From contig NZ_FXBL01000004.1 of the NCBI RefSeq assembly GCF_900177325.1, forward strand, positions 4,588,001 through 4,652,000: a stretch of DNA of 64,000 bases. Reading direction: 5' to 3'. Position 1 is the stretch's first letter. Each line of letters begins with the position of its first letter. The notes beneath the pieces were generated by a model. It had not been told where the DNA came from and made no database searches. It worked only from the letters and a program-made list of their open reading frames with translations. Made by a program: the position numbers and the translations under genes. This DNA is from Mesorhizobium australicum (GTDB taxonomy: Bacteria > Pseudomonadota > Alphaproteobacteria > Rhizobiales > Rhizobiaceae). Positions 1 to 64,000 of this stretch are shown in pieces.

Positions 1-61
1 TTTTTGTATACGATAGTTCAATCATCTGAACGCGGCCGAGGAGACCCGGGAGGGGAGCGAG
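1..61 (+). promoter_or_regulatory. Leader region of the gentisate operon
   Basis: The 61 bases before the first gene include an AT-rich stretch (TTGTATACGATAG, positions 5-17) that resembles the AT-rich sites found in other promoters of this window, then a purine-rich ribosome binding site (GGGAGGGGAG) just before the ATG at 62. The upstream part of the promoter lies outside the window, so no -35/-10 pair is claimed. Confidence 0.35.
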
Positions 62-916
62 ATGAAAATTGAGCCGGGAATGGCCGCATTGGTGACAGGG
101 GCCGGATCAGGGATTGGGCGCGGCATCGCGCTCGCCCTCGCGCGTCGCGGCGTAGATGTCGGCGTCTGCGACATTCGGCAGGCAGATGCCGAGGCCACCG
201 TTGCACTCGTCGAGGCAGCGGGCGGGAGGGCCGTGGCGGTCCAGGCGGATGTCTCCGTCCGCGGATCGGTCGAAGAGGCTACCGACATGGTGGAGGCGAA
301 TTTCGGGCCGATCTCGATCCTGTGCAACAATGCCGGGATCGCCATGCACGGTGTTCCCCTTCACGAAATCTCCCAGGCCGACTGGGACTGGGTGATCGGC
401 GTCAATGTCTACGGCGTGATCCATGGCATGAACGTGGTCGTCCCGCGCATGCTGGCATCCGGCAAGCCGGCGCATGTCGTCAACACGGCATCGATCGGCG
501 GCTTCCAGGTCAATCCGAACTTCCTGACCGGCGCTTACTCGATGACGAAGTATGCGGTGGTCGCCCTCAGCGAAGGGATGCAGAACGAACTCGCCGGCAC
601 CAACGTCGGTGTCTCCGTCCTTGCACCGGCCGCCGTCGACACAGGCATACACCTGTCGGAAAGAAGCCGTCCCGATCGCCTCGGCGGCGCATATGTGCGA
701 CCCGAGAACCATTTCATGGGCGACCTCATCAAGAACAGCGCAAAGCCCGAGGATATCGGTGAACGGGTCGCGGCCGCCATCGAGGGGGACGAGTTCTACA
801 TCTTCACCCACCCCGAAACCCAGCATTGGCTCGAAGCGCGTCATGAACGAATCCGCGCCGGCTTCGACGCGGCGCGTACGCGATTGGCCGAGTCGATGGC
901 CGAGGCGGCGGAATAG
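62..916 (+). CDS. SDR family NAD(P)-dependent oxidoreductase
   Basis: A 284-residue classical short-chain dehydrogenase. The nucleotide-binding motif TGAGSGIG is at residues 12-19, NNAG lies near residue 90, and the catalytic Ser and YSMTK motif lie near residues 144 and 160. A C-terminal extension of about 40 residues is rich in Arg, Glu and Ala and probably helical. The ATG at 62 has a strong ribosome binding site. It is the first gene of a plus-strand run that continues through an FMN reductase and a TRAP importer to gentisate dioxygenase, so it probably oxidises or reduces an alcohol or ketone intermediate of an aromatic substrate. The substrate cannot be read from sequence. Confidence 0.88.
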   Translation: MKIEPGMAALVTGAGSGIGRGIALALARRGVDVGVCDIRQADAEATVALVEAAGGRAVAVQADVSVRGSVEEATDMVEANFGPISILCNNAGIAMHGVPLHEISQADWDWVIGVNVYGVIHGMNVVVPRMLASGKPAHVVNTASIGGFQVNPNFLTGAYSMTKYAVVALSEGMQNELAGTNVGVSVLAPAAVDTGIHLSERSRPDRLGGAYVRPENHFMGDLIKNSAKPEDIGERVAAAIEGDEFYIFTHPETQHWLEARHERIRAGFDAARTRLAESMAEAAE

Positions 917-929
917 CGGGGCGGCGGAC

Positions 930-1583
930 ATGTCAGATCAAACCAAAGTCCTCAGCACGTCTCGCGGGTTCGCCGGCTCCCGGCCCCATATCGTCGGCAT
1001 CGGCGGGACGACGCGGATCGGCTCGTCGTCTGAGACGGCGCTGCGCTACGCTCTCGCCGCAGCCGAGCGGCGCGGCGCTTCGACTGAACTGATCGCCGGG
1101 CCTCTGCTCGACCTTCCGATGTATGACCCGTCGGACGATCATCGCAGCCCGTCGGGGCGGCGGCTTGTACAGTCGCTCCGGCGCGCCGACGGCGTGATCA
1201 TCTCGACTCCGAGCTACCACGGCGCGCTGTCTGGCGTGATCAAGAACGCACTCGACTATGTCGAGGACATGCGTGCCGACGGTAGGCCCTATCTCGACGG
1301 CCGCGGCGTGGGTGTGATCGTCACCGCGTTCGGAGCCCAGGCGCTCGGTACCACGCTTGTGGGTGTCCGCTCGATCGTCCATGCGCTTCGCGGCTGGCCG
1401 ACTCCGTTCGCCGCAGCGCTGAATTCCCAGAACAAGCCGTTCGAAAACGGCATGCCGGCGAACCGCGAGGTCGAGTTTCAACTGGAGACAGTGGCCACGC
1501 AGGTCGTCCGCTTTGCCGCCATTCAACATGCGATGGCAGAAGAGACGCTGCAGCTTCCCAGGATTACAGCCGCCAGCGGCTGA
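930..1583 (+). CDS. NADPH-dependent FMN reductase family protein
   Basis: A 217-residue flavodoxin-fold protein of the NADPH-dependent FMN reductase family (PF03358). Family features are the N-terminal strand HIVGIGGTTRIGSSSE (about residues 20-35), which forms the FMN phosphate loop, and the TPSYHGALSGVIKNALDY segment near residue 93. The frame is open further upstream, but the ATG at 930 lies 13 bases after the preceding stop and gives the normal family length. It could supply reduced flavin to a two-component monooxygenase or reduce quinones. No monooxygenase component is present in the window, so the partner is unknown. Confidence 0.85.
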   Translation: MSDQTKVLSTSRGFAGSRPHIVGIGGTTRIGSSSETALRYALAAAERRGASTELIAGPLLDLPMYDPSDDHRSPSGRRLVQSLRRADGVIISTPSYHGALSGVIKNALDYVEDMRADGRPYLDGRGVGVIVTAFGAQALGTTLVGVRSIVHALRGWPTPFAAALNSQNKPFENGMPANREVEFQLETVATQVVRFAAIQHAMAEETLQLPRITAASG

Positions 1584-1667
1584 CGGAACGCACGAATTAC
1601 CGGCGTCGGGAGGAGAACTGACACCGGCGAAACTAGCCCGGAGAAGCCGGGCCAAAGGAGGAAAGCC

Positions 1668-2636
1668 ATGAAACTGTTCTCGAAAGCCGCTCTGGCGGGC
1701 GTCGTCACGCTCGCCTCCCTCTGGACGACAGCCGTCCAAGCCCAGACGGTCAGCATCTCAACCCTGCCACCCGGCTCGATCAACAACGTCCAGACCCAGG
1801 CGATCGCGAAGGTCGTGCAGGAGAAGGCCGGCATCCAGATGCGTGTCATCACCTTCAACTCTCCGGCCGCGAGCATGGGCGCCGTCCAGGCCGGCGAGGC
1901 GGCTTTCACGTTCATGTCCAACGACGAGGTCGGTATCGCCGTGCGCGGCAAGGACGAACACGCAGGCAAGCCGCTCGACAAGCTCGAGCTGGCGGCCACG
2001 GTTTTCCCGTTCAAGGTTGGAGTTCTCGTGCGCGACGACTCCGAGATCAAGACCGTCGCCGACCTGAAGGGCAAGCGCTTCCCGACCGGCTGGCAGGGTT
2101 TCCCGCAGGGCATCGCGCTCTCGAATGCGATCCTCGCCACAGCGGGGCTGTCTCTGAACGACGTGGACGGCGTGCCGACCGCCAATCTCCTGCGCGCCGC
2201 CGACGACTTCAAGGCGGGACGTCTGGACGCGACGGTTTTCGCCGTCGGCGCTCCGAAGATGGCCGAGATAGACGCCGCGGTGAAGATCCGCTTCCTCAAC
2301 CTCGACGGCTCCGACCAGGCGAAGGCCGCGATGGCCTCGGTTCGTCCGGAATACACCGTGGCGCCCCAGGCGCCGCTTCCGCATCTCAACGGCGTCATCG
2401 GCGAGACCAACCTGATGCAGTACGCCATGACCGTCGCTGCAAGCTCCGACGTGGACGAGGAGACGGTCTACAAGGTCGTGAAGGCGCTTCACGAGAACAA
2501 GGACGCCCTTGTGGCAGCCCATCCTTCCTTCAACGCCATGAACCCGGACAACATCTCGGTTCCCCAGCCCGACGTGAAATATCACCCCGGCGCAATCCGC
2601 TACTACAAGGAAATCGGGATCTGGAAGGGCGAGTGA
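1668..2636 (+). CDS. TAXI-family TRAP transporter solute-binding protein
   Basis: A 322-residue periplasmic binding protein. Residues 1-25 form a Sec signal peptide (basic start, hydrophobic core, AVQA cleavage site before QTV). The mature part fits the TAXI family: ISTLPPGS start, LKGKRFPTGWQGFPQG segment near residue 130, and the C-terminal YHPGAIRYYKEIGIW motif. It captures a substrate, usually an organic acid, for the fused membrane protein encoded 30 bases downstream. Because gentisate dioxygenase follows, the ligand is probably an aromatic acid or a precursor of gentisate; this is inference from context. An AAAGGAGG ribosome binding site precedes the ATG. Confidence 0.9.
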   Translation: MKLFSKAALAGVVTLASLWTTAVQAQTVSISTLPPGSINNVQTQAIAKVVQEKAGIQMRVITFNSPAASMGAVQAGEAAFTFMSNDEVGIAVRGKDEHAGKPLDKLELAATVFPFKVGVLVRDDSEIKTVADLKGKRFPTGWQGFPQGIALSNAILATAGLSLNDVDGVPTANLLRAADDFKAGRLDATVFAVGAPKMAEIDAAVKIRFLNLDGSDQAKAAMASVRPEYTVAPQAPLPHLNGVIGETNLMQYAMTVAASSDVDEETVYKVVKALHENKDALVAAHPSFNAMNPDNISVPQPDVKYHPGAIRYYKEIGIWKGE

Positions 2637-2666
2637 TCGCCACTCTCGCCTGATCGAGCCCCCAAG

Positions 2667-4643
2667 ATGGATCCGGGACACGGCCAAATGAGCGCAAACA
2701 CAGAAGTGGAACTGACGGCGCCGTCGCACGGTCCCGTGAGCTACGCCACCGCCGTGCTTGGATCCATCATCGCCCTCGCGGGCATAGCCTGGGGGGCGGA
2801 CCTGTACCGCCAGGTCGGCATGAATTTCCTCGCCGAGCAATTCCTCGCCCTGATCCTCGGCCTGGCCATGTCGATCGTTTTCCTGATCAGGCCGCTTCGC
2901 GCCGAGGTGGGCATCAGGACGTCGGCGCCATGGTACGATTGGTGTCTCGCCGCCATATCCCTCGGAATCGGCACCTACATGGCGTGGAACTATCCGCGCA
3001 TGCTCGGCGAGTTCTTCAACTCGCCTCCCGACGTCCTCATTGTTTCCTGGTTGCTCTTCGTCCTCGTGATGGAGGCGCTGCGCCGTGCGTCGGGATGGCC
3101 TCTCGTCATCACCGTCATGTGCTTCTTCTTCTATGCGCTCATCGGTCACCGAGTCGGTGGGGCATTGCAGACCCGCGAGGTGGAGGCCACCAGCATGGTC
3201 GTCTATCTCGCGCTCGATACGAGCGGTCTGTTCGGCCTCGTCCTCCTCATAGGCGTGACGGTGGTCATTCCGTTCGTCTTCTTCGGCCAGCTTCTGTCCT
3301 CGTCAGGCGGGGCCAGCTTCTTCAACGATGTGTCGCTCGTCATCATGGGCCGCTATCGTGGCGGTGCTGCCAAGATATCGATCCTGGCGTCGTCGCTGTT
3401 CGGCTCGATCAACGGCATCGTCGTGTCGAATATCCTGGCGACCGGCGTCGTCACCATCCCGATGATGAAGAAGTCGGGCTTCAAGCCGGAACATGCGGCC
3501 GCGATCGAGGCAAGCGCTTCGAACGGCGGCCAACTCATGCCGCCGGTCATGGGAGCGGTGGCATTCCTCATGGCCGACTTCCTGCAGATCAGCTACGCGG
3601 AGGTGGCGGTGGCCGCCCTCGTGCCGTCCGTCCTCTACTACTTCGCCCTTTTCATCCAGGCGGACCTGGAGGCCGCGAAGGGTAACATCCTGCGCGTTCC
3701 CGCCAGCGAAATTCCTCGCATCGTCGGCGTGCTCATGAAGGGGTGGCTGTTCCTGCTGCCGTTCGTGGTGCTGATCTACGCCTTGTTCTGGCAGAATCGC
3801 GAGCCGGAAAACGCCGCCATCTTCGCTTGCGTGGCCGTCATGGTGATCGGCTTCGCCTTCGGTTACGGGACGCATCGCCTGACGCCCCGGGAGGTGTGGA
3901 ACTGCGTCGTGCGCACCGGCGTGTCCTCCGCCGACATCATCATGATCTCGGCCGCGGCCGGGTTCATAATGGGCATCCTTCAGCTCACCGGGCTGAGCTT
4001 CGCGCTGACGCTCTATCTTGTCGATCTCGGAGCGGGGAACGTCTACCTCCTGCTGGTCATCGCAGCCGTGCTCTGCATCGTGCTTGGCATGGGCATGCCG
4101 ACGCTCGGCGTTTACGTGCTTCTCGCGGTCCTGATCGTGCCGGCACTGGTGGAGACGGGCATCCCGCCCTTGGCCGCACATATGTTCATCATCTACCTCG
4201 GAATGATGTCCTTCGTGACACCGCCGGTGGCCATCGCCGCGTTCTTCGCGGCAAACCTGGCAAAGGCTGATCCGTTCAAGACCGGCTGGGCGGCAATGCG
4301 CTTTTCCTGGACGGCCTACATCGTGCCCTTCCTGTTCGTCTTCTCGCCCAGCCTGCTGCTGCAGAGCAGCTCGTGGACCGAGACGGCGGTGTCCATTTCG
4401 ACCGCGGTCGTCGGGGTGTCGTTCGTCTCCGCCGGCATGATTGGATATGCGTTCGCGCGGCTGTCGGTCCCGATGCGCATCGCTTTCGTCGTCGGTGGCG
4501 GCATGCTGATGATCCCGCTCGAGATGGCGTCATGGGCGGCCTACCTCAACGTGGCCGGGTTCGTGATCTGCGCCGCCGCTCTCGTCGTCGACTATATCGG
4601 CCGCAAGACCACGCAGCGCCCGCGCGAAATCGCCGCCGAGTAG
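2667..4643 (+). CDS. TRAP transporter fused permease subunit (DctQM type)
   Basis: A 658-residue polytopic inner-membrane protein that fuses the small (DctQ-like) and large (DctM-like) TRAP permease subunits, the usual arrangement for TAXI systems. The N-terminal roughly 190 residues hold several hydrophobic spans; the rest contains the DctM signature with the GMGMPTLGVY loop and a second re-entrant segment MSFVTPPVAIAAFFAANLAK. It imports the ligand using a sodium or proton gradient. The ATG at 2667 lies 30 bases after the binding-protein stop; an internal ATG at 2688 is an alternative start. The gene is directly followed by gentisate 1,2-dioxygenase. Confidence 0.92.
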   Translation: MDPGHGQMSANTEVELTAPSHGPVSYATAVLGSIIALAGIAWGADLYRQVGMNFLAEQFLALILGLAMSIVFLIRPLRAEVGIRTSAPWYDWCLAAISLGIGTYMAWNYPRMLGEFFNSPPDVLIVSWLLFVLVMEALRRASGWPLVITVMCFFFYALIGHRVGGALQTREVEATSMVVYLALDTSGLFGLVLLIGVTVVIPFVFFGQLLSSSGGASFFNDVSLVIMGRYRGGAAKISILASSLFGSINGIVVSNILATGVVTIPMMKKSGFKPEHAAAIEASASNGGQLMPPVMGAVAFLMADFLQISYAEVAVAALVPSVLYYFALFIQADLEAAKGNILRVPASEIPRIVGVLMKGWLFLLPFVVLIYALFWQNREPENAAIFACVAVMVIGFAFGYGTHRLTPREVWNCVVRTGVSSADIIMISAAAGFIMGILQLTGLSFALTLYLVDLGAGNVYLLLVIAAVLCIVLGMGMPTLGVYVLLAVLIVPALVETGIPPLAAHMFIIYLGMMSFVTPPVAIAAFFAANLAKADPFKTGWAAMRFSWTAYIVPFLFVFSPSLLLQSSSWTETAVSISTAVVGVSFVSAGMIGYAFARLSVPMRIAFVVGGGMLMIPLEMASWAAYLNVAGFVICAAALVVDYIGRKTTQRPREIAAE

Positions 4644-4670
4644 CAATTCCGGAACGTGAAAGGACAAGAC

Positions 4671-5711
4671 ATGAGCGTCCCCTCATCGAGCCCCGAGCAG
4701 CGCAAGGCCTTCTACGATCGGCTCGAGCCGCAGAACCTCGCGCCCCTGTGGGAAAAGCTGAAGGGGCTGCTGCCCGACGAGCCTAAGTCGAAGGCCGCGC
4801 CGCACCGCTGGCGCTACTCGGATGTGCGGCCGCTCGTGATGGAGTCGGGCAAGCTGCTGACGGCGCAGGAGGCCGAGCGGCGCGTTCTGGTGCTCGAAAA
4901 CCCCGCTCTTCCCGGCATGTCGCGCGCGACCTCGACCATGTACGCCGGCATCCAGCTCATCATGCCGGGCGAGACGGCGCCCGCCCACCGCCACACGCCG
5001 TCTGCGCTACGGTTCATGCTGGAGGGCGAAGGCGCCTTCACGGCCGTCGGCGGCGAACGGACGACGATGAAGCGGGGCGACTTCATCATCACGCCGTCCT
5101 GGGCCTTCCACGATCATGGCAACGAGGGCACCGAGCCCTGCGCCTGGCTGGACGGTCTCGACCTGCCGCTTGTCGCGTTCTTCGAGGCCGGATTCAACGA
5201 ACACTACAACGACGAGCGTCAGTCCATCGTGCGGCCGGAGGGAGACGCACTGGCGCGGTTCGGCTCCAACATGCTGCCGCTCAACGCGACCAGCCGCTAC
5301 GGCATGACGACACCGATCTTCAACTATCCCTACGAGCGGACGCGCGCAGCTCTGGTGGCAGCCGCCAACGGCGACGGTCCGGATTCGCACGAGGCGGTGA
5401 CGCTGCGCTACTCCAACCCCATCGATGGCGGGTGGGCCATGCCCACGATGGCCGCGTGGATGACTTTCGTGCCCAAGGGCTTCGAAACGAAGCCGATCCG
5501 CTCGACCGACGGCATCGTCATGGCCCTCGGCGAGGGCGCGGTTGTGACCCGCATCGGCGACAAGACCTTCGACATGGCCGAGAAAGATATTGCTGTCGCC
5601 CCGGGCTGGACCTGGCGCAGCTTCAAGGCTCAGCAGGACAGCTTCATCTTCTGCTTCTCCGACCGCGTGGCGCAGGAGAAGCTCGGTTTGTGGCGCGAAC
5701 AGCGCTCCTGA
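4671..5711 (+). CDS. Gentisate 1,2-dioxygenase
   Basis: A 346-residue bicupin Fe(II) dioxygenase that opens the ring of gentisate to maleylpyruvate. The first cupin holds the metal motif PAHRHTPSALRFMLEGEG (near residue 105) and WAFHDHGNEG (near residue 145). A second, degenerate cupin follows at about residues 265-330. The length matches the family. A GTG at 4656 is in frame, but GAAAGGA precedes the ATG at 4671 at a normal distance, so that start is preferred. The next gene is an FAH-family hydrolase, as in many gentisate operons. No maleylpyruvate isomerase or salicylate/3-hydroxybenzoate hydroxylase gene is visible in the window. Confidence 0.93.
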   Translation: MSVPSSSPEQRKAFYDRLEPQNLAPLWEKLKGLLPDEPKSKAAPHRWRYSDVRPLVMESGKLLTAQEAERRVLVLENPALPGMSRATSTMYAGIQLIMPGETAPAHRHTPSALRFMLEGEGAFTAVGGERTTMKRGDFIITPSWAFHDHGNEGTEPCAWLDGLDLPLVAFFEAGFNEHYNDERQSIVRPEGDALARFGSNMLPLNATSRYGMTTPIFNYPYERTRAALVAAANGDGPDSHEAVTLRYSNPIDGGWAMPTMAAWMTFVPKGFETKPIRSTDGIVMALGEGAVVTRIGDKTFDMAEKDIAVAPGWTWRSFKAQQDSFIFCFSDRVAQEKLGLWREQRS

Positions 5712-5740
5712 ATCAGCCAGATCACCGAGGAAAGTTCAAC

Positions 5741-6595
5741 ATGCGTATCTGCCGCTATGACGACAATCGTCTGGGCGTCGTCGTCGACGGGCTTGTCCAC
5801 GATGTCACCCCGGTCCTCGACGACCTGCCGCCGCTGAAATGGCCGTTTCCGCGCGGGGATCATTTCTTCAACAATGCAGATCGACTTCTGCCGCGCATGG
5901 AAGCGCTGGCGAAGACGGTGCCCGGCAGACCGGTTTCGGCGGTAAAGCTGCTCTCGCCGGTCGCCAACCCGGGCAAGATCGTCGCCGCGCCGGTCAACTA
6001 CAAGCTGCACCTCGACGAATCCCGCGCCGACACCCAGATCAACTTCGGCACGCAGGTGAAGACGATCGACGACTACGGCGTCTTCCTCAAGGCTCCGAGT
6101 TCGATGATCGGCGCGGGAGAAGCCGTAGTCGCCGACTGGCCGGACCGGCGCATCGACCACGAGATCGAACTCGCCTTCGTCATCGGCAAAAAGGGGTTCC
6201 GCATCCGCGAGGAGGACGCACTCTCTCACGTCGCCGGCTACATGATCGGCCTGGACATGACGATTCGCGGCACCGAGGATCGCTCCTTCCGCAAGTCACT
6301 GGACACATTCACGGTGTTCGGCCCGCATATGGTCACCGCTGACGAAATCGGCGATCCGGGCAATCTCGACTTCGAGATCAAGGTCAATGGGGAAACCCGC
6401 CAGAAGTCCAACACGAATCTTCTGATCTGGAACGTCCAGAAGCTGATCGCCTACGCATCCAAGGCCTACACGCTCTATCCGGGTGACGTGTTCATGACCG
6501 GCACGCCGGAAGGCGTGGCACCGGTCGTGCCAGGCGACCTCATGCATGCGAGGATCGACGGGATCGGAGAGATGACCGTTGCGGTCGGCGGCTGA
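5741..6595 (+). CDS. Fumarylacetoacetate hydrolase family protein (maleyl-/fumarylpyruvate hydrolase candidate)
   Basis: A 284-residue FAH-family enzyme. The metal site is visible as IDHEIELAFVIGKKG (two Glu, about residues 141-155) and the Asp of GLDMTIRG (near residue 167); the TLYPGDVFMTGTPEGVA block near residue 245 is also typical. The ATG at 5741 follows a GAGGAAAG site; the frame is open upstream inside the dioxygenase gene but that extension has no FAH similarity. It probably hydrolyses the gentisate ring-cleavage product to pyruvate plus maleate or fumarate. Without a linked isomerase, direct maleylpyruvate hydrolysis is possible. Confidence 0.88.
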   Translation: MRICRYDDNRLGVVVDGLVHDVTPVLDDLPPLKWPFPRGDHFFNNADRLLPRMEALAKTVPGRPVSAVKLLSPVANPGKIVAAPVNYKLHLDESRADTQINFGTQVKTIDDYGVFLKAPSSMIGAGEAVVADWPDRRIDHEIELAFVIGKKGFRIREEDALSHVAGYMIGLDMTIRGTEDRSFRKSLDTFTVFGPHMVTADEIGDPGNLDFEIKVNGETRQKSNTNLLIWNVQKLIAYASKAYTLYPGDVFMTGTPEGVAPVVPGDLMHARIDGIGEMTVAVGG

Positions 6596-6643
6596 GAATG
6601 GCTGCCAGCCTCGGTCAAAGCCCGGCAAATATCTTGGCGCTGT

Positions 6644-7597
6644 TTACCCACCACTCTTTTCGACCGTGCGTCCGGCAGAGCGCGCCTTGTCCAGGCAGTC
6701 CCGGATACAATCGGTGAGAACCTCCGCAACAATGCGGCCGATACGCGACAGCGGTTTGCGAGCGTCGATGGCGACGCTGACGGTCTGAGGCTCCGCTCCC
6801 TTGTCGCGCACCGGCAGGAACACCAGCGATCCTTCGGCCAGTTCGGGTGCCGCGTCGAGTTCCGACGTAAAGGCGATGTAGCGGCCGCTTCTGGCGAGCG
6901 TCTTGACGAGCTGCAGCGAGTTGGTGACCAGCGTCTTCCCGGTGTCGGAGAAGAGCCAACCGTAGCGGGCATCCAGATAGCGGCGGATCGGGAGTGCCTT
7001 GCTTTGCAGGGCGATGGGATAGGCGACGGCTTCCTGGAGACTGATCGTCCCTGCGCCCGACAACTGGTGGTCCGGCGCCGTCACGCAGCCGAAGGGCAGG
7101 TCCGCTCCCCAAAGGATATGCACATCGCGTCGCGGTGACAGGTTGAACGCGGCGACGAGGTCGGCATTTCCGGAAAGAAGCTCCGTCAACGCATCGTCCG
7201 GGCTTGCGACCTCCACTTCCAGCGAGATTCGCGGATGTTCGCTCGCCAGCCGCGAGATGAACTGCGGGAGGAACCCGTTGACGTGGCTGTCCATGGCGAC
7301 AACACGGACATGGCCCTGGCTGATGCCCTGCAACTGCCGGACCTCGGTCGCCGTGCGCCGCTCATCCGCGCGCCAGCGCCGGGCCAGGGTGACCAGCGCG
7401 TCCCCGGCCGCGGTGAGCCGCATACCGCGCGGAACCCGCTCGAACAGGGCGACCTCGAGATCCTGTTCGAGCAGCAATATCTGCCGGTCTATTGCCGACG
7501 CCGCGACGTTGAGCTCCTTCGCCGCCCGCTGGATAGAGCCGGAGCGGGCAACCTGATCGACGTAGCGCAACGAGGCGGGAACGAGCGAGCCGCGCAT
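6644..7597 (-). CDS. LysR-type transcriptional regulator
   Basis: A 317-residue LysR-family regulator. The N-terminal winged helix-turn-helix (about residues 10-70) contains SGSIQRAAKELNVAASAIDRQ, followed by LFERVPRGMRLTAAG. The substrate-binding domain follows with LEVEVASPDDAL and a C-terminal tail. The frame is open further upstream, but the ATG at 7597 places the HTH at the usual distance from the N-terminus. It is convergent with the gentisate operon and divergent from the ABC importer at 7740, so it most likely controls that importer and perhaps the ring-cleavage operon. Confidence 0.9.
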   Translation of the reverse strand: MRGSLVPASLRYVDQVARSGSIQRAAKELNVAASAIDRQILLLEQDLEVALFERVPRGMRLTAAGDALVTLARRWRADERRTATEVRQLQGISQGHVRVVAMDSHVNGFLPQFISRLASEHPRISLEVEVASPDDALTELLSGNADLVAAFNLSPRRDVHILWGADLPFGCVTAPDHQLSGAGTISLQEAVAYPIALQSKALPIRRYLDARYGWLFSDTGKTLVTNSLQLVKTLARSGRYIAFTSELDAAPELAEGSLVFLPVRDKGAEPQTVSVAIDARKPLSRIGRIVAEVLTDCIRDCLDKARSAGRTVEKSGG

Positions 7598-7739
7598 GCA
7601 AGGTTTCCATTCTAAAATTTCGAATTCATTGTTGCCCAAGCTGCGCTGGACGGCAATGCACTTTTCCCGGATCATTCCCTCCAAGGTCAAAAGGCCATCG
7701 TCCGCAATCGCATCTGGGATTCGGACAAGGGGAACTCGG
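7598..7739. promoter_or_regulatory. Divergent LysR/ABC promoter with inverted repeat
   Basis: This 142-base region separates the LysR start from the first ABC permease. It holds an inverted repeat ATTC-N9-GAAT at 7609-7625 (ATTCTAAAATTTCGAAT), followed by an AT-rich stretch. LysR proteins bind interrupted dyads next to their own genes, so this is the best candidate operator; its position right beside the LysR start fits autoregulation. A GGGGA ribosome binding site precedes the ATG at 7740. Confidence 0.45.
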
Positions 7740-8717
7740 ATGAACGGTCTGGACAGCGTAAAGCCGGTCGCTGGCATCAGCCGTTCCGTCACCGGCTCGC
7801 GGCCGACGGACGGGAGGGAGATCGCCGGCGATTTCGCGAGGCATCTCTACCGGCTGACCGGCAGTCGCCTGGCCGGCTATCTGCTGGTCGCGCCGACGGT
7901 GCTCTTCCTTGCGATCTGGTTCCTGTGGCCGGTGCTTTCGATGGTGGCTCTCAGCGTCTCATCGCGCAACGTCGACGGCGCGATGGTCGACGGTTTCACG
8001 CTGGAGAACTATCTCCGGCTGTTTTCGACCGATCTCTATTTCCGTATCCTGCTGCGCACGATCCGCATCGCGGTGATGACCAGTCTGATCGCCGCGATCC
8101 TCGCCTATCCGCTAGCAATCGCGATCGCGCGCGGTGGCCCCTCGCTCGCCAGGCTGGTGACGATCACGATCCTGGCGCCGCTGCTGGTCAACGTTGTGGT
8201 GCGCTCCTACGGATGGCAGGCAATCCTCAACAAGACCGGCGCGCTCGCCTGGGTGCTGAAGCTCTTCGGCATAGAGAACCCGCCGATGCTGCTCTATACC
8301 GAATGGGCGGTGCTGATCGCCTGTGTGCACGTCTACCTGCCGTTCATGGTGATGCCGCTCGCCACCGCCATCGGCCGCATCGATCGCACGGTCGAGGAAG
8401 CAGCCCGCGTCGCCGGCGCACCGCGCCTGGCGGTCTTCCTCCGCATCGTATTCCCGCTCAGCCTGCCGGGACTGGCGGTCGGCGTGTCGCTCGTCTTCTC
8501 GCTGAGCGCGGCCGCCTATGTCACGCCTCAGATCCTGGGCGGCAACTTCTCGCCGCTCTTGGGCACGCTGATCGAGCAGCAGATTCTGACCCTCAACGAC
8601 TGGCCGTTCGGCGCGGCGATCTCGACCCTGCTCATCGCCATGGTCCTGGCGATGAACCTCGTCTTCCTCAGACTGGCAAACCGGCGCTTCGCGCGCTGGA
8701 CGGCAGGCGCGCGATGA
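7740..8717 (+). CDS. ABC transporter permease (PotB-like)
   Basis: A 325-residue inner-membrane permease of the spermidine/putrescine-type family (PF00528). After a hydrophilic N-terminus of about 45 residues there are six predicted membrane spans and the cytoplasmic EAA loop TVEEAARVAGAPRLAVFLRI (about residues 218-237). The ATG at 7740 has AAGGGGA upstream. It overlaps the next permease gene by four bases (ATGA), giving a PotB/PotC-type heterodimer. The long N-terminus compared with PotB is the only odd feature. Confidence 0.9.
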   Translation: MNGLDSVKPVAGISRSVTGSRPTDGREIAGDFARHLYRLTGSRLAGYLLVAPTVLFLAIWFLWPVLSMVALSVSSRNVDGAMVDGFTLENYLRLFSTDLYFRILLRTIRIAVMTSLIAAILAYPLAIAIARGGPSLARLVTITILAPLLVNVVVRSYGWQAILNKTGALAWVLKLFGIENPPMLLYTEWAVLIACVHVYLPFMVMPLATAIGRIDRTVEEAARVAGAPRLAVFLRIVFPLSLPGLAVGVSLVFSLSAAAYVTPQILGGNFSPLLGTLIEQQILTLNDWPFGAAISTLLIAMVLAMNLVFLRLANRRFARWTAGAR

Positions 8718-9508
8718 ACGAAGAACTCGGCCCCTTCATCAAGATCGTCGTCGCGATCATCCTGGCGCTCGTCATCGCGCCGCTGGTCGTCCCGATCCTG
8801 ATGTCGATCTCCGACACGCCCTTTATCGTCTTCCCGCCGCAGGGTTTTACGCTGCATTGGTACGGCGAGGTGTTGGCCAATCCCGAAGCGCGGAGCAGTT
8901 TCCTGTTCTCGCTCAGGCTCGCCGCCGTGGTCACGCTCATCGCGCTCGTCCTGGGCGTGCCCTGCGCTGCGGGACTGACGCGCTACCGCGTTCCCGGACA
9001 GGAGGCGGTGCTGGGGCTGATCCTATCGCCGTTGATCGTGCCGCTGATCGTCATCGGCGTGGCGCTGCTCCAGCTCTTCTCCATGCTGGGGTCACGGGCA
9101 ACCTTCATGCAGCTCGTCATCGGCCACACGGTGGTCTGCCTGCCTTATGTCATTCGCGCGGTCTCGGCGAGCTTCGTGCTGATCAACCGCAATCTCGAGG
9201 ACGCGGCCGCGGTGCTCGGCGCGCCGCCGCATGTCGTGGCCACGCGGGTCATCTGGCCGCAGGTGCGGCCCGGCATCCTTGCCGGCGCGGTGTTCTCCTT
9301 CATTGTGTCCTTCGACGACTACCCGATCTCGATGTGGCTGGCCGACGGCAACAATTTCCCGATCCCTCTCTATCTCTTCACGGTGATCGAGCGCTCTTTC
9401 GACCCGTCGATCGCGGCGATCGCGTCGCTGATGATCTTCTTCGCCCTTCTTCTCGTGCTCGTCATCGAGAAGGTCTTCGGCATCAGCCTGGCGAGGCTCG
9501 CCACCTGA
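8714..9508 (+). CDS. ABC transporter permease (PotC-like)
   Basis: A 264-residue partner permease. It has six membrane spans and an EAA loop NLEDAAAVLGAPPHVVATRV near residues 158-177, followed by the FDDYPISMWL segment typical of PotC-type proteins. The start ATG overlaps the stop of the previous gene. With 7740-8717 it should form the membrane channel served by the binding protein at 9567 and the ATPase at 10700. Confidence 0.9.
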   Translation: MNEELGPFIKIVVAIILALVIAPLVVPILMSISDTPFIVFPPQGFTLHWYGEVLANPEARSSFLFSLRLAAVVTLIALVLGVPCAAGLTRYRVPGQEAVLGLILSPLIVPLIVIGVALLQLFSMLGSRATFMQLVIGHTVVCLPYVIRAVSASFVLINRNLEDAAAVLGAPPHVVATRVIWPQVRPGILAGAVFSFIVSFDDYPISMWLADGNNFPIPLYLFTVIERSFDPSIAAIASLMIFFALLLVLVIEKVFGISLARLAT

Positions 9509-9566
9509 AGCCGGCCGCGTCCCGTCCATCCTCCCCGAATATGTCCCCAGGAAAAGGAGCAGTTCA

Positions 9567-10637
9567 ATGACACGAATGAACAGAAGAACCTTCGGCAAGC
9601 TCGCGCTCGGCACCGCCGCGCTCGCCGCACCCATGGGCTTCGTACGAAACGGCTGGGCTGCCGGCAAGGAACTCAACATCGGCATCTGGGGCGGCTCGCA
9701 GGGCGAGTTCGTCAAGAAAGAGATCATCCCCGCCTTCCAGAGCGACTTCGACTGCACTGTCGTCGCCGAGGAGGGCTTCACCCTTGCCAATGTCGGCAAG
9801 ATGCGCGCGACGAAGGACAACCCGAAATTCTCGGTGATGTTCATCGATGACGTAGCGATACCGATCTGCAAGCAGGAAGGGCTGATCGCTGAATTGCCCA
9901 AGGCCGACATGCCGGCGCTGGAAAAGCTCTATCCGCGCTTCGGCTTCGACGGATGGGGCACGGCGCTTGCCATCTCGGTGGCGAGCCTGTTCCACAACAC
10001 GAACGTGACCCCGCCGGAAACCTATGCCGAGCTGTGGGATCCGAAATATGCCGGCAAGCTGAAGCTGGTCAGCCCCAAGAACACGCCCTCGGTGTTTTTC
10101 CTGATCGTCGCCTCGGCGGTAAAGAGCGGCAAGCCGCTGGCCGAGGCGCAATACGAGATCGACGACGCCTTCGACAAGGTGGCCGAACTGAAGCCCAACA
10201 TCATGAACCTGTTCGACAACGGGCCGCAGGCCGCGAACGAGGTCGCACAGGGGCAGGCCGACATCGGGCTGCTGGAGCTGTCGAAATACATCTATCCCTA
10301 CACCGCCAAGGGCGCGCCGGTGACGATGAGTTTCCCCAAGGAAGGCAGCTTCGCCGGCAACAACTGCCAGGTGCTTGTCAAGGGTGGGCCGAACCAGGAC
10401 CTCGCCGTCGCCTTCATGAACCGGATGCTGGAACCGGCGGTACAGAAGGCGTTCTCCGAATACGCGCTGACCGCCCCGCCGGTCTCCGGCATCGAGTTCT
10501 CGGAGGAGACGCTGAAATACATCGCCTATCCCGTCGAGGAGATGGACAGCCGCGGCCTGTTTACGCCGGACTGGGAATTCATCAACGCGAAGCGTTCCGG
10601 GTGGACCGAAAAGCTGAACGGCATCTTCGCCGTCTGA
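9567..10637 (+). CDS. ABC transporter substrate-binding protein (PotD-like, Tat-type signal)
   Basis: A 356-residue extracellular solute-binding protein of the PotD/spermidine-type group. The N-terminus NRRTFGKLALG is a twin-arginine-like motif with a hydrophobic stretch ending near AAPMG, so export may be through the Tat route. The body has ELNIGIWGGSQGEFVKKEI at the start of the first lobe and the ETYAELWDPKYAGKLKLV segment seen in this family. The ligand is not necessarily a polyamine: the downstream gene is an Asp/Glu-racemase-superfamily enzyme, which suggests a carboxylic acid. Confidence 0.88.
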   Translation: MTRMNRRTFGKLALGTAALAAPMGFVRNGWAAGKELNIGIWGGSQGEFVKKEIIPAFQSDFDCTVVAEEGFTLANVGKMRATKDNPKFSVMFIDDVAIPICKQEGLIAELPKADMPALEKLYPRFGFDGWGTALAISVASLFHNTNVTPPETYAELWDPKYAGKLKLVSPKNTPSVFFLIVASAVKSGKPLAEAQYEIDDAFDKVAELKPNIMNLFDNGPQAANEVAQGQADIGLLELSKYIYPYTAKGAPVTMSFPKEGSFAGNNCQVLVKGGPNQDLAVAFMNRMLEPAVQKAFSEYALTAPPVSGIEFSEETLKYIAYPVEEMDSRGLFTPDWEFINAKRSGWTEKLNGIFAV

Positions 10638-10652
10638 TCGCTCCGCCGAAAG

Positions 10653-10675
10653 GCTGCCAGCCTCCGGCCGGCAGC
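10653..10675 (+). other. Intercistronic stem-loop after the binding-protein gene
   Basis: GCTGCC (10653-10658) pairs with GGCAGC (10670-10675), with an inner GCC/GGC pair separated by one mismatch and a three-base loop. It lies in the 62-base gap between the binding-protein gene and the ATPase gene. Such hairpins often protect upstream mRNA or reduce downstream expression, so that the binding protein is made in excess. There is no T run after it, so it is not a convincing terminator. Confidence 0.5.
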
Positions 10676-10699
10676 TTCGCATCAAAGAGGGAAAGCGCC

Positions 10700-11818
10700 A
10701 TGTCCGCACGATCCGCACCAGAATACCGCCGCGCCGAGGTCCGGCTCACAGGACTGTGCCGCAGCTACGGCGACAATCACGTCGTCCGCGACGTCGATCT
10801 GACCGCCTCCGGCGGTGAGATTCTCGCTCTGCTCGGCCCGTCCGGATGCGGCAAGACCACGACGCTGCGGATGATCGCGGGCCTCGTCGAGCCGACATCC
10901 GGCGACATCACGATCGACGGCAAGCCCATTACCGGCCTGCCGGTGCACAGGCGCAATCTCGGCATGCTGTTCCAGAACTATGCGCTGTTCCCTCATCTCA
11001 CGGTCCTGGAGAATGTCGCCTTCGGCTTGCAGATGCGCGGAATTCCAAAGCGGGAGATCGCCGACAAGGCGAAGGAGGCGCTGCACCTCGTGAGGCTCGC
11101 CGGCTTCGAGGACCGCATGCCCGCGGCCCTTTCCGGGGGCCAGCAGCAGCGCGTCGCGATGGCGCGCGCTATCGTCTACCGTCCGCGCGTGCTTTTGCTC
11201 GACGAGCCCTTCGGTGCGCTCGACAGGAAGCTGCGCGAGGAAATGCAGATAGAGCTGCGCCAGCTCTGCAACGACCTCGGTCTGACCACCATCCTCGTCA
11301 CCCACGACCAGGAGGAGGCCCTGGTTCTTGCCGACCAGATCGCGGTGATGCGCGACGGGCGTATCGAACAGGCGGCGGCGGCGCGCTCGGTCTATGAGCG
11401 GCCGTCCTCGCCTTTCGTGGCCGGCTTCATCGGCACTTCGAATTTTCTCCCGGCGACCGTCGTCAGCCAGAGCGGCGATCGCACGCAGCTCGAAGGCGAA
11501 AGCAACCGCACCTTCCAAAGCACCGTCGCACCGTCGATGGCGGCGGGCAGCCGGGCGATCATGGCCATCCGGCCCGAAAGCGTGACGCTCGCACCCGGCA
11601 ATCCCGCTGACACCGGCACGGCCAACACGGTTTGCGGCGTCGTGCTGAGGACGGTGTTCAAGGGCCAGACCCTGTCCGTGTGGATCGGTTTGCCCTTGGG
11701 GATGGAGTTCGCCGCCTCGCTGCCGATCGAAGCGACCGGCGCCGTCAATCCGCAGCCCGGCGAGACGTGGACTGCCTCCTGGTCGCCGGAGCGCACGCTG
11801 GTGATGCGCGAACAATGA
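10700..11818 (+). CDS. ABC transporter ATP-binding protein (PotA-like)
   Basis: A 372-residue ATPase of the CUT1/PotA class. It shows Walker [12 protein letters not shown] (about residue 45), the [14 protein letters not shown] signature (about 145), Walker [13 protein letters not shown] (about 166), the switch His in [10 protein letters not shown] and a C-terminal TOBE-type domain from about residue 240. The ATG at 10700 follows AGAGGGAAAG. It energises the 7740-9508 permease pair. It overlaps the next gene by four bases (ATGA), so that enzyme is translationally coupled to the transporter. Confidence 0.93.
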
Positions 11819-12543
11819 ACTGGGAATCGACGATCGCAGCCAGCCCCGCCATCGGCTTCATCGTGCCCTCGTCCAACCGCATCGTCGAGCGTGCGACACG
11901 GAGGATCCTCGAACGCGTGCCCCGCATGGACGCCTGCTTCGCACGGGTTCCCTATGACGGACACCCGGCCGACGGCTACGACACTGCTTCCTTCGAGACC
12001 TGCGCCGCGATGCTGGCGGAAGCGCGTGTCGATGTGATCTGCTGGAACGCGACACGGGGTGCGCTGCTCGGTTTCGAGCCGGACAGACGGCTTTGCGATC
12101 TCTTGGAACACCGCACCGGAATTCCCGTCACCACGACCGCGCTGGCCACGCTCGACCTGCTGACGTCAAGGAAGTTGACCCGCATCGGGCTCATTGCCCA
12201 GGGAAACCCCAAGGAGGGCCAAAGGCTGGTCGGTAATCTCGCCCGAAGAGGTATCCATGTTGCGGCGGCGCACCATCTCGGAATCTCGGATAATTTCGAG
12301 GCGTCCCGCGTCTCGAAGGATCAGATCGCCTATCTGACCGAAAAGCTGGCCGCGAACGGTACTCTGGATGCCGTGCTGATCTGGAGCACCAATCTGCCGG
12401 GCTTCGCGCTGGCGGCGGAAATGGAAGGCAGGATCGGCATCCCCGTGCTCGATTCCACGACGATCGGTGTCCTGGCTGCGCTTGAGGTCGCCGGCGTCGA
12501 CGTCGAAAGTGCCGAAACGTTGGACAACACTCGGCCTGCTTGA
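11815..12543 (+). CDS. Maleate isomerase / arylmalonate decarboxylase family protein
   Basis: A 242-residue member of the Asp/Glu racemase superfamily closest in pattern to maleate cis-trans isomerases and arylmalonate decarboxylases (GFIVPSSNRIVE near the N-terminus). The first cysteine position is present: VICWNATRGA places Cys at residue 76. At the second position, where the family usually has a Cys in a C-T-N-L context, this protein reads WSTNL, with Ser at residue 191. Isomerisation or racemisation that needs two cysteines may therefore be altered or absent. The start overlaps the ATPase stop. It probably acts on the imported acid. Confidence 0.75.
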   Translation: MNWESTIAASPAIGFIVPSSNRIVERATRRILERVPRMDACFARVPYDGHPADGYDTASFETCAAMLAEARVDVICWNATRGALLGFEPDRRLCDLLEHRTGIPVTTTALATLDLLTSRKLTRIGLIAQGNPKEGQRLVGNLARRGIHVAAAHHLGISDNFEASRVSKDQIAYLTEKLAANGTLDAVLIWSTNLPGFALAAEMEGRIGIPVLDSTTIGVLAALEVAGVDVESAETLDNTRPA

Positions 12544-12705
12544 AAGCCGCGAGAGCTATTTTGCGGAGGATGGAATAACCGCGGATCCAATGGAGACGTC
12601 ACGCTGACGGTGAGCTCCGCTTAACGCGAGTTGCGTCCACTCGACTTGACGCCGCAGACACTTGCGAGCCGCGACGTGGAGCGGACGAATGAGGCCACAG
12701 CAGAA
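12544..12705. other. Convergent intergenic gap
   Basis: A 162-base gap between the ends of the ABC/isomerase operon and the opposing crotonase gene. I see no convincing gene, hairpin with T run, or repeat in it. Confidence 0.5.
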
Positions 12706-13488
12706 TCAAAAGTCTGGCGCCTTCCTTACGCCAAAGGAACGCAATCCCTCCGCGAGGTCTGGATGCGAGACGTGATGTGACCACTTCTCAAGCTCCATCC
12801 GTAACCGGTCCTGCCGCGTCCGATCGCCGGACTGCGTTCGACCGAGACTCTTGATTGCGCGGATTGCTTCGGGGCTGTTCCGGCAAATCTCCAGGGCAAG
12901 CTCCCGGGCGCGATCCATCAGGCGATCCTTTGGCACCACTTCGTTCACCAGGCCCCAGGCCGCAAGGATCTCTGCATTGATCGTCGATGCGGTGTAGAAC
13001 AATTGGGCAGCCCTGGACGGCGACAGCCGTTCCCGGAGACGCACCGTCGCGCCGCCGGCTGGCACGATCCCGTAACGGACATGACCGTCGCCGATTAGGG
13101 CACCTTCGCAGGCAAGGATCATGTCGCAGCAGAGCAGCAGTTCCAGCCCCCCGGCGATAGCCGTGCCGTTCGCGGCCGCGATCACCGGAACCGGTATGTC
13201 CTCGACCCGTTGCAGAATGTCCTGATTATAGCGCAGGATGTCGACAAGCTTCGTGCCGCTTGCGCTGAGCGCCTCCTCGAACTCTTTGAGATCGCCGCCT
13301 GCCGAAAAGGCCCGGCCCGCGCCGGTGATGATCACCACCCTCAGCCCCGACAACCGTTCGATCTCGTCAAGCCGCCTCTCGAGTGAACGCATCATCCGGC
13401 CCGACATCGCATTGAGACTGTCTGGGCGGTTGAGCGTGAGGGTGGCGATCCCGTCCTCATAAGCAAGGTTTACAGAACTGTCCTCCAT
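12706..13488 (-). CDS. Enoyl-CoA hydratase/isomerase family protein
   Basis: A 260-residue crotonase-fold enzyme. The oxyanion-hole segments are visible as AFSAGGDLKEF (about residue 60) and the ANGTAIAGGLELLLCCDM block (about residues 100-117), which keeps the first catalytic Glu. The second segment reads HVRYGIVPAGGATVRL, without the usual PE, so hydratase activity is not assured. It is the last gene of the minus-strand run that starts at 22137, one base after the CoA ligase stop, so it probably processes the acyl-CoA made by that ligase. Confidence 0.85.
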   Translation of the reverse strand: MEDSSVNLAYEDGIATLTLNRPDSLNAMSGRMMRSLERRLDEIERLSGLRVVIITGAGRAFSAGGDLKEFEEALSASGTKLVDILRYNQDILQRVEDIPVPVIAAANGTAIAGGLELLLCCDMILACEGALIGDGHVRYGIVPAGGATVRLRERLSPSRAAQLFYTASTINAEILAAWGLVNEVVPKDRLMDRARELALEICRNSPEAIRAIKSLGRTQSGDRTRQDRLRMELEKWSHHVSHPDLAEGLRSFGVRKAPDF

Positions 13489-13489
13489 G

Positions 13490-15376
13490 TCATCCCTCCG
13501 CCGCCCGGATGGAGTAAGTCTGCGGCAGAGGCTTCAGCGCTGCTTCGAGCGCTGCCAGTCCGGCCGTGTCCGCGCCGGCGACCGCCACATCCACCACCGT
13601 CCGCTTCTGCTCGTCGAGACCGACCTTAACTGTCACCGCCGTTGCCGGCCCGCACGCCGCCTCCGCCTCCAGCCTGACCTTCTCCCGGATCGCCAGGTCG
13701 CGCAGCGCCGGCTTGAAGATCTTGCCCACGGCCGTCACTGGCAGCGCATCGATCACCAGCACGCTTCGCGGACGCGCCGGAGGCTCGTTGACCGCCGCTT
13801 CCAGATAATCCCGCAATGCTTTGGAATCGATCAGCACGCCCGGCGCCGGCACGACGAACAGAGCCGGCACTTCGCCAGCATACTGGTCCGGCATTCCAAC
13901 CGCGGCGCTGATCTGGACACCCGGAAAGCGGTTGGCGGCATCCTCGATCGCGGCCGGATCGATGTTGTGGCCGCTGCGCACGATCAGGTCTTTCTCGCGC
14001 CCCGTCAGCACCAGCCTCTCGTCTGCGGTGAGGTATCCGATATCGCCCGTCGTGAGCCACCCGTCGGCCGCCAGCGTGCCGGTGTTGTGGACGGGATCGA
14101 CATAGCCGGGAAAGACTTGTCGTCCTTTCACCTGTACCAGCCCGCTTTCCTCCGGCCCGCACAGGATGTCTTCGCGACCGATCCGCACGACACGCGTCTG
14201 CGAATAGGGCGCACGGAAGCCGACATTGCCCGGAACCGGCGTCCCCCGCCCCGGATTGAAAGCGATCGCCGCCGACGTCTCCGTCATGCCGTACGTCTCG
14301 TAGAGGCGGATGCCGGTCGTCGCCTCGAAGCGCGCGCCGACCGCGGCAGGCAGGACGGCGCCACCGGTCACCGCCATCCGCACGCTCGATACGTCGGAGC
14401 CCTCGACCCAGCTGTCGGTGATCGCCGCGATCGAAGTCGGCACTCCGCCGATGACGGTCGCACGGAACGCTTCCACCAGCGACCAGTAGCGCTCCACGGT
14501 CTGCGGCATGCGCATCCCATAGGGCGATGGCACCACCACATGCCCGCCCGCGGCGAGCACCGACAGGCCTACCGTCATCGTCCCGCCGACGTGGAAGAAC
14601 GGAAATCCATTGAACACCGTGTCGTTCTCGTCGTAGCCGAACACCTGTCCGAAGCCGAAGGCAGCGTGAATCTGGTTGCCGTGGGTAAGTTGAACCAGCT
14701 TCGGGCGACCAGTCGTGCCGCCGGTGTGGAACAACGCGCAGACCGTGTCGCGATCTTGCGGCGGCGCGAAGTCGAGCCCATCGGCGCGGTGTCTGGCCAG
14801 GGCCTGGTCGACCGCGCAGTGGCGCGGCGGGAGCGCTCCGCTTGCCCCGATCACCACCACGTCTGTCAGCGTCGGCACGTCGTCCAGCATGCCCTTCGCC
14901 TTGGCCCAGCACGTCTCATCGAGATCGCGCGCCGGGACGATGAGGATGGTCGCCTCCTCCGCATTCAGGAGGTCGACGATCGCCTCGCGGCTGAGCAGAT
15001 AGTTGATCGAACTCGCGACTCCCGCCACCTGCGCGCCAAGCAGCAGCGCCGGGAGGTCGGGCAATGTCGGGGAGAGGAACGCGGCCACGCCGCGCCCGGG
15101 TGCGAGACCGAGCGCACGGAAGAGATTGGCCGCCCGCGTCACCTCGCCGAGCAGTTCCCGGTGCGTGAGCGTGACGCCCACATCGGCCGCGTCTGGCGTA
15201 TTGAGCACTGTCAGCGCCTTGCGGTGGCCGACATTTTGCGCCGTCGCAAGCAGGAGATCGTAAAGGCTCCGCGCCGTGACCAGCTCGTCGTAGGGCCTCG
15301 CCTCGATCGCCTTGATGTCCTCGATCGTCCGCACGTCGAGAACTGGCCGCGTCGTCTTGAGAGGCCGCTGCTGCAT
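13490..15376 (-). CDS. AMP-binding acyl-CoA ligase
   Basis: A 628-residue adenylate-forming ligase. Motifs are the P-loop-like FHTGGTTGRPKLVQLTHGN (about residue 222), YETYGMTETSA (about 355), the TGDIGYL/TGREKDLI hinge (about 460-480) and the catalytic Lys in AVGKIFKPALRD (about 558). About 60 residues follow the normal C-terminus. The frame is open for 117 more codons upstream, but that part lies within the ABC ATPase gene and is not ligase-like; the ATG at 15376 overlaps the ATPase stop (TGATG). It should activate the acid brought in by the 15376-22137 importer. Confidence 0.9.
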   Translation of the reverse strand: MQQRPLKTTRPVLDVRTIEDIKAIEARPYDELVTARSLYDLLLATAQNVGHRKALTVLNTPDAADVGVTLTHRELLGEVTRAANLFRALGLAPGRGVAAFLSPTLPDLPALLLGAQVAGVASSINYLLSREAIVDLLNAEEATILIVPARDLDETCWAKAKGMLDDVPTLTDVVVIGASGALPPRHCAVDQALARHRADGLDFAPPQDRDTVCALFHTGGTTGRPKLVQLTHGNQIHAAFGFGQVFGYDENDTVFNGFPFFHVGGTMTVGLSVLAAGGHVVVPSPYGMRMPQTVERYWSLVEAFRATVIGGVPTSIAAITDSWVEGSDVSSVRMAVTGGAVLPAAVGARFEATTGIRLYETYGMTETSAAIAFNPGRGTPVPGNVGFRAPYSQTRVVRIGREDILCGPEESGLVQVKGRQVFPGYVDPVHNTGTLAADGWLTTGDIGYLTADERLVLTGREKDLIVRSGHNIDPAAIEDAANRFPGVQISAAVGMPDQYAGEVPALFVVPAPGVLIDSKALRDYLEAAVNEPPARPRSVLVIDALPVTAVGKIFKPALRDLAIREKVRLEAEAACGPATAVTVKVGLDEQKRTVVDVAVAGADTAGLAALEAALKPLPQTYSIRAAEG

Positions 15377-16872
15377 CAGTGGACCGCCGCATACATGATC
15401 GTCTCCTCGTCCGCCTTGTGCCCGTCGAACTCCTCGACGATCCGGCCCTGCCGGCACACAAGGATGCGGTCCGAAAGCTGCAGAACCTCCGGCAGGTAGG
15501 AGGAGATCACCACCACCGCGATGCCGTCGTCGGCGAGCCGGTTGATGAGCTGATGGATCTCGGCGATCGCGCCGACGTCGACGCCGCGCGTCGGCTCGTC
15601 GAAGATGATCAGCCGCGGCTTCTGCACCAGCGCCTTCGCTACGACGATCTTCTGCTGGTTGCCGCCCGACAGCTCGATCACCTTGGCGTCGGCATTGATC
15701 GCTTTGACGTTGAGCGCCGTGATCCATTCCTGCGCGATCGTGCGCATTTCGGCCATCGAGACCGTCGCGGACTTGGTCCGCCCCCCGGCAATCGCACCGA
15801 GATGGATGTTCTCGGCGATCGACATCGTCTCGAAGAAGCCTTCGACCTTGCGATCCTCGGTGACGTAGATGATGCCGTCGCGCACGGCCGGCCGGGGCAC
15901 GCGGTATCGCACCGGCCGACCGTCGAGCCTGACCTGGCCGCCGTGGAAAAGGTCGCGCTTCAGCACGCCGGCCACCACCTTCGCCGTCTCGGTGCGGCCG
16001 GATCCGATCAGCCCGAACACGCCGGTGATTTGCCCCGCGAAGACCGAGAAGGACGTGTTGCGCACCATGCTGCCCATCGACAGGTTCTGGACGCTCAGCA
16101 CCTTGTCGCCCGCGACGCGGACGCTGCGCCCTGCCTGCGAGCCGTAGAGCTCGTTGCTGAGCGTGCGGCCGACCATCGCGCGCACGATCTTCTCGCGGTC
16201 GAAGGCCGAGGCAGCATCGGTGACGACGTGTTCGCCGTCGCGCATCACTGTGATCCGGTCGGCGATCGCCAGCGCCTCCTCCAGCGCGTGGCTGATGAAG
16301 ATGATCGACACGCCGCGCTGCTTGAGCCGTTCCACCAGCGAGAAGAACTGGTGCTTCTCCTCAGGCGTCAGCGTCGCCGTCGGCTCGTCGAAGATGATCA
16401 CCTGCGCATTGTGATGCACCGCGCGGGCGATCTCGACCATCTGCTTCTGCCCGGCCCCGAGCGCGGAGACCATGGCCGTTGGATCGACATGGAAGTTGAG
16501 CGATTGCAGGAACTGCTGGCCGGCGATGTAGATGCCGCGCAGGCGATGGAACTGTTTCGCATCCGTCAGATAGATATTCTGGGCCACCGTCAGCGACGGC
16601 ACGAGGCTCGTCTCCTGGTAGACCATCGCGATGCCCCGGCCGAGCGCCTCCGAAGGCGAATTCAGTTCCGCCTTCGCTCCGTCGATCCATATCTCTCCGG
16701 CGGTCGGCTCCACCACGCCCGCGATCATCTTCGTCAGCGTCGACTTGCCGGCCCCGTTTTCGCCCAGCAGCGCATGAACCTCGCCGCGATGCAGCGTGAA
16801 CGACACGTCCTTGACCGCCGGCACGCCGCGATATTCCTTGGTCGCGTTCCGGACCTCGACGATCGGTGTCAT
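15376..16872 (-). CDS. Sugar-type ABC transporter ATP-binding protein (RbsA-like)
   Basis: A 498-residue double ATPase of the CUT2 class. The first half has Walker A LLGENGAGKSTLTKM and VIIFDEPTATLTPEE; the second has the degenerate GLIGSGRTETAKVVAG typical of RbsA C-terminal halves, with LSGGNQQKIVVAKAL and LIIFDEPTRGVDVGA. It pairs with the permeases at 17966 and 21163 and the binding protein at 20137. Its start overlaps the propeller gene by four bases, and its stop overlaps the ligase start, so transport and CoA activation are translationally linked. Confidence 0.93.
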   Translation of the reverse strand: MTPIVEVRNATKEYRGVPAVKDVSFTLHRGEVHALLGENGAGKSTLTKMIAGVVEPTAGEIWIDGAKAELNSPSEALGRGIAMVYQETSLVPSLTVAQNIYLTDAKQFHRLRGIYIAGQQFLQSLNFHVDPTAMVSALGAGQKQMVEIARAVHHNAQVIIFDEPTATLTPEEKHQFFSLVERLKQRGVSIIFISHALEEALAIADRITVMRDGEHVVTDAASAFDREKIVRAMVGRTLSNELYGSQAGRSVRVAGDKVLSVQNLSMGSMVRNTSFSVFAGQITGVFGLIGSGRTETAKVVAGVLKRDLFHGGQVRLDGRPVRYRVPRPAVRDGIIYVTEDRKVEGFFETMSIAENIHLGAIAGGRTKSATVSMAEMRTIAQEWITALNVKAINADAKVIELSGGNQQKIVVAKALVQKPRLIIFDEPTRGVDVGAIAEIHQLINRLADDGIAVVVISSYLPEVLQLSDRILVCRQGRIVEEFDGHKADEETIMYAAVH

Positions 16873-17969
16873 GCCGCGCCTCCCGCAGCGCCGGGTTGGG
16901 CAGGGGGCGAGAAGCGCACCACGACGCCGTCGCCCTGCGCCGCCGCGAACACCATGCCCTCATGCTCGACGATGCTCGTGACACCGTGGGTGTTTCCATC
17001 CGCACGGCTCTGCAGGCTCAGGCGCGGGCGGAACGCCGAATCGAGCCCGACGCACATGCCAAAGGACATGGTCGGCGCCCAGGGCTTCAACAGGCCGAGG
17101 TGCTTCACGCCCCCGCCCTGCAGGGGCTCGTAGTAGCTGCGCCCCGATTTGAGTTTCGGCGCCACCCAGTATTCCAGCGGTACTTCAGCCATCATGCGCT
17201 TGCGATAGGCCGGTTCGCGCAGCACGAATTCGACGAGCTGGCTGCGCGGCGCGAACATCGCCAGCCACCAGCCGCCGACCGCGGGCGACAGCCGGCCGGG
17301 ATATCCTGGAAGATCGATCTGGATCGGTTCAGGGTGCCCGCCGCCCTCCGTGCTGATGCGCATCAGACGATGTTTCCAGGCCTCCGAAACGATGAGCGAC
17401 CGGCCGTCGAGAGCCAGCCCCGCCGGCCATGCGAGCCCGCCCGCGATCCGCCTGCTTTCGCTGGTCGCAAGGTCGATCCGCCACACGCTGCCCGACGCGT
17501 TTCGCTCGAGCAGGTCCTTCTGCCAGTCACGGACGGTGTTGGTCGCGGACCCGTTGGCGACGAACAGCGCGCCGTCGCCGAATGCCATCGCGGTGATGCA
17601 GCGGACCGCCGCATCCGGGCGATAGCGCCGCCCGTCGAACGCACCGCCCTCGGTCGCGATCTCGCCATCCTCCTTCGCCAACGCCAGTGCGTCCGGTCCC
17701 ACCGCGGCTATGCAGGCGATGGCACCGCCATGCTTCCCGTGAGGTGACCAGCGCCCCTCCGGCCCCAGCGCCTGCACGGTGTTGCCGGCCGAGGCGACCA
17801 GGGTGCCGTTCACCACCGCCAGGCAGTCCACATCCGCCAGCGGCGAACGCCAGTCCGCCTCGTCCAGCGCACGGTTGGGCCGCATCGCGCCATCCAGCGG
17901 TGGGACGGTGACGGCAGCGTCGCCGCGCCCGAACAGGTTGTCGATTGCGCGAGAAAGCGAGCCGATCAT
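16869..17969 (-). CDS. Strictosidine-synthase-like / SMP-30-type beta-propeller protein
   Basis: A 366-residue six-bladed propeller-type protein, paralogous to the C-terminal half of its neighbour at 17966. Shared family marks are a LIVSEAWKHRLMRIS strand, the LPGYPGRLSPA segment (LPGYPDN in the paralogue) and a GFRRRM/YRKRMM helix after it. There is no signal peptide, so it is predicted cytoplasmic. Family members are calcium-dependent lactonases, arylesterases or, in plants, strictosidine synthases. A lactone or ester hydrolase acting on the imported compound before CoA ligation is a reasonable inference. ATGA overlaps occur at both ends. Confidence 0.75.
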   Translation of the reverse strand: MIGSLSRAIDNLFGRGDAAVTVPPLDGAMRPNRALDEADWRSPLADVDCLAVVNGTLVASAGNTVQALGPEGRWSPHGKHGGAIACIAAVGPDALALAKEDGEIATEGGAFDGRRYRPDAAVRCITAMAFGDGALFVANGSATNTVRDWQKDLLERNASGSVWRIDLATSESRRIAGGLAWPAGLALDGRSLIVSEAWKHRLMRISTEGGGHPEPIQIDLPGYPGRLSPAVGGWWLAMFAPRSQLVEFVLREPAYRKRMMAEVPLEYWVAPKLKSGRSYYEPLQGGGVKHLGLLKPWAPTMSFGMCVGLDSAFRPRLSLQSRADGNTHGVTSIVEHEGMVFAAAQGDGVVVRFSPPAQPGAAGGAA

Positions 17970-20080
17970 GTCCGCCTCCAATATGAGTCGATGCCGCTCC
18001 AGGTCGGGTCCATCCCGTCGAGCTTCAGCCGGCCGACGCGATTGTTCAGGATACCGCCTATGTAGAGGTGCCCCTTGTGCTCGCGCATCGAGGTGATCAT
18101 CGGGTGGTTCTCGCCGCCGAAGTCCCAAAGTGTCTCGATGATGCGGCCCGTCTCGTCGAAACGGACCACGCAGCCCGTGTTGATGTTCGGATAGAGCCAT
18201 TCGTCCGGCGCGATGCGCCGCGCCATCCGCCGCCGGAAGCCCGGCATCTTCAGCGCGAGGTCGAGCGAGGGCGTGCGGACACCCACCAGCGCCAGCCAGT
18301 AGGTGCCGTCGGAAGCCCGGTTGATGTTGTCCGGATAGCCGGGCAGATCGCCGATGACCACCTCGACCGTGCCCTTCTTCGGCCCGTCGAACCAGTAGCG
18401 GCTGACCCGGCAGGCCCAGGTCTCGGCGAACAGGAACGACTGCCCGTCATGCATCATGCAGATGCCGTTCGGGAACAGGAGGTTCTTGATGACGGTGCGC
18501 GTCGTCCCCGTGTTCGGGTCGTAGCAGATGATGCGGCCGTTGCCGCGCGATTCGAGGCAGTCCACCGGCCATTCGTGCATCTCGTAGCGGACCGTCGCCT
18601 CGCTGAAGAACACACGGCCGTCCGGCGCGATGTCGAGGTCGTCGGCGAGCCGCAGCCGGGAATCGTCGATCACCGAGAGCCAGGAGCGATTGGTCTCGTC
18701 CGTCAGCTTCCTGATCGAGCGGTCACGGCCGATGGAATAGAGGCCCATGCCTCCGATGCAGACGAGCAGCGCCCCGTCCTTCGCGAAGGCCATGCCCAAC
18801 GGGCGGCCGCCCACATGCACGAACACTTCCTGCCGCGTGTAGTCGGGCGCGAAGAACCGCACGATGTCGCCCGTCCGGTTGCCGACATAAATGTGGTCGT
18901 CCTCGTCGAGGATGACGTCCTCCGGCCCGTCGATCTGGCCGAGCCCGATCGCCTCCACCGGCCGCAGCCTGTCGTTCAGCGCATAGGGGGAGGAGCCGGA
19001 GGTCGCCGGCGCCTCTGGCAATTCCGAATAGGTTGGCGAGACATAGACCTTGGACAGGAACTTGTGCCGGTTCTTCAGCCAGCGCACGTCGATCGCCACC
19101 GCCGCGAGCAGCACCATGCCGAGCAGCAGCGAGCTTCCCCCGCGGGTCACGCCGATCCGCACCAGCCCGTTGACCATGATCATGACGATGATGGCGCCGA
19201 TGATCGCCTTCGCCGCCGATCCCCTGCCGCCACCGAGGCTGTTGCCGCCGAGCACCGCGGCGGTCAGCGCGGCGATTTCGAGCCCCACCCCCGTATCCGC
19301 GCCTGCGCCGCCAAGCCGCGATGCGAAGAGCACGCCCGAGAGTGCAGCCAAGGTGCCCGACACGACATAGGTCAGGCAGATCACGCGCCGCACGGGGATG
19401 CCGACATTGTGGGCGGAGCGTCGCGATCCGCCGACGGCCAGAACATGCCAGCCGACCCGGCTGCGGCTCAGCACCAGGTGCGCCACGAGCGCGAGTACCA
19501 GTGCCGTCGCGACGCTGAACGGCACGCCGAGCACGTCACCTTCGCCGAAATAGTACCAGAGATCGGAATCGACGAAGCCGGCCGCGATTGCCACCGAATA
19601 TTTGAGCAGCATCATGTCGACGATGGCGCGCACGATGATCAACGTCACCAGCGTCGTGAGAAATGCGCGCAGCCGCAGGTAACCCACCAGCACGCCGTTG
19701 ACGAGACCGACGAGTGCGCCGCAGGCGAGTGTCGCCCCGATCACCGCCGGCACCGGCCAACCCGCCACCGTGATCAGCGTCAGCGCCACGATGTTGCCGA
19801 GCGCGAAGGTCGAGCCGACGCTGAGGTCGATGCCGCCCGCCACCATGACGATCATCAGCGCGAGCGCGATCAGGGTGAACTCGCCCCATTGCCGCATCAG
19901 GCTCGATATGCCGGCCGCCGAGAAAAAGTCGGGGATGAGCCAGCCGAACACGGCCGCCACCACGATCAGGATCAGGACCGGGATCGCGTTGTCGACCCAG
20001 CGTTTCGTGAGGATCTCGCCAAGGAGATGATCGGGCACGAGGCGATAGCGCCAGCGTACGATCTGGTCGGATACGGCCAT
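17966..20080 (-). CDS. ABC permease fused to a strictosidine-synthase-like beta-propeller
   Basis: A 704-residue two-domain protein. Residues 1 to about 330 are a RbsC-type permease with the signature AGGIDLSVGSTFALGNIVA (about residue 70) and eight to ten membrane spans. After a linker that includes WLKNRHKFLSK, residues about 365-704 form a soluble propeller with the GPEDVILDEDDHIYVGNRTG blade, FLFAETWACRVSRYW and LPGYPDNINR motifs of the strictosidine synthase family. There is no stop codon or frameshift in between. RbsC-type C-termini are cytoplasmic, so the enzyme-like domain should sit at the inner face of the channel. This is an unusual fusion. Confidence 0.88.
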   Translation of the reverse strand: MAVSDQIVRWRYRLVPDHLLGEILTKRWVDNAIPVLILIVVAAVFGWLIPDFFSAAGISSLMRQWGEFTLIALALMIVMVAGGIDLSVGSTFALGNIVALTLITVAGWPVPAVIGATLACGALVGLVNGVLVGYLRLRAFLTTLVTLIIVRAIVDMMLLKYSVAIAAGFVDSDLWYYFGEGDVLGVPFSVATALVLALVAHLVLSRSRVGWHVLAVGGSRRSAHNVGIPVRRVICLTYVVSGTLAALSGVLFASRLGGAGADTGVGLEIAALTAAVLGGNSLGGGRGSAAKAIIGAIIVMIMVNGLVRIGVTRGGSSLLLGMVLLAAVAIDVRWLKNRHKFLSKVYVSPTYSELPEAPATSGSSPYALNDRLRPVEAIGLGQIDGPEDVILDEDDHIYVGNRTGDIVRFFAPDYTRQEVFVHVGGRPLGMAFAKDGALLVCIGGMGLYSIGRDRSIRKLTDETNRSWLSVIDDSRLRLADDLDIAPDGRVFFSEATVRYEMHEWPVDCLESRGNGRIICYDPNTGTTRTVIKNLLFPNGICMMHDGQSFLFAETWACRVSRYWFDGPKKGTVEVVIGDLPGYPDNINRASDGTYWLALVGVRTPSLDLALKMPGFRRRMARRIAPDEWLYPNINTGCVVRFDETGRIIETLWDFGGENHPMITSMREHKGHLYIGGILNNRVGRLKLDGMDPTWSGIDSYWRRT

Positions 20081-20106
20081 GTTTGTTTGCCTGGTTCAGG
20101 AGGGAA

Positions 20107-20128
20107 GCGGGCGGCCATCGCCGCCCGC
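20107..20128 (-). other. Intercistronic stem-loop after the RbsB-like gene
   Basis: A perfect nine-base-pair hairpin: GCGGGCGGC (20107-20115), loop CATC, GCCGCCCGC (20120-20128). On the minus strand it falls between the binding-protein stop (20137) and the fusion permease start (20080). No T run follows, so it looks like an mRNA-stabilising or attenuating element that raises the level of the binding protein relative to the permease. Confidence 0.6.
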
Positions 20129-20136
20129 GCTATGCG

Positions 20137-21135
20137 TCAGCCCTTGGTGGGCATGTCCCAGCACGACGCCGCCGTCATGTTGTCCTTGCGCAGGAAGTTG
20201 AGCGGCGTGAAGAGCGTCGTCTTGGTGGTGCCGGCGGGCTGCTTCAGCTGCAGCAGCTGCTTGATCATGGTCGCCATGTCGCGCGCCTGGCCGGGCACGA
20301 AATACACCACCGATTCGGAATAGGTGCCGTTGGCGAGGCCGTCGCAGACCATCCGGTTTCCGCCACCCTGCGTCAGCAGGTAGACATTCTTGCCGGACTC
20401 CTTGATCGCCGCCGCCGTGCCGACGTCCATCACGTCCCAGAATCCGGTGATGGCGCACAGATCCGGATGCTGCTGGATCACGGTCGCTGCGATGTTCTTG
20501 GCCTTGGTCGCGTCCCAGTCCGCCGCCTGGTTGGAAACGAGCTGGATCTCGGGATGCTTCGACAGGACGTTGTTGATGCCCTGCATCTGGTAGATCGAGG
20601 CCGCCGCCGTCAGCACGCCCTGAGTGATCGCAACCTTGCCAGAACCGCCCTTGGCCGGCGAGCAGACCTCGACCAGCCGTTCGCCGATCTGCTGACCCAT
20701 GCCGACATAGTCCGCGCCGACGAACACGTCGGTCGAGTAGCTCGAACGCATGTTCACCTGCACCACGTAGATGCCGGCCTCTTCGGCCTTCTTCAGAAGG
20801 CGCGCGTAGGACTGAACATCGGGATTATGCACCACGATGACGTCCGGTTTCTCGGCGATCAGGGTTGTGATCGCCTGCGCGCCGGCATCCGTCGACCAGT
20901 TCGGATCGCGGATGTCGAAGGTCACGCCCAGCGGTTCCAGCGCCTCCTTCAGGCCGGCTGCCCAGCCTTCCGTCAGGTCGAAGCCCATCGCCACGGGAAC
21001 GTAGGCGACCTTCTTGCCGACGAAGGACTCGTAGTACGGCGCGCGGGTCGGGTCGTCGATACCCTCCTGTGCATGAATGGTCCCGCCGCACAGCGCGAGC
21101 ACCGCGGCGAGTGCTGCTGTCTTGATCAGTCGCAT
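20137..21135 (-). CDS. Sugar-type ABC transporter substrate-binding protein (RbsB-like)
   Basis: A 332-residue periplasmic-binding-protein fold of the PF13407 type. Residues 1-22 form a signal peptide (MRLIKTAALAAVLALCGG, cleavage after IHA). The body has VAYVPVAMGFDLTEGWAAGL at the first lobe and the IAEKPDVIVVHNPDVQSYA strand near residue 96. It delivers the ligand to the 21163 permease and the fusion permease. The ligand is not necessarily a sugar: downstream genes encode lactonase-like propellers, a CoA ligase and a crotonase. Confidence 0.9.
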   Translation of the reverse strand: MRLIKTAALAAVLALCGGTIHAQEGIDDPTRAPYYESFVGKKVAYVPVAMGFDLTEGWAAGLKEALEPLGVTFDIRDPNWSTDAGAQAITTLIAEKPDVIVVHNPDVQSYARLLKKAEEAGIYVVQVNMRSSYSTDVFVGADYVGMGQQIGERLVEVCSPAKGGSGKVAITQGVLTAAASIYQMQGINNVLSKHPEIQLVSNQAADWDATKAKNIAATVIQQHPDLCAITGFWDVMDVGTAAAIKESGKNVYLLTQGGGNRMVCDGLANGTYSESVVYFVPGQARDMATMIKQLLQLKQPAGTTKTTLFTPLNFLRKDNMTAASCWDMPTKG

Positions 21136-21162
21136 GGTCTTCCTCCCATTGTTGACTTGGCT

Positions 21163-22137
21163 CTAGATGTCGCCCTGCTGAGCGGTCTGCTCGTCGCGGG
21201 GGTTCAGGATCGTGTCGATGACGATGGCCGTGAGCAGGATCGCGCCCTTGATCACGTTCTGGACGGTGTATTGGATGTCCATGATCGTCATGCCGTTGAG
21301 CAGCACGCCGATCAGCAGCGTGCCGACGATGACGTTGCGGATGCCGCCCTTGCCGCCGGACAGGCCGATGCCGCCGAGCACCACGACCAGGATCACGTCG
21401 TAGACATAGGTCGAGATTGCCACGCGCGTATTCATCGAGGCCACGGAGGCCGCCGTGATGATGCCGGCGAGATAGCCGATCAGCGAGGACAGCACGTATT
21501 GCATCACGACTGTCGGCCGGGTGGGCACGCCCGTGATGCGCGCGGCCAGCATGTTGTCGCCGACCGCGCGAAGATAGCGGCCGGACTTGGAAAACCTCAG
21601 AAAGGCGTGGCCCGCCAGGCATACGCCCGCGAAGAGGTAGATGGGCACCGGAACGCCAAGCACGGTCCCCTGACCGAGCCACAGCAGAGGCCCGCCGGCC
21701 GGGGGCATGTAGACGACGTCGAGATCGAACAGGAAATAGCGGCCGAACCCGTAGACCAGCGTGCCCATGGCGAGCGTCGCGAAGATCGCGGGGATCTCGA
21801 CATAGGCGACGAACCAGCCATTCAACGCGCCGATCAAGAGGCTGAAGGCGAGCCCGATCGCGATCGCCTGGGGCAGCGGCATCCCGCCCGCGATCATGCT
21901 CAGTGTCCAGGCGACCGAGATCGCCATCAGTGCGACGAGAGACAGGTCGATGCCGCGGCCAATGACCACGAGGCCCATCGCCACGCCGAGAATGCCGAGG
22001 ATCGAAACGCTGCGCACCAGGTTGAGCACGTTGTTCGCGGTCAGGAAGCCGGGCAAGGCCACGGCGAATCCGACGCAGAGAAGCAGCGCCAGGCCGAAGA
22101 CGATCTGCTCCTGGCTCAGCCGGCCGAACACCTGCAT
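21163..22137 (-). CDS. ABC transporter permease (RbsC-like)
   Basis: A 324-residue permease of the CUT2 class with the GRGIDLSLVALMAISVAWTL signature near residue 65 and about eight to ten membrane spans. A TTG five codons upstream lies inside the ribosome binding site (GGGAGGAGCGG), so the ATG at 22137 is the start. It is the first gene of the minus-strand operon and probably forms a heterodimer with the permease half of the fusion protein. Confidence 0.9.
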   Translation of the reverse strand: MQVFGRLSQEQIVFGLALLLCVGFAVALPGFLTANNVLNLVRSVSILGILGVAMGLVVIGRGIDLSLVALMAISVAWTLSMIAGGMPLPQAIAIGLAFSLLIGALNGWFVAYVEIPAIFATLAMGTLVYGFGRYFLFDLDVVYMPPAGGPLLWLGQGTVLGVPVPIYLFAGVCLAGHAFLRFSKSGRYLRAVGDNMLAARITGVPTRPTVVMQYVLSSLIGYLAGIITAASVASMNTRVAISTYVYDVILVVVLGGIGLSGGKGGIRNVIVGTLLIGVLLNGMTIMDIQYTVQNVIKGAILLTAIVIDTILNPRDEQTAQQGDI

Positions 22138-22384
22138 ATCCGCTCCTCCCAAAGACGGCGCCGACGATCGGATCCGTCGGACGGGGCAAAGCTAGCGACG
22201 CTCCGAAACGGCTTCTTTCACCTCCGCGCAAAGCTTTTCTCTGAGAGCGCAGACACTGCCAGACCGCTGGACGCCGTCTCTCGCGAGGGATAAGCTTCCT
22301 TGATTGGCTGGGACTGTCGCGGCTCGGGAGGAGCTGTCATCGCCCAGTGGGCTTCGTTCACGGGTGGAGGGGCCCTTGGACCTG
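22138..22384. promoter_or_regulatory. Divergent promoter between the RbsC-like importer and AraC regulator
   Basis: A 247-base intergenic region. It contains a perfect palindrome CGGATCCG at 22169-22176 and the GGTGGAGGGG ribosome binding site of the AraC gene (22364-22372). AraC-family proteins commonly bind in such divergent regions and activate the neighbouring transporter. No clear sigma-70 boxes are claimed. Confidence 0.4.
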
Positions 22385-23314
22385 ATGTTCGACACGCAGA
22401 GCCTGCCGCAGGCGCAGCGCTATACCGCGTGGCGTGATGCTATCTGCGACGTTTACGTCAATGTCGACGTGGCCGCGACCAGGCCGGAGGACTACCGTGG
22501 CTTCATACGCGAGGCCCGGTTCGGAGAGGTCGTCATGACCGACATTCTTCTCTCCGAGCAGCGCATTCGCCGAAATCGCCAGCACATCGCCCGCCTCGAC
22601 AAGGACTGCTACTATCTCCAGCTGGTCCACAGCGGCAACTTCAGCGTCATCCAGCGGGGTTCGACGCTGCGGTCGAATGCCGCCCGAGGTGCCATCTTCT
22701 GCGCCAGCGAACTCTACGAATTGCAGTGCCACGGCGAAGCCCGCTCCTTCTATCTCGAGCTTCCTCGCGACGACTTCGCCAGCCGTTTTGATAAGGACAA
22801 GGTACCCGTCTCGGCCCTTATCAACACCACCCAGGGCCTCGGCCGTATTGCGACCGAATTCTGCGCCTCGCTCGCGACGGAAGGCTCGAAACTCGGAGAG
22901 GGGATCCGCGCCGGCCTTGGCGACCGGCTGATGGACATGCTCGCGCTGACGCTGCAGTCGGGCCCGGACGACTCGCCCTTAGCCGACGGCTCCGTCAGGA
23001 GGGCACGGCTCCTCTCGGTCCAGAATTGGATCGAAGCCCATATAGGCGAGCACGACCTGACACTTGAGCGCATCGCCGTCGCCAACGGTGTTTCGCTGCG
23101 CCATCTCCATATGCTCTTCGAAGGAAGCGAGATGACCGCATCGGAATGGATCTGGAGCCGCCGTCTGCAACTTGCCTATGACCGCCTGGCGCGAGGCGAC
23201 CGCCGAACCATCACCGCCGTCGCCTACGATCTCGGGTTCAACAGTTCCGCGCACTTCTCGACCTTGTTCAGGCGCAAATACGGTATCTCGCCGCGCGACC
23301 TCCTGCACAGGTAG
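22385..23314 (+). CDS. AraC-family transcriptional regulator
   Basis: A 309-residue regulator with an N-terminal sensor domain of the AraC-binding-like type (AWRDAICDVYVNVDV near residue 15) and a C-terminal double helix-turn-helix (about residues 205-305: LERIAVANGVSLRHLHMLF and ITAVAYDLGFNSSAHFSTLF). Three starts are possible: TTG 22304, TTG 22376 and ATG 22385; the ATG has GGAGGGG twelve bases away and is chosen with moderate confidence. It is divergent from the ribose-type importer operon and probably its activator. Confidence 0.88.
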   Translation: MFDTQSLPQAQRYTAWRDAICDVYVNVDVAATRPEDYRGFIREARFGEVVMTDILLSEQRIRRNRQHIARLDKDCYYLQLVHSGNFSVIQRGSTLRSNAARGAIFCASELYELQCHGEARSFYLELPRDDFASRFDKDKVPVSALINTTQGLGRIATEFCASLATEGSKLGEGIRAGLGDRLMDMLALTLQSGPDDSPLADGSVRRARLLSVQNWIEAHIGEHDLTLERIAVANGVSLRHLHMLFEGSEMTASEWIWSRRLQLAYDRLARGDRRTITAVAYDLGFNSSAHFSTLFRRKYGISPRDLLHR

Positions 23315-23338
23315 CGAACGCCCAGGCCGAAACGGCCT

Positions 23339-24127
23339 TCAACGTCCGCCGAAGCGAGGCCGGCGCTTCTCGACCAGGGCGGTGATACCGTCCCAGGCGT
23401 CTTCGGTGGTGATGAGGCGGCCGATTGCCGCGGCCTCGGCAGCGAGTTGCTCCGTGAGGCTGTTGTGCATGCTGCCGTCGATCAGCCGCCGCGTCTCGCC
23501 ATAACCGAGGGTCGGACCTGTTGCGAGTCGCTTGGCCACAGCCTCCGCGGTCGAAGCCAGTTCGGCGGCCGGAACCACGCGGTTGACCAGCCCGTTGGCG
23601 CGGGCCGTTTCGGCATCCCAGACCTCGCCGAGCAGGAAGAACTCCTTGGCGAGTCTTGCTCCGACACGACGCGTCAGGAAGAACGAGGCTCCACTGTCGG
23701 GGCAAAGGCCAATGGTCGAGAATGCCGAGGCAAAGGTCGCGTCCGGCGCCGCGTAGACGAGGTCGCAGCCGGACACCAGCCCGACCGTGCCGCCCGCCGT
23801 CGTCGCGTGGACGCTGGCGACGACCGGCGCGTCGCCCCTGGCAAAGAGCTCGATGCCGTAACAGAGATCCTTCAGCATCCTCGTGACGGACGGAGGCAGG
23901 GCATTGCGATCCCGCGCGAGAAGCTTCAGGTCGCCGCCGACGCTGAAATACCTGCCCTCCGCGTCGAGAAGCACGGCCCTGACATCCGGATTCCGGTAGC
24001 AACACTCGGCGGCATGCCTGAACTCGGCGGCGAATGCCTCATCGATCGGATTGCCGCGTTCCGGCTGGCACATGGTGAGCCGTGCAAGCCCGTCGTCGAT
24101 CACAAGCCTTATCGCACGCGTTCCCAT
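23339..24127 (-). CDS. Enoyl-CoA hydratase/isomerase, PaaG-like
   Basis: A 262-residue crotonase. It resembles PaaG-type isomerases: GRYFSVGGDLKLL oxyanion segment (about residue 60) and AFSTIGLCPDSGASFFLTRR, where the Asp matches the PaaG catalytic Asp and the usual hydratase Glu is absent. A ring or double-bond isomerase role is therefore more likely than hydration. The ATG at 24127 has GGAGGGGG upstream; a GTG seven codons earlier is less likely. It is the last gene of the operon starting at 30450, and is a paralogue of 44085-44882. Confidence 0.85.
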   Translation of the reverse strand: MGTRAIRLVIDDGLARLTMCQPERGNPIDEAFAAEFRHAAECCYRNPDVRAVLLDAEGRYFSVGGDLKLLARDRNALPPSVTRMLKDLCYGIELFARGDAPVVASVHATTAGGTVGLVSGCDLVYAAPDATFASAFSTIGLCPDSGASFFLTRRVGARLAKEFFLLGEVWDAETARANGLVNRVVPAAELASTAEAVAKRLATGPTLGYGETRRLIDGSMHNSLTEQLAAEAAAIGRLITTEDAWDGITALVEKRRPRFGGR

Positions 24128-24174
24128 GACCCCCTCCACATTTACCACGGCGTCTCAGCGGACGGCCGATTTCG

Positions 24175-24981
24175 TCAGCTCGGATGCAGGACGGCTCCGC
24201 CGCACACCGAAATGACCTGTCCCGTCACGTAGCCGGAAAGATCGGTGGCCAGGAATTCCAGCACGTTGGCGAGGTCTTCCGTGCTGCCAAAGCGCTTCAG
24301 CGCGATGGCTTCGAGTTGCCGGGGCGTGCCCACGCCCATGGACGGGTCGAGCCGCTTCAGGCGCTCGGTCTCGACGATGCCCGGCGCAATCGCGTTGGCG
24401 CGGATTCCATAGGAGCCGAGTTCGGCGGCAAGCGTGCGCGTGAGGTAGGCGACACCCGCCTTCGCCGCGCCATAGACGGCGAGATTGCCGCCCTCCAGCA
24501 GCGAAATGCCGGTCTGGGACGAGATGTTGACGATGACGCCGCTGCGCTGAGCCTTCATCGTCGGCGCCACTGCCGCACAGCACAATTGCGCGGATTTCAG
24601 GTTCACATCGATGAGATAGTCGAATGCCTCCGGCGTCGTCTCCGTCGCCAGCGTGCCGCTGCCGCGCGCGACCGCGACGCCGGCATTGTTGACGAGGATG
24701 TCGATCCGACCAAAGGCGGCGAGCGTCTCCGCGACAAGGCGCTTCACGGCTTCCGGCTCGCGCAGGTCGCCCTCCACACCGATCGAGCGCACGCCCAAGG
24801 CCTCTGCCTCGGCCATCACGCTCTCGGCGGTCAGTTCCTCGCCGATACGGGCAGCGCCCTTGAGGTTGACGTCGGCGATGACGATGTCGGCGCCGAGTTT
24901 CGCAAGCCTCAGCGCATAGGCGCGGCCGAGGCCGCGCGCCGCGCCGGTGACGATGGCAACCTTGCCCGAAAGCGCGGCCAT
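24175..24981 (-). CDS. SDR family oxidoreductase (tandem copy 1)
   Basis: A 268-residue classical SDR with TGAARGLG (about residues 12-19), NNAGVAVARGSG, Ser in VNISSQTGISLLEGG and YGAAK. It is clearly a tandem duplicate of the next gene (24981-25790): both have GRAYALRL, QRSGVIVN and LEFLATDLSxYVTGQVI. The copies overlap by one base (TGATG). It likely oxidises a hydroxyacyl-CoA in the same pathway as the upstream dehydrogenase and ligase, perhaps a different stereoisomer from its twin. Confidence 0.88.
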   Translation of the reverse strand: MAALSGKVAIVTGAARGLGRAYALRLAKLGADIVIADVNLKGAARIGEELTAESVMAEAEALGVRSIGVEGDLREPEAVKRLVAETLAAFGRIDILVNNAGVAVARGSGTLATETTPEAFDYLIDVNLKSAQLCCAAVAPTMKAQRSGVIVNISSQTGISLLEGGNLAVYGAAKAGVAYLTRTLAAELGSYGIRANAIAPGIVETERLKRLDPSMGVGTPRQLEAIALKRFGSTEDLANVLEFLATDLSGYVTGQVISVCGGAVLHPS

Positions 24982-25790
24982 CAGTTCGGCGCCAGAACCG
25001 CGCCGCCATCGGCGCAGATGACCTGCCCCGTCACATACTGCGAGAGGTCGGTGGCGAGGAATTCCAGCACGCCGGCGCAGTCCTCGACGGTGCCCAACCG
25101 GCGCAGGGGCAGGCTGTCCGCCTGCGAATTGGTGCCGATGCCGCGCGCGGCAGCCTGGGCCGCGACACGGGCCGTCATGATGATGCCAGGCGCGATGGCG
25201 TTGACCCTGATTCCGTGCGGGCCGAGTTCGGACGCGAGGTTGCGGGTGAGCATGGCGACGGCCGCCTTGGCCGCGCCGTATACCGCCAGAAGCCCGCCCG
25301 GCAGGATGGAGACGCCGGTCTGGGACGTGACGTTGACGATCACGCCCGACCGCTGCTCCTGCATGATCGGCGCGGCCGCCTGGCAGCACAGCAGCGTCGA
25401 GCGCAAGTTGGCGTCCATGAGAAGATCATAGTCCGCCTGGCTCGTCTGCGTCGCCAGAGGGCCGCTGTCGCGTGCGATCGCGCCGCCGGCATTGTTGACG
25501 AGGATGTCGACGCGCCCGAAAGCCCGCATCGTTTCGGCGAAGATCCGCTCGACGTCCTGCGGCTTCGACAGATCCGCCTGGACACCGATCGAACGGCGAC
25601 CCATCGCCTCGATCTCGGCAGGGACGCTGTCGGCGGACAGCGTTTCGTTCCAGTCGCGCGCGCCGTCCAGGTTGAGGTCGGCGACGACCACATCGGCGCC
25701 CAGCCCCGCCAGCCGAAGCGCATAGGCGCGACCGAGGCCGCGCGCTCCCCCCGTCACGATTGCGACCTTGCCTTTCAGCGGCTCGTGCAT
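24981..25790 (-). CDS. SDR family oxidoreductase (tandem copy 2)
   Basis: A 269-residue classical SDR, duplicate of 24175-24981. It has TGGARGLG, NNAGGAIARDSG, SSQ-type Ser in VNVTSQTGVSILPGG and YGAAK. Differences from the twin cluster in the substrate loop after PGI (TARVAAQAAARGIGTNSQ compared with ETERLKRLDPSMGVGTP), which suggests different substrates. The ATG at 25790 is chosen because an upstream open extension is proline-rich, unlike an SDR, and overlaps the nitroreductase gene. Confidence 0.88.
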   Translation of the reverse strand: MHEPLKGKVAIVTGGARGLGRAYALRLAGLGADVVVADLNLDGARDWNETLSADSVPAEIEAMGRRSIGVQADLSKPQDVERIFAETMRAFGRVDILVNNAGGAIARDSGPLATQTSQADYDLLMDANLRSTLLCCQAAAPIMQEQRSGVIVNVTSQTGVSILPGGLLAVYGAAKAAVAMLTRNLASELGPHGIRVNAIAPGIIMTARVAAQAAARGIGTNSQADSLPLRRLGTVEDCAGVLEFLATDLSQYVTGQVICADGGAVLAPN

Positions 25791-25800
25791 GGGAAAATCC

Positions 25801-26481
25801 TCACCGATGGAAGACGACGGCCTCGCCCAACGGCGCGCGGCCGACACGGGTTGTGTTGGCGGGGGCGGAGGCGTCCTCGTAGCCGAAGGAGATGCCGTAG
25901 AGTATCCGGTGCGTCTCATCGAGGCCGAGATGGTCGCGGATGATCGACGGGTAGAGGCCGAGCGCGCCCTGCGCGCAGCTCGATATGCCCCGCGATGTGA
26001 GCGCCAGCATCAACGTCTGCGCATATATGCCGAGATCGACGGCCTCGCGCTCCTCGAATTCGCCAAACATGAAGACGAAGACGGCGTGCGGCGCGTCGAA
26101 GAACTGGAGATTGCGGCGATAGGCCCAGTCACGGCCCGGACGATCGTGGCGCTCGATGCCCATCGCGCCGTAGAGCTGCACGGCGGCGTCGATCTGGCGC
26201 TCGCGGTAGACGCCGAGAAACTTGCGATCGGCGGTAAAGTCGGGGTCCGGCGCCAAGCCGGAACTCGCGGCCTCGACCATCCTGCGGCCAAGCGCCTTCA
26301 GGCTCTCGCCGGATACGACGTGCGAGATCCAGGGCTGAACGTTGCAGTTCGACGGCGACCGCTGTGCGAGTTCGAACACCTCGCGGATCGTCTCCTCGGG
26401 AACCTCGCGCGGCAGAAACGCCCGTACCGAACGGCGTCCGGCTATGGCTTCGTCCAGCGTCATGACTGCTCCGTCCGCCAT
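25801..26481 (-). CDS. Nitroreductase family flavoprotein
   Basis: A 226-residue FMN-dependent nitroreductase-fold protein. FMN-binding marks are RRSVRAFLPREVPEE (about residue 16), SPSNCNVQPW (about 42) and the C-terminal half IYAQTLMLALTSRGISSCAQ and GISFGYED. A second ATG seven codons in is possible. It overlaps the phosphotransferase gene (TGATG). In an acyl-CoA operon it may act as an enoate or quinone reductase; nitro substrates are not implied. Confidence 0.88.
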   Translation of the reverse strand: MADGAVMTLDEAIAGRRSVRAFLPREVPEETIREVFELAQRSPSNCNVQPWISHVVSGESLKALGRRMVEAASSGLAPDPDFTADRKFLGVYRERQIDAAVQLYGAMGIERHDRPGRDWAYRRNLQFFDAPHAVFVFMFGEFEEREAVDLGIYAQTLMLALTSRGISSCAQGALGLYPSIIRDHLGLDETHRILYGISFGYEDASAPANTTRVGRAPLGEAVVFHR

Positions 26482-27533
26482 CAAAGTCCACTTCTCTCTG
26501 CGATCTGCATGCCGCGCCGGGCATAGGCCCGCGCAAGGAAACGCCCGACGCGCGCCGAATCCGGCAGAGTGCTGTTGCCCAGCTCGCCGCGAACCGCGAC
26601 GCCGGCGCTGCCGACCGCACCGCGAAACATCGCAAAGACGCGATGGAAGTCCGTCAGCCGTTCGGTGCTGCCCGCATGGCCGTAGTAGGTCTGGAGGTAA
26701 GCTTCCTCGGCCGGGATGCCGAGCGCGCTGAGATCCTCGCCGGCAATGCCGCCATTCTCGTCTGGCGCCATGTGCCAGGCCTGCGTGTTGAACGCCACGT
26801 CGACGAGCGGGTGGCCGAGCGTCGACAGTTCCCAGTCGAGCACGCCGATCACGCGCTGCTCGGTCGGATGAAACATCATGTTGCCGATGCGGAAATCGCC
26901 ATGGCATAGCGATAGCAACTGGCTGCCGGGGATGCGCTTTTCCAGCCAGGCGATCATGCGGTCGAGGTCTGGGTTGTCGCCGTCGTCCTTGCGGTACTGC
27001 AGCCAGAGCTGCGACCAGCGGCTGATCTGGCGCTCGAAATAGTTGCCGGGCCGGCCGTAGTCGGCCAGCCCGAGGGCCTGGAAGTCCAGACGATGGATCT
27101 TCGCCATCGTCTCGCACATCGAGGCATAGGCTTGCGCGCGCTCCTGCGGCGTCAGTCCGGGCATGGCATAGGCAATGTGGACACGGCCCTCCAGCCATTC
27201 CATCAGATAGAAGGGCGTGCCAAGGAGGTCCGGATCGGTGTGGTAGTGATAGGCTTCGGGCACCGGAACGTCCGACGCCGCCAAGGCCTTCAGGATGCGA
27301 AACTCGCGATCGATCGCATGCGCCGACTTGGCCAGTTGCATCCGCGGCTGCTTGCGCAGCACCGCCCGCCATCCGTCGGCCGCGACGAAATAGGTCGGGT
27401 TCGACATGCCGCCCTCGGTTGCGCGGATCGACAGCGAGGCGATCTTGCGCCCAAGATAGTCCGTCAGGAAACGCCGCAACACCTCGGTGTCGAAGTCGAG
27501 CGTTTGAGGCGCCGCAGCAAGCGAAGTGTTCAC
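26481..27533 (-). CDS. Aminoglycoside-phosphotransferase-fold kinase (LvaA/ACAD10-11 kinase-like)
   Basis: A 350-residue APH-fold kinase. The N-terminal ATP site includes GGMSNPTYFV (about residue 40); the catalytic loop is LCHGDFRIGNMMFHP (about residue 205) and the metal site is VLDWELSTLGHPLVDVA (about residue 230). This pattern matches the kinase domain of ACAD10/ACAD11 and bacterial LvaA, which phosphorylate 4-hydroxyacyl-CoAs, rather than antibiotic kinases. The start is GTG 27533, which overlaps the acyl-CoA dehydrogenase stop (GTGA), so the two proteins are coupled. An LvaB-like small partner is not visible. Confidence 0.83.
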   Translation of the reverse strand: MNTSLAAAPQTLDFDTEVLRRFLTDYLGRKIASLSIRATEGGMSNPTYFVAADGWRAVLRKQPRMQLAKSAHAIDREFRILKALAASDVPVPEAYHYHTDPDLLGTPFYLMEWLEGRVHIAYAMPGLTPQERAQAYASMCETMAKIHRLDFQALGLADYGRPGNYFERQISRWSQLWLQYRKDDGDNPDLDRMIAWLEKRIPGSQLLSLCHGDFRIGNMMFHPTEQRVIGVLDWELSTLGHPLVDVAFNTQAWHMAPDENGGIAGEDLSALGIPAEEAYLQTYYGHAGSTERLTDFHRVFAMFRGAVGSAGVAVRGELGNSTLPDSARVGRFLARAYARRGMQIAERSGL

Positions 27534-28771
27534 TGCTCGCGTCCGCTGAACTTGAAAAGCGTGTGCGCGATGCGGCGCTTCTGCACCTCCTCGGAGCCCT
27601 CGGTGATCCTGTAGCGGCGATGGTGGCGATAGATGTGCTCGAACGGCATGTGGCGCGAATAGCCGAGCCCGCCATGAACCTGCATCGCAAAGTCGGCGGC
27701 GCGGCACACCAGATCGTTGGCCTTGTAGTTGCAGATCGAGACCTCGTTGGAGAACTGGGCCGGATCCTGCCGGTCCATCTTCCAGGCCGTGCGGAAGATG
27801 TAGTTGCGGATCATCTCACAGTCGGCATGCAACTCCGCCAAGGGGAACTGGATCGCCTGGCGCGTGGCCAGCGGCTCGCCGAAGATGACGCGCTCCCTGG
27901 CGTATTTGACAGCTTGCTCGATACAGAACCTCGCGGCGCCGGCGCTCGCCGCGGACTGGCGGATGCGGTTCTCGTGGATGAACATCATCGCGATCTTCAG
28001 ACCCTCGCCCTCCTTGTGGAGGATGGCCGAATTCGGCACGCGCACATCCTTCAACTCCACCTCCGAATGGTCGGTGGGCATATTGAAGGTCCAGTGGTTC
28101 ATCACGATCGTATGGCCGGGCGTGCTGGTCGGCACGATGAAGGCGGTGATGCCCTTCGCCTCGCCGTCCTTGCCGCTGGTGCGGGCGAAGACGAGATTGG
28201 CCTCGGCGCGGCCGACCTGCGAATTCCAGCGTTTGCGCCCGTTGATGATCCAGTGGTCGCCATCGCGCACGGCGCGTGTCTCCAGCCAGGTCGCGTCGGA
28301 GCCGTGGTTGGGCTCGGTCAGCGCAAAGCTCAGATGGCGTTTGCCGGTGATGATACCGTCGATATAGACCTTCTGCTCCTCGGTGCCGTAGCGGGCGATC
28401 GCCGGCACGATGGGGAAGTTGCCGACGATCGAGGACTCGTCCTGCAGGTCGTTGTGCAGACCGAGCCCCTTGGCGGCCAGATGTTCGCGGATGGCCGCAT
28501 TCATGAGGTTACCGGCCCCTTGCCCGCCGCAGCTCTCGGGCAGACAGTAACGAAGATGTCCGGCCTGGTCGGCGAGTTCCTCCATCTGGGAGATTAGGGC
28601 GCGCCATTCGTCGGAAGGCCGGCCATCCTCTTCCCAATTGGTGCGCGCATATTCACGGCGATGGTCGAAGAACTTGATGTTCTCCTTCTCCAGCGGCTTG
28701 ATCTCGGCCTCAATGAAGGCGTCGAGCTCGGCGAGCTTGTCGACGATGGTTTGAGGGAGGTCGAAATCCAT
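27530..28771 (-). CDS. Acyl-CoA dehydrogenase (LvaC/ACAD11-like)
   Basis: A 413-residue flavoprotein. Marks are FALTEPNHGSDATWLETRAV (about residue 150), the FAD region and the C-terminal QVHGGLGYSRHMPFEHIYRH followed by RITEGSEEVQ, close in pattern to the ACAD10/11 dehydrogenase domain. In the LvaA/LvaC and ACAD10/11 pathways, the dehydrogenase-fold partner eliminates phosphate from a 4-phosphoacyl-CoA to give an enoyl-CoA. The directly coupled kinase gene supports the same role here; plain alpha,beta-dehydrogenation is the alternative. Confidence 0.85.
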   Translation of the reverse strand: MDFDLPQTIVDKLAELDAFIEAEIKPLEKENIKFFDHRREYARTNWEEDGRPSDEWRALISQMEELADQAGHLRYCLPESCGGQGAGNLMNAAIREHLAAKGLGLHNDLQDESSIVGNFPIVPAIARYGTEEQKVYIDGIITGKRHLSFALTEPNHGSDATWLETRAVRDGDHWIINGRKRWNSQVGRAEANLVFARTSGKDGEAKGITAFIVPTSTPGHTIVMNHWTFNMPTDHSEVELKDVRVPNSAILHKEGEGLKIAMMFIHENRIRQSAASAGAARFCIEQAVKYARERVIFGEPLATRQAIQFPLAELHADCEMIRNYIFRTAWKMDRQDPAQFSNEVSICNYKANDLVCRAADFAMQVHGGLGYSRHMPFEHIYRHHRRYRITEGSEEVQKRRIAHTLFKFSGREQ

Positions 28772-28812
28772 GGTGATGCCTTTGAATGCGAGACGAACGG
28801 GAGGTGGCCAAG

Positions 28813-30450
28813 TCAGTCGATGGCGTGCTTGGTCGCCTTGTCCTTGAGCACGAACTTCTGGATCTTGCCGGTCGCGGTGCGCGGCATCGCCTCAATCACC
28901 TCGACGGCCTCCGGCCAGTACTGCTTGGCGGCGCCGCTCTGGCCCATCCACTCGCGTAGTTCGTCCATCGAGAAGGACTGGCCCTGCTTCACGACCACGA
29001 AGGCGCAGCCGCGCTCGCCCATGCGCTTGTCGGGATAGCCCACGATCGCCGCATCGGTGATGCTCGGGTGACGGTAGAGGATCGATTCGATCTCCGCGAC
29101 CGGCACGTTCTCGCCACCGCGGATGATGATGTCCTTGGTGCGGCCGTCGATGCGGATGTAGCCATCGGCATCTACGTAGGCGAGGTCGCCGGTGTCGAAC
29201 CAGCCTTCGGAACCGCGGCCGTCGAGACCCGGCTTCCGGTAGTAGCCGATGAACTGCTGGGCGCCGCGGAAATACAACCGGCCGGTCTTGCCGGTCGGCA
29301 TGGGCTGCAGATTCTCGTCGGCGATCAGCACCTCGACGCCGTCGACGGGGCGGCCGTCGCTGGATACTGACTTGTCGGCCGCGCGCTCCGGCTCGGTCAG
29401 CGAGCCGCCGAGGCTTTCGGTCATGCCCCAGCAAGACGAGACGTTGAGCCCCATCAGCTTGCGCGCATTCTCGATAATGACCGGCGGGATCGGCGCGCCG
29501 GCACAGAGGAAGGTTCTCAACGGTGGCTTCGGCGCGCCTTCGCCGACGAGGCGGACGATATCGGCCAGGAACGGCGTTGCGGCGGCCATATGGGTCGCGC
29601 CCTCGCGTGCCATGATCTCGACGCCGGCCTTGGGCTCCCATACGTCCGGGAAGACGACCGTGTTGCCATGGTAGAGCGCCTGGACCATCACGGCTGCATA
29701 GCCCGTCATATGACCGAACGGGGTCGAGCCGAAGTGAATCACGTCGGAGGTGTGGCCAAGGCGCGAGCCCAGCGCCTTGGCACAGGCCACGAGCGTGTTG
29801 AAAGAGTGCATGACGCCCTTCGGCTCGCCCGTGGTGCCGGACGTATACATCAGCACCGCCATCTCGTCGGGCGCGGGAGGCGTGCCCTCGGCGGAGGAAA
29901 CCGGCGCGGCGGCAGACTTCATGATGAGCTTGTCGAAGGAGCGCTCGCCTTCGCCGTCGACCACGATGATGTGCTCGAGCTTGGGCAGTTCCGGCTTCAG
30001 TCCGTCGAGCATCTTCTCGAAATCATGACCGCGGAACACCTTGGGAATGATGATCGCCTTGGTGTCGGCAAAGCCGAGCATGAAGCGAAGCTCGCGCTCG
30101 CGGAAAATGTGCATGAGGGGATTGGCGACGGCCCCGACGCGCGCCAGCGCATAGGCCGAGACGACGAACTCCCACCAGTTGGGGACCATCAGGCCGACGA
30201 CGTCGCCCTTGCTGATGCCGAGCGCGCGGAACGAGCCCGCCGCCTTGGCCACGGCATCGCTGAGTTCCCTGTAGGTCATCACCTTGTTCGGGGCATCGAA
30301 GCCCTTGTCCATCCGATAGGCGACGACGGCCTTCTTGTCGGGATAGGAGGCGACCGCCGCATCGAGAAGATTGTCGAGCGTCTTGTCCTGCCACCAGCCC
30401 TGCGCACGCATCGCCTTCGCGTGAGCCGCATAGTCGAACTGTCCAGCCAT
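28813..30450 (-). CDS. AMP-binding CoA ligase (cyclohexanecarboxylate-CoA ligase-like)
   Basis: A 545-residue adenylate-forming ligase with MYTSGTTGEPKGVMHSFNTL (about residue 190), CWGMTESLGGSLTEPER (about 325), FDTGDLAYVDADGYIRIDGR and the C-terminal TATGKIQKFVLKD. The MHSFNTL extension of the P-loop is, from memory, a feature of cyclohexanecarboxylate-type ligases; treat the substrate as tentative. The ATG at 30450 has GGGAGGAGG upstream. It is the promoter-proximal gene of the operon running to 23339. Confidence 0.85.
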   Translation of the reverse strand: MAGQFDYAAHAKAMRAQGWWQDKTLDNLLDAAVASYPDKKAVVAYRMDKGFDAPNKVMTYRELSDAVAKAAGSFRALGISKGDVVGLMVPNWWEFVVSAYALARVGAVANPLMHIFRERELRFMLGFADTKAIIIPKVFRGHDFEKMLDGLKPELPKLEHIIVVDGEGERSFDKLIMKSAAAPVSSAEGTPPAPDEMAVLMYTSGTTGEPKGVMHSFNTLVACAKALGSRLGHTSDVIHFGSTPFGHMTGYAAVMVQALYHGNTVVFPDVWEPKAGVEIMAREGATHMAAATPFLADIVRLVGEGAPKPPLRTFLCAGAPIPPVIIENARKLMGLNVSSCWGMTESLGGSLTEPERAADKSVSSDGRPVDGVEVLIADENLQPMPTGKTGRLYFRGAQQFIGYYRKPGLDGRGSEGWFDTGDLAYVDADGYIRIDGRTKDIIIRGGENVPVAEIESILYRHPSITDAAIVGYPDKRMGERGCAFVVVKQGQSFSMDELREWMGQSGAAKQYWPEAVEVIEAMPRTATGKIQKFVLKDKATKHAID

Positions 30451-30576
30451 GCCTGCCTCCTCCCTGAAGCCAGCCGAGGTCCGTTTCCTCTCCGGACCAT
30501 CAAGCATATTGTAATCTAGATTACGATACAAAACCACATCAAACTTGTCCTCGTCAAGCGCGCTCGACGCAACGCA
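30451..30576 (-). promoter_or_regulatory. Promoter region with perfect 14-base palindrome
   Basis: The region upstream of the ligase gene contains GTAATCTAGATTAC at 30511-30524, a perfect palindrome. It extends to 30507-30528 with one mismatched pair. Size and symmetry fit an operator for a dimeric MarR- or TetR-type repressor. It sits about 60 bases before the ligase ATG, next to a good ribosome binding site. Confidence 0.5.
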
Positions 30577-31632
30577 CTACGCCTGTGCGCCTTGGCCTTC
30601 CGAAATCCGGACGTTGAGCTTGCCGATCTTGCCCGCGCCGCCGCCGGCAAGCGCCTGCGGCAATCGATCGAATCCGTCGAGTTCCGTCGAAGGTGCTATC
30701 AGCCGACGATCGCGGAGAAGCTCCGCAAACCGCGCCTCCGCCTCGAGCCGGTGGCAGTAGTGATCGAACACCAGAAGGAAACGGGGCTTGAGAGCCTCTG
30801 CGTGGCAATGTGCTCGCAGTTCCTCCGACATGAAGGAATCGTGCCGTTCGGCGGGAACGCCCGGGCGCGCGTCGGCATAGGCGGACAGGTTGCCGAAATG
30901 ATACCAGCGGGCGCCTCGGCGCATCAGCGGCAAGGTGGCGCGGCTGACATCCCCGCCGACCGCATCGGAATAGACCTGAACGCCGGACGGGCAAGCTGTC
31001 CGAAGCGCCTGGGCCATATCAGGCGCGAGATAGTCGACCGCGGCGTCAAGACCCAGCTCGTCGGTGAGCCAGGCGCATTTCTCCGGCCCGCCGCCGATGC
31101 CGACCACCCGACACCCCTTCAGCTTCAGCAGTTGAGCGATGATCGATCCGCAGGCGCCCGTTGCGCCCGCCACCACGGCCGTCTCGCCTGCCTGCGCGCG
31201 CAGCACTTCCTCCACCCCGAACCATGCGGTCATCCCGGTGATGCCGAGAACCCCGAGCAGATCCTGCTCCGTGTGCCCTTCGCTGCAGCGATGCCAATAT
31301 TCGTGCCGGTCGTAGGAATTGATGACGGCATAGTCCTGCCAGCCGAAATCGCCGTGCCAGAGATCGCCCACGCGGAACCTCGGATCCGTGCTATCGACGA
31401 CCTCGCCGATCCCGAAACCGGCCATGACGTCGCCCGGCGCGAGCTGCGGGCGATAGGCCTGCAGAGCGAAGTAGAGGCGGTTCGCCGGATCGATCGACAC
31501 CAGCCGCACGCGGACCAGTGCCTGCCCCTGGCGCAACTGCGGCACCGGCGCATCGCGCCGTTCGAAGTTCGAGACGGAAAGCGGTCCCTCGAGCGGACGC
31601 GCATAGATCCAGCGGCGGTTCAGGGTCGCCAT
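30577..31632 (-). CDS. NADP-dependent MDR-family reductase
   Basis: A 351-residue zinc-independent medium-chain reductase. The N-terminus NRRWIYARPLEGPLSVSNFE and the cofactor motif VVAGATGACGSIIAQLLK (about residue 153) followed by GCRVVGIGGGPEKC place it near leukotriene/prostaglandin/curcumin reductases (CurA, PTGR type). Such enzymes reduce the double bond of alpha,beta-unsaturated ketones or aldehydes with NADPH. The start overlaps the VOC gene by 13 bases, so it belongs to the 32899-30577 operon. Confidence 0.85.
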   Translation of the reverse strand: MATLNRRWIYARPLEGPLSVSNFERRDAPVPQLRQGQALVRVRLVSIDPANRLYFALQAYRPQLAPGDVMAGFGIGEVVDSTDPRFRVGDLWHGDFGWQDYAVINSYDRHEYWHRCSEGHTEQDLLGVLGITGMTAWFGVEEVLRAQAGETAVVAGATGACGSIIAQLLKLKGCRVVGIGGGPEKCAWLTDELGLDAAVDYLAPDMAQALRTACPSGVQVYSDAVGGDVSRATLPLMRRGARWYHFGNLSAYADARPGVPAERHDSFMSEELRAHCHAEALKPRFLLVFDHYCHRLEAEARFAELLRDRRLIAPSTELDGFDRLPQALAGGGAGKIGKLNVRISEGQGAQA

Positions 31633-32111
31633 GACGGCATACCTTTCTGCTCACAGAACTGAATGAGATTGCCGTCCTGGTCGTAGAACAGGAACGACTT
31701 GCCGGTGACGGCCCACGGCCAGACATAATCCGTCTGGGTCTGGTAGCCGGCGGCGCGGATCCTTTCGAACCAGCCGTCGATATCCTCTACCTGGAAGCCC
31801 AGCTCGTGGATGCCGGTATGGCCATACCGGAGATTTTCAGGCGGCGTCCGTTCGATCTTCGGCACGAGCGGGCACTGGAGCTCGATCATCGCCCCGTCCG
31901 CCGAGGTGAGCAGTGCCATTTCGGAGCGCGCGCCCTCGACGCCGAAGATATCGTCCAGTGTCTCGGCCGGCATCCGCGTGCCCGGCTGGTCCTTGCGGCC
32001 GTCCGGAATGAAGGCACGGTGGGTCAAGGTGAAGCCGAGCACGTCGACCCACAGCCGCAGCGCCTCGTCGATGTCCGCGACAAAGACGCCCATGTGATGG
32101 AAGCGCATCAT
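31620..32111 (-). CDS. VOC family protein (glyoxalase/epimerase-like)
   Basis: A 163-residue vicinal-oxygen-chelate protein with two beta-alpha-beta-beta-beta modules: FHHMGVFVADIDEALRLWVD at the start and HELGFQVEDIDGWFERIRAA in the second half, with MIELQ and NLIQFCEQ strands providing likely metal ligands. Methylmalonyl-CoA epimerases share this pattern. Two adjacent ATGs at 32111 and 32108 are possible starts; the first overlaps the SDR stop. A second VOC gene (32993) lies just across the divergent promoter. Confidence 0.82.
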   Translation of the reverse strand: MMRFHHMGVFVADIDEALRLWVDVLGFTLTHRAFIPDGRKDQPGTRMPAETLDDIFGVEGARSEMALLTSADGAMIELQCPLVPKIERTPPENLRYGHTGIHELGFQVEDIDGWFERIRAAGYQTQTDYVWPWAVTGKSFLFYDQDGNLIQFCEQKGMPSWRP

Positions 32112-32899
32112 CAGTAGACGAACTTTCCGGCGGGATGGGTCGCCGAGATGCCGCCGTCGACCGGGATGAGCTGGCCATCGACATACGCCGCATCGTCCGA
32201 GGCGAGGAACGCGACCACGCCCGCCATGTCGTCCACATGACCTGGCCGCTGCATCGGCGTCAGCATGCCGAGGCGGTCCTCCTTTCCCGACTTGCGCGCC
32301 CAGTCGAACATCGGCTGGGTCAGGCCCGTCTCGGTGAGCCCAGGCAGGATGGCGTTGACGCGCACCTTCCTGCCGGCGAAGGCGCAGGCGGCGGTCATGG
32401 TCAGGTGGTTCACGCCGGCCTTCGCCGCGCCATAGGCCTCGGTGCCGCCTCGTGCGCGCAGCGAACCCGTCGATGAATTGAGGATGATCGAGCCGCCGCC
32501 ATGCCCGGCCATGTATCCGCCCGCGAGCTTGCACGCGACAAAGGCAGTGACGACATTGTCCCGGAACATGCCTTCCCACTGCTCGGCCGTCTGCTCCAGG
32601 AACGGTCTCACGGAATCGGTGTTGCCCGCATTGGCAAAGAAGATCTCAAGCCCGCCAAGTTCAGCCACGCATCGCTCGATCGCAGCGGCGATTCCGGCTT
32701 CATCGCCAGCGTCGGCGATATGATGCAGGCACGTCCCGCCATTTTCTGCCACCAACGCCGCCGTCTCCTTCAGCGGCTCCTCGCGGCGGCCGACGACCAT
32801 GACACTGGCGCCCTCCTGCGCAAGCCGCAGCGCGCTGGCGCGGCCGATGCCGCTGCCGCCACCGGTGATGATCGCGCGACGTCCCTCCAGACGACCCAT
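32111..32899 (-). CDS. SDR family oxidoreductase
   Basis: A 262-residue classical SDR with TGGGSGIG (about residues 12-19), FANAG in place of NNAG, Ser in ILNSSTGSLRARGG and YGAAK. The C-terminal part has VDGGISATHPAGKFVY. It starts the three-gene operon SDR-VOC-MDR. Probably a hydroxyacyl-CoA or alcohol dehydrogenase; the substrate is unknown. Confidence 0.88.
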   Translation of the reverse strand: MGRLEGRRAIITGGGSGIGRASALRLAQEGASVMVVGRREEPLKETAALVAENGGTCLHHIADAGDEAGIAAAIERCVAELGGLEIFFANAGNTDSVRPFLEQTAEQWEGMFRDNVVTAFVACKLAGGYMAGHGGGSIILNSSTGSLRARGGTEAYGAAKAGVNHLTMTAACAFAGRKVRVNAILPGLTETGLTQPMFDWARKSGKEDRLGMLTPMQRPGHVDDMAGVVAFLASDDAAYVDGQLIPVDGGISATHPAGKFVY

Positions 32900-32992
32900 G
32901 GCGCTCCTCCCTTCGCGTTTCAGGTGTCAGTCATTGTAAAGTACGCAAGATGAAAGTAAACTAGCTATCATATTTTCAGGAGGAGAAACGCA
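32900..32992. promoter_or_regulatory. Divergent promoter between the SDR operon and the VOC gene
   Basis: A 93-base AT-rich divergent region. It contains TAGCTATCATAT at 32962-32973; the same 12-mer recurs at 52334-52345 in the MarR/BKACE divergent promoter. The VOC gene has AGGAGGAG just before its GTG. The shared 12-mer suggests common regulation. Confidence 0.45.
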
Positions 32993-33403
32993 GTGACCGG
33001 ACAACTCGACCATATTGGCATCTTCGTCGAGAGCCTGGAGAAGGCCATACCGTTTTACCAGACCGTTATCGGGCAAGGAGCACCGGTCATCAAGGAGGTG
33101 CCAGAGCTCGGGCTGCGCCTCGCCTTCTTCCACAGGCAGGGCGGCCTGCCCGTCGAGCTGGTGGAGGCTTCCGGCAAGAGCGAGATGAGGCACGGCGATG
33201 TCGTCGTCGCGCTGGAGGTAGACGACCTGGAAGCCGAAATCGCGCGGCTGAAGGCGGCGGGAATCAAGGCCTATCACCAGAAACCGACCAAAAACCTGCC
33301 GCTCCATCGCGGCTGGATCACCAAGGGCGACGGGCACGGCACGATCGTCGAACTGTGCCCGAAAGGCGAAGTGGAACGCTTCGTGCTGGGAGGCGCGCGC
33401 TAG
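32993..33403 (+). CDS. VOC family protein (methylmalonyl-CoA epimerase-like)
   Basis: A 136-residue VOC protein. LDHIGIFVESLEKAIPFYQT opens the first module and VVVALEVDDLEAEIARLKAA the second; PVELVEA and GTIVELCP supply candidate metal-binding Glu residues, with His in LDHIG. The pattern fits methylmalonyl-CoA epimerase. The start is GTG 32993 with an AGGAGGAG site. It is monocistronic and convergent with the ligase at 33454. Confidence 0.83.
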   Translation: MTGQLDHIGIFVESLEKAIPFYQTVIGQGAPVIKEVPELGLRLAFFHRQGGLPVELVEASGKSEMRHGDVVVALEVDDLEAEIARLKAAGIKAYHQKPTKNLPLHRGWITKGDGHGTIVELCPKGEVERFVLGGAR

Positions 33404-33453
33404 TCGCGCCTCGGTGGCCGGCCGCCCAACCGTACGTGCGGCGATGCCTGCGG

Positions 33454-35007
33454 CTAGATCTTCTTCGTCCGGCCGGCCCAGAACGGCTCGCGCAGCACGT
33501 TCTTCTGCACCTTGCCGGCTGGGCCGACCGGCAGCGGCTCGTCGCGGAAGGTGATGGCCTTCGGGCACTTGTAGCCGCCGATATGTTTACGGCAATGGGC
33601 GATCAGCTCCGCCTGGGTCGCGGTCTGTCCTGACTTGAGCACGACGATGCCGTGCACCGCCTCGCCCCACTCTTGCGACGGCACGCCGATGACAGCGGCC
33701 TGCATGACCGCAGGGTGGCTATACAGCGCACGCTCCACCTCAATGGAGAAGACATTCTCGCCGCCGGTGACGATCATGTCCTTCACGCGGTCGGCGACGT
33801 AGAGATAGCCATCCTCGTCCATGTAGCCGGCATCTCCGGAAAACATCCAGCCGTCGCGCAGCACCACGGCCGTCTGCTCCGCTTTTCCCAGATATTCCTT
33901 CATCAGGTAGTCCGACCGCATCGCGATCTCGCCGAGCTGGCCCCGCGGGAGATCGTTGCCGGCCGGATCGACGATGCGGATCTCGACCCCTGGCGACGGC
34001 TGGCCGCAAGCGCCGATGCGGTGCGCCTTCGGCCCGTCGAAGATATGGTCGCGCCAGCGCAGCATGGTGGCGAAGCCGCCGGTCTCGGTCATGCCGTAGA
34101 TCTGGTAGAAGCGCCAACCCGGCAGCTTGCGCGACGCCTCAGCCATCAATTCGCGCGGCATCGGTGAGCCGCCATAGACGAGCGTGCGCAGGCTCGACAG
34201 GTCATAGCGGTCGAAGTCGGGATGGTTCAGCATCATGGTGATCATCGTCGGCACCATGACCGCATTCGTCACGCGGTGTTCCGAGATCGCCCGCATCATC
34301 GCGACGGGCTCGAACTTCGGCAGCACGACATGCGTGCCGCCGCTGAGCGTGATGTAGAGCGCAGCGTTCGCGGCGGAGAAGTGGAAGAAGCCGCCGACAT
34401 AGGCAAAGCTCAGGTCTTCGATATCCGGCAGCATGGCGAGATAGGCAATGCTCGCCTGTGCCAGCGCCTGATGCGTGAAGGCGACGCCTTTGGGATCGCC
34501 CGTGGTGCCGCCGGTGTAGAACACGGCATAGAGATCCTCGCCCGCGCGTCCGGCATCCTCCACCGGTTCGGTCGCGGTGATAAGCTCCTCGTAGGACAGC
34601 ATGCCGTCGGGTATGTCGCCCTCGCCCATGTAGATAACCGCCTTCAGCGGGAAGTCCCTTGCGAGGTCGACTGCCTGTTCGACGAAGTCCGTCCCGACAA
34701 ACAGCATCGTCGCGCCGCAATCTCTCAGGGCATAGGCATTCTCGGCTTTTGACCAGCGGACGTTCATGGGCGCGAAACAGCCACCAGCATGGGGAATAGC
34801 ATAGAAGAGCTCGACGTACCGGTCGGAGTTCATCGACAGGACGGCGACGAACTCTCCGGCAGCAAGGCCCAGCTTGCGCAGCGCACCCGCCATCCGCGCA
34901 TTGCGTTCGGCAAACTCCACCCAACTGCGGCTACGCCCCTCGTAGATCGTCGCGGTCCCTTGGGGATTGAGCGTTTTCGCCTGACGGACGAACTGTGTGA
35001 TCTGCAT
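33454..35007 (-). CDS. AMP-binding acyl-CoA ligase
   Basis: A 517-residue adenylate-forming ligase with FYTGGTTGDPKGVAFTHQAL (about residue 165), YQIYGMTETGGFATML (about 295), FSGDAGYMDEDGYLYVADR and the C-terminal Lys in PVGPAGKVQKNVLRE. The ATG at 35007 has a GGGGAGGAGG site. It is divergent from the AMACR-like gene at 35237; both may serve one pathway. The acid activated is not evident. Confidence 0.9.
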   Translation of the reverse strand: MQITQFVRQAKTLNPQGTATIYEGRSRSWVEFAERNARMAGALRKLGLAAGEFVAVLSMNSDRYVELFYAIPHAGGCFAPMNVRWSKAENAYALRDCGATMLFVGTDFVEQAVDLARDFPLKAVIYMGEGDIPDGMLSYEELITATEPVEDAGRAGEDLYAVFYTGGTTGDPKGVAFTHQALAQASIAYLAMLPDIEDLSFAYVGGFFHFSAANAALYITLSGGTHVVLPKFEPVAMMRAISEHRVTNAVMVPTMITMMLNHPDFDRYDLSSLRTLVYGGSPMPRELMAEASRKLPGWRFYQIYGMTETGGFATMLRWRDHIFDGPKAHRIGACGQPSPGVEIRIVDPAGNDLPRGQLGEIAMRSDYLMKEYLGKAEQTAVVLRDGWMFSGDAGYMDEDGYLYVADRVKDMIVTGGENVFSIEVERALYSHPAVMQAAVIGVPSQEWGEAVHGIVVLKSGQTATQAELIAHCRKHIGGYKCPKAITFRDEPLPVGPAGKVQKNVLREPFWAGRTKKI

Positions 35008-35236
35008 GGGTCCTCCTCCCCGCGCAGCAAAGCGCGCTGCAGCGATTGCCTCAATGATTTAGATCGCGACGTATTATCATATTGCATATAGTAAATTAGC
35101 ATATCAATATGCATTTGATCCCCCTGCAATCCGTCGGGCTTCGAATGATCAAGGGGCTTTGTGACAGGTCGACCCAACGGGAGAGAGACGCCTGTCATTC
35201 GCCGGGCAGCGATGGACGAATTAAGTGGAGAATGCC
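35008..35236. promoter_or_regulatory. AT-rich divergent promoter with inverted repeat
   Basis: A 229-base divergent region with a strongly AT-rich core (35070-35115). CATATTG (35078-35084) is mirrored by CAATATG (35105-35111), a perfect seven-base dyad with a 20-base spacer that also contains two GCATAT copies. It probably holds the promoters of the CoA ligase and the AMACR-like operon and a binding site for a dimeric regulator. Confidence 0.45.
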
Positions 35237-36355
35237 GTGGCCGGGCCGCTGACCGGAATCAAGATCGTAGAACTGGCGGGGCAAGGACCCGCGCCGTTCG
35301 CATGCGCCCTCTTCGCGGACTTCGGCGCCGACGTCGTGCTGATCGACCGGCCACCAGCCTCGGGATGGAAACTCGACGTCCCGCGCAAATACGACTTCTA
35401 CATGCGCAACAAGCGCTCCGTTGCCCTCGACCTGAAGTCTGCCAAGGGCATGGCCACGGCCAAGGCGATGATCGCAAAGGCCGACGTGCTGGTCGAAGGC
35501 TACAGGCCCGGCGTCGTCGAGCGGCTGGGTCTCGGCCCCGACGTGTGCCTCGATCTCAACCCGCGCCTCGTCTACGGCCGGATGACCGGTTGGGGCCAGG
35601 ACGGGCCGATGGCGCAGGAAGCCGGACACGACATCAACTATCTCGCCCTTACCGGGGCGCTGCACGCATTGGGTCAGGCGGGATCTCCGCCTCCGCCGCC
35701 GCTCAACCTCGTCGCTGATCTCGGTGGCGGCGGGATGTTCCTTGTTGCCGGCATCCTGATGGCGCTTCACGCCGCCAGGGATGCGGGCAAGGGCCAAGTG
35801 GTCGACTGCGCAATGCTCGACGGCGTCGCGCAGCTGATGTCCGCCTTCCAGGCCTTCCGCCAGCAGGGCACCTGGACCGACAGGCGCCAGGACAATATCG
35901 TCGACGGCGGCGCACCGTACTACGGCACCTATGAGACCAGTGACGGCCACTGGGTTGCAGTGGGCGCGCTCGAGCCGCAGTTCTATGCCGCGCTCGTCTC
36001 CTGCCTGGGCCTCGACCGGGCGCAACTTCCCGATCGCAGCGACCGCCGCAACTGGCCGGCGATGCGGAAGCAGTTCGCTGAGATATTCGCGAGGAAGACG
36101 CGAGCCGAATGGATCGAGGTCATGCGCGGCAAGGACGCGTGCTTCTCGCCCGTCCTGTCGATCGACGAGACATGGAACGAACCTCAGATGGTTGCGCGTC
36201 AGACCTTCGTCGACATGGCGGGCCTGAAATATCCGGCGCCGGCGCCGCGCCTCTCGCTGACGCCGGGCGAACTGCGCCGTCCCGCGCCGGAGCCGGGCGC
36301 CGACACTGAGACCGTGCTCGCGGACTGGGGCATCAAGAACGGGGTTGCCGCGTGA
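35237..36355 (+). CDS. CaiB/BaiF CoA-transferase family, alpha-methylacyl-CoA racemase-like
   Basis: A 372-residue class III CoA-transferase-fold protein. The AGHDINYLALTG segment (about residue 131) is the His-containing signature of alpha-methylacyl-CoA racemases; QVVDCAMLDG (about 187) carries the partner Asp and GALEPQFYAAL (about 240) is also typical of racemases. Epimerisation of a 2-methylacyl-CoA is thus more likely than CoA transfer. GTG 35237 is preferred over GTG 35225 because GGAG sits six bases before it. GTGA overlap couples it to the next acyl-CoA dehydrogenase, which may need one epimer. Confidence 0.85.
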   Translation: MAGPLTGIKIVELAGQGPAPFACALFADFGADVVLIDRPPASGWKLDVPRKYDFYMRNKRSVALDLKSAKGMATAKAMIAKADVLVEGYRPGVVERLGLGPDVCLDLNPRLVYGRMTGWGQDGPMAQEAGHDINYLALTGALHALGQAGSPPPPPLNLVADLGGGGMFLVAGILMALHAARDAGKGQVVDCAMLDGVAQLMSAFQAFRQQGTWTDRRQDNIVDGGAPYYGTYETSDGHWVAVGALEPQFYAALVSCLGLDRAQLPDRSDRRNWPAMRKQFAEIFARKTRAEWIEVMRGKDACFSPVLSIDETWNEPQMVARQTFVDMAGLKYPAPAPRLSLTPGELRRPAPEPGADTETVLADWGIKNGVAA

Positions 36356-37497
36356 TCTTCACCGAGGACCAGTTCGCCTTGAAGGAAGCCGCCGACCGCT
36401 TCGCGCGCGAAGTGCTGCTGCCGGGCTACCAGAAGCGCGAAAACCAGCCCTTCGACCGCGACCTCGCGCGCGAGATGGGGTCGCTCGGCTTCATCGGCAC
36501 GGATCTTCCCGAGGAGCTGGGCGGCCTCGGCCAGACCTCTATCACCACCGGCCTGGTCGCGGAGGCTCTCGCCTATGGCGACTTCAACATGGCCGCGCTG
36601 CCGGTGAACGTCTCGCTCAACGCGGCCGTGCTCTTGCAGCATGCGACGAAGGACATCGCGGAAGAGTGGGTGCCGAAGATGATCGCCGGCGAGAAGCTGA
36701 TGGCGATCTGCCTGACCGAACCGCGCGGCGGGTCGGACGCGGCGCGCATCGAGCTGAGGGCGCGCAAGCGCGGCGGCGACTATGTGCTGACCGGCGAGAA
36801 GACATCGATCACCTTCGCCGACAGCGCCGACATCTTCCTGGTGTTCGCCCGCACCGGCAGCCCTGAAGACGGCGCAAAGGGCGTTTCGGCCTTCTTCATT
36901 CCAGAAGGCACGCCCGGCATCGCGCGGCTGAAGTTCAACGACATTGGCCACCGCGTCGTCGGCCGCGGCTCGCTGTTCTTCGAGGATGTCGTCATACCCG
37001 AGACATACAGGCTGGGCCCGGAAGGAACGGGCTTCACTCAAGTGATGCATGGCTTCGATTATTCCCGGGCGCTGATCGCGCTGGAATGCATCGGCGCAGC
37101 GCGAGCCTCGCTCGACGAGGCCTGGGCCTATTCGAAGGACCGCCAGGCCTTCGGCCGGCCGATCGGCCAGTTCCAGGGGGTGAGCTTCCCGCTGGCCGAG
37201 GGGGAGTCGATCATCGAGGCCGTTCGCCAGCTCGCCTACCATACGCTGCAACTGCGCGAAGCTGGCCTGCCGCACACCGCCGAGGCGGCGATGTGCAAGT
37301 GGATGGGGCCGAAGCACGCGATGGAGGTGATCCACAGCTGCCTGCTGACCATGGGCCACTATGGCTACACCTTCGACCTGCCGCACCAGCAGCGCATGCG
37401 CGACGTGATGGGATTGCAGATCGGCGACGGCACCGCGGGCGTGATGAAGCAGATCATCGCACGCCAGAAAATCGGCCGCGCCGCTGTCCCCTACTGA
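36352..37497 (+). CDS. Acyl-CoA dehydrogenase
   Basis: A 381-residue flavoprotein. It has ICLTEPRGGSDAARIELRAR (about residue 120), FEDVVIPETYRLGPEG and KDRQAFGRPIGQFQGVSF. Near the C-terminus the usual YEGTSE block reads IGDGTAGVMKQIIAR, so an Asp replaces the common catalytic Glu if the motifs align as drawn. The start is GTG 36352, overlapping the racemase stop. The substrate is probably a branched or cyclic acyl-CoA because of the linked racemase. Confidence 0.88.
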   Translation: MIFTEDQFALKEAADRFAREVLLPGYQKRENQPFDRDLAREMGSLGFIGTDLPEELGGLGQTSITTGLVAEALAYGDFNMAALPVNVSLNAAVLLQHATKDIAEEWVPKMIAGEKLMAICLTEPRGGSDAARIELRARKRGGDYVLTGEKTSITFADSADIFLVFARTGSPEDGAKGVSAFFIPEGTPGIARLKFNDIGHRVVGRGSLFFEDVVIPETYRLGPEGTGFTQVMHGFDYSRALIALECIGAARASLDEAWAYSKDRQAFGRPIGQFQGVSFPLAEGESIIEAVRQLAYHTLQLREAGLPHTAEAAMCKWMGPKHAMEVIHSCLLTMGHYGYTFDLPHQQRMRDVMGLQIGDGTAGVMKQIIARQKIGRAAVPY

Positions 37498-37685
37498 AGA
37501 CCGGTTGTTCAACGACTGAACAATGATACGCTAACGAATTTTGTGTTGGCGCATCTATAAAGATACGCTACTGTATGATCAGCTTCCAGACGGTGTTCCG
37601 CACATCGAGACACGTCTAGCCGCGCTTCAGGCAGGCCGGACGGGTGAAGCTGGTGAAGTATCCTTAGTGAAAGGGAGGAAGCACT
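37498..37685 (+). promoter_or_regulatory. Promoter region with dyad and direct repeats before the Liv-type importer
   Basis: A 188-base region upstream of the first binding protein. TTGTTCA (37504-37510) and TGAACAA (37516-37522) form a perfect dyad with a five-base spacer. GATACGCTA occurs twice as a direct repeat (37525-37533 and 37562-37570) within an AT-rich stretch. These look like operator sites for a repressor controlling the importer. AAAGGGAGG precedes the ATG at 37686. Confidence 0.5.
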
Positions 37686-38876
37686 ATGGCATTCGGGAAA
37701 TTCAAGACAGCAGCCCTATCGGGCGTAGCGATGGTCGCAATGGCCTTGCCCGCGCTCGCGGACGTGAACATCCTTTACCTGTCGGACATGTCGGGTCCGA
37801 CCTCTGTGCTGACCGGCGAGTCCAGCCAGCGCGCCATCGAAATGGCGATCGCCGATTTCGGCGGCGAGGTGAACGGCGAGAAGATCGTGCTCTCGGTGGC
37901 CGATCACCTGTCGAAGCCTGACGTCGGCCTTGGCATCGCGCGCGAATGGGTGGACGGCAACAAGGTCGACCTGCTGTTCAGCGTCGACCAGTCTGCCGTG
38001 GCGCTCGCCGTCTCCGACCTCGTGCGCGACAAGAACGTCGCATACCTCCACGGCGCATCCTCGACCGCGCTGACCAACGAGAAATGCGGTCCCAACCAGG
38101 TCCAGATGCTGATGGACAGCTACGGGCTTTCGCGCGCCATCACGATCCCGCTTGTCGAGGCGGGCCGCAAGAAGTGGTACTACATCACGGTCGACTACGC
38201 CTTCGGCCAGGACCTCCAGGCCAAGGGCGAGGATGCGATCAAGGAGGCCGGTGGCGAGTTTGTCGGCGCATCCAAGCATTCGCCACAGACCACCGACTTC
38301 TCCGCCTTCCTGCTGGAGGCGCAGGCCAAGGGTGCCGAGACGATCGGCCTTGCGACCTTCGGTGCATGGCAGGTCGCCATCGCCAAGCAGGCGCAGGAAT
38401 TCGGCCTCAGCATCCCGCTTGCACCGTATTTCCTAGGCGACACGGACATCAAGGCGGCCGGACTGGAGAGCTTCCAGAACGTGCAGAGCGCGATCCAGTT
38501 CTACTGGGATCAGAACGACAAGACCCGCGAGTTCGCCAAGCGCTATCAGGAGCGCTACAGCCGCCCGCCGACCTTCACGAACGCCATGCACTACGAGTTC
38601 ATCACACATTACCTGAATGCGATGAAAGCGGTGGGCAAGAAGGACGCTACCGCGGTCGTCCAGAAGATGCGCGAGACGCCGATCCAGATGATCAACGGCG
38701 ACACAGCCTCGATCCGCGAGGACGGCCGGACGCTGCGGCCGATGTACTCCTACACCACCAAGACCCCAGAGGAGAGCAAGGGGGATTGGGACTTCATGAA
38801 GATCACCGGCAAGATCGAGGCGGACAAGCTCGCTCCGCCGCTGTCGGAGAGCAAGTGCCCGCTGGTGAAGAAATAA
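37686..38876 (+). CDS. Branched-chain-type ABC transporter substrate-binding protein (copy 1)
   Basis: A 396-residue type I periplasmic binding protein (LivJ/amide-type family). Residues 1-25 are a signal peptide (cleavage after PALA). The mature start DVNILYLSDMSGPTSVLTGE is shared with its tandem copy at 38949. The two are about four-fifths identical by eye but differ strongly in the segment after RDKN (AYLHGASSTALTNEK here), near residues 118-135, which is likely to line the ligand cleft. Downstream genes encode one ATPase pair and one permease pair. Confidence 0.92.
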   Translation: MAFGKFKTAALSGVAMVAMALPALADVNILYLSDMSGPTSVLTGESSQRAIEMAIADFGGEVNGEKIVLSVADHLSKPDVGLGIAREWVDGNKVDLLFSVDQSAVALAVSDLVRDKNVAYLHGASSTALTNEKCGPNQVQMLMDSYGLSRAITIPLVEAGRKKWYYITVDYAFGQDLQAKGEDAIKEAGGEFVGASKHSPQTTDFSAFLLEAQAKGAETIGLATFGAWQVAIAKQAQEFGLSIPLAPYFLGDTDIKAAGLESFQNVQSAIQFYWDQNDKTREFAKRYQERYSRPPTFTNAMHYEFITHYLNAMKAVGKKDATAVVQKMRETPIQMINGDTASIREDGRTLRPMYSYTTKTPEESKGDWDFMKITGKIEADKLAPPLSESKCPLVKK

Positions 38877-38888
38877 GCGCAGCACCGA

Positions 38889-38914
38889 CGTCGGGCCGGC
38901 TTGCCGGCCCGACG
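38889..38914 (+). other. Perfect stem-loop between the two binding-protein genes
   Basis: CGTCGGGCCGGC (38889-38900) pairs perfectly with GCCGGCCCGACG (38903-38914), twelve base pairs with two central bases between the arms. No T run follows. It lies 13 bases after the first binding-protein stop and probably stabilises that mRNA segment or partly attenuates transcription into the second copy. Confidence 0.65.
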
Positions 38915-38948
38915 GAGCAGCGGCAATAACCTGTGTTGGAGGAGCACA

Positions 38949-40139
38949 ATGACATTTATCAGACTGAAACTTGCGATGCTGGCGGGGGTCGCGTCACTCG
39001 CGGCCCCGTGGCCGGCATTTGCCGACGTGAACATTCTTTACCTGTCGGACATGTCCGGTCCGACCTCGGTGCTGACCGGAGAATCCAGCCAGCGCGCCAT
39101 CGAGATGGCCATCGATGATTTCGGCGGCGAAGTGAATGGCGAGAAGATCGTGCTCCACGTGGCCGATCACTTGTCCAAGCCCGACGTCGCGCTCGGCATC
39201 GCCCGCGAGTTCGTGGACAAGGGCGACCTGAACCTCCTGTTCAGCGTCGACCATTCTGCGGCCGCGCAGGCGGTGTCCGACCTCGTCCGTGACAAGAACC
39301 TGACCTTCATCGCAAGCGCCGCGGCCATGCCGATGATCAACGAGAAGTGCGGCCCCCGGCAGGTCCAGATGCTGATGGACAGCTACGGCCTGTCCCGCGC
39401 CATCACCGTCCCGCTCGTCGAGGCGGGGTTGAAGAAGTGGTACTACATCACCGTCGACTACGCTTTCGGGCAGGATCTTCAGGCCTTCGGCGAAAGCGCG
39501 CTCGCGGAATCGGGTGGTGAGCTCGTGGGTTCTGCCAAGCATTCGCCGCAGACCACCGACTTCTCAGCCTTCCTGCTCGAAGCCCAGGCGAAGGGCGCGG
39601 ATGCGATCGGCCTCGCCACTTTCGGTGCGTGGCAGATCGCCATCGCCAAGCAGGCGCAGGAGTTCGGGATCACCATACCCCTCGCGCCCTATCTTCTCGG
39701 CGACACCGATATCAAGGCGGCGGGCCTGGAGAGTTTCCAGAACGTCTCCGGCGCGATCCAGTTCTACTGGGACCAGAACGACAAGACCCGCGAGTTCGCC
39801 AAGCGCTTTCAGGAGCGCTACAGCCGGCCCCCGACGTTCACCAACGCGATGGCCTACGAGATGATCACGCATTATCTCAAGGCAGCCGACGAGGCCGGCA
39901 ACGACGACGCGACCGAAATCGTCAAAAAGATGCGCGAGGCGCCGATCCAGATGATCAACGGCGACACCGCGAGCATCCGCGAGGACGGCCGCACCATGCG
40001 GCCGATGTATTCCTTCGTCACCAAGACTCCTCAGGAGAGTAAGGGCGACTGGGACTATCTGAAGATCACCGGCAAGATCGACGCGGACAAGATCGCTCCG
40101 CCTCTTTCGGGCAGCAAATGCCCGTTGGTGAAGAGCTGA
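38949..40139 (+). CDS. Branched-chain-type ABC transporter substrate-binding protein (copy 2)
   Basis: A 396-residue tandem duplicate of 37686-38876 with its own signal peptide (residues 1-25, cleavage after PAFA) and the same mature start. In the variable segment it reads TFIASAAAMPMINEK instead of AYLHGASSTALTNEK, so the ligand is probably related but not identical. The ATG at 38949 has a GGAGGAG site; the frame is open 16 codons upstream but without a start signal. It likely shares the LivGFHM-type membrane complex downstream. Confidence 0.92.
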   Translation: MTFIRLKLAMLAGVASLAAPWPAFADVNILYLSDMSGPTSVLTGESSQRAIEMAIDDFGGEVNGEKIVLHVADHLSKPDVALGIAREFVDKGDLNLLFSVDHSAAAQAVSDLVRDKNLTFIASAAAMPMINEKCGPRQVQMLMDSYGLSRAITVPLVEAGLKKWYYITVDYAFGQDLQAFGESALAESGGELVGSAKHSPQTTDFSAFLLEAQAKGADAIGLATFGAWQIAIAKQAQEFGITIPLAPYLLGDTDIKAAGLESFQNVSGAIQFYWDQNDKTREFAKRFQERYSRPPTFTNAMAYEMITHYLKAADEAGNDDATEIVKKMREAPIQMINGDTASIREDGRTMRPMYSFVTKTPQESKGDWDYLKITGKIDADKIAPPLSGSKCPLVKS

Positions 40140-40147
40140 ACTGAGAC

Positions 40148-40175
40148 CCGGGGAGCGCGTTCGAGCGCTTCCCGG
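40148..40175 (+). other. Stem-loop after the second binding-protein gene
   Basis: CCGGGGAGCGC (40148-40158) pairs with GCGCTTCCCGG (40165-40175), eleven pairs including one G-T, around a six-base loop. It lies in the 95-base gap before the ATPase gene. Like the other hairpins after binding-protein genes in this window it lacks a T run and is probably an mRNA-stability or attenuation element. Confidence 0.55.
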
Positions 40176-40234
40176 ACATCCCGCCGTCCTTACGAACCTG
40201 GACGGCACGAGTTGCGAAGACCGAGGAGGAACGG

Positions 40235-40987
40235 TTGACGGACGCGGTACTCAGGGTTCGAGGCATCACGAAGAGTTTCGGCGCCTTCAAGGCGGTGGAC
40301 GGTGTTGACCTCGACATCGCCGAAGGCGAGATACACGCCCTCATCGGCCCAAATGGCGCGGGCAAGACGACCTGTTTCAACCTGCTGACGGGCAGCCTGC
40401 CGCTGACGTCCGGCGAAATCAGCTTGCGCGGAAACGCGATCTCCGGCCTGCCGATGGACGAGATCGCGCGCCGCGGCATCGTGCGGTCCTATCAGATCTC
40501 TTCGATCTTTCCCGACTTCACTGCGCTGGCCAATGTGCGCTTCGCCCTTCAGCAGAAGCGCGGCACGAATTTCGATTTCTGGCGCTCGGAACGAACCCTC
40601 GAGCAGTTGCACGGACGCGCCATGGACCTGCTCGATCAGCTCGGGCTTGTCGAGTGGGCGAATGTGCGCGCCGGCGATCTTCCCTACGGACGCAAGCGGG
40701 CGCTGGAGATCGCCACCACTCTGGCGCTCGATCCGCAGATCCTCCTTCTCGACGAGCCGACTTCCGGCATGGGACGCGAGGACATCGGCCGCGTCGTGGA
40801 CCTGATCCGCAAGGTGGCGAAGGGACGAACCGTGATCATGGTGGAGCACAACCTCTCGGTCGTCGAAGGGCTTTGCAATCACGTCACCGTGCTTGCGCGC
40901 GGCCGCGTGATCGCCTCCGGCAACTACAGAGAGGTCGCCCGCAACGAAAAGGTCGTCGAGGCCTATCTCGGAGCAGCCCATGCTTGA
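40235..40987 (+). CDS. Branched-chain-type ABC transporter ATP-binding protein (LivG-like)
   Basis: A 250-residue ATPase with Walker A LIGPNGAGKTTCFNLLTG (about residue 33), signature-region LPYGRKRALEIATTLAL (about 151), Walker B ILLLDEPTSGM and HNLSVVEGLCNHVTVLARG. The start is TTG 40235 with a GAGGAGGA site, five bases upstream. It overlaps the LivF-like gene by eight bases. Confidence 0.92.
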   Translation: MTDAVLRVRGITKSFGAFKAVDGVDLDIAEGEIHALIGPNGAGKTTCFNLLTGSLPLTSGEISLRGNAISGLPMDEIARRGIVRSYQISSIFPDFTALANVRFALQQKRGTNFDFWRSERTLEQLHGRAMDLLDQLGLVEWANVRAGDLPYGRKRALEIATTLALDPQILLLDEPTSGMGREDIGRVVDLIRKVAKGRTVIMVEHNLSVVEGLCNHVTVLARGRVIASGNYREVARNEKVVEAYLGAAHA

Positions 40988-41672
40988 GATCCGCAGCCTC
41001 AATGCTTGGTATGGCGAAAGCCACGTGCTGCACGGCGTCGACATGGACATCCCGGCCGGCAAGGTCGTGTCGCTGCTCGGCCGCAACGGCGCCGGCAAGA
41101 CGACCACGATGCGCGCCATCATGGGCCTGATGGGGAAGACGCAGGGCGCGATCAACTACGGTGGCGTCAACCTTTTGAAGCTTCGCCCCGACCAGATCGC
41201 GCGCAAGGGCATCGCCATTTGTCCCGAGGACCGGGGCATCTTCCCATCGCTGACGGTGTCGGAGAACCTTTTCCTGCCGCCGATCGTCGCCCAGGGCGGC
41301 ATGGACATCGAACGCATCTACGCGCTTTTCCCAAACATCAAGGAGCGGGCGTCGAGCCGGGGCACACAGCTGTCCGGAGGCGAGCAACAGATGCTGGCGA
41401 TCGCCCGCATCCTGCGCACCGGCGCCCGCCTGCTGCTGCTCGACGAGCCGACGGAAGGCCTCGCCCCCGTCATCGTGCAGCAGATCGCGCGCACGATCCG
41501 CGAGATCAAGCAGCTCGGTTACACGATCATCCTGGTCGAGCAGAACGCCCACTTCGTCGAGGGGTTGGCCGACATCCACTACCTGATGGAAAACGGGGCG
41601 ATCATCGATCGTCTTGAAGGGGCCGAGTTCGCGACGAACATCGGCCGCGTCGACAAGCTGCTGGCGGTATAG
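40980..41672 (+). CDS. Branched-chain-type ABC transporter ATP-binding protein (LivF-like)
   Basis: A 230-residue ATPase with Walker A LLGRNGAGKTTTMRAIMG (about residue 32), LSGGEQQMLAIARIL (about 130) and LLLLDEPTEGLAP. It forms a heterodimer with the 40235-40987 product and drives the permease pair that follows. Confidence 0.92.
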   Translation: MLEIRSLNAWYGESHVLHGVDMDIPAGKVVSLLGRNGAGKTTTMRAIMGLMGKTQGAINYGGVNLLKLRPDQIARKGIAICPEDRGIFPSLTVSENLFLPPIVAQGGMDIERIYALFPNIKERASSRGTQLSGGEQQMLAIARILRTGARLLLLDEPTEGLAPVIVQQIARTIREIKQLGYTIILVEQNAHFVEGLADIHYLMENGAIIDRLEGAEFATNIGRVDKLLAV

Positions 41673-41688
41673 GGGAGCTCGGTCTGAC

Positions 41689-42558
41689 ATGGACATCAAC
41701 CTGATCCTCACGCAGATGACGCTGGGCCTGGTCAACGGGGTCTTCTACGCGATCCTGTCGCTCGGCCTCGCGATCATCTTCGGCCTGCTCGGCGTCATCA
41801 ACTTCGCGCATGGCGTGTTCTTCATGCTCGGCGCCTTCATCGCCTATGCGCTCGGTCAGTGGCTGGGTATCGGCTACTGGGGAGCGATCGTCATCGCTCC
41901 GCTCATCGTCGGCATGATCGGTCTGGTGGTGGAGGTGACGCTCGTGCGGCATCTCTATCGGCTCGACCACCTCTACGGCCTCCTGCTCACACTTGGCCTG
42001 GCGCTCTTCGTCGAGGGTTTCATCCGCATCACCTTCGGCCCCCAGGGCCTGCCCTACTCCGTACCTCCCAGCCTGCGCGGCGCCGTCAATCTCGGCTACA
42101 TGCTGCTGCCGACCTATCGCGCCTGGGTCGTCGTCGCCGGCATAGTCTTGTGTCTCGCGACCTGGTTCGTGATCGAATGGACGCCCCTCGGCGCCAAGCT
42201 GCGCGCCGCGACCGACAATCCGGCGCTGGTGCAGGCGTTCGGGATCAACGTTCCCGTGATGCTGACGCTGACATACGGAGCCGGCGTCGCGCTGGCGGCC
42301 GTCGGCGGCGTCATGGCGGCGCCGATCCTCTCCGTCGATCCGTCGATGGGCACCAGCATCGTCATCGTCGTCTTCGCGGTCGTGGTGATCGGCGGCATGG
42401 GATCGATCTTCGGCTCCATCGTCACCGGCCTCGGCCTCGGCCTGCTCGAAGGCCTGACGAAGGCGGTGTTCCCGCAAGCGTCGTCGACCGTCATCTTCGT
42501 GGCGATGGTCATCATCCTCGTGCTGCGTCCGCGCGGCCTGTTCGGGAAAACGGCATGA
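41689..42558 (+). CDS. Branched-chain-type ABC transporter permease (LivH-like)
   Basis: A 289-residue inner-membrane permease with the FGLLGVINFAHGVFFMLGA signature (about residue 26) and about eight spans, plus the GGMGSIFGSIVTGLGLGLLE motif near residue 231. The ATG at 41689 follows AGGGGAG. It overlaps the LivM-like gene (ATGA). Confidence 0.92.
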   Translation: MDINLILTQMTLGLVNGVFYAILSLGLAIIFGLLGVINFAHGVFFMLGAFIAYALGQWLGIGYWGAIVIAPLIVGMIGLVVEVTLVRHLYRLDHLYGLLLTLGLALFVEGFIRITFGPQGLPYSVPPSLRGAVNLGYMLLPTYRAWVVVAGIVLCLATWFVIEWTPLGAKLRAATDNPALVQAFGINVPVMLTLTYGAGVALAAVGGVMAAPILSVDPSMGTSIVIVVFAVVVIGGMGSIFGSIVTGLGLGLLEGLTKAVFPQASSTVIFVAMVIILVLRPRGLFGKTA

Positions 42559-43553
42559 CCATCGCGCAGACACCCTCCTTGAAAGGAGTCGTCACCGTGG
42601 ACGACGGCCAATCCAACACCTTCCTGGGCTTCACCCGGGCGCGGGCGATTTTCTTCCTGCTGTTTGCAGGTTTCGTGGCCATCTCGCCGCTGTTCCTCTA
42701 TCCGATCTTCCTGATGAAGGTGTATTGCTTCATCATCTTCGCCTGCGCCTACAATCTGTTGCTCGGCTATACGGGCCTGATGAGCTTCGGCCATGCGGCC
42801 TTCTTCGGCATGGGCGCCTATCTCTGCGGCTATGCCGCGACGCAGTGGGGCCTGCCGTTCGAGCTGTCCGTGCTCACCGGCACCGTCTTCGCCGGCGGGC
42901 TCGGCCTGGTCTTCGGCTGGATCGCGATCCGCCGCACCGGTCTCTATTTCGCAATGATCACGCTGGCGCTCGCGCAGATGGTCTACTTCATCGCCATGCA
43001 GGCGCCCTTCACCGGTGGCGAGAACGGTATCCAGTCGATTCCGCGCGGCACCGTGCTCGGCGTCCTCGACCTGTCGTCGAACACCGCGCTCTACTGGTTC
43101 ATGGCCGCGGTCGTGCTGGCGATGCTGGCCTTCTACAACCGCATCATTCACTCCCCCTTCGGCCAGGTGCTCCGCGCCATCCGTAACAATCCCGAACGCA
43201 CCAAATCGCTCGGCTACAATGTCGACCGGTTCAAGCTGGCCGCGTTCACGATCTCGGCGGCTATGGCGGGCTTCGCCGCCTCGCTCAAGACGGTGGTGTT
43301 CGGCATCGCGACCCTGACAGACGTATCGACTGTCATCTCCACGGAGGTCGTGCTGATCAATCTCGTGGGCGGCATCGGCACGATCTTCGGTCCGGTGGTG
43401 GGCAGCTACATCATCCTGTCGCTGGAGCACTTCCTGTCGCCCTACGGCCCGTGGGTGCTGCTGATCCAGGGCATCGTCTTCACCCTGTTCGTGCTCCTGT
43501 TCCGCCAAGGCGTGGTCGGCGAACTACAAAAGAAGCTGAGGACCCATCTCTAA
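42555..43553 (+). CDS. Branched-chain-type ABC transporter permease (LivM-like)
   Basis: A 332-residue permease. After a hydrophilic N-terminus of about 30 residues it has the LLLGYTGLMSFGHAAFFGMG signature (about residue 68) and GGIGTIFGPVVGSYIILSLE (about residue 274). It ends the operon of two binding proteins, two ATPases and two permeases and is convergent with the MarR gene at 43573. Confidence 0.92.
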   Translation: MTIAQTPSLKGVVTVDDGQSNTFLGFTRARAIFFLLFAGFVAISPLFLYPIFLMKVYCFIIFACAYNLLLGYTGLMSFGHAAFFGMGAYLCGYAATQWGLPFELSVLTGTVFAGGLGLVFGWIAIRRTGLYFAMITLALAQMVYFIAMQAPFTGGENGIQSIPRGTVLGVLDLSSNTALYWFMAAVVLAMLAFYNRIIHSPFGQVLRAIRNNPERTKSLGYNVDRFKLAAFTISAAMAGFAASLKTVVFGIATLTDVSTVISTEVVLINLVGGIGTIFGPVVGSYIILSLEHFLSPYGPWVLLIQGIVFTLFVLLFRQGVVGELQKKLRTHL

Positions 43554-43572
43554 GGGTCCGCCGGCGGCGGGC

Positions 43573-44088
43573 TCACCCGCCATCGCTTGCGGGCCAGCTT
43601 TCGTAGGGTAGGCTTTCGTCATCCGAAGGCATGAGCAGGTTCCGCTTGATCTGGCCGAGCGTGCCGATCGCGGCCACGACGTCCTCGGCCGCGATTCCCG
43701 CCAGAATGCGCTGGTTGAATTCGCGGCTGTTCCTGCGCAGCGTGCGCAGAAGCTCCCGCCCCTTCTGGGTGAGGCAGACCAGCTTGACGCGGCGATCCGA
43801 CGGCGCCGGCCGTCGTTCGGCGAAGCCGGCAGCCTCCAGCCGGTCGATCAATGCTCCCAAAGCAACCTTTCCAACATCGAGTTGGTCGGCGAGATCCGTC
43901 TGCGGCATCCCGTCCTGGCGGGCCAGGAACGCCAGGACCCACCACTGCGATCGGGTGATGCCGGAGGGGGCCAGCCAGCGGTCGAAGATCGTCCGCCGCA
44001 GCCGCGACACGTCGTGGATCAGATAGCCGAACCGCAACTCCTCTTCCGAGCGGAGCGGCGTCCGGATCTGGCGCGGTCGCTTGTTCAC
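43573..44088 (-). CDS. MarR-family transcriptional regulator (copy A)
   Basis: A 171-residue winged-helix regulator. GYLIHDVSRLRR at the start, SQWWVLAFLARQDG, the recognition region QTDLADQLDVGKVALGALID and the wing ERRPAPSDRRVKLV are shared almost entirely with the MarR gene at 51761. The start is GTG 44088, overlapping the crotonase stop (GTGA). MarR proteins in aromatic and alicyclic acid gene clusters usually repress and respond to acyl-CoA or acid ligands. Likely targets are the divergent promoter at 44883 and related sites. Confidence 0.9.
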   Translation of the reverse strand: MNKRPRQIRTPLRSEEELRFGYLIHDVSRLRRTIFDRWLAPSGITRSQWWVLAFLARQDGMPQTDLADQLDVGKVALGALIDRLEAAGFAERRPAPSDRRVKLVCLTQKGRELLRTLRRNSREFNQRILAGIAAEDVVAAIGTLGQIKRNLLMPSDDESLPYESWPASDGG

Positions 44089-44882
44089 CTGCCCTTGAAC
44101 TCCGGCTTGCGGCGCTGGCTGAACGCCGTCAGGCCTTCTCGGGCATCCTCGGTGGAAGCAAGCTGGGCGAGTGCTTGTGCCTCGTGCTCCAGTTGGGCCT
44201 CGAGCGGCTCGCTGCGTGCCGAAAGGATCGTGCGTTTGATGGCGCCATAGGCGAGGGTCGGGCCGGCAGCGAGCTTCGCCGCCATTGCGTCGGCCGTCGC
44301 GGTCAGCTCGGCGCCCTGCACCACGAAGTCGACGAGACCCGTTGCGAGCGCGTCCTTCGCCTCGAGTACCTCCGAGAGCATCAGGAAGCGCTTGGCGCGG
44401 GAGAAGCCCATGCGATTGGTCAGCGACACGGTCGAGCCTGAATCGGCACAGAAGCCGATCATCGAAAAGGCGGCGTTGAACTTCACGCCTTCGGCGGCGA
44501 TCAGGATGTCCGACATCGCGGCGAGTGAAACCGCGCCGCCGGCCACGTCGCCATGCACAGCGCAGACGACGGGCGCATTCATCCGCTGGAAACGCGTGAT
44601 CGCCATGTGGACGTCGGCGGTCCAGGACTTCACCACGCGGGGCAGCTGCGACAGGTCCTTGAGGAACGAACGGATGTCGCCGCCAACGGAGAAGAAGCGG
44701 CCCTCCGCCGTCAGCAGCACCGCGCGCACGTCGTCGCGGCAGGACAGTTCCACCGACAGGTCGCACATGTCTCTGCAGAAAGGACCGTCGAACGGGTTGC
44801 CTCGTTCTGCCTGCGTCAGCGTCACGCGGGCTATACCGCTCTCGATCCGACAGGTCAGGGTCTCCATCGTCAGTTCAGTCAC
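44085..44882 (-). CDS. Enoyl-CoA hydratase/isomerase, PaaG-like
   Basis: A 265-residue crotonase, paralogue of 23339-24127. It has GRFFSVGGDIRSFL (about residue 60) and AFSMIGFCADSGSTVSLTNR, with Asp at the PaaG catalytic position and no hydratase Glu, so an isomerase role is favoured. The start is GTG 44882 because AGGAGGAG lies directly upstream; an in-frame TTG is inside that site. It is co-transcribed with MarR copy A. Confidence 0.85.
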   Translation of the reverse strand: MTELTMETLTCRIESGIARVTLTQAERGNPFDGPFCRDMCDLSVELSCRDDVRAVLLTAEGRFFSVGGDIRSFLKDLSQLPRVVKSWTADVHMAITRFQRMNAPVVCAVHGDVAGGAVSLAAMSDILIAAEGVKFNAAFSMIGFCADSGSTVSLTNRMGFSRAKRFLMLSEVLEAKDALATGLVDFVVQGAELTATADAMAAKLAAGPTLAYGAIKRTILSARSEPLEAQLEHEAQALAQLASTEDAREGLTAFSQRRKPEFKGR

Positions 44883-44983
44883 AACGCTCCTCCTCAATTC
44901 GTATATTTGTTCATTAACATACTATGTCGTAGCGCATTAATTGCAAGCAGCTATACTCGCCGTTGCGAGACGAAAGGAGAGCA
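44883..44983. promoter_or_regulatory. AT-rich divergent promoter
   Basis: A 101-base region between the crotonase/MarR operon and the thioesterase gene. It contains an AT-rich core (TTCATTAACATACTATG near 44910) and GTAGCGCATTAATTGC. It is a likely site for autoregulation by MarR copy A. AAAGGAGA precedes the thioesterase ATG. Confidence 0.45.
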
Positions 44984-45424
44984 ATGATTACCGAGCTGGA
45001 AGACGACATGCCGCCGGAGGGCTTCGCGCAGTTGCGCGATCGGGCCGAGGCCGAGATGTTTGCCGGGCCGTTCTACGAACGGCAGATGCCGGACGGCGCC
45101 CGGCAGATCGGCTTTCGCGTCACGTCGCGCAAGCTGAACAAGATGGGCATGTGCCATGGCGGCGTGCTGGCATTTTTCGCCGACATCCAGGGCAGCGTGA
45201 TCAAGCGCAGGCTGAACATCACCGTCGACACACCGACGATCAATCTCGGCATCGACTTCGTGGCACCCGCCCGCGCCGGGGCGTGGGTCTGGTCGCAGCC
45301 GGAGCTCGTGCGTCACAGCGGCGGCCTGCTGTTCTTCCAGTCGATGGTGCATGCCGACGACGAGATCTGCATCCGTGTCAGCGGGATCTATCGCCTGCGC
45401 CCCGGTGGCTTCAGCGCAGGCTGA
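44984..45424 (+). CDS. PaaI-type hotdog-fold thioesterase
   Basis: A 146-residue single hotdog-domain protein with the family motif GMCHGGVLAFFADIQGSVI (about residues 55-73), in which His-Gly-Gly and the following Asp are the usual active-site elements. It may hydrolyse dead-end acyl-CoAs and free CoA. The ATG at 44984 is preferred over the in-frame TTG at 44963 because of the AAAGGAGA site. It is paralogous to 50036-50539. Confidence 0.85.
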   Translation: MITELEDDMPPEGFAQLRDRAEAEMFAGPFYERQMPDGARQIGFRVTSRKLNKMGMCHGGVLAFFADIQGSVIKRRLNITVDTPTINLGIDFVAPARAGAWVWSQPELVRHSGGLLFFQSMVHADDEICIRVSGIYRLRPGGFSAG

Positions 45425-45433
45425 GAAGCCGCG

Positions 45434-46210
45434 TCATCCTTTTGCCGGCTTCGTGAAGCCCCGTTCGGCGGCGCGGCTGGCAAGCCCGCCGGTCCCCAGC
45501 ATGAAGGTCTGGGTGCGGTTTTCCAGCTCTATGGCGGCCTGCATGCTGCCGGCTTCCAGATTGGCCCACATGCCGCGCTTGGTCATCCATGTGCCCATGC
45601 GGCCGTTGTCGGCAATGGCGCGGGCGAGAGCATGCGCTTCCTCGAGCAATTGGTCCGGCGCCATCTGGCGCAGGATTAGGCCGATACGCTCCGCCTCCTC
45701 CGCTTCGACCATACGGCCGGTCAGCATCAGTTCGAATGCGCGCGTGGTGCCGATCGCGCGCGGCAGCAGCCAGCTCACGCCGACGTCGCAGCTCGACATG
45801 CCAACACGGACGAAGGCGGAGCTGAACCGCACCGCCGTGGAGCCAATGCGCGTGTCGCAGGCGAGAGCGAGGCCAAGCCCGGCACCGGTCGCAGCGCCGT
45901 TGACGGCCGCGATCGTTGGCTGCGGTATCCCGCGGACGCGGGTGACGAGAGCGCCAAAGCGCTCCTGCCGGCTGGCCCAGAAGCGTTCGTCACCGCCGCC
46001 ATCCTCCGCCGCCAGGGAGAGGTCGAAGCCGGCGCAGAAGCCGCGGCCCGCGCCGGAGATGACGACCACCCGTGCACTGGATCGGGCGATGTCGTCCAGA
46101 ACGGCGAAGAACTCGTCGATCATTGCATCCGAGAGTGCGTTCAGCTTCTCGGGCCGATTGAGAAGGATTGTCGCGACGTCGTCGGCCGTGTCGACCGTGA
46201 CCGCGCTCAT
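45434..46210 (-). CDS. Enoyl-CoA hydratase/isomerase family protein
   Basis: A 258-residue crotonase with GRGFCAGFDLSLAAEDGG (about residue 55), VNGAATGAGLGLALACDTRI (about 100) and VRVGMSSCDVGVSWLLPRAI. Both standard hydratase Glu positions are replaced (AGLG and SSCDVG), and an Asp occurs in the second segment, so isomerase or another crotonase activity is likelier than simple hydration. It overlaps the upstream DECR-like gene (ATGA), suggesting that both act on unsaturated acyl-CoAs. Confidence 0.84.
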   Translation of the reverse strand: MSAVTVDTADDVATILLNRPEKLNALSDAMIDEFFAVLDDIARSSARVVVISGAGRGFCAGFDLSLAAEDGGGDERFWASRQERFGALVTRVRGIPQPTIAAVNGAATGAGLGLALACDTRIGSTAVRFSSAFVRVGMSSCDVGVSWLLPRAIGTTRAFELMLTGRMVEAEEAERIGLILRQMAPDQLLEEAHALARAIADNGRMGTWMTKRGMWANLEAGSMQAAIELENRTQTFMLGTGGLASRAAERGFTKPAKG

Positions 46211-47088
46211 CGACCCTGCTTCTCCTTCTGCTGAGAGGCCTTGATCGCCTCGCGGGCGTTGACCCAGTCCTGATCACTCATATTGGACAGTTCGGCGAAG
46301 GTGGAATGTGCGGTCAGGCGATGGCCGCCGTCGATCGGAATCGTCGCGCCGTTCACATAGGAACACTCGTCCAGCATCAGGAAGATCAGGATGTTGCGCA
46401 GTTCGTCCATCTGCCCGAAGCGGCGGAGCGGTACCGTTTCGGACTGGGTGGCGCCGACCGACGAACCGGGGATAGGGTTGAGCTTCTCCCAGGCGTTCTC
46501 GGTCGGAAACGGCCCCGGCGCGACCGCGTTCAGGCGGATGCCCTTCGGTCCCCATTCGGCCGCGAGAGACATGGTCATCGCGTGGACGGCCGTCTTCGCC
46601 ATCGCGCAGGGCACCACGTAGGCGGAGCCCGACCAGACCCATGTAACGAGGTTCGAGACGACCGAGCCCTTGATCCCTCCCGCGATCCAGCGTTTGCCGC
46701 AGGAATGGGTGGCGTAGAAGCTGCCGTCCATCACGGTCGAGCGCACGGCATCATAGGCGCGATGGGAGATCGACTCGGTCGGCGCGATGAAGTTCGCGCC
46801 GGCATTGTTGACGAGTCCGGTGAGCGGTCCTCCCGTCCAGAGATCGGCGATCATCGCGTCTACCGCCTCGGCGTCGCGGATGTTGACGATCCGGTATTCG
46901 GCGGTGCCGCCGCTGCGCGTCTCGATGTCCCGGCACGCCTCTTCGAGAACCTGCTCGCGCCGACCGCAGATGGCGACATGAGCGCCGTGAGCCGCAAATC
47001 CGACCGACATCTCCTTGCCGAGGCCGGTGCCACCGCCGGTGACCAGAATACGTTTGCCTTTCAGCACATCGCTGCGGAACGGGCTCAT
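46207..47088 (-). CDS. 2,4-dienoyl-CoA reductase-like SDR
   Basis: A 293-residue SDR with TGGGTGLG and NNAGANFIAPTESIS. The segment SGSAYVVPCAMAKTAVHAM, then SLAAEWGPKGIRLNAVAPGP and a long C-terminal tail with DQDWVNAREAI, matches the pattern of mitochondrial DECR1 rather than ordinary YxxxK dehydrogenases. NADPH-dependent reduction of a dienoyl-CoA is therefore proposed. At the position of the DECR1 catalytic Tyr (15 before the Lys) this protein appears to have Trp. GGAGGAAAT precedes the ATG at 47088. Confidence 0.8.
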   Translation of the reverse strand: MSPFRSDVLKGKRILVTGGGTGLGKEMSVGFAAHGAHVAICGRREQVLEEACRDIETRSGGTAEYRIVNIRDAEAVDAMIADLWTGGPLTGLVNNAGANFIAPTESISHRAYDAVRSTVMDGSFYATHSCGKRWIAGGIKGSVVSNLVTWVWSGSAYVVPCAMAKTAVHAMTMSLAAEWGPKGIRLNAVAPGPFPTENAWEKLNPIPGSSVGATQSETVPLRRFGQMDELRNILIFLMLDECSYVNGATIPIDGGHRLTAHSTFAELSNMSDQDWVNAREAIKASQQKEKQGR

Positions 47089-47199
47089 ATTTCCTCCATC
47101 TTGCTTCTGCGGCGACCATAGCCGACACTTGATTGCATGTCTAACGTATAGTACGCCAGTTTACGAGATTGAGGATCGATCACGAGTGGAGGAACCAGC
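47089..47199. promoter_or_regulatory. Divergent promoter between DECR-like and FadJ-like genes
   Basis: A 111-base divergent region. CGTATAGTACG (47145-47155) is a short perfect dyad (CGTA-TAG-TACG) in an AT-rich stretch. Both flanking genes have clear GGAGGAA sites. The dyad is a candidate operator. Confidence 0.4.
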
Positions 47200-48516
47200 A
47201 TGTCCGACCTGCCAAAGATGACGAACTTCCGTACGCGGCGCACGGACGACGGCATCCTCCATCTGATCTTCGACATGCCGGACCGGTCGATGAACGTGTT
47301 CTCGAACCAGGCCATCCACGAGATCGAAGCCTTCGCCGACTGGCTGAAGGGTTCCGATGTCTTGGGCGTCGTCATCTCCTCAGGCAAGAGCAACGCCTTT
47401 TGCGCCGGTGCCGACCTTACCGAACTGGCTGAGGCCTATGAGATGATCATGGCTGCGCCGAAGGAGAAACGCGACGCCTTGACTGTCGACCATTTCTCGC
47501 CGATCGGCCGCGCGTTCCGCAAGCTGGAAACGGCGGACAAGCCGGTCGCGGTCGCTGCGCACGGCCTCGCGCTCGGCGGCGGCTGCGAATTGTTTCTCGC
47601 CTGTCACTATCGTGTCCTGACGGACGCCAAAGAAACCCAGATCGGCCTGCCGGAATCGCTGGTCGGCCTGCTGCCGGGCGGCGGCGGCACGCAACGCCTG
47701 CCGCGTTTCACCGGCGTGGAACAATCACTCGGCGTGCTGCTCGAAGGTGCGCGCTTCGATGCGCAGCGCGCGGTTGCGCTTGGTGCCGCGAGCCAAGCGG
47801 TTCCGCCCGGTCAGGAGACCGCGGCTGCCGAGGCCTGGGTTCGCTCCAAACCTGATCCGCGTCAGCCCTGGGACCGGCCCGATTGGCGGCAGCCGACGAA
47901 GGACAAGGTACTGTCCGTCACCCGCCCGGTGCGCGAGAAAATTCTGCGCCAGACCGGCGGCCACTATCCCGCCGAGCCGGCGATCCTCGACTGCATCGAC
48001 CGTGGCTTGCCAGCGACGATGGACGAAGGCATCGCAGCGGAGGTGGATGTGTTCAAGGATCTCGTGCAGCGCATCGAGCCGCGCAACATGATCGCGGTCA
48101 AGTTCCTCGGCCGGGTCGAATACGACAAGCGCCGCCGCAAGGACGCCCTGCCGACCGGGCTAGATGCGTTCGCGGCGGAGGTGAAGGCTGCCATGCAGGC
48201 GAAGGCCGGGCAGCTCGGCGCAACCGGCGCCGCGGCGCTTTCCTTTGCCGGCATTGACGGCGCTGCGCCTGGCGATTTCGAGGCAGCGCGGGAGATCGCG
48301 CGGCGGATGCCGCAATGGTTCGAGGCGCCGTCCTCAGATGTCGAGAAGGCCGCGTTCGCGATCCTTGCGGCTGCAGCGCAGGTGGCTTCCAGACACAAGG
48401 GAACCTTCGCGCCCGAGGATTGCAACCTGGTGGACTTGCACTGCCAGCAGGCGGCGGGCTTTCCCGCCTATCTAGGCGGCCCCTTCACCTTCCTCGCCCG
48501 CTATGGCTCGGAATAG
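47200..48516 (+). CDS. FadJ-like crotonase lacking the 3-hydroxyacyl-CoA dehydrogenase Rossmann domain
   Basis: A 438-residue protein. The N-terminal 200 residues are a FadJ/FadB-type crotonase: SNAFCAGADLTEL, LALGGGCELFLACHYRV and LPESLVGLLPGGGGTQRLPR, with both catalytic Glu residues. In FadJ a NAD-binding domain follows; here there is no GxGxxG motif. Instead a helical region runs to the C-terminus, which ends with QQAAGFPAYLGGPFTFLARYG, reminiscent of the end of FadB/FadJ (a GFPP-GGPF segment). It could be a natural internal-deletion form acting as a hydratase only. It overlaps the opposing ligase gene by 16 bases. Confidence 0.83.
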   Translation: MSDLPKMTNFRTRRTDDGILHLIFDMPDRSMNVFSNQAIHEIEAFADWLKGSDVLGVVISSGKSNAFCAGADLTELAEAYEMIMAAPKEKRDALTVDHFSPIGRAFRKLETADKPVAVAAHGLALGGGCELFLACHYRVLTDAKETQIGLPESLVGLLPGGGGTQRLPRFTGVEQSLGVLLEGARFDAQRAVALGAASQAVPPGQETAAAEAWVRSKPDPRQPWDRPDWRQPTKDKVLSVTRPVREKILRQTGGHYPAEPAILDCIDRGLPATMDEGIAAEVDVFKDLVQRIEPRNMIAVKFLGRVEYDKRRRKDALPTGLDAFAAEVKAAMQAKAGQLGATGAAALSFAGIDGAAPGDFEAAREIARRMPQWFEAPSSDVEKAAFAILAAAAQVASRHKGTFAPEDCNLVDLHCQQAAGFPAYLGGPFTFLARYGSE

Positions 48517-50036
48517 CCGGCGCCGCGGGGCAACAGGTCGCGCAGCCTGCGGCGCAGGAGCTTGCCCGTCGGGCTGACGGGCAGCGCATCGACGAGATGG
48601 ATTTCGCGCGGCCGCTTGATACGGCCGAGGGTCCGTTCGATGTGTTCCTGCAGGCGCGGCAGGACATCGCCCTCGCCTGCCCGCGGTACAACGAAGGCCA
48701 CCGGCCGCTCTTCGAAATGCGGATCCGGAACGCCGACCACGCCGCATTCGGCGACAAAGTCCGCAGCCTCGATGGCAGCCTCGATCTCCTGCGGATAGAC
48801 GTTCACGCCGCCGGAGATGATCATGTCGTCGAGGCGATCGGACAGGTAGAGGAAACCCTCCTCGTCGACATGACCGATGTCGCCAAAGCTCTGCCAGCCC
48901 TGTCTCGACGTACGCGTCGCAGTCTTTTCGGGCTCACCGTGGTACTGGAATTGCGGCAGGCCGGAGAAGAACACCCGGCCCGTCTCCTCTGCGCCCAACT
49001 CTTGATCATCCTCGCCGAGAATGTGCAGTTCGCCCTTGCTGGCCCTGCCGACCGAGCCCGGCCGTTGCATCCATTCCGCGCTGTCGATGAGCGTGAGGCC
49101 CACGCCCTCGGAGCCGGAGTAGTATTCCTGCAGGATCGGCCCCCACCAGTCGATCATCGCCCGCTTGAGGGCAACGCTGCAGGGTGCAGCGCCATGGACC
49201 GCCCGGCGGTGCGTTTTTCCACCAAAGGCGGTCCGCGCCGCGTTGGGCAGTTCGAGAAGGCGCCGGAACATGGTCGGCACCCATTGCGACAGCGTGAGGC
49301 CGTGGTCGTCGATCAGCGCCAGGGCGCGCGTGGCATCGAACTTCCGCATCACGACGGCGAGGCCGCCGGCCGCGATCACTGCGAGCACGAAGCGCAGGGC
49401 GGCGGCATGGTAGAGCGGGGCCGTGGACAGGTAACGGGTACCCGCGTCCAAGGCGAAGATCTCGACGAGATCTCGTGCGAACGGCGGCAGCAGACGCGCC
49501 TGGTCGTCTCCGGGCAAAGGCCTCACGATGCCCTTTGGCGCACCGGTGGTGCCGGATGAATACATCATCAGGCTGCCAGGACTTTCGTCCGGGCGCGGAG
49601 TCGCCGGCTGGCCCGAGAGCAGCGGTTCCCAGTCCTCGATGCCCTGGACCGGAAGCCCGATCGACCGAAAAGCGATATGCGGGAACCGCCGCACGAGCTC
49701 CGGCGCCGTTTCAGCATAGTCGCCGTGAACAATGACCAGACGCGCTTCGCAATTGTCGACCAGATACTGTATCTCGGCCGCCGTCAGCGTCGTCGGCAGC
49801 GGCGTCAGGTAGACCCCGGACCTGTAAGCGCCCCAGCACAGCGCCACGATGTCCGGAGAGTTGCCGACCAGAACGGCCATGTGGTCGCCGCGCACCAGGC
49901 CTTCAGCCCGGAGTGCATGGGCAAAACGGTTGGCCCGAGCCTCGATCTGAGAGAAAGTCTGGCGATCCGATCCGTCGATCAGCAGCGCCGGCCGCTCCGG
50001 CTCGCGCAGCGCCCATTCGCGCAGGCCTGGATGCAT
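48501..50036 (-). CDS. AMP-binding acyl-CoA ligase
   Basis: A 511-residue adenylate-forming ligase with MYSSGTTGAPKGIVRPLPG (about residue 158), EYYSGSEGVGLTLIDS (about 290), SFGDIGHVDEEGFLYLSDR (about 390) and C-terminal PVSPTGKLLRRRLRD. Its stop lies inside the last codons of the convergent FadJ-like gene. Its ATG at 50036 overlaps the thioesterase stop (TGATG), so it belongs to an operon dehydrogenase-thioesterase-ligase. Confidence 0.9.
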   Translation of the reverse strand: MHPGLREWALREPERPALLIDGSDRQTFSQIEARANRFAHALRAEGLVRGDHMAVLVGNSPDIVALCWGAYRSGVYLTPLPTTLTAAEIQYLVDNCEARLVIVHGDYAETAPELVRRFPHIAFRSIGLPVQGIEDWEPLLSGQPATPRPDESPGSLMMYSSGTTGAPKGIVRPLPGDDQARLLPPFARDLVEIFALDAGTRYLSTAPLYHAAALRFVLAVIAAGGLAVVMRKFDATRALALIDDHGLTLSQWVPTMFRRLLELPNAARTAFGGKTHRRAVHGAAPCSVALKRAMIDWWGPILQEYYSGSEGVGLTLIDSAEWMQRPGSVGRASKGELHILGEDDQELGAEETGRVFFSGLPQFQYHGEPEKTATRTSRQGWQSFGDIGHVDEEGFLYLSDRLDDMIISGGVNVYPQEIEAAIEAADFVAECGVVGVPDPHFEERPVAFVVPRAGEGDVLPRLQEHIERTLGRIKRPREIHLVDALPVSPTGKLLRRRLRDLLPRGAGYSEP

Positions 50037-50539
50037 CAGGAGGCGTCCAGAACCGCGGACAGTACTTCGAGCCCGCCCGGATCATGCGCGCCAGGTACGA
50101 AGATACCGCTGGCCGTGAACACTTCGACACCTTCGACCGTGCCGGTGACGCGGCAGAACAGCAACCTGCGTCCACGCCGGGTAAGCTGGACCCGCGCCTC
50201 GACCCAGTCGCCCCTGCGGACCGGGCGCAGATATTCGACGGCAAGCGACGCGGTGGGAATCGACGTCTCCGGCAGCTCCGCCGCCAGGCGCAGCGAATAG
50301 GCGGAGAAATCCGCGAAGCTCGCGATCATTCCGCCATGGCAGCTGCCATGATTGTTCAGGTGGCGAGGCGAGCATCGGAAGGCCACGACGAGCAGGCCGT
50401 TCTCCATGCGGCCATAGAACTGCCCCATCATCAAGTGGAAGCCGATGCGGGGCTTTATGGGCCGGAAACCCGCCGGCGGATCGTCCGGCAGGTCATCGCC
50501 GACCAGAGCCGATATCTCGGCGACGCGTCCGTTCGGCAT
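50036..50539 (-). CDS. PaaI-type hotdog-fold thioesterase
   Basis: A 167-residue hotdog protein, paralogue of 44984-45424. The motif NNHGSCHGGMIASFADFSAY (about residues 62-81) holds the His-Gly-Gly and Asp pattern. It is located between an LCAD-like dehydrogenase and a CoA ligase, so it probably edits or releases acyl-CoA intermediates of that operon. Confidence 0.85.
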   Translation of the reverse strand: MPNGRVAEISALVGDDLPDDPPAGFRPIKPRIGFHLMMGQFYGRMENGLLVVAFRCSPRHLNNHGSCHGGMIASFADFSAYSLRLAAELPETSIPTASLAVEYLRPVRRGDWVEARVQLTRRGRRLLFCRVTGTVEGVEVFTASGIFVPGAHDPGGLEVLSAVLDAS

Positions 50540-50540
50540 G

Positions 50541-51686
50541 TCAGAGATTCCTCGAGATCAGTTCCTTCATGATCTCCGACGTGCCGCCGTAGATTCGCTG
50601 GACACGGGCGTCGGCGTAGAGGCGGCAAATCTCGTATTCCCGCATGAAGCCGTAGCCACCGTGCATCTGGACGCCCGCATCGACGACGCGGCCCTGCATC
50701 TCCGAGCACCAGAGCTTGGCCATGGACGCCTCGTAAGTGCTCAATTCGCTCTTCAGGTGCTTGGCGATGCACTGATCGACGAAGGCCCAGCCGACCGAAA
50801 GCTCCGTCTTCAGCTCAGCGAGCCGGTAGCGAGTGTTCTGGAAGTCGGCGACCGACTGGCCGAAAGCCTTGCGCTCACGCACGTAGTCGCGCGTGATGTC
50901 GAACGCCTTCTGCGCGGCGGCGATCGAGGTGACGGCGATGATCAGCCGCTCCTGCGGCAGCTCGCTCATCAGCATGCCCATCGCGCGCCCTTCGCCGCCC
51001 AGCGTGTTCGCCACGGGCACGCGGACGGAATCGAAGAAGAGTTCCGACGTGTCGGCGCTGATCTGGCCGAGCTTGTCCAGGTTGCGGCCGCGCCGGAACC
51101 CCTCGCGGGCGGCCTCCACCACGATCAGGGTCATGTTGCCCGATCCGCGTCCCTCGCCTGTGCGCGTCACGACGATGACGATGTCGGCGTGCTGGCCGTT
51201 GGAGATGAAGGTCTTGGCGCCGCTGATCACCCAGTCGTCGCCGTCGCGCACAGCACGGGTGCGCACGCCCTGCAGATCGGAACCGGTGCCGGGCTCGGTC
51301 ATGGCGATGGCGCAGACCAGGGAACCGTCTACCATTCCGGGCAGCCAGCGCGCCTTCTGCTCGTCGTTCGCCTGGTGGAGCAGGTAGCCGAGACAGACGT
51401 CGGAATGGACCGACACGTCGGCGGCAGGCCCCATGAAACCGGAATAAGCAAGCTCTTCCGCGACGACGGTGTGCATGCGGAAGTCTGCGCCGAGGCCGCC
51501 GAATTCCTCAGGTACCGTGGGACAGAGGAAGCCGCTCGCGCCTAGCCTGTCCCACAGCGACCGGTCGACGATGCCGGCCTCCTCCCACCTGGGGAAGTCG
51601 GGAGCGATCTCCTCGGCGATGAAGCGGCGCAAGCTGCCGCGCAGGCTCTCGTGGTCCTCGTCGTAGATACTGCGCGCCGCCAGCAT
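50541..51686 (-). CDS. Acyl-CoA dehydrogenase (long-chain/LCAD-like)
   Basis: A 381-residue flavoprotein. IAMTEPGTGSDLQGVRTRAV (about residue 123), SELPQERLIIAVTSIAAA (about 240) and KAFGQSVADFQNTRYRLAEL match the LCAD/isovaleryl-CoA type, in which the catalytic Glu is the one in QERL. Consistently, the C-terminal block reads IYGGTSEIMKELI with Gly at the other base position. GGAGGAGG precedes the ATG at 51686. It heads an operon under a promoter with direct repeats just downstream of MarR copy B. Confidence 0.9.
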   Translation of the reverse strand: MLAARSIYDEDHESLRGSLRRFIAEEIAPDFPRWEEAGIVDRSLWDRLGASGFLCPTVPEEFGGLGADFRMHTVVAEELAYSGFMGPAADVSVHSDVCLGYLLHQANDEQKARWLPGMVDGSLVCAIAMTEPGTGSDLQGVRTRAVRDGDDWVISGAKTFISNGQHADIVIVVTRTGEGRGSGNMTLIVVEAAREGFRRGRNLDKLGQISADTSELFFDSVRVPVANTLGGEGRAMGMLMSELPQERLIIAVTSIAAAQKAFDITRDYVRERKAFGQSVADFQNTRYRLAELKTELSVGWAFVDQCIAKHLKSELSTYEASMAKLWCSEMQGRVVDAGVQMHGGYGFMREYEICRLYADARVQRIYGGTSEIMKELISRNL

Positions 51687-51760
51687 GAAGCCTCCTCCGA
51701 ACGATAGCTGATACCACCGCTATCTAATTCGAAAGAGTATCATAAGCTAGAGTATCTATT
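51687..51760 (-). promoter_or_regulatory. Operator-like direct repeats before the LCAD-like operon
   Basis: This 74-base AT-rich gap between MarR copy B and the dehydrogenase carries AGAGTATC twice (51734-51741 and 51749-51756), 15 bases apart, and a GCTATCTAATTC stretch. The spacing and the neighbouring MarR gene suggest a repressor binding region. Confidence 0.45.
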
Positions 51761-52288
51761 TTACAATACCGACGCGCGCCGCCCGCGCCCTGCGCTTTCC
51801 AGCTCGTCCTCATCATCGAGCGCGTCGAACTCGCCGCCCGAACGCTCCGCCGCGAGCGCCAGGAGATTCACCTTCATGGCGTAGAGCGTGCGTGAGGTCA
51901 GCTCGAGATCCTCGCGAGAGATACCCTTGAGAATGCGGGCGTTGAAGCTGTCGTTGATCGGGCCGATTTCCTTGATGAGCTGCCGAGCCTTGTCGGTGAG
52001 GAAGACCCGCTTCACACGGCGGTCCTTCTCGTCCGCGCGGCGCTCGACGAAGCCCGCCGACTGGAGACGGTCGATCAACGAGCCGAGCGCCACCTTGCCG
52101 ACGTCGAGCTCGTTGGCGAGTTGCGTCTGCGGCAGACCATCGTTGCGGGAGATGAAGGCAAGAACCCACCATTGCGAACGTGTGATGCCCAGCGGGGCGA
52201 GTTCACGGTCATAGGTGACGCGCCGCAACCTCGACACGTCGTGAATGAGGTAACCGAGTCTGAGGTCCCAAGAGCGCGTGTCGTTCAT
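51761..52288 (-). CDS. MarR-family transcriptional regulator (copy B)
   Basis: A 175-residue winged-helix regulator, close paralogue of 43573-44088 (shared GYLIHDVSRLRR, ITRSQWWVLAF, LDVGKVALG and wing DRRVK). It differs in the C-terminal tail, which is acidic (DALDDEDELES). The ATG at 52288 with GGAGAAG is chosen over an upstream TTG. It is divergent from the BKACE gene and precedes the LCAD-like operon. In Rhodopseudomonas the MarR protein BadR represses badHI; a similar role for the nearby BadH/BadI-like genes is possible but unproven. Confidence 0.9.
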   Translation of the reverse strand: MNDTRSWDLRLGYLIHDVSRLRRVTYDRELAPLGITRSQWWVLAFISRNDGLPQTQLANELDVGKVALGSLIDRLQSAGFVERRADEKDRRVKRVFLTDKARQLIKEIGPINDSFNARILKGISREDLELTSRTLYAMKVNLLALAAERSGGEFDALDDEDELESAGRGRRASVL

Positions 52289-52496
52289 AGACTTCTCCAG
52301 CAGTACGGCCAATTAGTAAGGAATCGACCTCGTTAGCTATCATATCTTTTAGCTGATTCAATGTATGCCGCCATATCTTCCAACGTCGAACACGTCGAAA
52401 ACTCCCTATGGGCCTTCCGCGCCGCTCAATCCTTTACAAGTATGATACGGTGACATATCGTATGGTATATTATTTTTATCGCAGGCGGAGGACTCC
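52289..52496. promoter_or_regulatory. Divergent MarR/BKACE promoter with operator-like sites
   Basis: A 208-base region. TAGCTATCATAT at 52334-52345 repeats the 12-mer seen at 32962-32973. Nearer the BKACE gene, ATACG (52445-52449) and CGTAT (52459-52463) form a dyad with a nine-base spacer inside an AT-rich run, followed by GGCGGAGGA before the ATG. Two separate regulator sites, one per direction, are plausible. Confidence 0.5.
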
Positions 52497-53429
52497 ATGC
52501 GCAAATCCAAGAAGGTCATCGTCAGCTGTGCGGTGACGGGCTCGATCCACACGCCGACGATGTCGCCGCACCTGCCAGTGACTGCCGACCAGATCGCCAG
52601 CGAAGCGATTGCCGCGGCGGAGGCCGGCGCCGCGATTCTCCATTTGCATGCCCGCAATCCCAAGGACGGTTCACCGAGCCAGGAGCCTGAGCATTTCAAG
52701 CTCTTCCTGCCGCGCATCAAGCAGAACTGCGATGCCGTGGTGAACATCACGACGGGTGGCGGGCTCGGAATGACTCTCGATCAGCGTCTCGCCGCCGCGA
52801 TGTGGGCGAAGCCCGAGGTCGCGTCGATGAACATGGGCAGCCTCAACTTCAACATTTCCGGGGCGGCTTCCAAGATCACGGACTTCAAGGAGGAATGGGA
52901 GCGGCCCTATCTGGAGCGCACCAAGGACTTCATCCTCTCCAACACATTTACCCAGATCGAGCGCGGCATCACCGAACTCTCGGCCAACGGTACACGCTTC
53001 GAGTTCGAGTGCTACGACATCGGCCACCTCTACAATCTCGCGCATTTCGCGGACCGTGGCATGGTCAAGGCGCCGTTCTTCATCCAGGGCGTGTTCGGCA
53101 TCCTCGGCGGCATCGCGCCCGAGGTCGAACATCTGATGCATATGCGCGACACCGCCGACCGGCTCTTCGGCGACAACTACTACTTCTCCTGCCTCGGGGC
53201 GGGGCGCCATCAGATGCCGCTGGCCACCGTGAACGCGATAAAGGGCGGGCATGTGCGCGTCGGCCTGGAGGACTCGATCTATATCGGCAAGGGCGAGCTG
53301 GCGAAGTCAAACGCCGACCAGGTGGCAAAGATCGTGCGCATCCTCAAGGAGCTGTCGCTCGAACCGGCGACGCCCCAGGAAGCGCGCGAAATGCTCGGTC
53401 TCAAGGGCGCGGACAATGTCGGGTTCTGA
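52497..53429 (+). CDS. 3-keto-5-aminohexanoate cleavage (BKACE) family protein
   Basis: A 310-residue TIM-barrel enzyme of the BKACE/DUF849 family. It has AAILHLHARNPKDGSPS (about residues 43-59), which holds the two zinc-binding His, MNMGSLNF near residue 105, and GHVRVGLEDSIYIGKGE near residue 250, which carries the third zinc ligand Glu. Family members condense a beta-keto acid with acetyl-CoA to give acetoacetate and a new acyl-CoA. It stands alone, divergent from MarR copy B, so its substrate may be the regulator's pathway intermediate. Substrate identity cannot be read. Confidence 0.9.
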   Translation: MRKSKKVIVSCAVTGSIHTPTMSPHLPVTADQIASEAIAAAEAGAAILHLHARNPKDGSPSQEPEHFKLFLPRIKQNCDAVVNITTGGGLGMTLDQRLAAAMWAKPEVASMNMGSLNFNISGAASKITDFKEEWERPYLERTKDFILSNTFTQIERGITELSANGTRFEFECYDIGHLYNLAHFADRGMVKAPFFIQGVFGILGGIAPEVEHLMHMRDTADRLFGDNYYFSCLGAGRHQMPLATVNAIKGGHVRVGLEDSIYIGKGELAKSNADQVAKIVRILKELSLEPATPQEAREMLGLKGADNVGF

Positions 53430-53457
53430 GCGATCCTGACGCCTACCGCGAGACCGC

Positions 53458-54291
53458 TCAGCGCGGCGCGCGGGTTTCGTGATAAAGGGAATAGATGCCC
53501 GATCCGATGACGATCGCGGTGCCGATCAGCGTCCACATGTCCGGCAGCTGGGCGAAGATGAGAAAGCCCCAGATCGTTGCCCATATCATCAGCGTATATT
53601 GAAGCGGCGAGAGCACGACCGCCTCGCCCAGATCCAGCGCCCGCATGATCGACAGTTCGCCGCAACCTGCGATGATGGCGATGCCGACCATCATCAGGAA
53701 CTGCGTCAGGTCGAGCGGATTTTTCCAGATGAAGGGAAGCGGCAGGCTGAGCAGGAGTGCTGCGGTCAAAGCGGTATAGGCGATGGTCGTGACCAAGGGG
53801 TCGGTGCCGCTGACGCGGCGCGAGATGATCTGCCGGATGCCGAATGCTAGGCCTGACAGGATGACGAGAAAAATCGCCGGGTGAAAGGCATTGAACCCCG
53901 GGCGAATGATGATCATCGTCCCGGCGAAGCCGAGAGCGACCGCTATCCACCGCTTCAATCCCACGGTCTCTCCCAGTACCAGTCCTGCCAGGACGATGAC
54001 GATGAACGGAGCGATGAAACTTACGGCGGTCGCGTCGGCAAGGGGCACATAGGTGATTGCGAACAGGAACGACGTGGCGGCCACCACGACCGTCAGCCCG
54101 CGGCCGAACTGAAGGAAGGGGTGGCGGCTGCGCAGGATCCGTGGGCCCTTCCAGGCCAGCAGCACCACAACGCCGCTCAGCAGGCCGAGCTGCCTGAGCC
54201 AGGCGATCTGCAGCGGATTGACCGTTTCCGAAAGTACCTTCGCCAGCATGTCGGAGGTACTGTAGAAAAAGAAGCCGGCAAGCATGAACAT
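53458..54291 (-). CDS. DMT-superfamily (EamA) transporter
   Basis: A polytopic membrane protein of about 277 residues with ten predicted spans in two EamA repeats; the repeat border is near AFGIRQIISRRVSGT. The start is uncertain. The ATG at 54291 is chosen because a terminator for the upstream gene lies at 54380-54409, which leaves little room for a start further up; a TTG at 54366 is in frame. EamA proteins usually export metabolites. It is convergent with the BKACE gene. Confidence 0.82.
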   Translation of the reverse strand: MFMLAGFFFYSTSDMLAKVLSETVNPLQIAWLRQLGLLSGVVVLLAWKGPRILRSRHPFLQFGRGLTVVVAATSFLFAITYVPLADATAVSFIAPFIVIVLAGLVLGETVGLKRWIAVALGFAGTMIIIRPGFNAFHPAIFLVILSGLAFGIRQIISRRVSGTDPLVTTIAYTALTAALLLSLPLPFIWKNPLDLTQFLMMVGIAIIAGCGELSIMRALDLGEAVVLSPLQYTLMIWATIWGFLIFAQLPDMWTLIGTAIVIGSGIYSLYHETRAPR

Positions 54292-54379
54292 GACCGCTCG
54301 TGCCGTTTCCTTCGATGTCGGCTTGCGCCTGTAAGGCGCTGCAGCCTCCCCTCCACTTCCGTCCAAATGCGGGCCCTCG

Positions 54380-54409
54380 AAAAAGAAGGCGGCGCATACG
54401 CGCCGCCTT
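54380..54409 (-). terminator. Rho-independent terminator after the acyl-CoA dehydrogenase gene
   Basis: AAGGCGGCGC (54386-54395), loop ATAC, GCGCCGCCTT (54400-54409) is a perfect ten-base-pair GC-rich hairpin. Read on the minus strand it is followed by C and five Ts (complement of 54380-54384 and neighbours). It lies 20 bases after the stop of the gene at 54429, so it should end the transcript that begins near 58535. Confidence 0.75.
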
Positions 54410-54428
54410 TGCGCCTGGGAGGACGCGG

Positions 54429-55589
54429 TTATATTCGTGTTCTGGCGTCCTGCGCCATCTGCCTTGCGATGATCAGCTTCATGATCTCGATCGAGCCGCC
54501 GGCGATCTTGGTGATGCGCGCATCCGCATAGGCCCGCGCGATCGGCATCTCCCACATGTAACCCCAGCCGCCAAACAGCTGCAGGCACTCGTCCGCCGCC
54601 CGGCAGTGCAGCTCCGTCGTCAGCATCTTGGCCACCGCGGCGTCCACCGGGTCCAGACGCCCCTCCATGAACAGCTCGATGCACTTGTCCGTCAGGACCC
54701 GCGCCGATACCGCCTGCGCCTTCAGTTCCGCCAGCTTGAACTGCGTGTTCTGCTGGTCGAACAGCGACTTGCCGAACGCCTGCCGGTTCATCGTGTAGTC
54801 GACCGTCCACTCGATCACCGTCTCCGCAACCGTCGCCGAACGGATCGCCTGCGCCAGGCGCTCCTGCGACAGCTTCGTCATCATCAGCGCGAAGCCCTTG
54901 CCTTCCTCGCCCAGCATGTTTTCCGGCGGCAACCGCATATTGTCGAAGAACAGCTCCGAGGTGTCCTGCGCATGCATGCCGAGCTTCTCGAGGTTCTTGC
55001 CGCGCCGGAAGCCCGGACGGTCGCCTTCTACCAGGAACAGCGTCACGCCCTTGGCGCCCGCCTCCGAATCCGTCTTCGTCGCCAGCACCAGCACGTCGCA
55101 CAGCTGGCCGTTCGAAATGAATACCTTCTGCCCGTTGATCAGGAACTCGTTGCCGTCGCGGACGGCCTTCGTTCGGATCGCCTTCAGGTCAGAGCCGGCA
55201 TGCGGCTCCGTCATGCCCAGCGAGCCGATCCACTCCCCCGACACCATCTTGGGCAGGAACTTCTTCTTCTGCGCCTCGCTACCGAACGACAGGATGTAGG
55301 TCGCAACCAGATCGGTGTGGATCAGGAACCCCGGACCCGACGCACCCGCACGCCACAGCTCCTCGAACACGACCACGTCGAACAGGTAGTCGAGCCCAAG
55401 CCCGCCATACTCCTCCGGCACCGTGCAGCACAGCATGCCCTGCGCGCCCGCCTTCAGCCACAGCTCGCGCGGAACGATGCCGTCCTTCTCCCACTGCGCA
55501 TGATACGGCACGATCTCCTTCTCGACGAAGCGGCGGACGCTCTGCCGGAACATCTCGTGTTCCTCGCGGAACAGGTTGCGCTCGATCAT
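54429..55589 (-). CDS. Acyl-CoA dehydrogenase (LCAD-like)
   Basis: A 386-residue flavoprotein. LGMTEPHAGSDLKAIRTKAV (about residue 130), KLSQERLAQAIRSATVAE (about 245) and NRQAFGKSLFDQQNTQFKLA match the LCAD type with the catalytic Glu in QERL; the C-terminal block reads KIAGGSIEIMKLIIARQM. It lies downstream of BadH/BadI-like and CoA-transferase genes, so it may dehydrogenate the activated alicyclic or dicarboxylic acyl-CoA. A strong terminator follows. Confidence 0.89.
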   Translation of the reverse strand: MIERNLFREEHEMFRQSVRRFVEKEIVPYHAQWEKDGIVPRELWLKAGAQGMLCCTVPEEYGGLGLDYLFDVVVFEELWRAGASGPGFLIHTDLVATYILSFGSEAQKKKFLPKMVSGEWIGSLGMTEPHAGSDLKAIRTKAVRDGNEFLINGQKVFISNGQLCDVLVLATKTDSEAGAKGVTLFLVEGDRPGFRRGKNLEKLGMHAQDTSELFFDNMRLPPENMLGEEGKGFALMMTKLSQERLAQAIRSATVAETVIEWTVDYTMNRQAFGKSLFDQQNTQFKLAELKAQAVSARVLTDKCIELFMEGRLDPVDAAVAKMLTTELHCRAADECLQLFGGWGYMWEMPIARAYADARITKIAGGSIEIMKLIIARQMAQDARTRI

Positions 55590-55675
55590 GCGGAAGGCTC
55601 TCGTTGGTATGCTACCTTACTTTTATCAGCAACCAATTAAGTAAGCAACCATACAGTTTGCAGGCGGACAGAACG
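55590..55675 (-). promoter_or_regulatory. Operator-like imperfect dyad
   Basis: An 86-base AT-rich gap. GGTATGCTACCTTACTT (55606-55622) is mirrored by AAGTAAGCAACCATAC (55639-55654) with a few mismatches, a dyad of about 16 bases. GTAAGCAA within it recurs, in either orientation, near the BadH-like gene. It is a candidate binding site for a regulator controlling the dehydrogenase gene separately. Confidence 0.45.
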
Positions 55676-56881
55676 TTACGGCAAACGTTCGAGCGCCGCG
55701 CGATGCGATGGGTCCGCGATACCGATCAACGCCGTTCGGCGGGCGTCGTGCGAAAGCCCCCGCAGATCCGCCACGCCATGCTCCGTCACCACGACGTCTA
55801 TGTCGAACCGGCCGAGCGAGACCGGTCCCGTGGCATTACGCGTAGAGACGATGCGCGAAACGGATCCTTTCGCGGCAGTCGATGGAAGGACCACGATCCT
55901 CAGACCACCCACCCCTCTCGCGCCGGCTGCGAAGTCCGAGGCGCCGCCCGGGCCGGATATATAGCCAGCCGGCGTCGCTTCGGAATGCGCCTGGCCTGCA
56001 AGGTCGACCTCGATAGCTGAGTTGATCGTTACCAGCCGCTCGATGCCGGCCAGTGTCGCGATGTCGTGAGTGAAGGAAGGTGACTGGAAGCTGAACTCGG
56101 GCTCGGTGACCGCATCGTAGAGCGCGCGCGTGCCGATCGCGACGCCGGCGGTGATCGGGTTCGTCTTCCTCAACGCGCCGGCGCGCAGCAGGTGCAGCGT
56201 CGAATCGCCAATCAGGCCCGAATGGACCGCTAGATCGCGCTTTCCGGTCAGGCCGCGCAGCGCGGCCTCCGGCGCGCGTCCGAGCCCAGCCTGGATCGTC
56301 GCGCCGTCCGGAACGATCGACGCCACATGCGCGGCCAGGCGCATCGAGACCTCATCATTGCCTGGATCCGATTCTGGCAGCGCCTGCGGCGCCTCAATGA
56401 CAGCCGTGAAACGTTCGAACGGAATTCCCGGCGTCCCGGAAGTTGCCGGCATGTCCGGGTTGAGGTGACCGACCAGCACGGGAATACGCTCCCAGAGATC
56501 GGCGATGAAATCGGTGACGGGGCCGAAGTTGCAGCGGCCATCCCCGTCCGGCGGCGTGCACATGACGAGCGCGGCCTGAGGCGGATTGGCCGACAGCCAG
56601 GCACGGATGTCGCGATAGGACAGCGGTAGAAAGTCGACGCGGTCGCTGTCGGCAAACTCCGGCAGCATGAAGAAGGTCGTGACCCGCGCGCCAGTGTCGA
56701 GCAGGTAGGAAGGCCGGTTCAGCCCCGCCACGAATATGCTGGTGAAGGTGAGATCAGGGCGGGAGAGGCCGGCAAGCCCCTCCCGGAAAATCTGCGATTC
56801 CGCCGAGCAGGCAGAAATCCAGCAAAGCGCGCCGTCCGGGAGGAAACGCCCTATGTCCGACGGCGAGATTGTCTGCGGCAT
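55676..56881 (-). CDS. Acetyl-CoA hydrolase/CoA-transferase family protein
   Basis: A 401-residue class I CoA-transferase-fold protein related to 4-hydroxybutyrate CoA-transferases and acetyl-CoA hydrolases. The catalytic Glu is seen in VTINSAIEVDLAGQAHSE (about residue 295), followed by GYISGPGGASDFAAGARGVGG. It is slightly shorter than the common 430 residues. The start at 56881 overlaps the BadI-like stop (TGATG), so it works in the same operon; transfer of CoA from a ring-opening product such as a dicarboxyl-CoA to a new acid is a plausible role. Confidence 0.85.
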   Translation of the reverse strand: MPQTISPSDIGRFLPDGALCWISACSAESQIFREGLAGLSRPDLTFTSIFVAGLNRPSYLLDTGARVTTFFMLPEFADSDRVDFLPLSYRDIRAWLSANPPQAALVMCTPPDGDGRCNFGPVTDFIADLWERIPVLVGHLNPDMPATSGTPGIPFERFTAVIEAPQALPESDPGNDEVSMRLAAHVASIVPDGATIQAGLGRAPEAALRGLTGKRDLAVHSGLIGDSTLHLLRAGALRKTNPITAGVAIGTRALYDAVTEPEFSFQSPSFTHDIATLAGIERLVTINSAIEVDLAGQAHSEATPAGYISGPGGASDFAAGARGVGGLRIVVLPSTAAKGSVSRIVSTRNATGPVSLGRFDIDVVVTEHGVADLRGLSHDARRTALIGIADPSHRAALERLP

Positions 56882-57669
56882 CAGTCGACGTATTTGTGGA
56901 AGTCGGGCTTGCGCTTCTCGTTGAAGGCGTTGACGCCTTCCTTCGACTCGTCGGTCGCGTAGTAGAGCTTCACCGCATGCAGGGCGAGATTGCTGATGCC
57001 GCGGATCTGGTCGCTGTCGGCATTGAACGAGCGCTTCAGGAAGGCGAGCGCCGTAGGCGAGCGTTCGCCGAGCGTCTCGGTCCACTTGGTGACGGCATCA
57101 TCGAGTTCCGCCTGTGGCACGACCTTGTTGACCAGCCCCATCTCCAGCGCCTGCTGCGCGGTGTAGGTCTCGTTGAGGTACCAGATCTCGCGAGCCTTCT
57201 TCTCGCCGACGACGCGCGCCAGCAGCGCCGTACCCCAGCCGGCATCAAACGAGCCGACCTTGGGGCCGACCTGGCCCATCTTCGCCGTGTCGGCGGCGAT
57301 CGCGAGATCGCACAGCGTGACCAGCACGTTGCCGCCACCGATCGCAAAGCCGTTGACGCGGGCGATGATCGGCTTCGGCACGTCACGGATGAGGCCCTGC
57401 AGCTCGTCGATCGGCAGGCCGACGACACCGCGGCCGTCGTAGTTGCCTTCATGTGCAGATTGGTCGCCGCCGGTGCAGAAGGCCTTGTCGCCCGCGCCGG
57501 TGAGCACGATGGAGGAAACGTTCTTGTCGTTCCATGCAAGGTGAAGGCCCTTGATCAGGTCCTCCAGCGTCTGGCCGCGGAATGCGTTGTAGACCTTCGG
57601 CCGGTTGATCGTGAGCCAGGCCGCGCGGCCTTTGACTTCGTAGAGGATATCCGAAAATTCATGTGCCAT
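56881..57669 (-). CDS. badI: 2-ketocyclohexanecarboxyl-CoA hydrolase-like protein (BadI-like)
   Basis: A 262-residue crotonase of the MenB/BadI branch. AFCTGGDQSAHEGNYDGRG (about residues 62-80), IRDVPKPIIARVNGFAIGGG (about 94-113) and GPKVGSFDAGWGTALLARVV (about 135-154) fit BadI, which hydrolytically opens 2-ketocyclohexanecarboxyl-CoA to pimelyl-CoA. The closely related MenB (naphthoate synthase) shares the SFDxGWG and REIWY marks, but the HEGNYDGRG and VPKP segments are nearer to BadI, and a BadH-like gene lies just upstream. No menaquinone genes are present. Confidence 0.8.
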   Translation of the reverse strand: MAHEFSDILYEVKGRAAWLTINRPKVYNAFRGQTLEDLIKGLHLAWNDKNVSSIVLTGAGDKAFCTGGDQSAHEGNYDGRGVVGLPIDELQGLIRDVPKPIIARVNGFAIGGGNVLVTLCDLAIAADTAKMGQVGPKVGSFDAGWGTALLARVVGEKKAREIWYLNETYTAQQALEMGLVNKVVPQAELDDAVTKWTETLGERSPTALAFLKRSFNADSDQIRGISNLALHAVKLYYATDESKEGVNAFNEKRKPDFHKYVD

Positions 57670-57770
57670 AGGTTGCTTCCGTTCCGGCGGCTTGGCGCCT
57701 CAAGCTGTTCCTTGAAGAAGAATGCTGCCCGACCTGGTGGCCGGACAGGCTCTGTTCTGTAAGTCTTTGC

Positions 57771-58535
57771 TTACACCATGTTCATGCCGCCCGAGACCGA
57801 GATGGCCTGGCCGGTGATATAGCTCGCGTCCGAGGTGCCGAGGAAGGCGACGATACCCGCATAGTCCTCCGGCTCGCCCATGCGCTTGAGCGGAATGCCC
57901 CGCACCATCGCGTCCTTCCACTTTTCCGCCTGTTCGCCGGTTCCGAGAACCGATTGCATCATCGGCGTGTTGGTCGGGCCGGGGCAGACGCAGTTGAGCA
58001 GCACGTTATTGCGGGCGAGCTCGCGTGCGATCGACTTGGTGAAGGAGATCATGCCGCCCTTGCAGGCCGAGTAGACCGCTTCCGTGGACGTGCCGACGCG
58101 GGCCGCGTCCGAAGCGATGTTGACCACGCGTCCACCGCTACGGGAGACCATGCCGGGAAGCACGGCCTTGTGCATGTAGAGCGGGCCGCTGAGATTGATC
58201 GAGATGATCTTGTCCCAGAGCGGCTTGTCGGTCTGGAGAAACGGCGCGGGCTTGTCCCAGCCGGCATTGTTGACCAGTAGCCAGATCGGGCCGAGCTCGG
58301 CCTCGGTCTGCGCGACGGCCTTGTTGACGGCCTCCTGGTCGGAAATGTCCACGCCGTAGACCTTGACCTCGCCACCCTTGGCGCGGGCCTCCTGTGCGGT
58401 GGCCTCCGCGGCCTCCGGCTGAAGATCGAACACCGAGACCTTGCAGCCTTCCGCGGCGAGACGAAGCGTGATCGCCTTGCCAATGCCTTGGCCACCGCCG
58501 GTGACGATCGCGACTTTACCCTTCAGATCAGACAC
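57771..58535 (-). CDS. badH: 2-hydroxycyclohexanecarboxyl-CoA dehydrogenase-like SDR (BadH-like)
   Basis: A 254-residue classical SDR with TGGGQGIG, NNAGWDKPAPF, the block YMHKAVLPGMVSRSGGRVV and NIASDAARVGTSTEAVYSAC before KGG (the YxxxK motif is YSACK). The NNAGWD and IASDAARVG segments match BadH, which oxidises 2-hydroxycyclohexanecarboxyl-CoA to the keto form, the substrate of BadI. The start is GTG 58535 with GGGAGG upstream. A 101-base gap with a small GTAAG/CTTAC dyad separates it from the BadI-like gene. Confidence 0.82.
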   Translation of the reverse strand: MSDLKGKVAIVTGGGQGIGKAITLRLAAEGCKVSVFDLQPEAAEATAQEARAKGGEVKVYGVDISDQEAVNKAVAQTEAELGPIWLLVNNAGWDKPAPFLQTDKPLWDKIISINLSGPLYMHKAVLPGMVSRSGGRVVNIASDAARVGTSTEAVYSACKGGMISFTKSIARELARNNVLLNCVCPGPTNTPMMQSVLGTGEQAEKWKDAMVRGIPLKRMGEPEDYAGIVAFLGTSDASYITGQAISVSGGMNMV

Positions 58536-58662
58536 GAGACCTCCCTCTAGAAATGCCTGATCGGGCGCGCTGCACCCGATCGAATATCCGATACAGCAAA
58601 CAATATGCTTGCTTACCATACGCTGGCAAGTTATTTCTGCGACACGTCTGGTGGAGACAGTC
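58536..58662. promoter_or_regulatory. Divergent promoter of the BadHI-like and KAS III/thiolase operons
   Basis: A 127-base divergent region. GATCGGG (58559-58565) and CCCGATC (58575-58581) form a perfect seven-base dyad. Nearer the plus-strand gene, TTGCTTAC at 58609-58616 runs into CATACG; TTGCTTAC also occurs at 57767-57774 and, reversed, at 55641-55648. Shared sites suggest one regulator for the whole right-hand cluster. Confidence 0.5.
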
Positions 58663-60093
58663 ATGGCGCAGGCCAGCCTCATATCGGTATCGGGATATCT
58701 CCCGCTTCTGCGGTTCGACCGCAAGGTCGCGCGGGGAGAACTGCGCTGGTCCGGCCTCGGCGGCTCGGGCCGTGGCCGGCGCGCCGTTGCCGGTTGGGAC
58801 GAGGATCCGCTGACGATGGCGGTCGAGGCCGCACGCGCGCTGGACATCGCCGGCCGCGTGGACGGCGTCGTCTTCGCCTCGACGTCCTCCCCCTTCAATG
58901 ACCGGTCGATGGCCTCGCTGGTCATCGAGGCGACGAGGTTGCCCGCTTCCGCCACCGCACAGGACGTCGGCAACTCGCGCCGGGCGGCTGTGACGGCACT
59001 GCTCAAGGCGCTCCGGTCGGGTGTAGCGGAACTCGTCGTCGCCGGCGAAAAGCGCATGGCGCGCCCGGGCAGCAGCCAGCATCTCAACTGGGGCGACGGC
59101 GCCGGCGCGGCGCTCGTCGGAACGGGCGACGGCTTGGCGAAGCTGCTTGGCGCGGCGACTGTCAATGCTGACCTTCTCGACATCTTCACGGAAGCCGACC
59201 ACGGCCTGCCCTATGGCGCCGAGGACCGGTTCGTGCGCGATGAGGCCGTCGAGCAGATCTACATTCCCGCCGTGAAAGCCGCACTGGCGGATGCCGGCAC
59301 TTCGGGCGCCGACATCGCGATCGCTGTGCTGCCAGAGACGGTGGACGGAACCTACAAGGCGGTCGCCAAGGCGTGTGGATTGACGTGCGCCAATGTCTGC
59401 ACCGAGATCGTCGCACAAGCCGGCGACCTTGGCGCGGCCCTCCCCCTCTTCGGTCTCGCGCTGGCGCTCGACCGGGCGGAACCGGGAGCGAAGATACTTC
59501 TGGCGGGCTTCGGCAATGGCGCCGATGTGCTCGTCCTCGAAGCGACGGGCAAAGGCAGCGGCAAGGCGGCGGACCAACTGAAGAAGGGCGTCGCCCTCAC
59601 CTCCTACTCGCGGCTCCTGAACCTCACCGGCATGCTCGATATGGACTGGGGTCCGCGTGCCGAGGTCAACCAGAAGGTCGCCGCCTCGACGCTGCTGCGT
59701 CATGGACGTGAGATGCATGGCTTCATCGGCGGGCGGGACCGCAAGGGCAACGTCCAGTTTCCGAAGACGCCGGTTCCGGTGCGCCCCGACGCCACCGGGC
59801 CGGAGGAATACGACGACGTGCCGCTGAGCGAGGTGGCCGCCAGGGTCGTTTCGATCACCGCCGATCGGCTCAATTTCACGCCGGATCCGCCGTTTTACTT
59901 CGGCTTGGTGCAGTTCCAGAACGGCGCGCGCGTGGCGATGGAGCATTGCGACATCGAAGGGCGCACGCCCGAAGTCGGCGATCCGGTCCGCATGCGCTTC
60001 CGCGTCAAGGCGATCGACCGGCAGCGTCATTTCCGCACCTATTTCTGGAAGGCGGCGCCTGTCTCGCGCCCCGATCTTCCTGTGGAGGCATAA
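58663..60093 (+). CDS. KAS III/HMG-CoA-synthase-like protein fused to an OB-fold domain, catalytic Cys absent
   Basis: A 476-residue protein. Residues 1 to about 330 follow the thiolase fold of ketoacyl synthase III/HMG-CoA synthase (VSGYLPLLRFDRK at the start, WDEDPLTMAVEAARAL, GDGAGAALVG). At the nucleophile position the sequence is AQDVGNSRRAAVTALLKAL, with no Cys. Residues about 350-476 form a DUF35-type OB-fold (FGLVQFQNGARVAMEHCDIE, VGDPVRMRFRVKAID), whose usual zinc-ribbon cysteines are also missing. It is three bases upstream of a normal SCP2-type thiolase, so it may be a non-catalytic partner, as DUF35 proteins are for other thiolases. Confidence 0.8.
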   Translation: MAQASLISVSGYLPLLRFDRKVARGELRWSGLGGSGRGRRAVAGWDEDPLTMAVEAARALDIAGRVDGVVFASTSSPFNDRSMASLVIEATRLPASATAQDVGNSRRAAVTALLKALRSGVAELVVAGEKRMARPGSSQHLNWGDGAGAALVGTGDGLAKLLGAATVNADLLDIFTEADHGLPYGAEDRFVRDEAVEQIYIPAVKAALADAGTSGADIAIAVLPETVDGTYKAVAKACGLTCANVCTEIVAQAGDLGAALPLFGLALALDRAEPGAKILLAGFGNGADVLVLEATGKGSGKAADQLKKGVALTSYSRLLNLTGMLDMDWGPRAEVNQKVAASTLLRHGREMHGFIGGRDRKGNVQFPKTPVPVRPDATGPEEYDDVPLSEVAARVVSITADRLNFTPDPPFYFGLVQFQNGARVAMEHCDIEGRTPEVGDPVRMRFRVKAIDRQRHFRTYFWKAAPVSRPDLPVEA

Positions 60094-60096
60094 GCC

Positions 60097-61299
60097 ATGG
60101 CAACGGGCATCAAGGACAAGGTCGTCATCCTCGGCATGGGCTGCTCCGAGTTCGGCGAACGCTGGGACATGTCGTCGGACATGCTGATGGTGGAGGCCTT
60201 CATCGAGGCACTGGCTGACGCTGGGATCGAGAAAAGCCAGATCGAGGCGGCCTGGCTCGGCTCAGCGCTCGATGACTTCAACGTCGGCAACTCCGCGCTG
60301 CCGCTGGCGACGGCGCTGCGGCTCCAGAACATTCCGGTGACGCGCGTCGAAAACATGTGCGCGACCGGCAGCGAAGCGCTGCGCGGCGCGGTCTATGCCG
60401 TCGCCTCCGGAGCGGTCGACATCGCCATGGCGCTCGGCGTGGAGAAGCTCAAGGACACCGGCTTCGGCGGCCTGCCGATCCGCACCAAAGGCTCCGTCAA
60501 CGACCTGTGGATGCCCTACGGCTCTGCCCCCGGCACCTTCGCACAGCTCGCCGGCGCCTATCGCGCCAAGCATGGCATCTCCGCCGAAGACCTCAAGCGC
60601 GGCATGGCGCATGTGAGCTGGAAGAGCCACCAGAACGGCGCCAACTCGCCGAAGGCACATTTGCGCAAGCCGGTCGACATGGAGACGATCATCAATGCGC
60701 CTCTGATCGCCGATCCGCTCGGGCTGTTCGACTGTTGCGGCGTGTCTGACGGTGCCGCCTGCGCCATCGTCACGACGCCCGAGATGGCGAAGAGCCTCGG
60801 CAAGGCAGTCGAGGACCTTGTGGCCGTGAAGGCGCTGCAGATCTGCGCCTCGAACGGCTGGGAGAGCCAGTACGGCGAATGGGACGGCGCCTCGGTGCGC
60901 AACACGCAGATGGCAGCGGCGCGCGCCTATCGCGAGGCGGGGATCGCCGATCCGAAGGCCGACATCAGCATGGCCGAGGTGCACGACTGCTTCTCGATCA
61001 CCGAACTGGTGACGATGGAGGATCTCGGTCTGTCCGAAGAAGGCCGCGCCACCTTCGACTTCCTCGACGGCCGCTACGACCGCGACGGCGCCCTGCCGGC
61101 ACAGGTGGATGGCGGGCTGAAGTGCTTCGGCCATCCGGTCGGGGCGTCCGGCCTGCGCATGGCCTACGAGGTCCATGCCCAGCTGCTCGGGCGCGCCGGA
61201 CAGCGTCAGCTGCGCAAGGTCGACTTCGGCCTGACGCACAATCTCGGCGGTCAGCCGTCGAACTCGGTTTCCTCGGTCTCGATCTTCGGCCGTCTATAG
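60097..61299 (+). CDS. SCP2-type thiolase (acetyl-CoA acetyltransferase family)
   Basis: A 400-residue thiolase of the SCP-X/BbsB-like group. The nucleophile Cys is in ENMCATGSEALRGAVYA (about residue 88), VHDCFSITELVTMEDLG is near residue 297, and the C-terminal sites are GGLKCFGHPVGASGLRM and THNLGGQPSNSV. It can cleave a beta-ketoacyl-CoA with CoA. The gene order OB-fold protein then thiolase recalls the BbsA/BbsB pair of anaerobic toluene degradation, where a DUF35 subunit is required; here the OB domain is fused to a KAS III-like body. Confidence 0.88.
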   Translation: MATGIKDKVVILGMGCSEFGERWDMSSDMLMVEAFIEALADAGIEKSQIEAAWLGSALDDFNVGNSALPLATALRLQNIPVTRVENMCATGSEALRGAVYAVASGAVDIAMALGVEKLKDTGFGGLPIRTKGSVNDLWMPYGSAPGTFAQLAGAYRAKHGISAEDLKRGMAHVSWKSHQNGANSPKAHLRKPVDMETIINAPLIADPLGLFDCCGVSDGAACAIVTTPEMAKSLGKAVEDLVAVKALQICASNGWESQYGEWDGASVRNTQMAAARAYREAGIADPKADISMAEVHDCFSITELVTMEDLGLSEEGRATFDFLDGRYDRDGALPAQVDGGLKCFGHPVGASGLRMAYEVHAQLLGRAGQRQLRKVDFGLTHNLGGQPSNSVSSVSIFGRL

Positions 61300-61311
61300 G
61301 GAGTTTCAGGA

Positions 61312-61764
61312 ATGGCCGGACGCTGGTTCGAACAGTTCGTCGAGGGCGAGGTGATCGTCCACGACACGCGCCGCACGGTGACCGAGACGGACAACGTGCT
61401 GTTCACGACGCTGTCGATGAACCCGGCCGCGATCCATCTCGACCACGACTATTCGTCGAGAACGGAATTCGGCAAGCCGCTAATGAACTCGGTCTTCACG
61501 CTCGGACTGGTCGTCGGCCTGACCATCGCCGACACGACCTTGGGCACCACCGTCGGCAATCTCGGCTTCGAGGAGGTGAAGTATCCGAGGCCGGTCTTTG
61601 CCGGCGACACGATCCACTCGGAGACCACGATCCTCGCCAAACGCGAGTCGAAGTCTAGGCCGACTCAAGGGATCGTCACCTTCCTCCATCGCGGGCTCAA
61701 CCAGCGCGACGAGGTGGTGTGCGAGTGCCGCCGGCTGGCCCTGATGATGAAGGCGCCCGCATGA
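61312..61764 (+). CDS. MaoC-family (R)-type enoyl-CoA hydratase
   Basis: A 150-residue hotdog-fold hydratase. The motif NPAAIHLDHDYSSRTEFGKP (about residues 38-57) corresponds to the hydratase 2 Asp/His site, and NSVFTLGLVVGLTIADTTLG follows. Similar MaoC proteins act as mesaconyl-CoA or beta-methylmalyl-CoA dehydratases when placed next to a CitE-like lyase, as here (the lyase gene overlaps by ATGA). Confidence 0.87.
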   Translation: MAGRWFEQFVEGEVIVHDTRRTVTETDNVLFTTLSMNPAAIHLDHDYSSRTEFGKPLMNSVFTLGLVVGLTIADTTLGTTVGNLGFEEVKYPRPVFAGDTIHSETTILAKRESKSRPTQGIVTFLHRGLNQRDEVVCECRRLALMMKAPA

Positions 61765-62630
61765 GGCTGACCTCGCTCCTCTTCGTCCCGGCGGACTCGG
61801 CAAAGAAGTTCGAGAAGGCCAAGGGCGTCGGCGCCGACGGGCTGATCCTCGACCTGGAGGATTCGGTCGCGCCGCCGAACAAGGCAGCCGCGCGAGAAAC
61901 GCTGTCCGGCTGGATCGACGCATCCAACGGTGAGCGGGACTGGAGTTTCTGGGTGCGGGTCAACCCGCTCGATAGCGGCATGACGGCGGACGATCTGAAG
62001 GCGGTGGTGCGGCCTGGTCTGGACGGCATCGTCTTGCCGAAGTCGAACGGCGGCCAGGACGTCGCGACCCTGTCATTTATGATCGATCCGCTGGAGGCCG
62101 CGGCCGGCATGCCGAAGGGCCATGTGAAGATCCTCGTGGTGGCCACCGAGACGGCGGCGGCGATGTTCAATCTAGCCTCATATGCACCGGCACATCCGCG
62201 CCTCGCCGCGCTGACCTGGGGCGCGGAAGACCTGGGAACCGTGGTCGGCGCGACCTCCAACAAGGAGCCCGACGGCAACTGGACCCAGCCCTATCAGCTC
62301 GCGCGTTCGCTCTGCCTGTTCGCGGCGGCCAATGCCGGTGTGCAGGCGCTCGACACGCTCTATGCGGACTTCCGCAACCCCGAGGGGCTGGAAGCCTCAT
62401 GCCGCGTGTCGCGACGCGACGGCTTCACCGGACGGCTCGCGATCCATCCCGACCAGGTTGCCGGCATACGCCGGGCCTTTGCGCCGAGCGAGGAGGACGT
62501 CGCGCTGGCGCGGCGGATCGTGGCTGCGTTCGACGGCAATCCCGGCCTCGGCACGATCGGGCTGGACGGCAAGATGTACGACATTCCCCACCTCAAACAG
62601 GCCCGGCGCACGCTGGCCTCGGTGGGATGA
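61761..62630 (+). CDS. HpcH/HpaI (CitE-like) CoA-ester lyase
   Basis: A 289-residue TIM-barrel lyase. SLLFVPADSAKKFEKAKGVG and LILDLEDSVAP at the start, VVATETAAAMFNL near residue 120 (catalytic/metal Glu), TWGAEDLGTVVGA (metal Asp) and LAIHPDQV are the CitE/malyl-CoA lyase marks. It likely cleaves a 3-hydroxyacyl-CoA such as a malyl-CoA or citramalyl-CoA type substrate to glyoxylate or pyruvate and an acyl-CoA. The upstream MaoC protein would produce such a hydroxyacyl-CoA. Confidence 0.88.
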   Translation: MRLTSLLFVPADSAKKFEKAKGVGADGLILDLEDSVAPPNKAAARETLSGWIDASNGERDWSFWVRVNPLDSGMTADDLKAVVRPGLDGIVLPKSNGGQDVATLSFMIDPLEAAAGMPKGHVKILVVATETAAAMFNLASYAPAHPRLAALTWGAEDLGTVVGATSNKEPDGNWTQPYQLARSLCLFAAANAGVQALDTLYADFRNPEGLEASCRVSRRDGFTGRLAIHPDQVAGIRRAFAPSEEDVALARRIVAAFDGNPGLGTIGLDGKMYDIPHLKQARRTLASVG

Positions 62631-63820
62631 CAGAGGAGGCTATCGTGGCAGTCAGCGCTGAGGAACGCGAGGACACGCTCAACTCGATCCGCGACGGCGT
62701 GCGCGGCGTGGTGCGCAAATTCGACGACGAATACTGGCTGGAGCGCGACGAAGACGGCAAGTTCCCGGACGAGTTCCACCGCGCCATGGCGGATGCCGGC
62801 TGGCTAGGCATCACCATGCCTGAGGAATATGGCGGGTCGGGGCTGGGCGTCACCGAAGCGGCGATCATGATGCACGAAGTCGCCAACAATGGCGGCGGCA
62901 TGGCAGCGGCCTCGTCGGTCCATATCAACCTGTTCGGGCCGCACCCGATCGTCGTCTTCGGCAATCACGAGCAGAAGTCGGAGTGGATACCGCGCCTGGT
63001 CGCGGGCAAGGACAAGGTCGCCTTCGGCGTGACCGAACCCGACGCCGGTCTCGACACCACCCGCATCAAGACCTTCGCGGAAAAAGTGCCGGGCGGCTAC
63101 AAGGTGCGCGGCCAGAAGGTCTGGACGTCGACCGCGCAGGTGGCGTCGAAGATCATGCTGCTCACCCGCACCACGCGCTACGAGGACTGCAAGCGCCCGA
63201 CCGACGGCATCACGATCTTCTACACCGACCTCGACCGCTCGAAGATCGAGGTGCAGCGCATCCCGAAAATGGGCCGCAAGGCAGTCGATTCGAACGCGAT
63301 CTTCATCGAGGACCTGTTCATTCCCGACGAACATCGCATCGGCGAGGAAGGCAAGGGCTTCTCCTACATCCTCCACTCGCTGAATCCCGAACGCATCCTC
63401 GTGGGAACCGAGGCCGTCGCGATCGGGCGCGATGCGCTCGGCCGCGCAGCGAAATATGCCAAGGAGCGCGTGGTGTTCAGCCGGCCGATCGGCCAAAACC
63501 AGGGCATCCAGCATCCGCTCGCCGAAAAGTGGATGTATCTGGAATCGGCCTGGCTGATGCTGATGAAGGCGGCCGAGCTCTACGATTCCCACAAGCCCTG
63601 CGGCGCGGAGGCCAATGCCGGCAAGTTCCTCGGCGCGCGCGCGGGCTACGACGCCTGCCTGCAGGCCGTGTTGACACATGGCGGCTTCGGCTACGCCAAG
63701 GAATATCACGTCGAGCGCCTGCTGCGCGAAGTGACCGTCACCCGCATCGCGCCGGTGACCGAGCAGCTCATCCAGAGCTTCATCGCCGAGAAGGTCCTCG
63801 ACCTTCCCAAGAGCTACTGA
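62627..63820 (+). CDS. Acyl-CoA dehydrogenase
   Basis: A 397-residue flavoprotein if it starts at ATG 62627 (ATGA overlap with the lyase). A GTG at 62645 has the stronger ribosome binding site (GAGGAGG, five bases away), so a 391-residue product is equally possible. It has MPEEYGGSGLGVTEAAI, FGVTEPDAGLDTTRIKTFAE, VFSRPIGQNQGIQHPLAEKW and the C-terminal TRIAPVTEQLIQSFIAEKVL. The YEGTSE block is replaced by APVTEQ, a known variant of this subgroup. It probably introduces the double bond hydrated by the MaoC protein. Confidence 0.88.
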   Translation: MTEEAIVAVSAEEREDTLNSIRDGVRGVVRKFDDEYWLERDEDGKFPDEFHRAMADAGWLGITMPEEYGGSGLGVTEAAIMMHEVANNGGGMAAASSVHINLFGPHPIVVFGNHEQKSEWIPRLVAGKDKVAFGVTEPDAGLDTTRIKTFAEKVPGGYKVRGQKVWTSTAQVASKIMLLTRTTRYEDCKRPTDGITIFYTDLDRSKIEVQRIPKMGRKAVDSNAIFIEDLFIPDEHRIGEEGKGFSYILHSLNPERILVGTEAVAIGRDALGRAAKYAKERVVFSRPIGQNQGIQHPLAEKWMYLESAWLMLMKAAELYDSHKPCGAEANAGKFLGARAGYDACLQAVLTHGGFGYAKEYHVERLLREVTVTRIAPVTEQLIQSFIAEKVLDLPKSY

Positions 63821-63864
63821 CCGCGGCGCCCGACGGGCAAGAATCATATCAGGAGGAGGCGTTC

Positions 63865-64000
63865 ATGGTTCTGATGGACGGAAAGGTCGTGGTGGTGACC
63901 GGTTCGGCGCGCGGCGTCGGCAGGGCGGTCGCCGTCGAGATGGCGCGGGCGGGCGCGGCGGTCGTGGTCAACGACCTCGGCGTTTCCCTCTCCGGCGAAG
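63865..64000 (+). CDS. SDR family oxidoreductase, truncated by the window end
   Basis: The first 45 codons of a short-chain dehydrogenase. GGAGGAGG precedes the ATG at 63865. The cofactor motif TGSARGVG is followed by EMARAGAAVVVNDLGVSLSG. The VVNDLG strand with SLSG is typical of the hydroxyacyl-CoA dehydrogenase domain of multifunctional enzyme type 2, which fits the acyl-CoA operon in front of it. The rest lies outside the window. Confidence 0.8.
   Translation, partial: MVLMDGKVVVVTGSARGVGRAVAVEMARAGAAVVVNDLGVSLSGE

Follow-up and report, generated by a model that had tools for sequence, protein, structure and literature searches.

Gene content of the operon

The window, that is, the stretch of 64,000 nucleotides from Mesorhizobium australicum that was analysed, holds on its reverse strand an operon in which the genes of an ABC importer are accompanied by a propeller gene, an acyl-CoA ligase and a crotonase, and from which an AraC-type regulator diverges (Table 1). 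The first gene of the operon, permease 1, starts at the ATG at position 22137, with a purine-rich stretch upstream. The free propeller gene overlaps both of its neighbours by four bases (17966-17969 with the fusion gene, 16869-16872 with the ATPase gene), as a sequence-only reading of this DNA had noted, and the stop codon of the ligase gene and the ATG of the crotonase gene are one base apart. Co-transcription is presumed from gene order and these overlaps; promoter and terminator scans gave no excess over shuffled sequences (1 site against 1.3, and 4 against 4.3, respectively). Pfam bears out the CoA ligase and the crotonase as the last two genes of the operon, and the nearest NCBIfam model to the ligase, PRK07529, scored under its cut-off.

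Table 1. Genes of the propeller-bearing importer operon and of its divergent regulator.
Gene product	Position	Strand	Remarks
AraC-type regulator	22304..23314	+	Divergent from the operon; AraC_binding_2 and HTH_18
Permease 1, 324 aa	21163..22137	-	BPD_transp_2, 88.8 bits (cut-off 26.8); without propeller
Periplasmic binding protein, 332 aa	20137..21135	-	Peripla_BP_4, 151 bits
Fusion of permease 2 and SSL/N6P propeller, 704 aa	17966..20080	-	Metal-competent as judged by sequence
Free propeller paralogue, 366 aa	16869..17969	-	Without metal site; pseudoenzyme-like
Double-cassette ATPase, RbsA/AraG type, 498 aa	15376..16872	-	ABC_tran, two stretches
Acyl-CoA ligase, AMP-binding, 628 aa	13490..15376	-	Pfam
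Crotonase (enoyl-CoA hydratase/isomerase family), 260 aa	12706..13488	-	Pfam, 175 bits

The importer is of the CUT2/RbsC type, since both permeases score over the BPD_transp_2 cut-off and a double-cassette ATPase, in which Pfam shows domains of the ABC/P-loop type alone, and a Peripla_BP_4 binding protein are found within the same operon. It was not recognised as a known sugar or AI-2 importer: the listed NCBIfam equivalog models stayed under their cut-offs for every subunit (for the ATPase, among the best 25 of 191), the ribose permease model for example scoring 161.8 bits against a cut-off of 398.

A permease joined to a propeller

The sequence-only reading had described one continuous frame in which an RbsC-type permease runs into a strictosidine-synthase-like propeller, and no stop indeed separates the two domains. 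Pfam places BPD_transp_2 at residues 58-327 (129 bits), SSL_N at 365-409, SGL at 417-600 and Str_synth at 480-566 (75 bits), all over their cut-offs; the permease occupies about residues 27-335, the linker about 336-364 and the propeller about 365-690. The same architecture occurs in other genomes as well: a search with the fusion gave 3,939 matches at E <= 0.001 among 8,000 candidates scored, and the same four Pfam domains are present in all 120 matches listed of the 3,939. The genome of the window itself carries three such operons, and the other two fusions are 61% and 60% identical to the one studied here. Mean column identity over the whole protein is 68% in an alignment of 71 sequences (a tree was built from 88 rows, rows under 600 residues being left out), and the same join is present in aligned relatives down to 41% identity. 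A sequencing error can be excluded because the residues flanking the join are conserved, both across 103 fused ORFs and in the 71-sequence alignment, and a frame error or a chance fusion is rejected because the join recurs in these relatives. By its sequence, then, the channel joined to a propeller is a recurrent but patchily distributed candidate importer of bacteria.

No solved homologue of the permease was found by sequence at E <= 0.001. The structure model of the fusion (m483ef2158ed8) has a mean pLDDT of 84 and a pTM of 0.55, and therefore does not fix the relative placement of the domains. The cellular side of the propeller was approached through the positive-inside rule, which puts it on the cytoplasmic side in 103/103 sequences, with 15.6 Lys and Arg per 91 'inside' residues against 1.1 per 51 'outside' residues when the segments are assigned by hand from the fusion model; this agrees with the cytoplasmic C-terminus that had been expected of the permease.

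The predicted metal site of the fused propeller

The nearest solved relative of the fused propeller is TGW6, for which the published description names E59, N167, N226 and N272 as putative calcium-site residues (PMC10958001). When the printed alignments are compared by hand, these match E387, D480, N538 and D584 with the adjoining N585 in the window protein; the two numberings differ by 28 at each of the four positions, with N272 on N585, next to D584, and E387 sits in a GPE motif common to the fusion and TGW6 that lies outside the printed alignment of the two. All four ligands are kept in 101/103 fused sequences, a count in which the truncated fusions (L032, L046 and the second copy in L090) are included over the length available. 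Taken singly, E387, N538 and N585 are each present in 103/103, position 480 is Asp in 98 and Asn in 5 (the corresponding residue of TGW6 is Asn), D584 is absent from two sequences, and H659 is found in 101/103 (one Leu, one gap).

Four conserved ligands are the published mark of metal-dependent hydrolysis in the N6P superfamily (PMC4215206). With its SSL and SGL domains, a six-bladed fold and the retained ligands, the fused propeller fits the metal-dependent hydrolases by sequence and fold. The structures matched by Foldseek with the fusion model are strictosidine synthases, TGW6, the lactonase RPA3624, a xylonolactonase, PON1, SMP30 and DFPase; the likeness to lactonases and paraoxonase speaks for the earlier suggestion of a lactonase or esterase. 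Its retained ligands set the fused propeller apart from the strictosidine synthases proper, which are marked by lost ligands. Ligand residues are no proof of a bound metal, because the TGW6 ligands are only partly conserved and its crystal was without calcium (PMC10958001). The fused propeller is thus best called metal-competent, as far as sequence can tell, and is predicted to be membrane-tethered.

The free propeller

The gene product that follows the fusion had been taken for a free paralogue of the same propeller. This is upheld by a profile match between the two of 99.9% probability at 22% identity, and by Str_synth, which is barely over its cut-off (26.2 against 25 bits); the model of the free propeller has a pLDDT of 90 and a pTM of 0.89. 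Its ligand positions tell a different story from those of the fused domain. In the window they read D48, T126, A183, G225 and R226, and the four-ligand set is found in 0/98 free propellers in both of two alignments (the truncated free gene in L022 was counted as far as it reaches): none of the ligands is kept in 73, one in 22 and two in 3. A pocket of its own is conserved instead, with D48 in 86, T126 in 88, R226 in 91 and H328 in 97 of the 98, and an alignment of 62 sequences has 17 invariant columns at a mean column identity of 49%. The loss of the ligand set makes it unlikely that the free propeller shares the chemistry of the fused one, and a second metal-dependent lactonase is rejected on this ground. 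Since the ligands are kept in the fused propeller and lost in a conserved free partner, which is the new element of the present analysis, the pair appears to consist of one metal-competent, tethered propeller and one pseudoenzyme-like partner.

A constant module with variable neighbours

The importer forms a module of fixed order: permease 1, binding protein, fusion, free propeller, double-cassette ATPase. Counting only loci with enough contig sequence on the side in question, the free propeller follows the fusion in 78/78, permease 1 is present in 78/79, the binding protein in 81/81 and the ATPase in 76/76. Neighbours were counted by homology searches because gene calling from the G+C pattern was too noisy; loci L095-L108 entered the ligand counts and were left out of the neighbour counts. 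Several loci come from one genome (e.g. L082 and, judging by gene order, the G702 stretches), and related loci should not be counted as independent events. Among 385 genomes of the class, fusion and free propeller were both found in the same 10, and all 18 free genes of these 10 genomes adjoin a fusion; the genome searches scored two candidates per genome, so that copies per genome are undercounted. None of the 34 viral stretches that matched a pattern encodes a relative. In open-licence literature, neither the fusion nor a mevalonate ABC importer is described in the titles and abstract starts among the matches listed, which does not prove absence.

The catabolic genes next to the module differ by clade across 83 loci. 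In 25 of them, including the window, a same-strand ligase lies downstream; a crotonase accompanies it in 24 of the 25 (with the two in a single ORF in 13), and a relative of the divergent AraC regulator is present in 23 of the 25. Ligase and crotonase are rejected as fixed partners of the importer: as the ligase is found in only 25/83 loci, they represent the pathway of one clade and not a part of the importer. The metal-site loss of the free paralogue, the inconstancy of ligase and crotonase, and the constant membership of permease 1, binding protein and ATPase all go beyond the sequence-only reading.

Homologues of degradative HMG-CoA reductase are found in 8/83 loci, 7 of which also have an HMG-CoA lyase homologue, and alcohol plus aldehyde dehydrogenase in 10/83; 40/83 loci fit none of these three pathway types. 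In the two loci tested (L043 and L092) both the 'degradative' HMG_CoA_R_NAD model and HMG-CoA lyase score over their cut-offs, and L121 has on one strand HMG-CoA reductase, permease 1, binding protein, fusion, free propeller, ATPase and HMG-CoA lyase. From these neighbours, mevalonate or mevalonolactone is predicted as the cargo in the HMG-CoA reductase clades. The reverse association is rare: 10/13 genomes with a degradative HMG-CoA reductase have no fusion match at E <= 1e-100, and in only 1/13 does the fusion lie beside the reductase. Because mevalonate is mostly open-chain at neutral pH, its own use would not call for a lactonase; the bond that is hydrolysed could belong to an ester.

For the importer in the window itself, mevalonate is not supported as the cargo. 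No HMG-CoA reductase was found beside this importer; the one match in that genome lies elsewhere, at C4:2944023, in a cluster with SBP_bac_5 and M20 genes downstream, and seeds of the five importer genes had no match at E <= 1e-10 in the 20 kb analysed there. Enzymes of the types HMG-CoA reductase plus lyase and alcohol plus aldehyde dehydrogenase would act on a hydroxyl, such as an opened lactone would have, while the ligase plus crotonase of the window type indicates activation of an acid, which need not be a hydroxy-acid. A small lactone or ester may be what the importer of the window's clade takes up.

A proposed mechanism and its alternatives

The best reading of the locus, to which we assign a probability of about one half, is a cytoplasmic lactone or ester hydrolase tethered to its own importer within a five-gene module of RbsC/CUT2 type. 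The binding protein would capture a small compound of lactone or ester type, and permeases 1 and 2 would form the channel, powered by the double-cassette ATPase. At the C-terminus of permease 2, the propeller would hang on the cytoplasmic face, hold a divalent metal through E387, D480, N538 and D584 (with N585 beside), and hydrolyse the compound on arrival, so that it could not leak back. The most likely partner of the free propeller would be permease 1 or the fused propeller, in a structural or sensing role without catalysis; such a pairing would restore the two-fold symmetry that is broken when one permease has a propeller and the other has none. The acid set free would then enter the pathway of the respective clade, made up of CoA ligase and crotonase in that of the window; a second clade would use degradative HMG-CoA reductase with HMG-CoA lyase (mevalonate), and a third alcohol and aldehyde dehydrogenases. 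A fuller version is offered tentatively, as one that may well prove wrong: a pseudo-symmetric pair of an active metallo-propeller and a pseudoenzyme propeller under the channel would open lactones or esters where they leave it and sense or gate their transit, making uptake irreversible by chemistry (metabolic trapping) in addition to ATP, with clades retuned to mevalonolactone-like or other cargo.

The main rival, which we consider unlikely, is that the propellers are ligand-sensing regulatory domains exerting trans-inhibition or trans-activation as in MetNI and ModABC, with a metal site that binds and does not catalyse. Fused regulatory domains are common on transporters, and many fused domains lack a known function (PMC10710835); a free propeller that has lost the metal site and keeps a different conserved pocket is what would be expected of a binding module. 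Regulation, however, sits poorly with a complete hydrolase metal site kept in 101/103 fused domains and with two of the three typed neighbourhoods acting on a hydroxyl, the group expected in whatever a lactone or ester hydrolase releases; the domain of MetNI and ModABC, moreover, is on the ATPase (PMC10710835), whereas the propeller here is on one permease.

It is improbable, in our view, that the fused propeller is an enzyme with another role, performing a different N6P-type reaction (condensation, isomerisation) or acting on a side product, with the tether serving for localisation. Strictosidine synthases, the nearest solved folds by rank, do catalyse a metal-independent condensation (PMC4215206), but in the printed alignments they show Gly and Gly where the fused propeller has N538 and D584, and the latter has kept its metal ligands. 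The free propeller might for its part be a second, metal-independent enzyme that acts through its Arg/His/Asp pocket on another bond in this cargo. The pocket is conserved and not drifting, and strictosidine synthase provides a metal-free precedent on the same fold (PMC4215206); yet we regard this as a long shot, given that no recognised catalytic set is present, that column identity is 49% (62 sequences) against 68% for the whole fusion (71), and that the gene stands between fusion and ATPase, not among the catabolic genes. This last possibility covers the free propeller only and is compatible with a hydrolytic role of the fused one.

An enzyme-like propeller built into a channel, together with a second copy without the metal site, suggests that imported lactones or esters may be opened while entering the cell. 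If this is true, current names mislead: among the 120 matches listed of 3,939, fusions are called 'ribose transport system permease', 'ABC transporter permease' or 'SMP-30/gluconolactonase', and the free partner is mostly a 'hypothetical protein' among the 120 listed of 2,023. The module would then offer a specific case, open to experiment, in which an ABC importer itself performs the first catabolic step and has a built-in pair of active and inactive propellers, and the direct cargo prediction for some clades (mevalonate/mevalonolactone) would make the mechanism testable at once.

Relation to known systems

The importer shares BPD_transp_2 permeases, a Peripla_BP_4 binding protein and a double-cassette ATPase with the CUT2 systems of RbsABC/AraFGH type, from which it differs in that its two permeases are unlike each other and one of them ends in a propeller, in the extra propeller gene between permease and ATPase, and in that no sugar equivalog model reaches its cut-off. 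For loci with degradative HMG-CoA reductase and HMG-CoA lyase, the closest known system is mevalonate degradation of the Pseudomonas mevalonii type; in these loci, however, the reductase lies beside a propeller-bearing importer or in one operon with it, and the window represents another pathway type.

The fused domain has the six-bladed fold and the four ligands in common with the N6P metal hydrolases (DFPase, PON1, SMP30/gluconolactonase, the RPA3624 lactonase and the xylonolactonase of C. crescentus). Unlike these, it is nearest by sequence to the strictosidine-synthase-like subgroup, is part of a membrane channel and has Asp for Asn at one ligand position (98/103). Its closest solved sequences and folds are strictosidine synthase, in which two ligands are missing in the printed alignments, unlike in the fused domain, and TGW6, a rice IAA-glucose hydrolase with no bound calcium (PMC10958001). 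MetNI and ModABC resemble the present system in carrying an extra cytoplasmic domain on an ABC importer; in these two systems, that domain is on the ATPase, the mark of trans-inhibited importers, and binds substrate (PMC10710835), whereas here a complete enzyme fold is found on the permease.

The importer module and its recurrence

The sequence-only reading had claimed that a single frame unites an RbsC-type permease with a strictosidine-synthase-like propeller, that the next gene is a free paralogue of that propeller and that genes of the operon overlap by four bases. The overlaps are present, the frame is open over its full length with all domains exceeding their cut-offs (Pfam), and the free propeller, despite its marginal Str_synth score, is matched to the fused one with 99.9% probability and 22% identity in a profile comparison.

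Features of the window and of related loci (window coordinates unless a locus or genome is named)
Feature	Location	Strand	Description
Permease 1	21163-22137	-	
Binding protein	20137-21135	-	Peripla_BP_4
Fusion (permease 2 + propeller)	17966-20080	-	704 codons, uninterrupted; BPD_transp_2 residues 58-327, then SSL_N, Str_synth, SGL within 365-600
Free propeller	16869-17969	-	366 aa; paralogue of fused propeller; Str_synth 26.2 vs 25 bits
ATPase	15376-16872	-	Double-cassette
Ligase	13490-15376	-	AMP-binding
Crotonase	12706-13488	-	
AraC-type gene			Divergent from operon
Nearby catabolic run	23339-31632	-	Crotonase, two short-chain dehydrogenases, nitroreductase, APH-type kinase, acyl-CoA dehydrogenase, AMP-binding ligase, zinc-type oxidoreductase
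DctM gene	2667-4643	+	TRAP transporter
Decarboxylase/racemase gene	11632-12543	+	Arylmalonate decarboxylase / Asp-Glu racemase family
Ligase-crotonase ORFs	L015:14351-17374; L090:14348-17371		Single ORFs in two related loci
Mevalonate-type cluster	C4:2935001-2955000 (L119), ~8888-18652		Own genome; HMG-CoA reductase, lyase, CaiB, crotonase homologues
Fusion and weak reductase match	G648:C48:6776-8875 and 23430-24446		Another genome

The same two-domain architecture was found in other genomes: a database search gave 3,939 matches at E <= 0.001 among 8,000 candidates scored, and all of the best 120, those listed, have the four Pfam domains. Besides the window's fusion, its genome has two more, with 61% and 60% identity to it; all three lie in operons that also encode permease 1, the binding protein, the free propeller and the ATPase. 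Across 84,980 species genomes, 432 pattern matches were obtained, of which 388 encode a relative; the best 80 of these (mostly Alphaproteobacteria according to the record titles, plus Variovorax, Bordetella hinzii, Paraburkholderia, Alcanivorax and a few MAGs with other labels) were joined with the window and its two paralogues into a set of 83 loci. Counting only loci with enough sequence on the relevant side, permease 1 occurs in 78 of 79 (it was not found in locus L081), the binding protein in 81 of 81, the free propeller in 78 of 78 and the ATPase in 76 of 76; the importer with fusion and free propeller is a recurrent module.

Its distribution is patchy, with a fusion match at E <= 1e-100 in 11/398 genomes of the phylum and 10/385 of the class, and the free propeller (E <= 1e-20) is found in the identical 10 genomes of the class. 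Sixteen of the 18 free genes in these class genomes adjoin a fusion among the search matches, and the remaining two do so on inspection. Five copies of fusion plus free propeller are present in genome G702 (loci L120, L121, L122, L123), three of them within ~20 kb. Plasmids can also carry the fusion, as relatives covering at least 80% of it are found on 15 plasmid records (H1-H15; among them Pantoea sp. At-9b and several Shinella).

Catabolic neighbours

The catabolic neighbours of the importer vary by clade. The ligase and crotonase of the degradation scheme drawn from the window are not constant neighbours: the window's ligase is downstream in 25 of the 83 loci, and a crotonase accompanies it in 24 of these (the exception, L026, ends early). 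The two are separate genes, one base apart, in the window and a single ORF in 13 of the 25 loci (~880-1010 aa; the open frame of L021 reaches 1391 aa), which supports the ligase-then-crotonase order of the sequence-only reading.

A zinc alcohol dehydrogenase and an aldehyde dehydrogenase lie downstream in 10/83 loci, a degradative HMG-CoA reductase homologue lies within ~10 kb on either side in 8/83, and 40/83 have none of the three types. Seven of the eight reductase loci also have an HMG-CoA lyase homologue; both enzymes exceed NCBIfam cut-offs in the two loci tested (L043 and L092), and in L121 one strand carries the HMG-CoA reductase gene, directly followed by those for permease 1, binding protein, fusion, free propeller and ATPase, and lastly the HMG-CoA lyase gene. 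The types cluster on a quickly built tree (5, 3 and 2 changes vs shuffled means of 21.7, 9.7 and 7.7), with the HMG-CoA type in two separate places. As background, the degradative reductase is over cut-off in 13 of 385 class genomes; since the fusion occurs anywhere in three of these and adjoins the reductase in one, the enzyme mostly works with other transporters. Its presence next door in 8/83 importer loci is far above the random-position expectation from 13 in 385 genomes, and reflects a few events, not eight, because seven of the eight loci form one clade.

The mevalonate-type cluster of the window's own genome (L119) is without a propeller-bearing importer; downstream are genes for an SBP_bac_5 binding protein and for an M20 peptidase, so here a mevalonyl conjugate may be imported in a different way. 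In G648, a weak, below-cut-off HMG-CoA reductase match ~15 kb from a fusion on the same contig may mark a third mevalonate-type locus that has diverged further.

Predicted metal site and membrane side

According to PMC4215206, hydrolytic proteins of the six-bladed propeller (N6P) superfamily are marked by four conserved metal ligands, which true strictosidine synthases, as outliers, lack. Among 103 fused ORFs (residues numbered as in the window), E387 and N538 are present in all, position 480 is D in 98 and N in 5, and D584 is kept in 101 (one A, one S); at further positions, D481 and N585 are invariant and H659 occurs in 101 (one L, one gap). None of 98 free propellers keeps the four-ligand set (73 keep no ligand, 22 one and three two), and a second, joint alignment gives an identical table. 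The residues of the metal site to be sought in the propellers under the sequence-only reading are thus found in the fused domain but not in the free one. Judged by these residues, the fused propeller is predicted to be metal-competent and the free propeller dead. The free family is not decaying, since it has 17 invariant columns across 62 sequences and conserved pocket letters of its own (D48 in 86, T126 in 88, R226 in 91 and H328 in 97 of 98). As R226 occupies the position of N585 in the fused domain, this arginine may take over the role of the metal.

The fusion model (pLDDT 84.0, pTM 0.55) does not fix where the propeller lies with respect to the channel, given its pTM; from its helices we assigned inside and outside segments. 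Because positive charges are concentrated inside (15.6 per 91.4 'inside' vs 1.1 per 50.9 'outside' residues; density higher inside in 103/103 fused sequences) and a strongly basic stretch, IDVRWLKNRHKFLSK, trails the last permease helix, the fused propeller should be cytoplasmic.

Proposed function and relation to known proteins

In two of the neighbour types, the HMG-CoA reductase and the alcohol plus aldehyde dehydrogenases, the enzymes have a hydroxyl group as their target; an acid is all that the ligase type indicates. If a lactone or ester hydrolase sat at the channel exit, its product would be a hydroxy-acid, and such an enzyme is compatible with all three neighbour types; for this reason a tethered hydrolase is the favoured reading of the fused propeller, with a probability of about 0.5. 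Most simply, the free propeller would then be a non-catalytic partner of permease 1, giving it what permease 2 has by fusion. The main rival reading, clearly less likely, is that the propellers regulate the importer: many transporters do have fused domains without known function, as a review states (PMC10710835), but the intact metal site in 101/103 fused sequences speaks against pure regulation.

The domain architecture of the fusion is already visible in public annotation names; among the open-licence literature matches listed, no title or abstract opening describes the fusion, its partner pseudoenzyme or an ABC importer for mevalonate. The nearest solved relative of the fused propeller is TGW6, whose putative calcium-site residues are E59, N167, N226 and N272 and whose crystal showed no calcium, according to PMC10958001. 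In alignment excerpts read by hand (constant offset 28), N167, N226 and N272 correspond to D480, N538 and N585, with D584 adjacent; E59 lies in a GPE motif resembling that of E387, which falls outside the alignment. The best structural matches of the free propeller model (pLDDT 90.1, pTM 0.89) are strictosidine synthases, and the fused propeller model matches strictosidine synthases, TGW6, the lactonase RPA3624, the C. crescentus xylonolactonase, PON1, SMP30 and DFPase.
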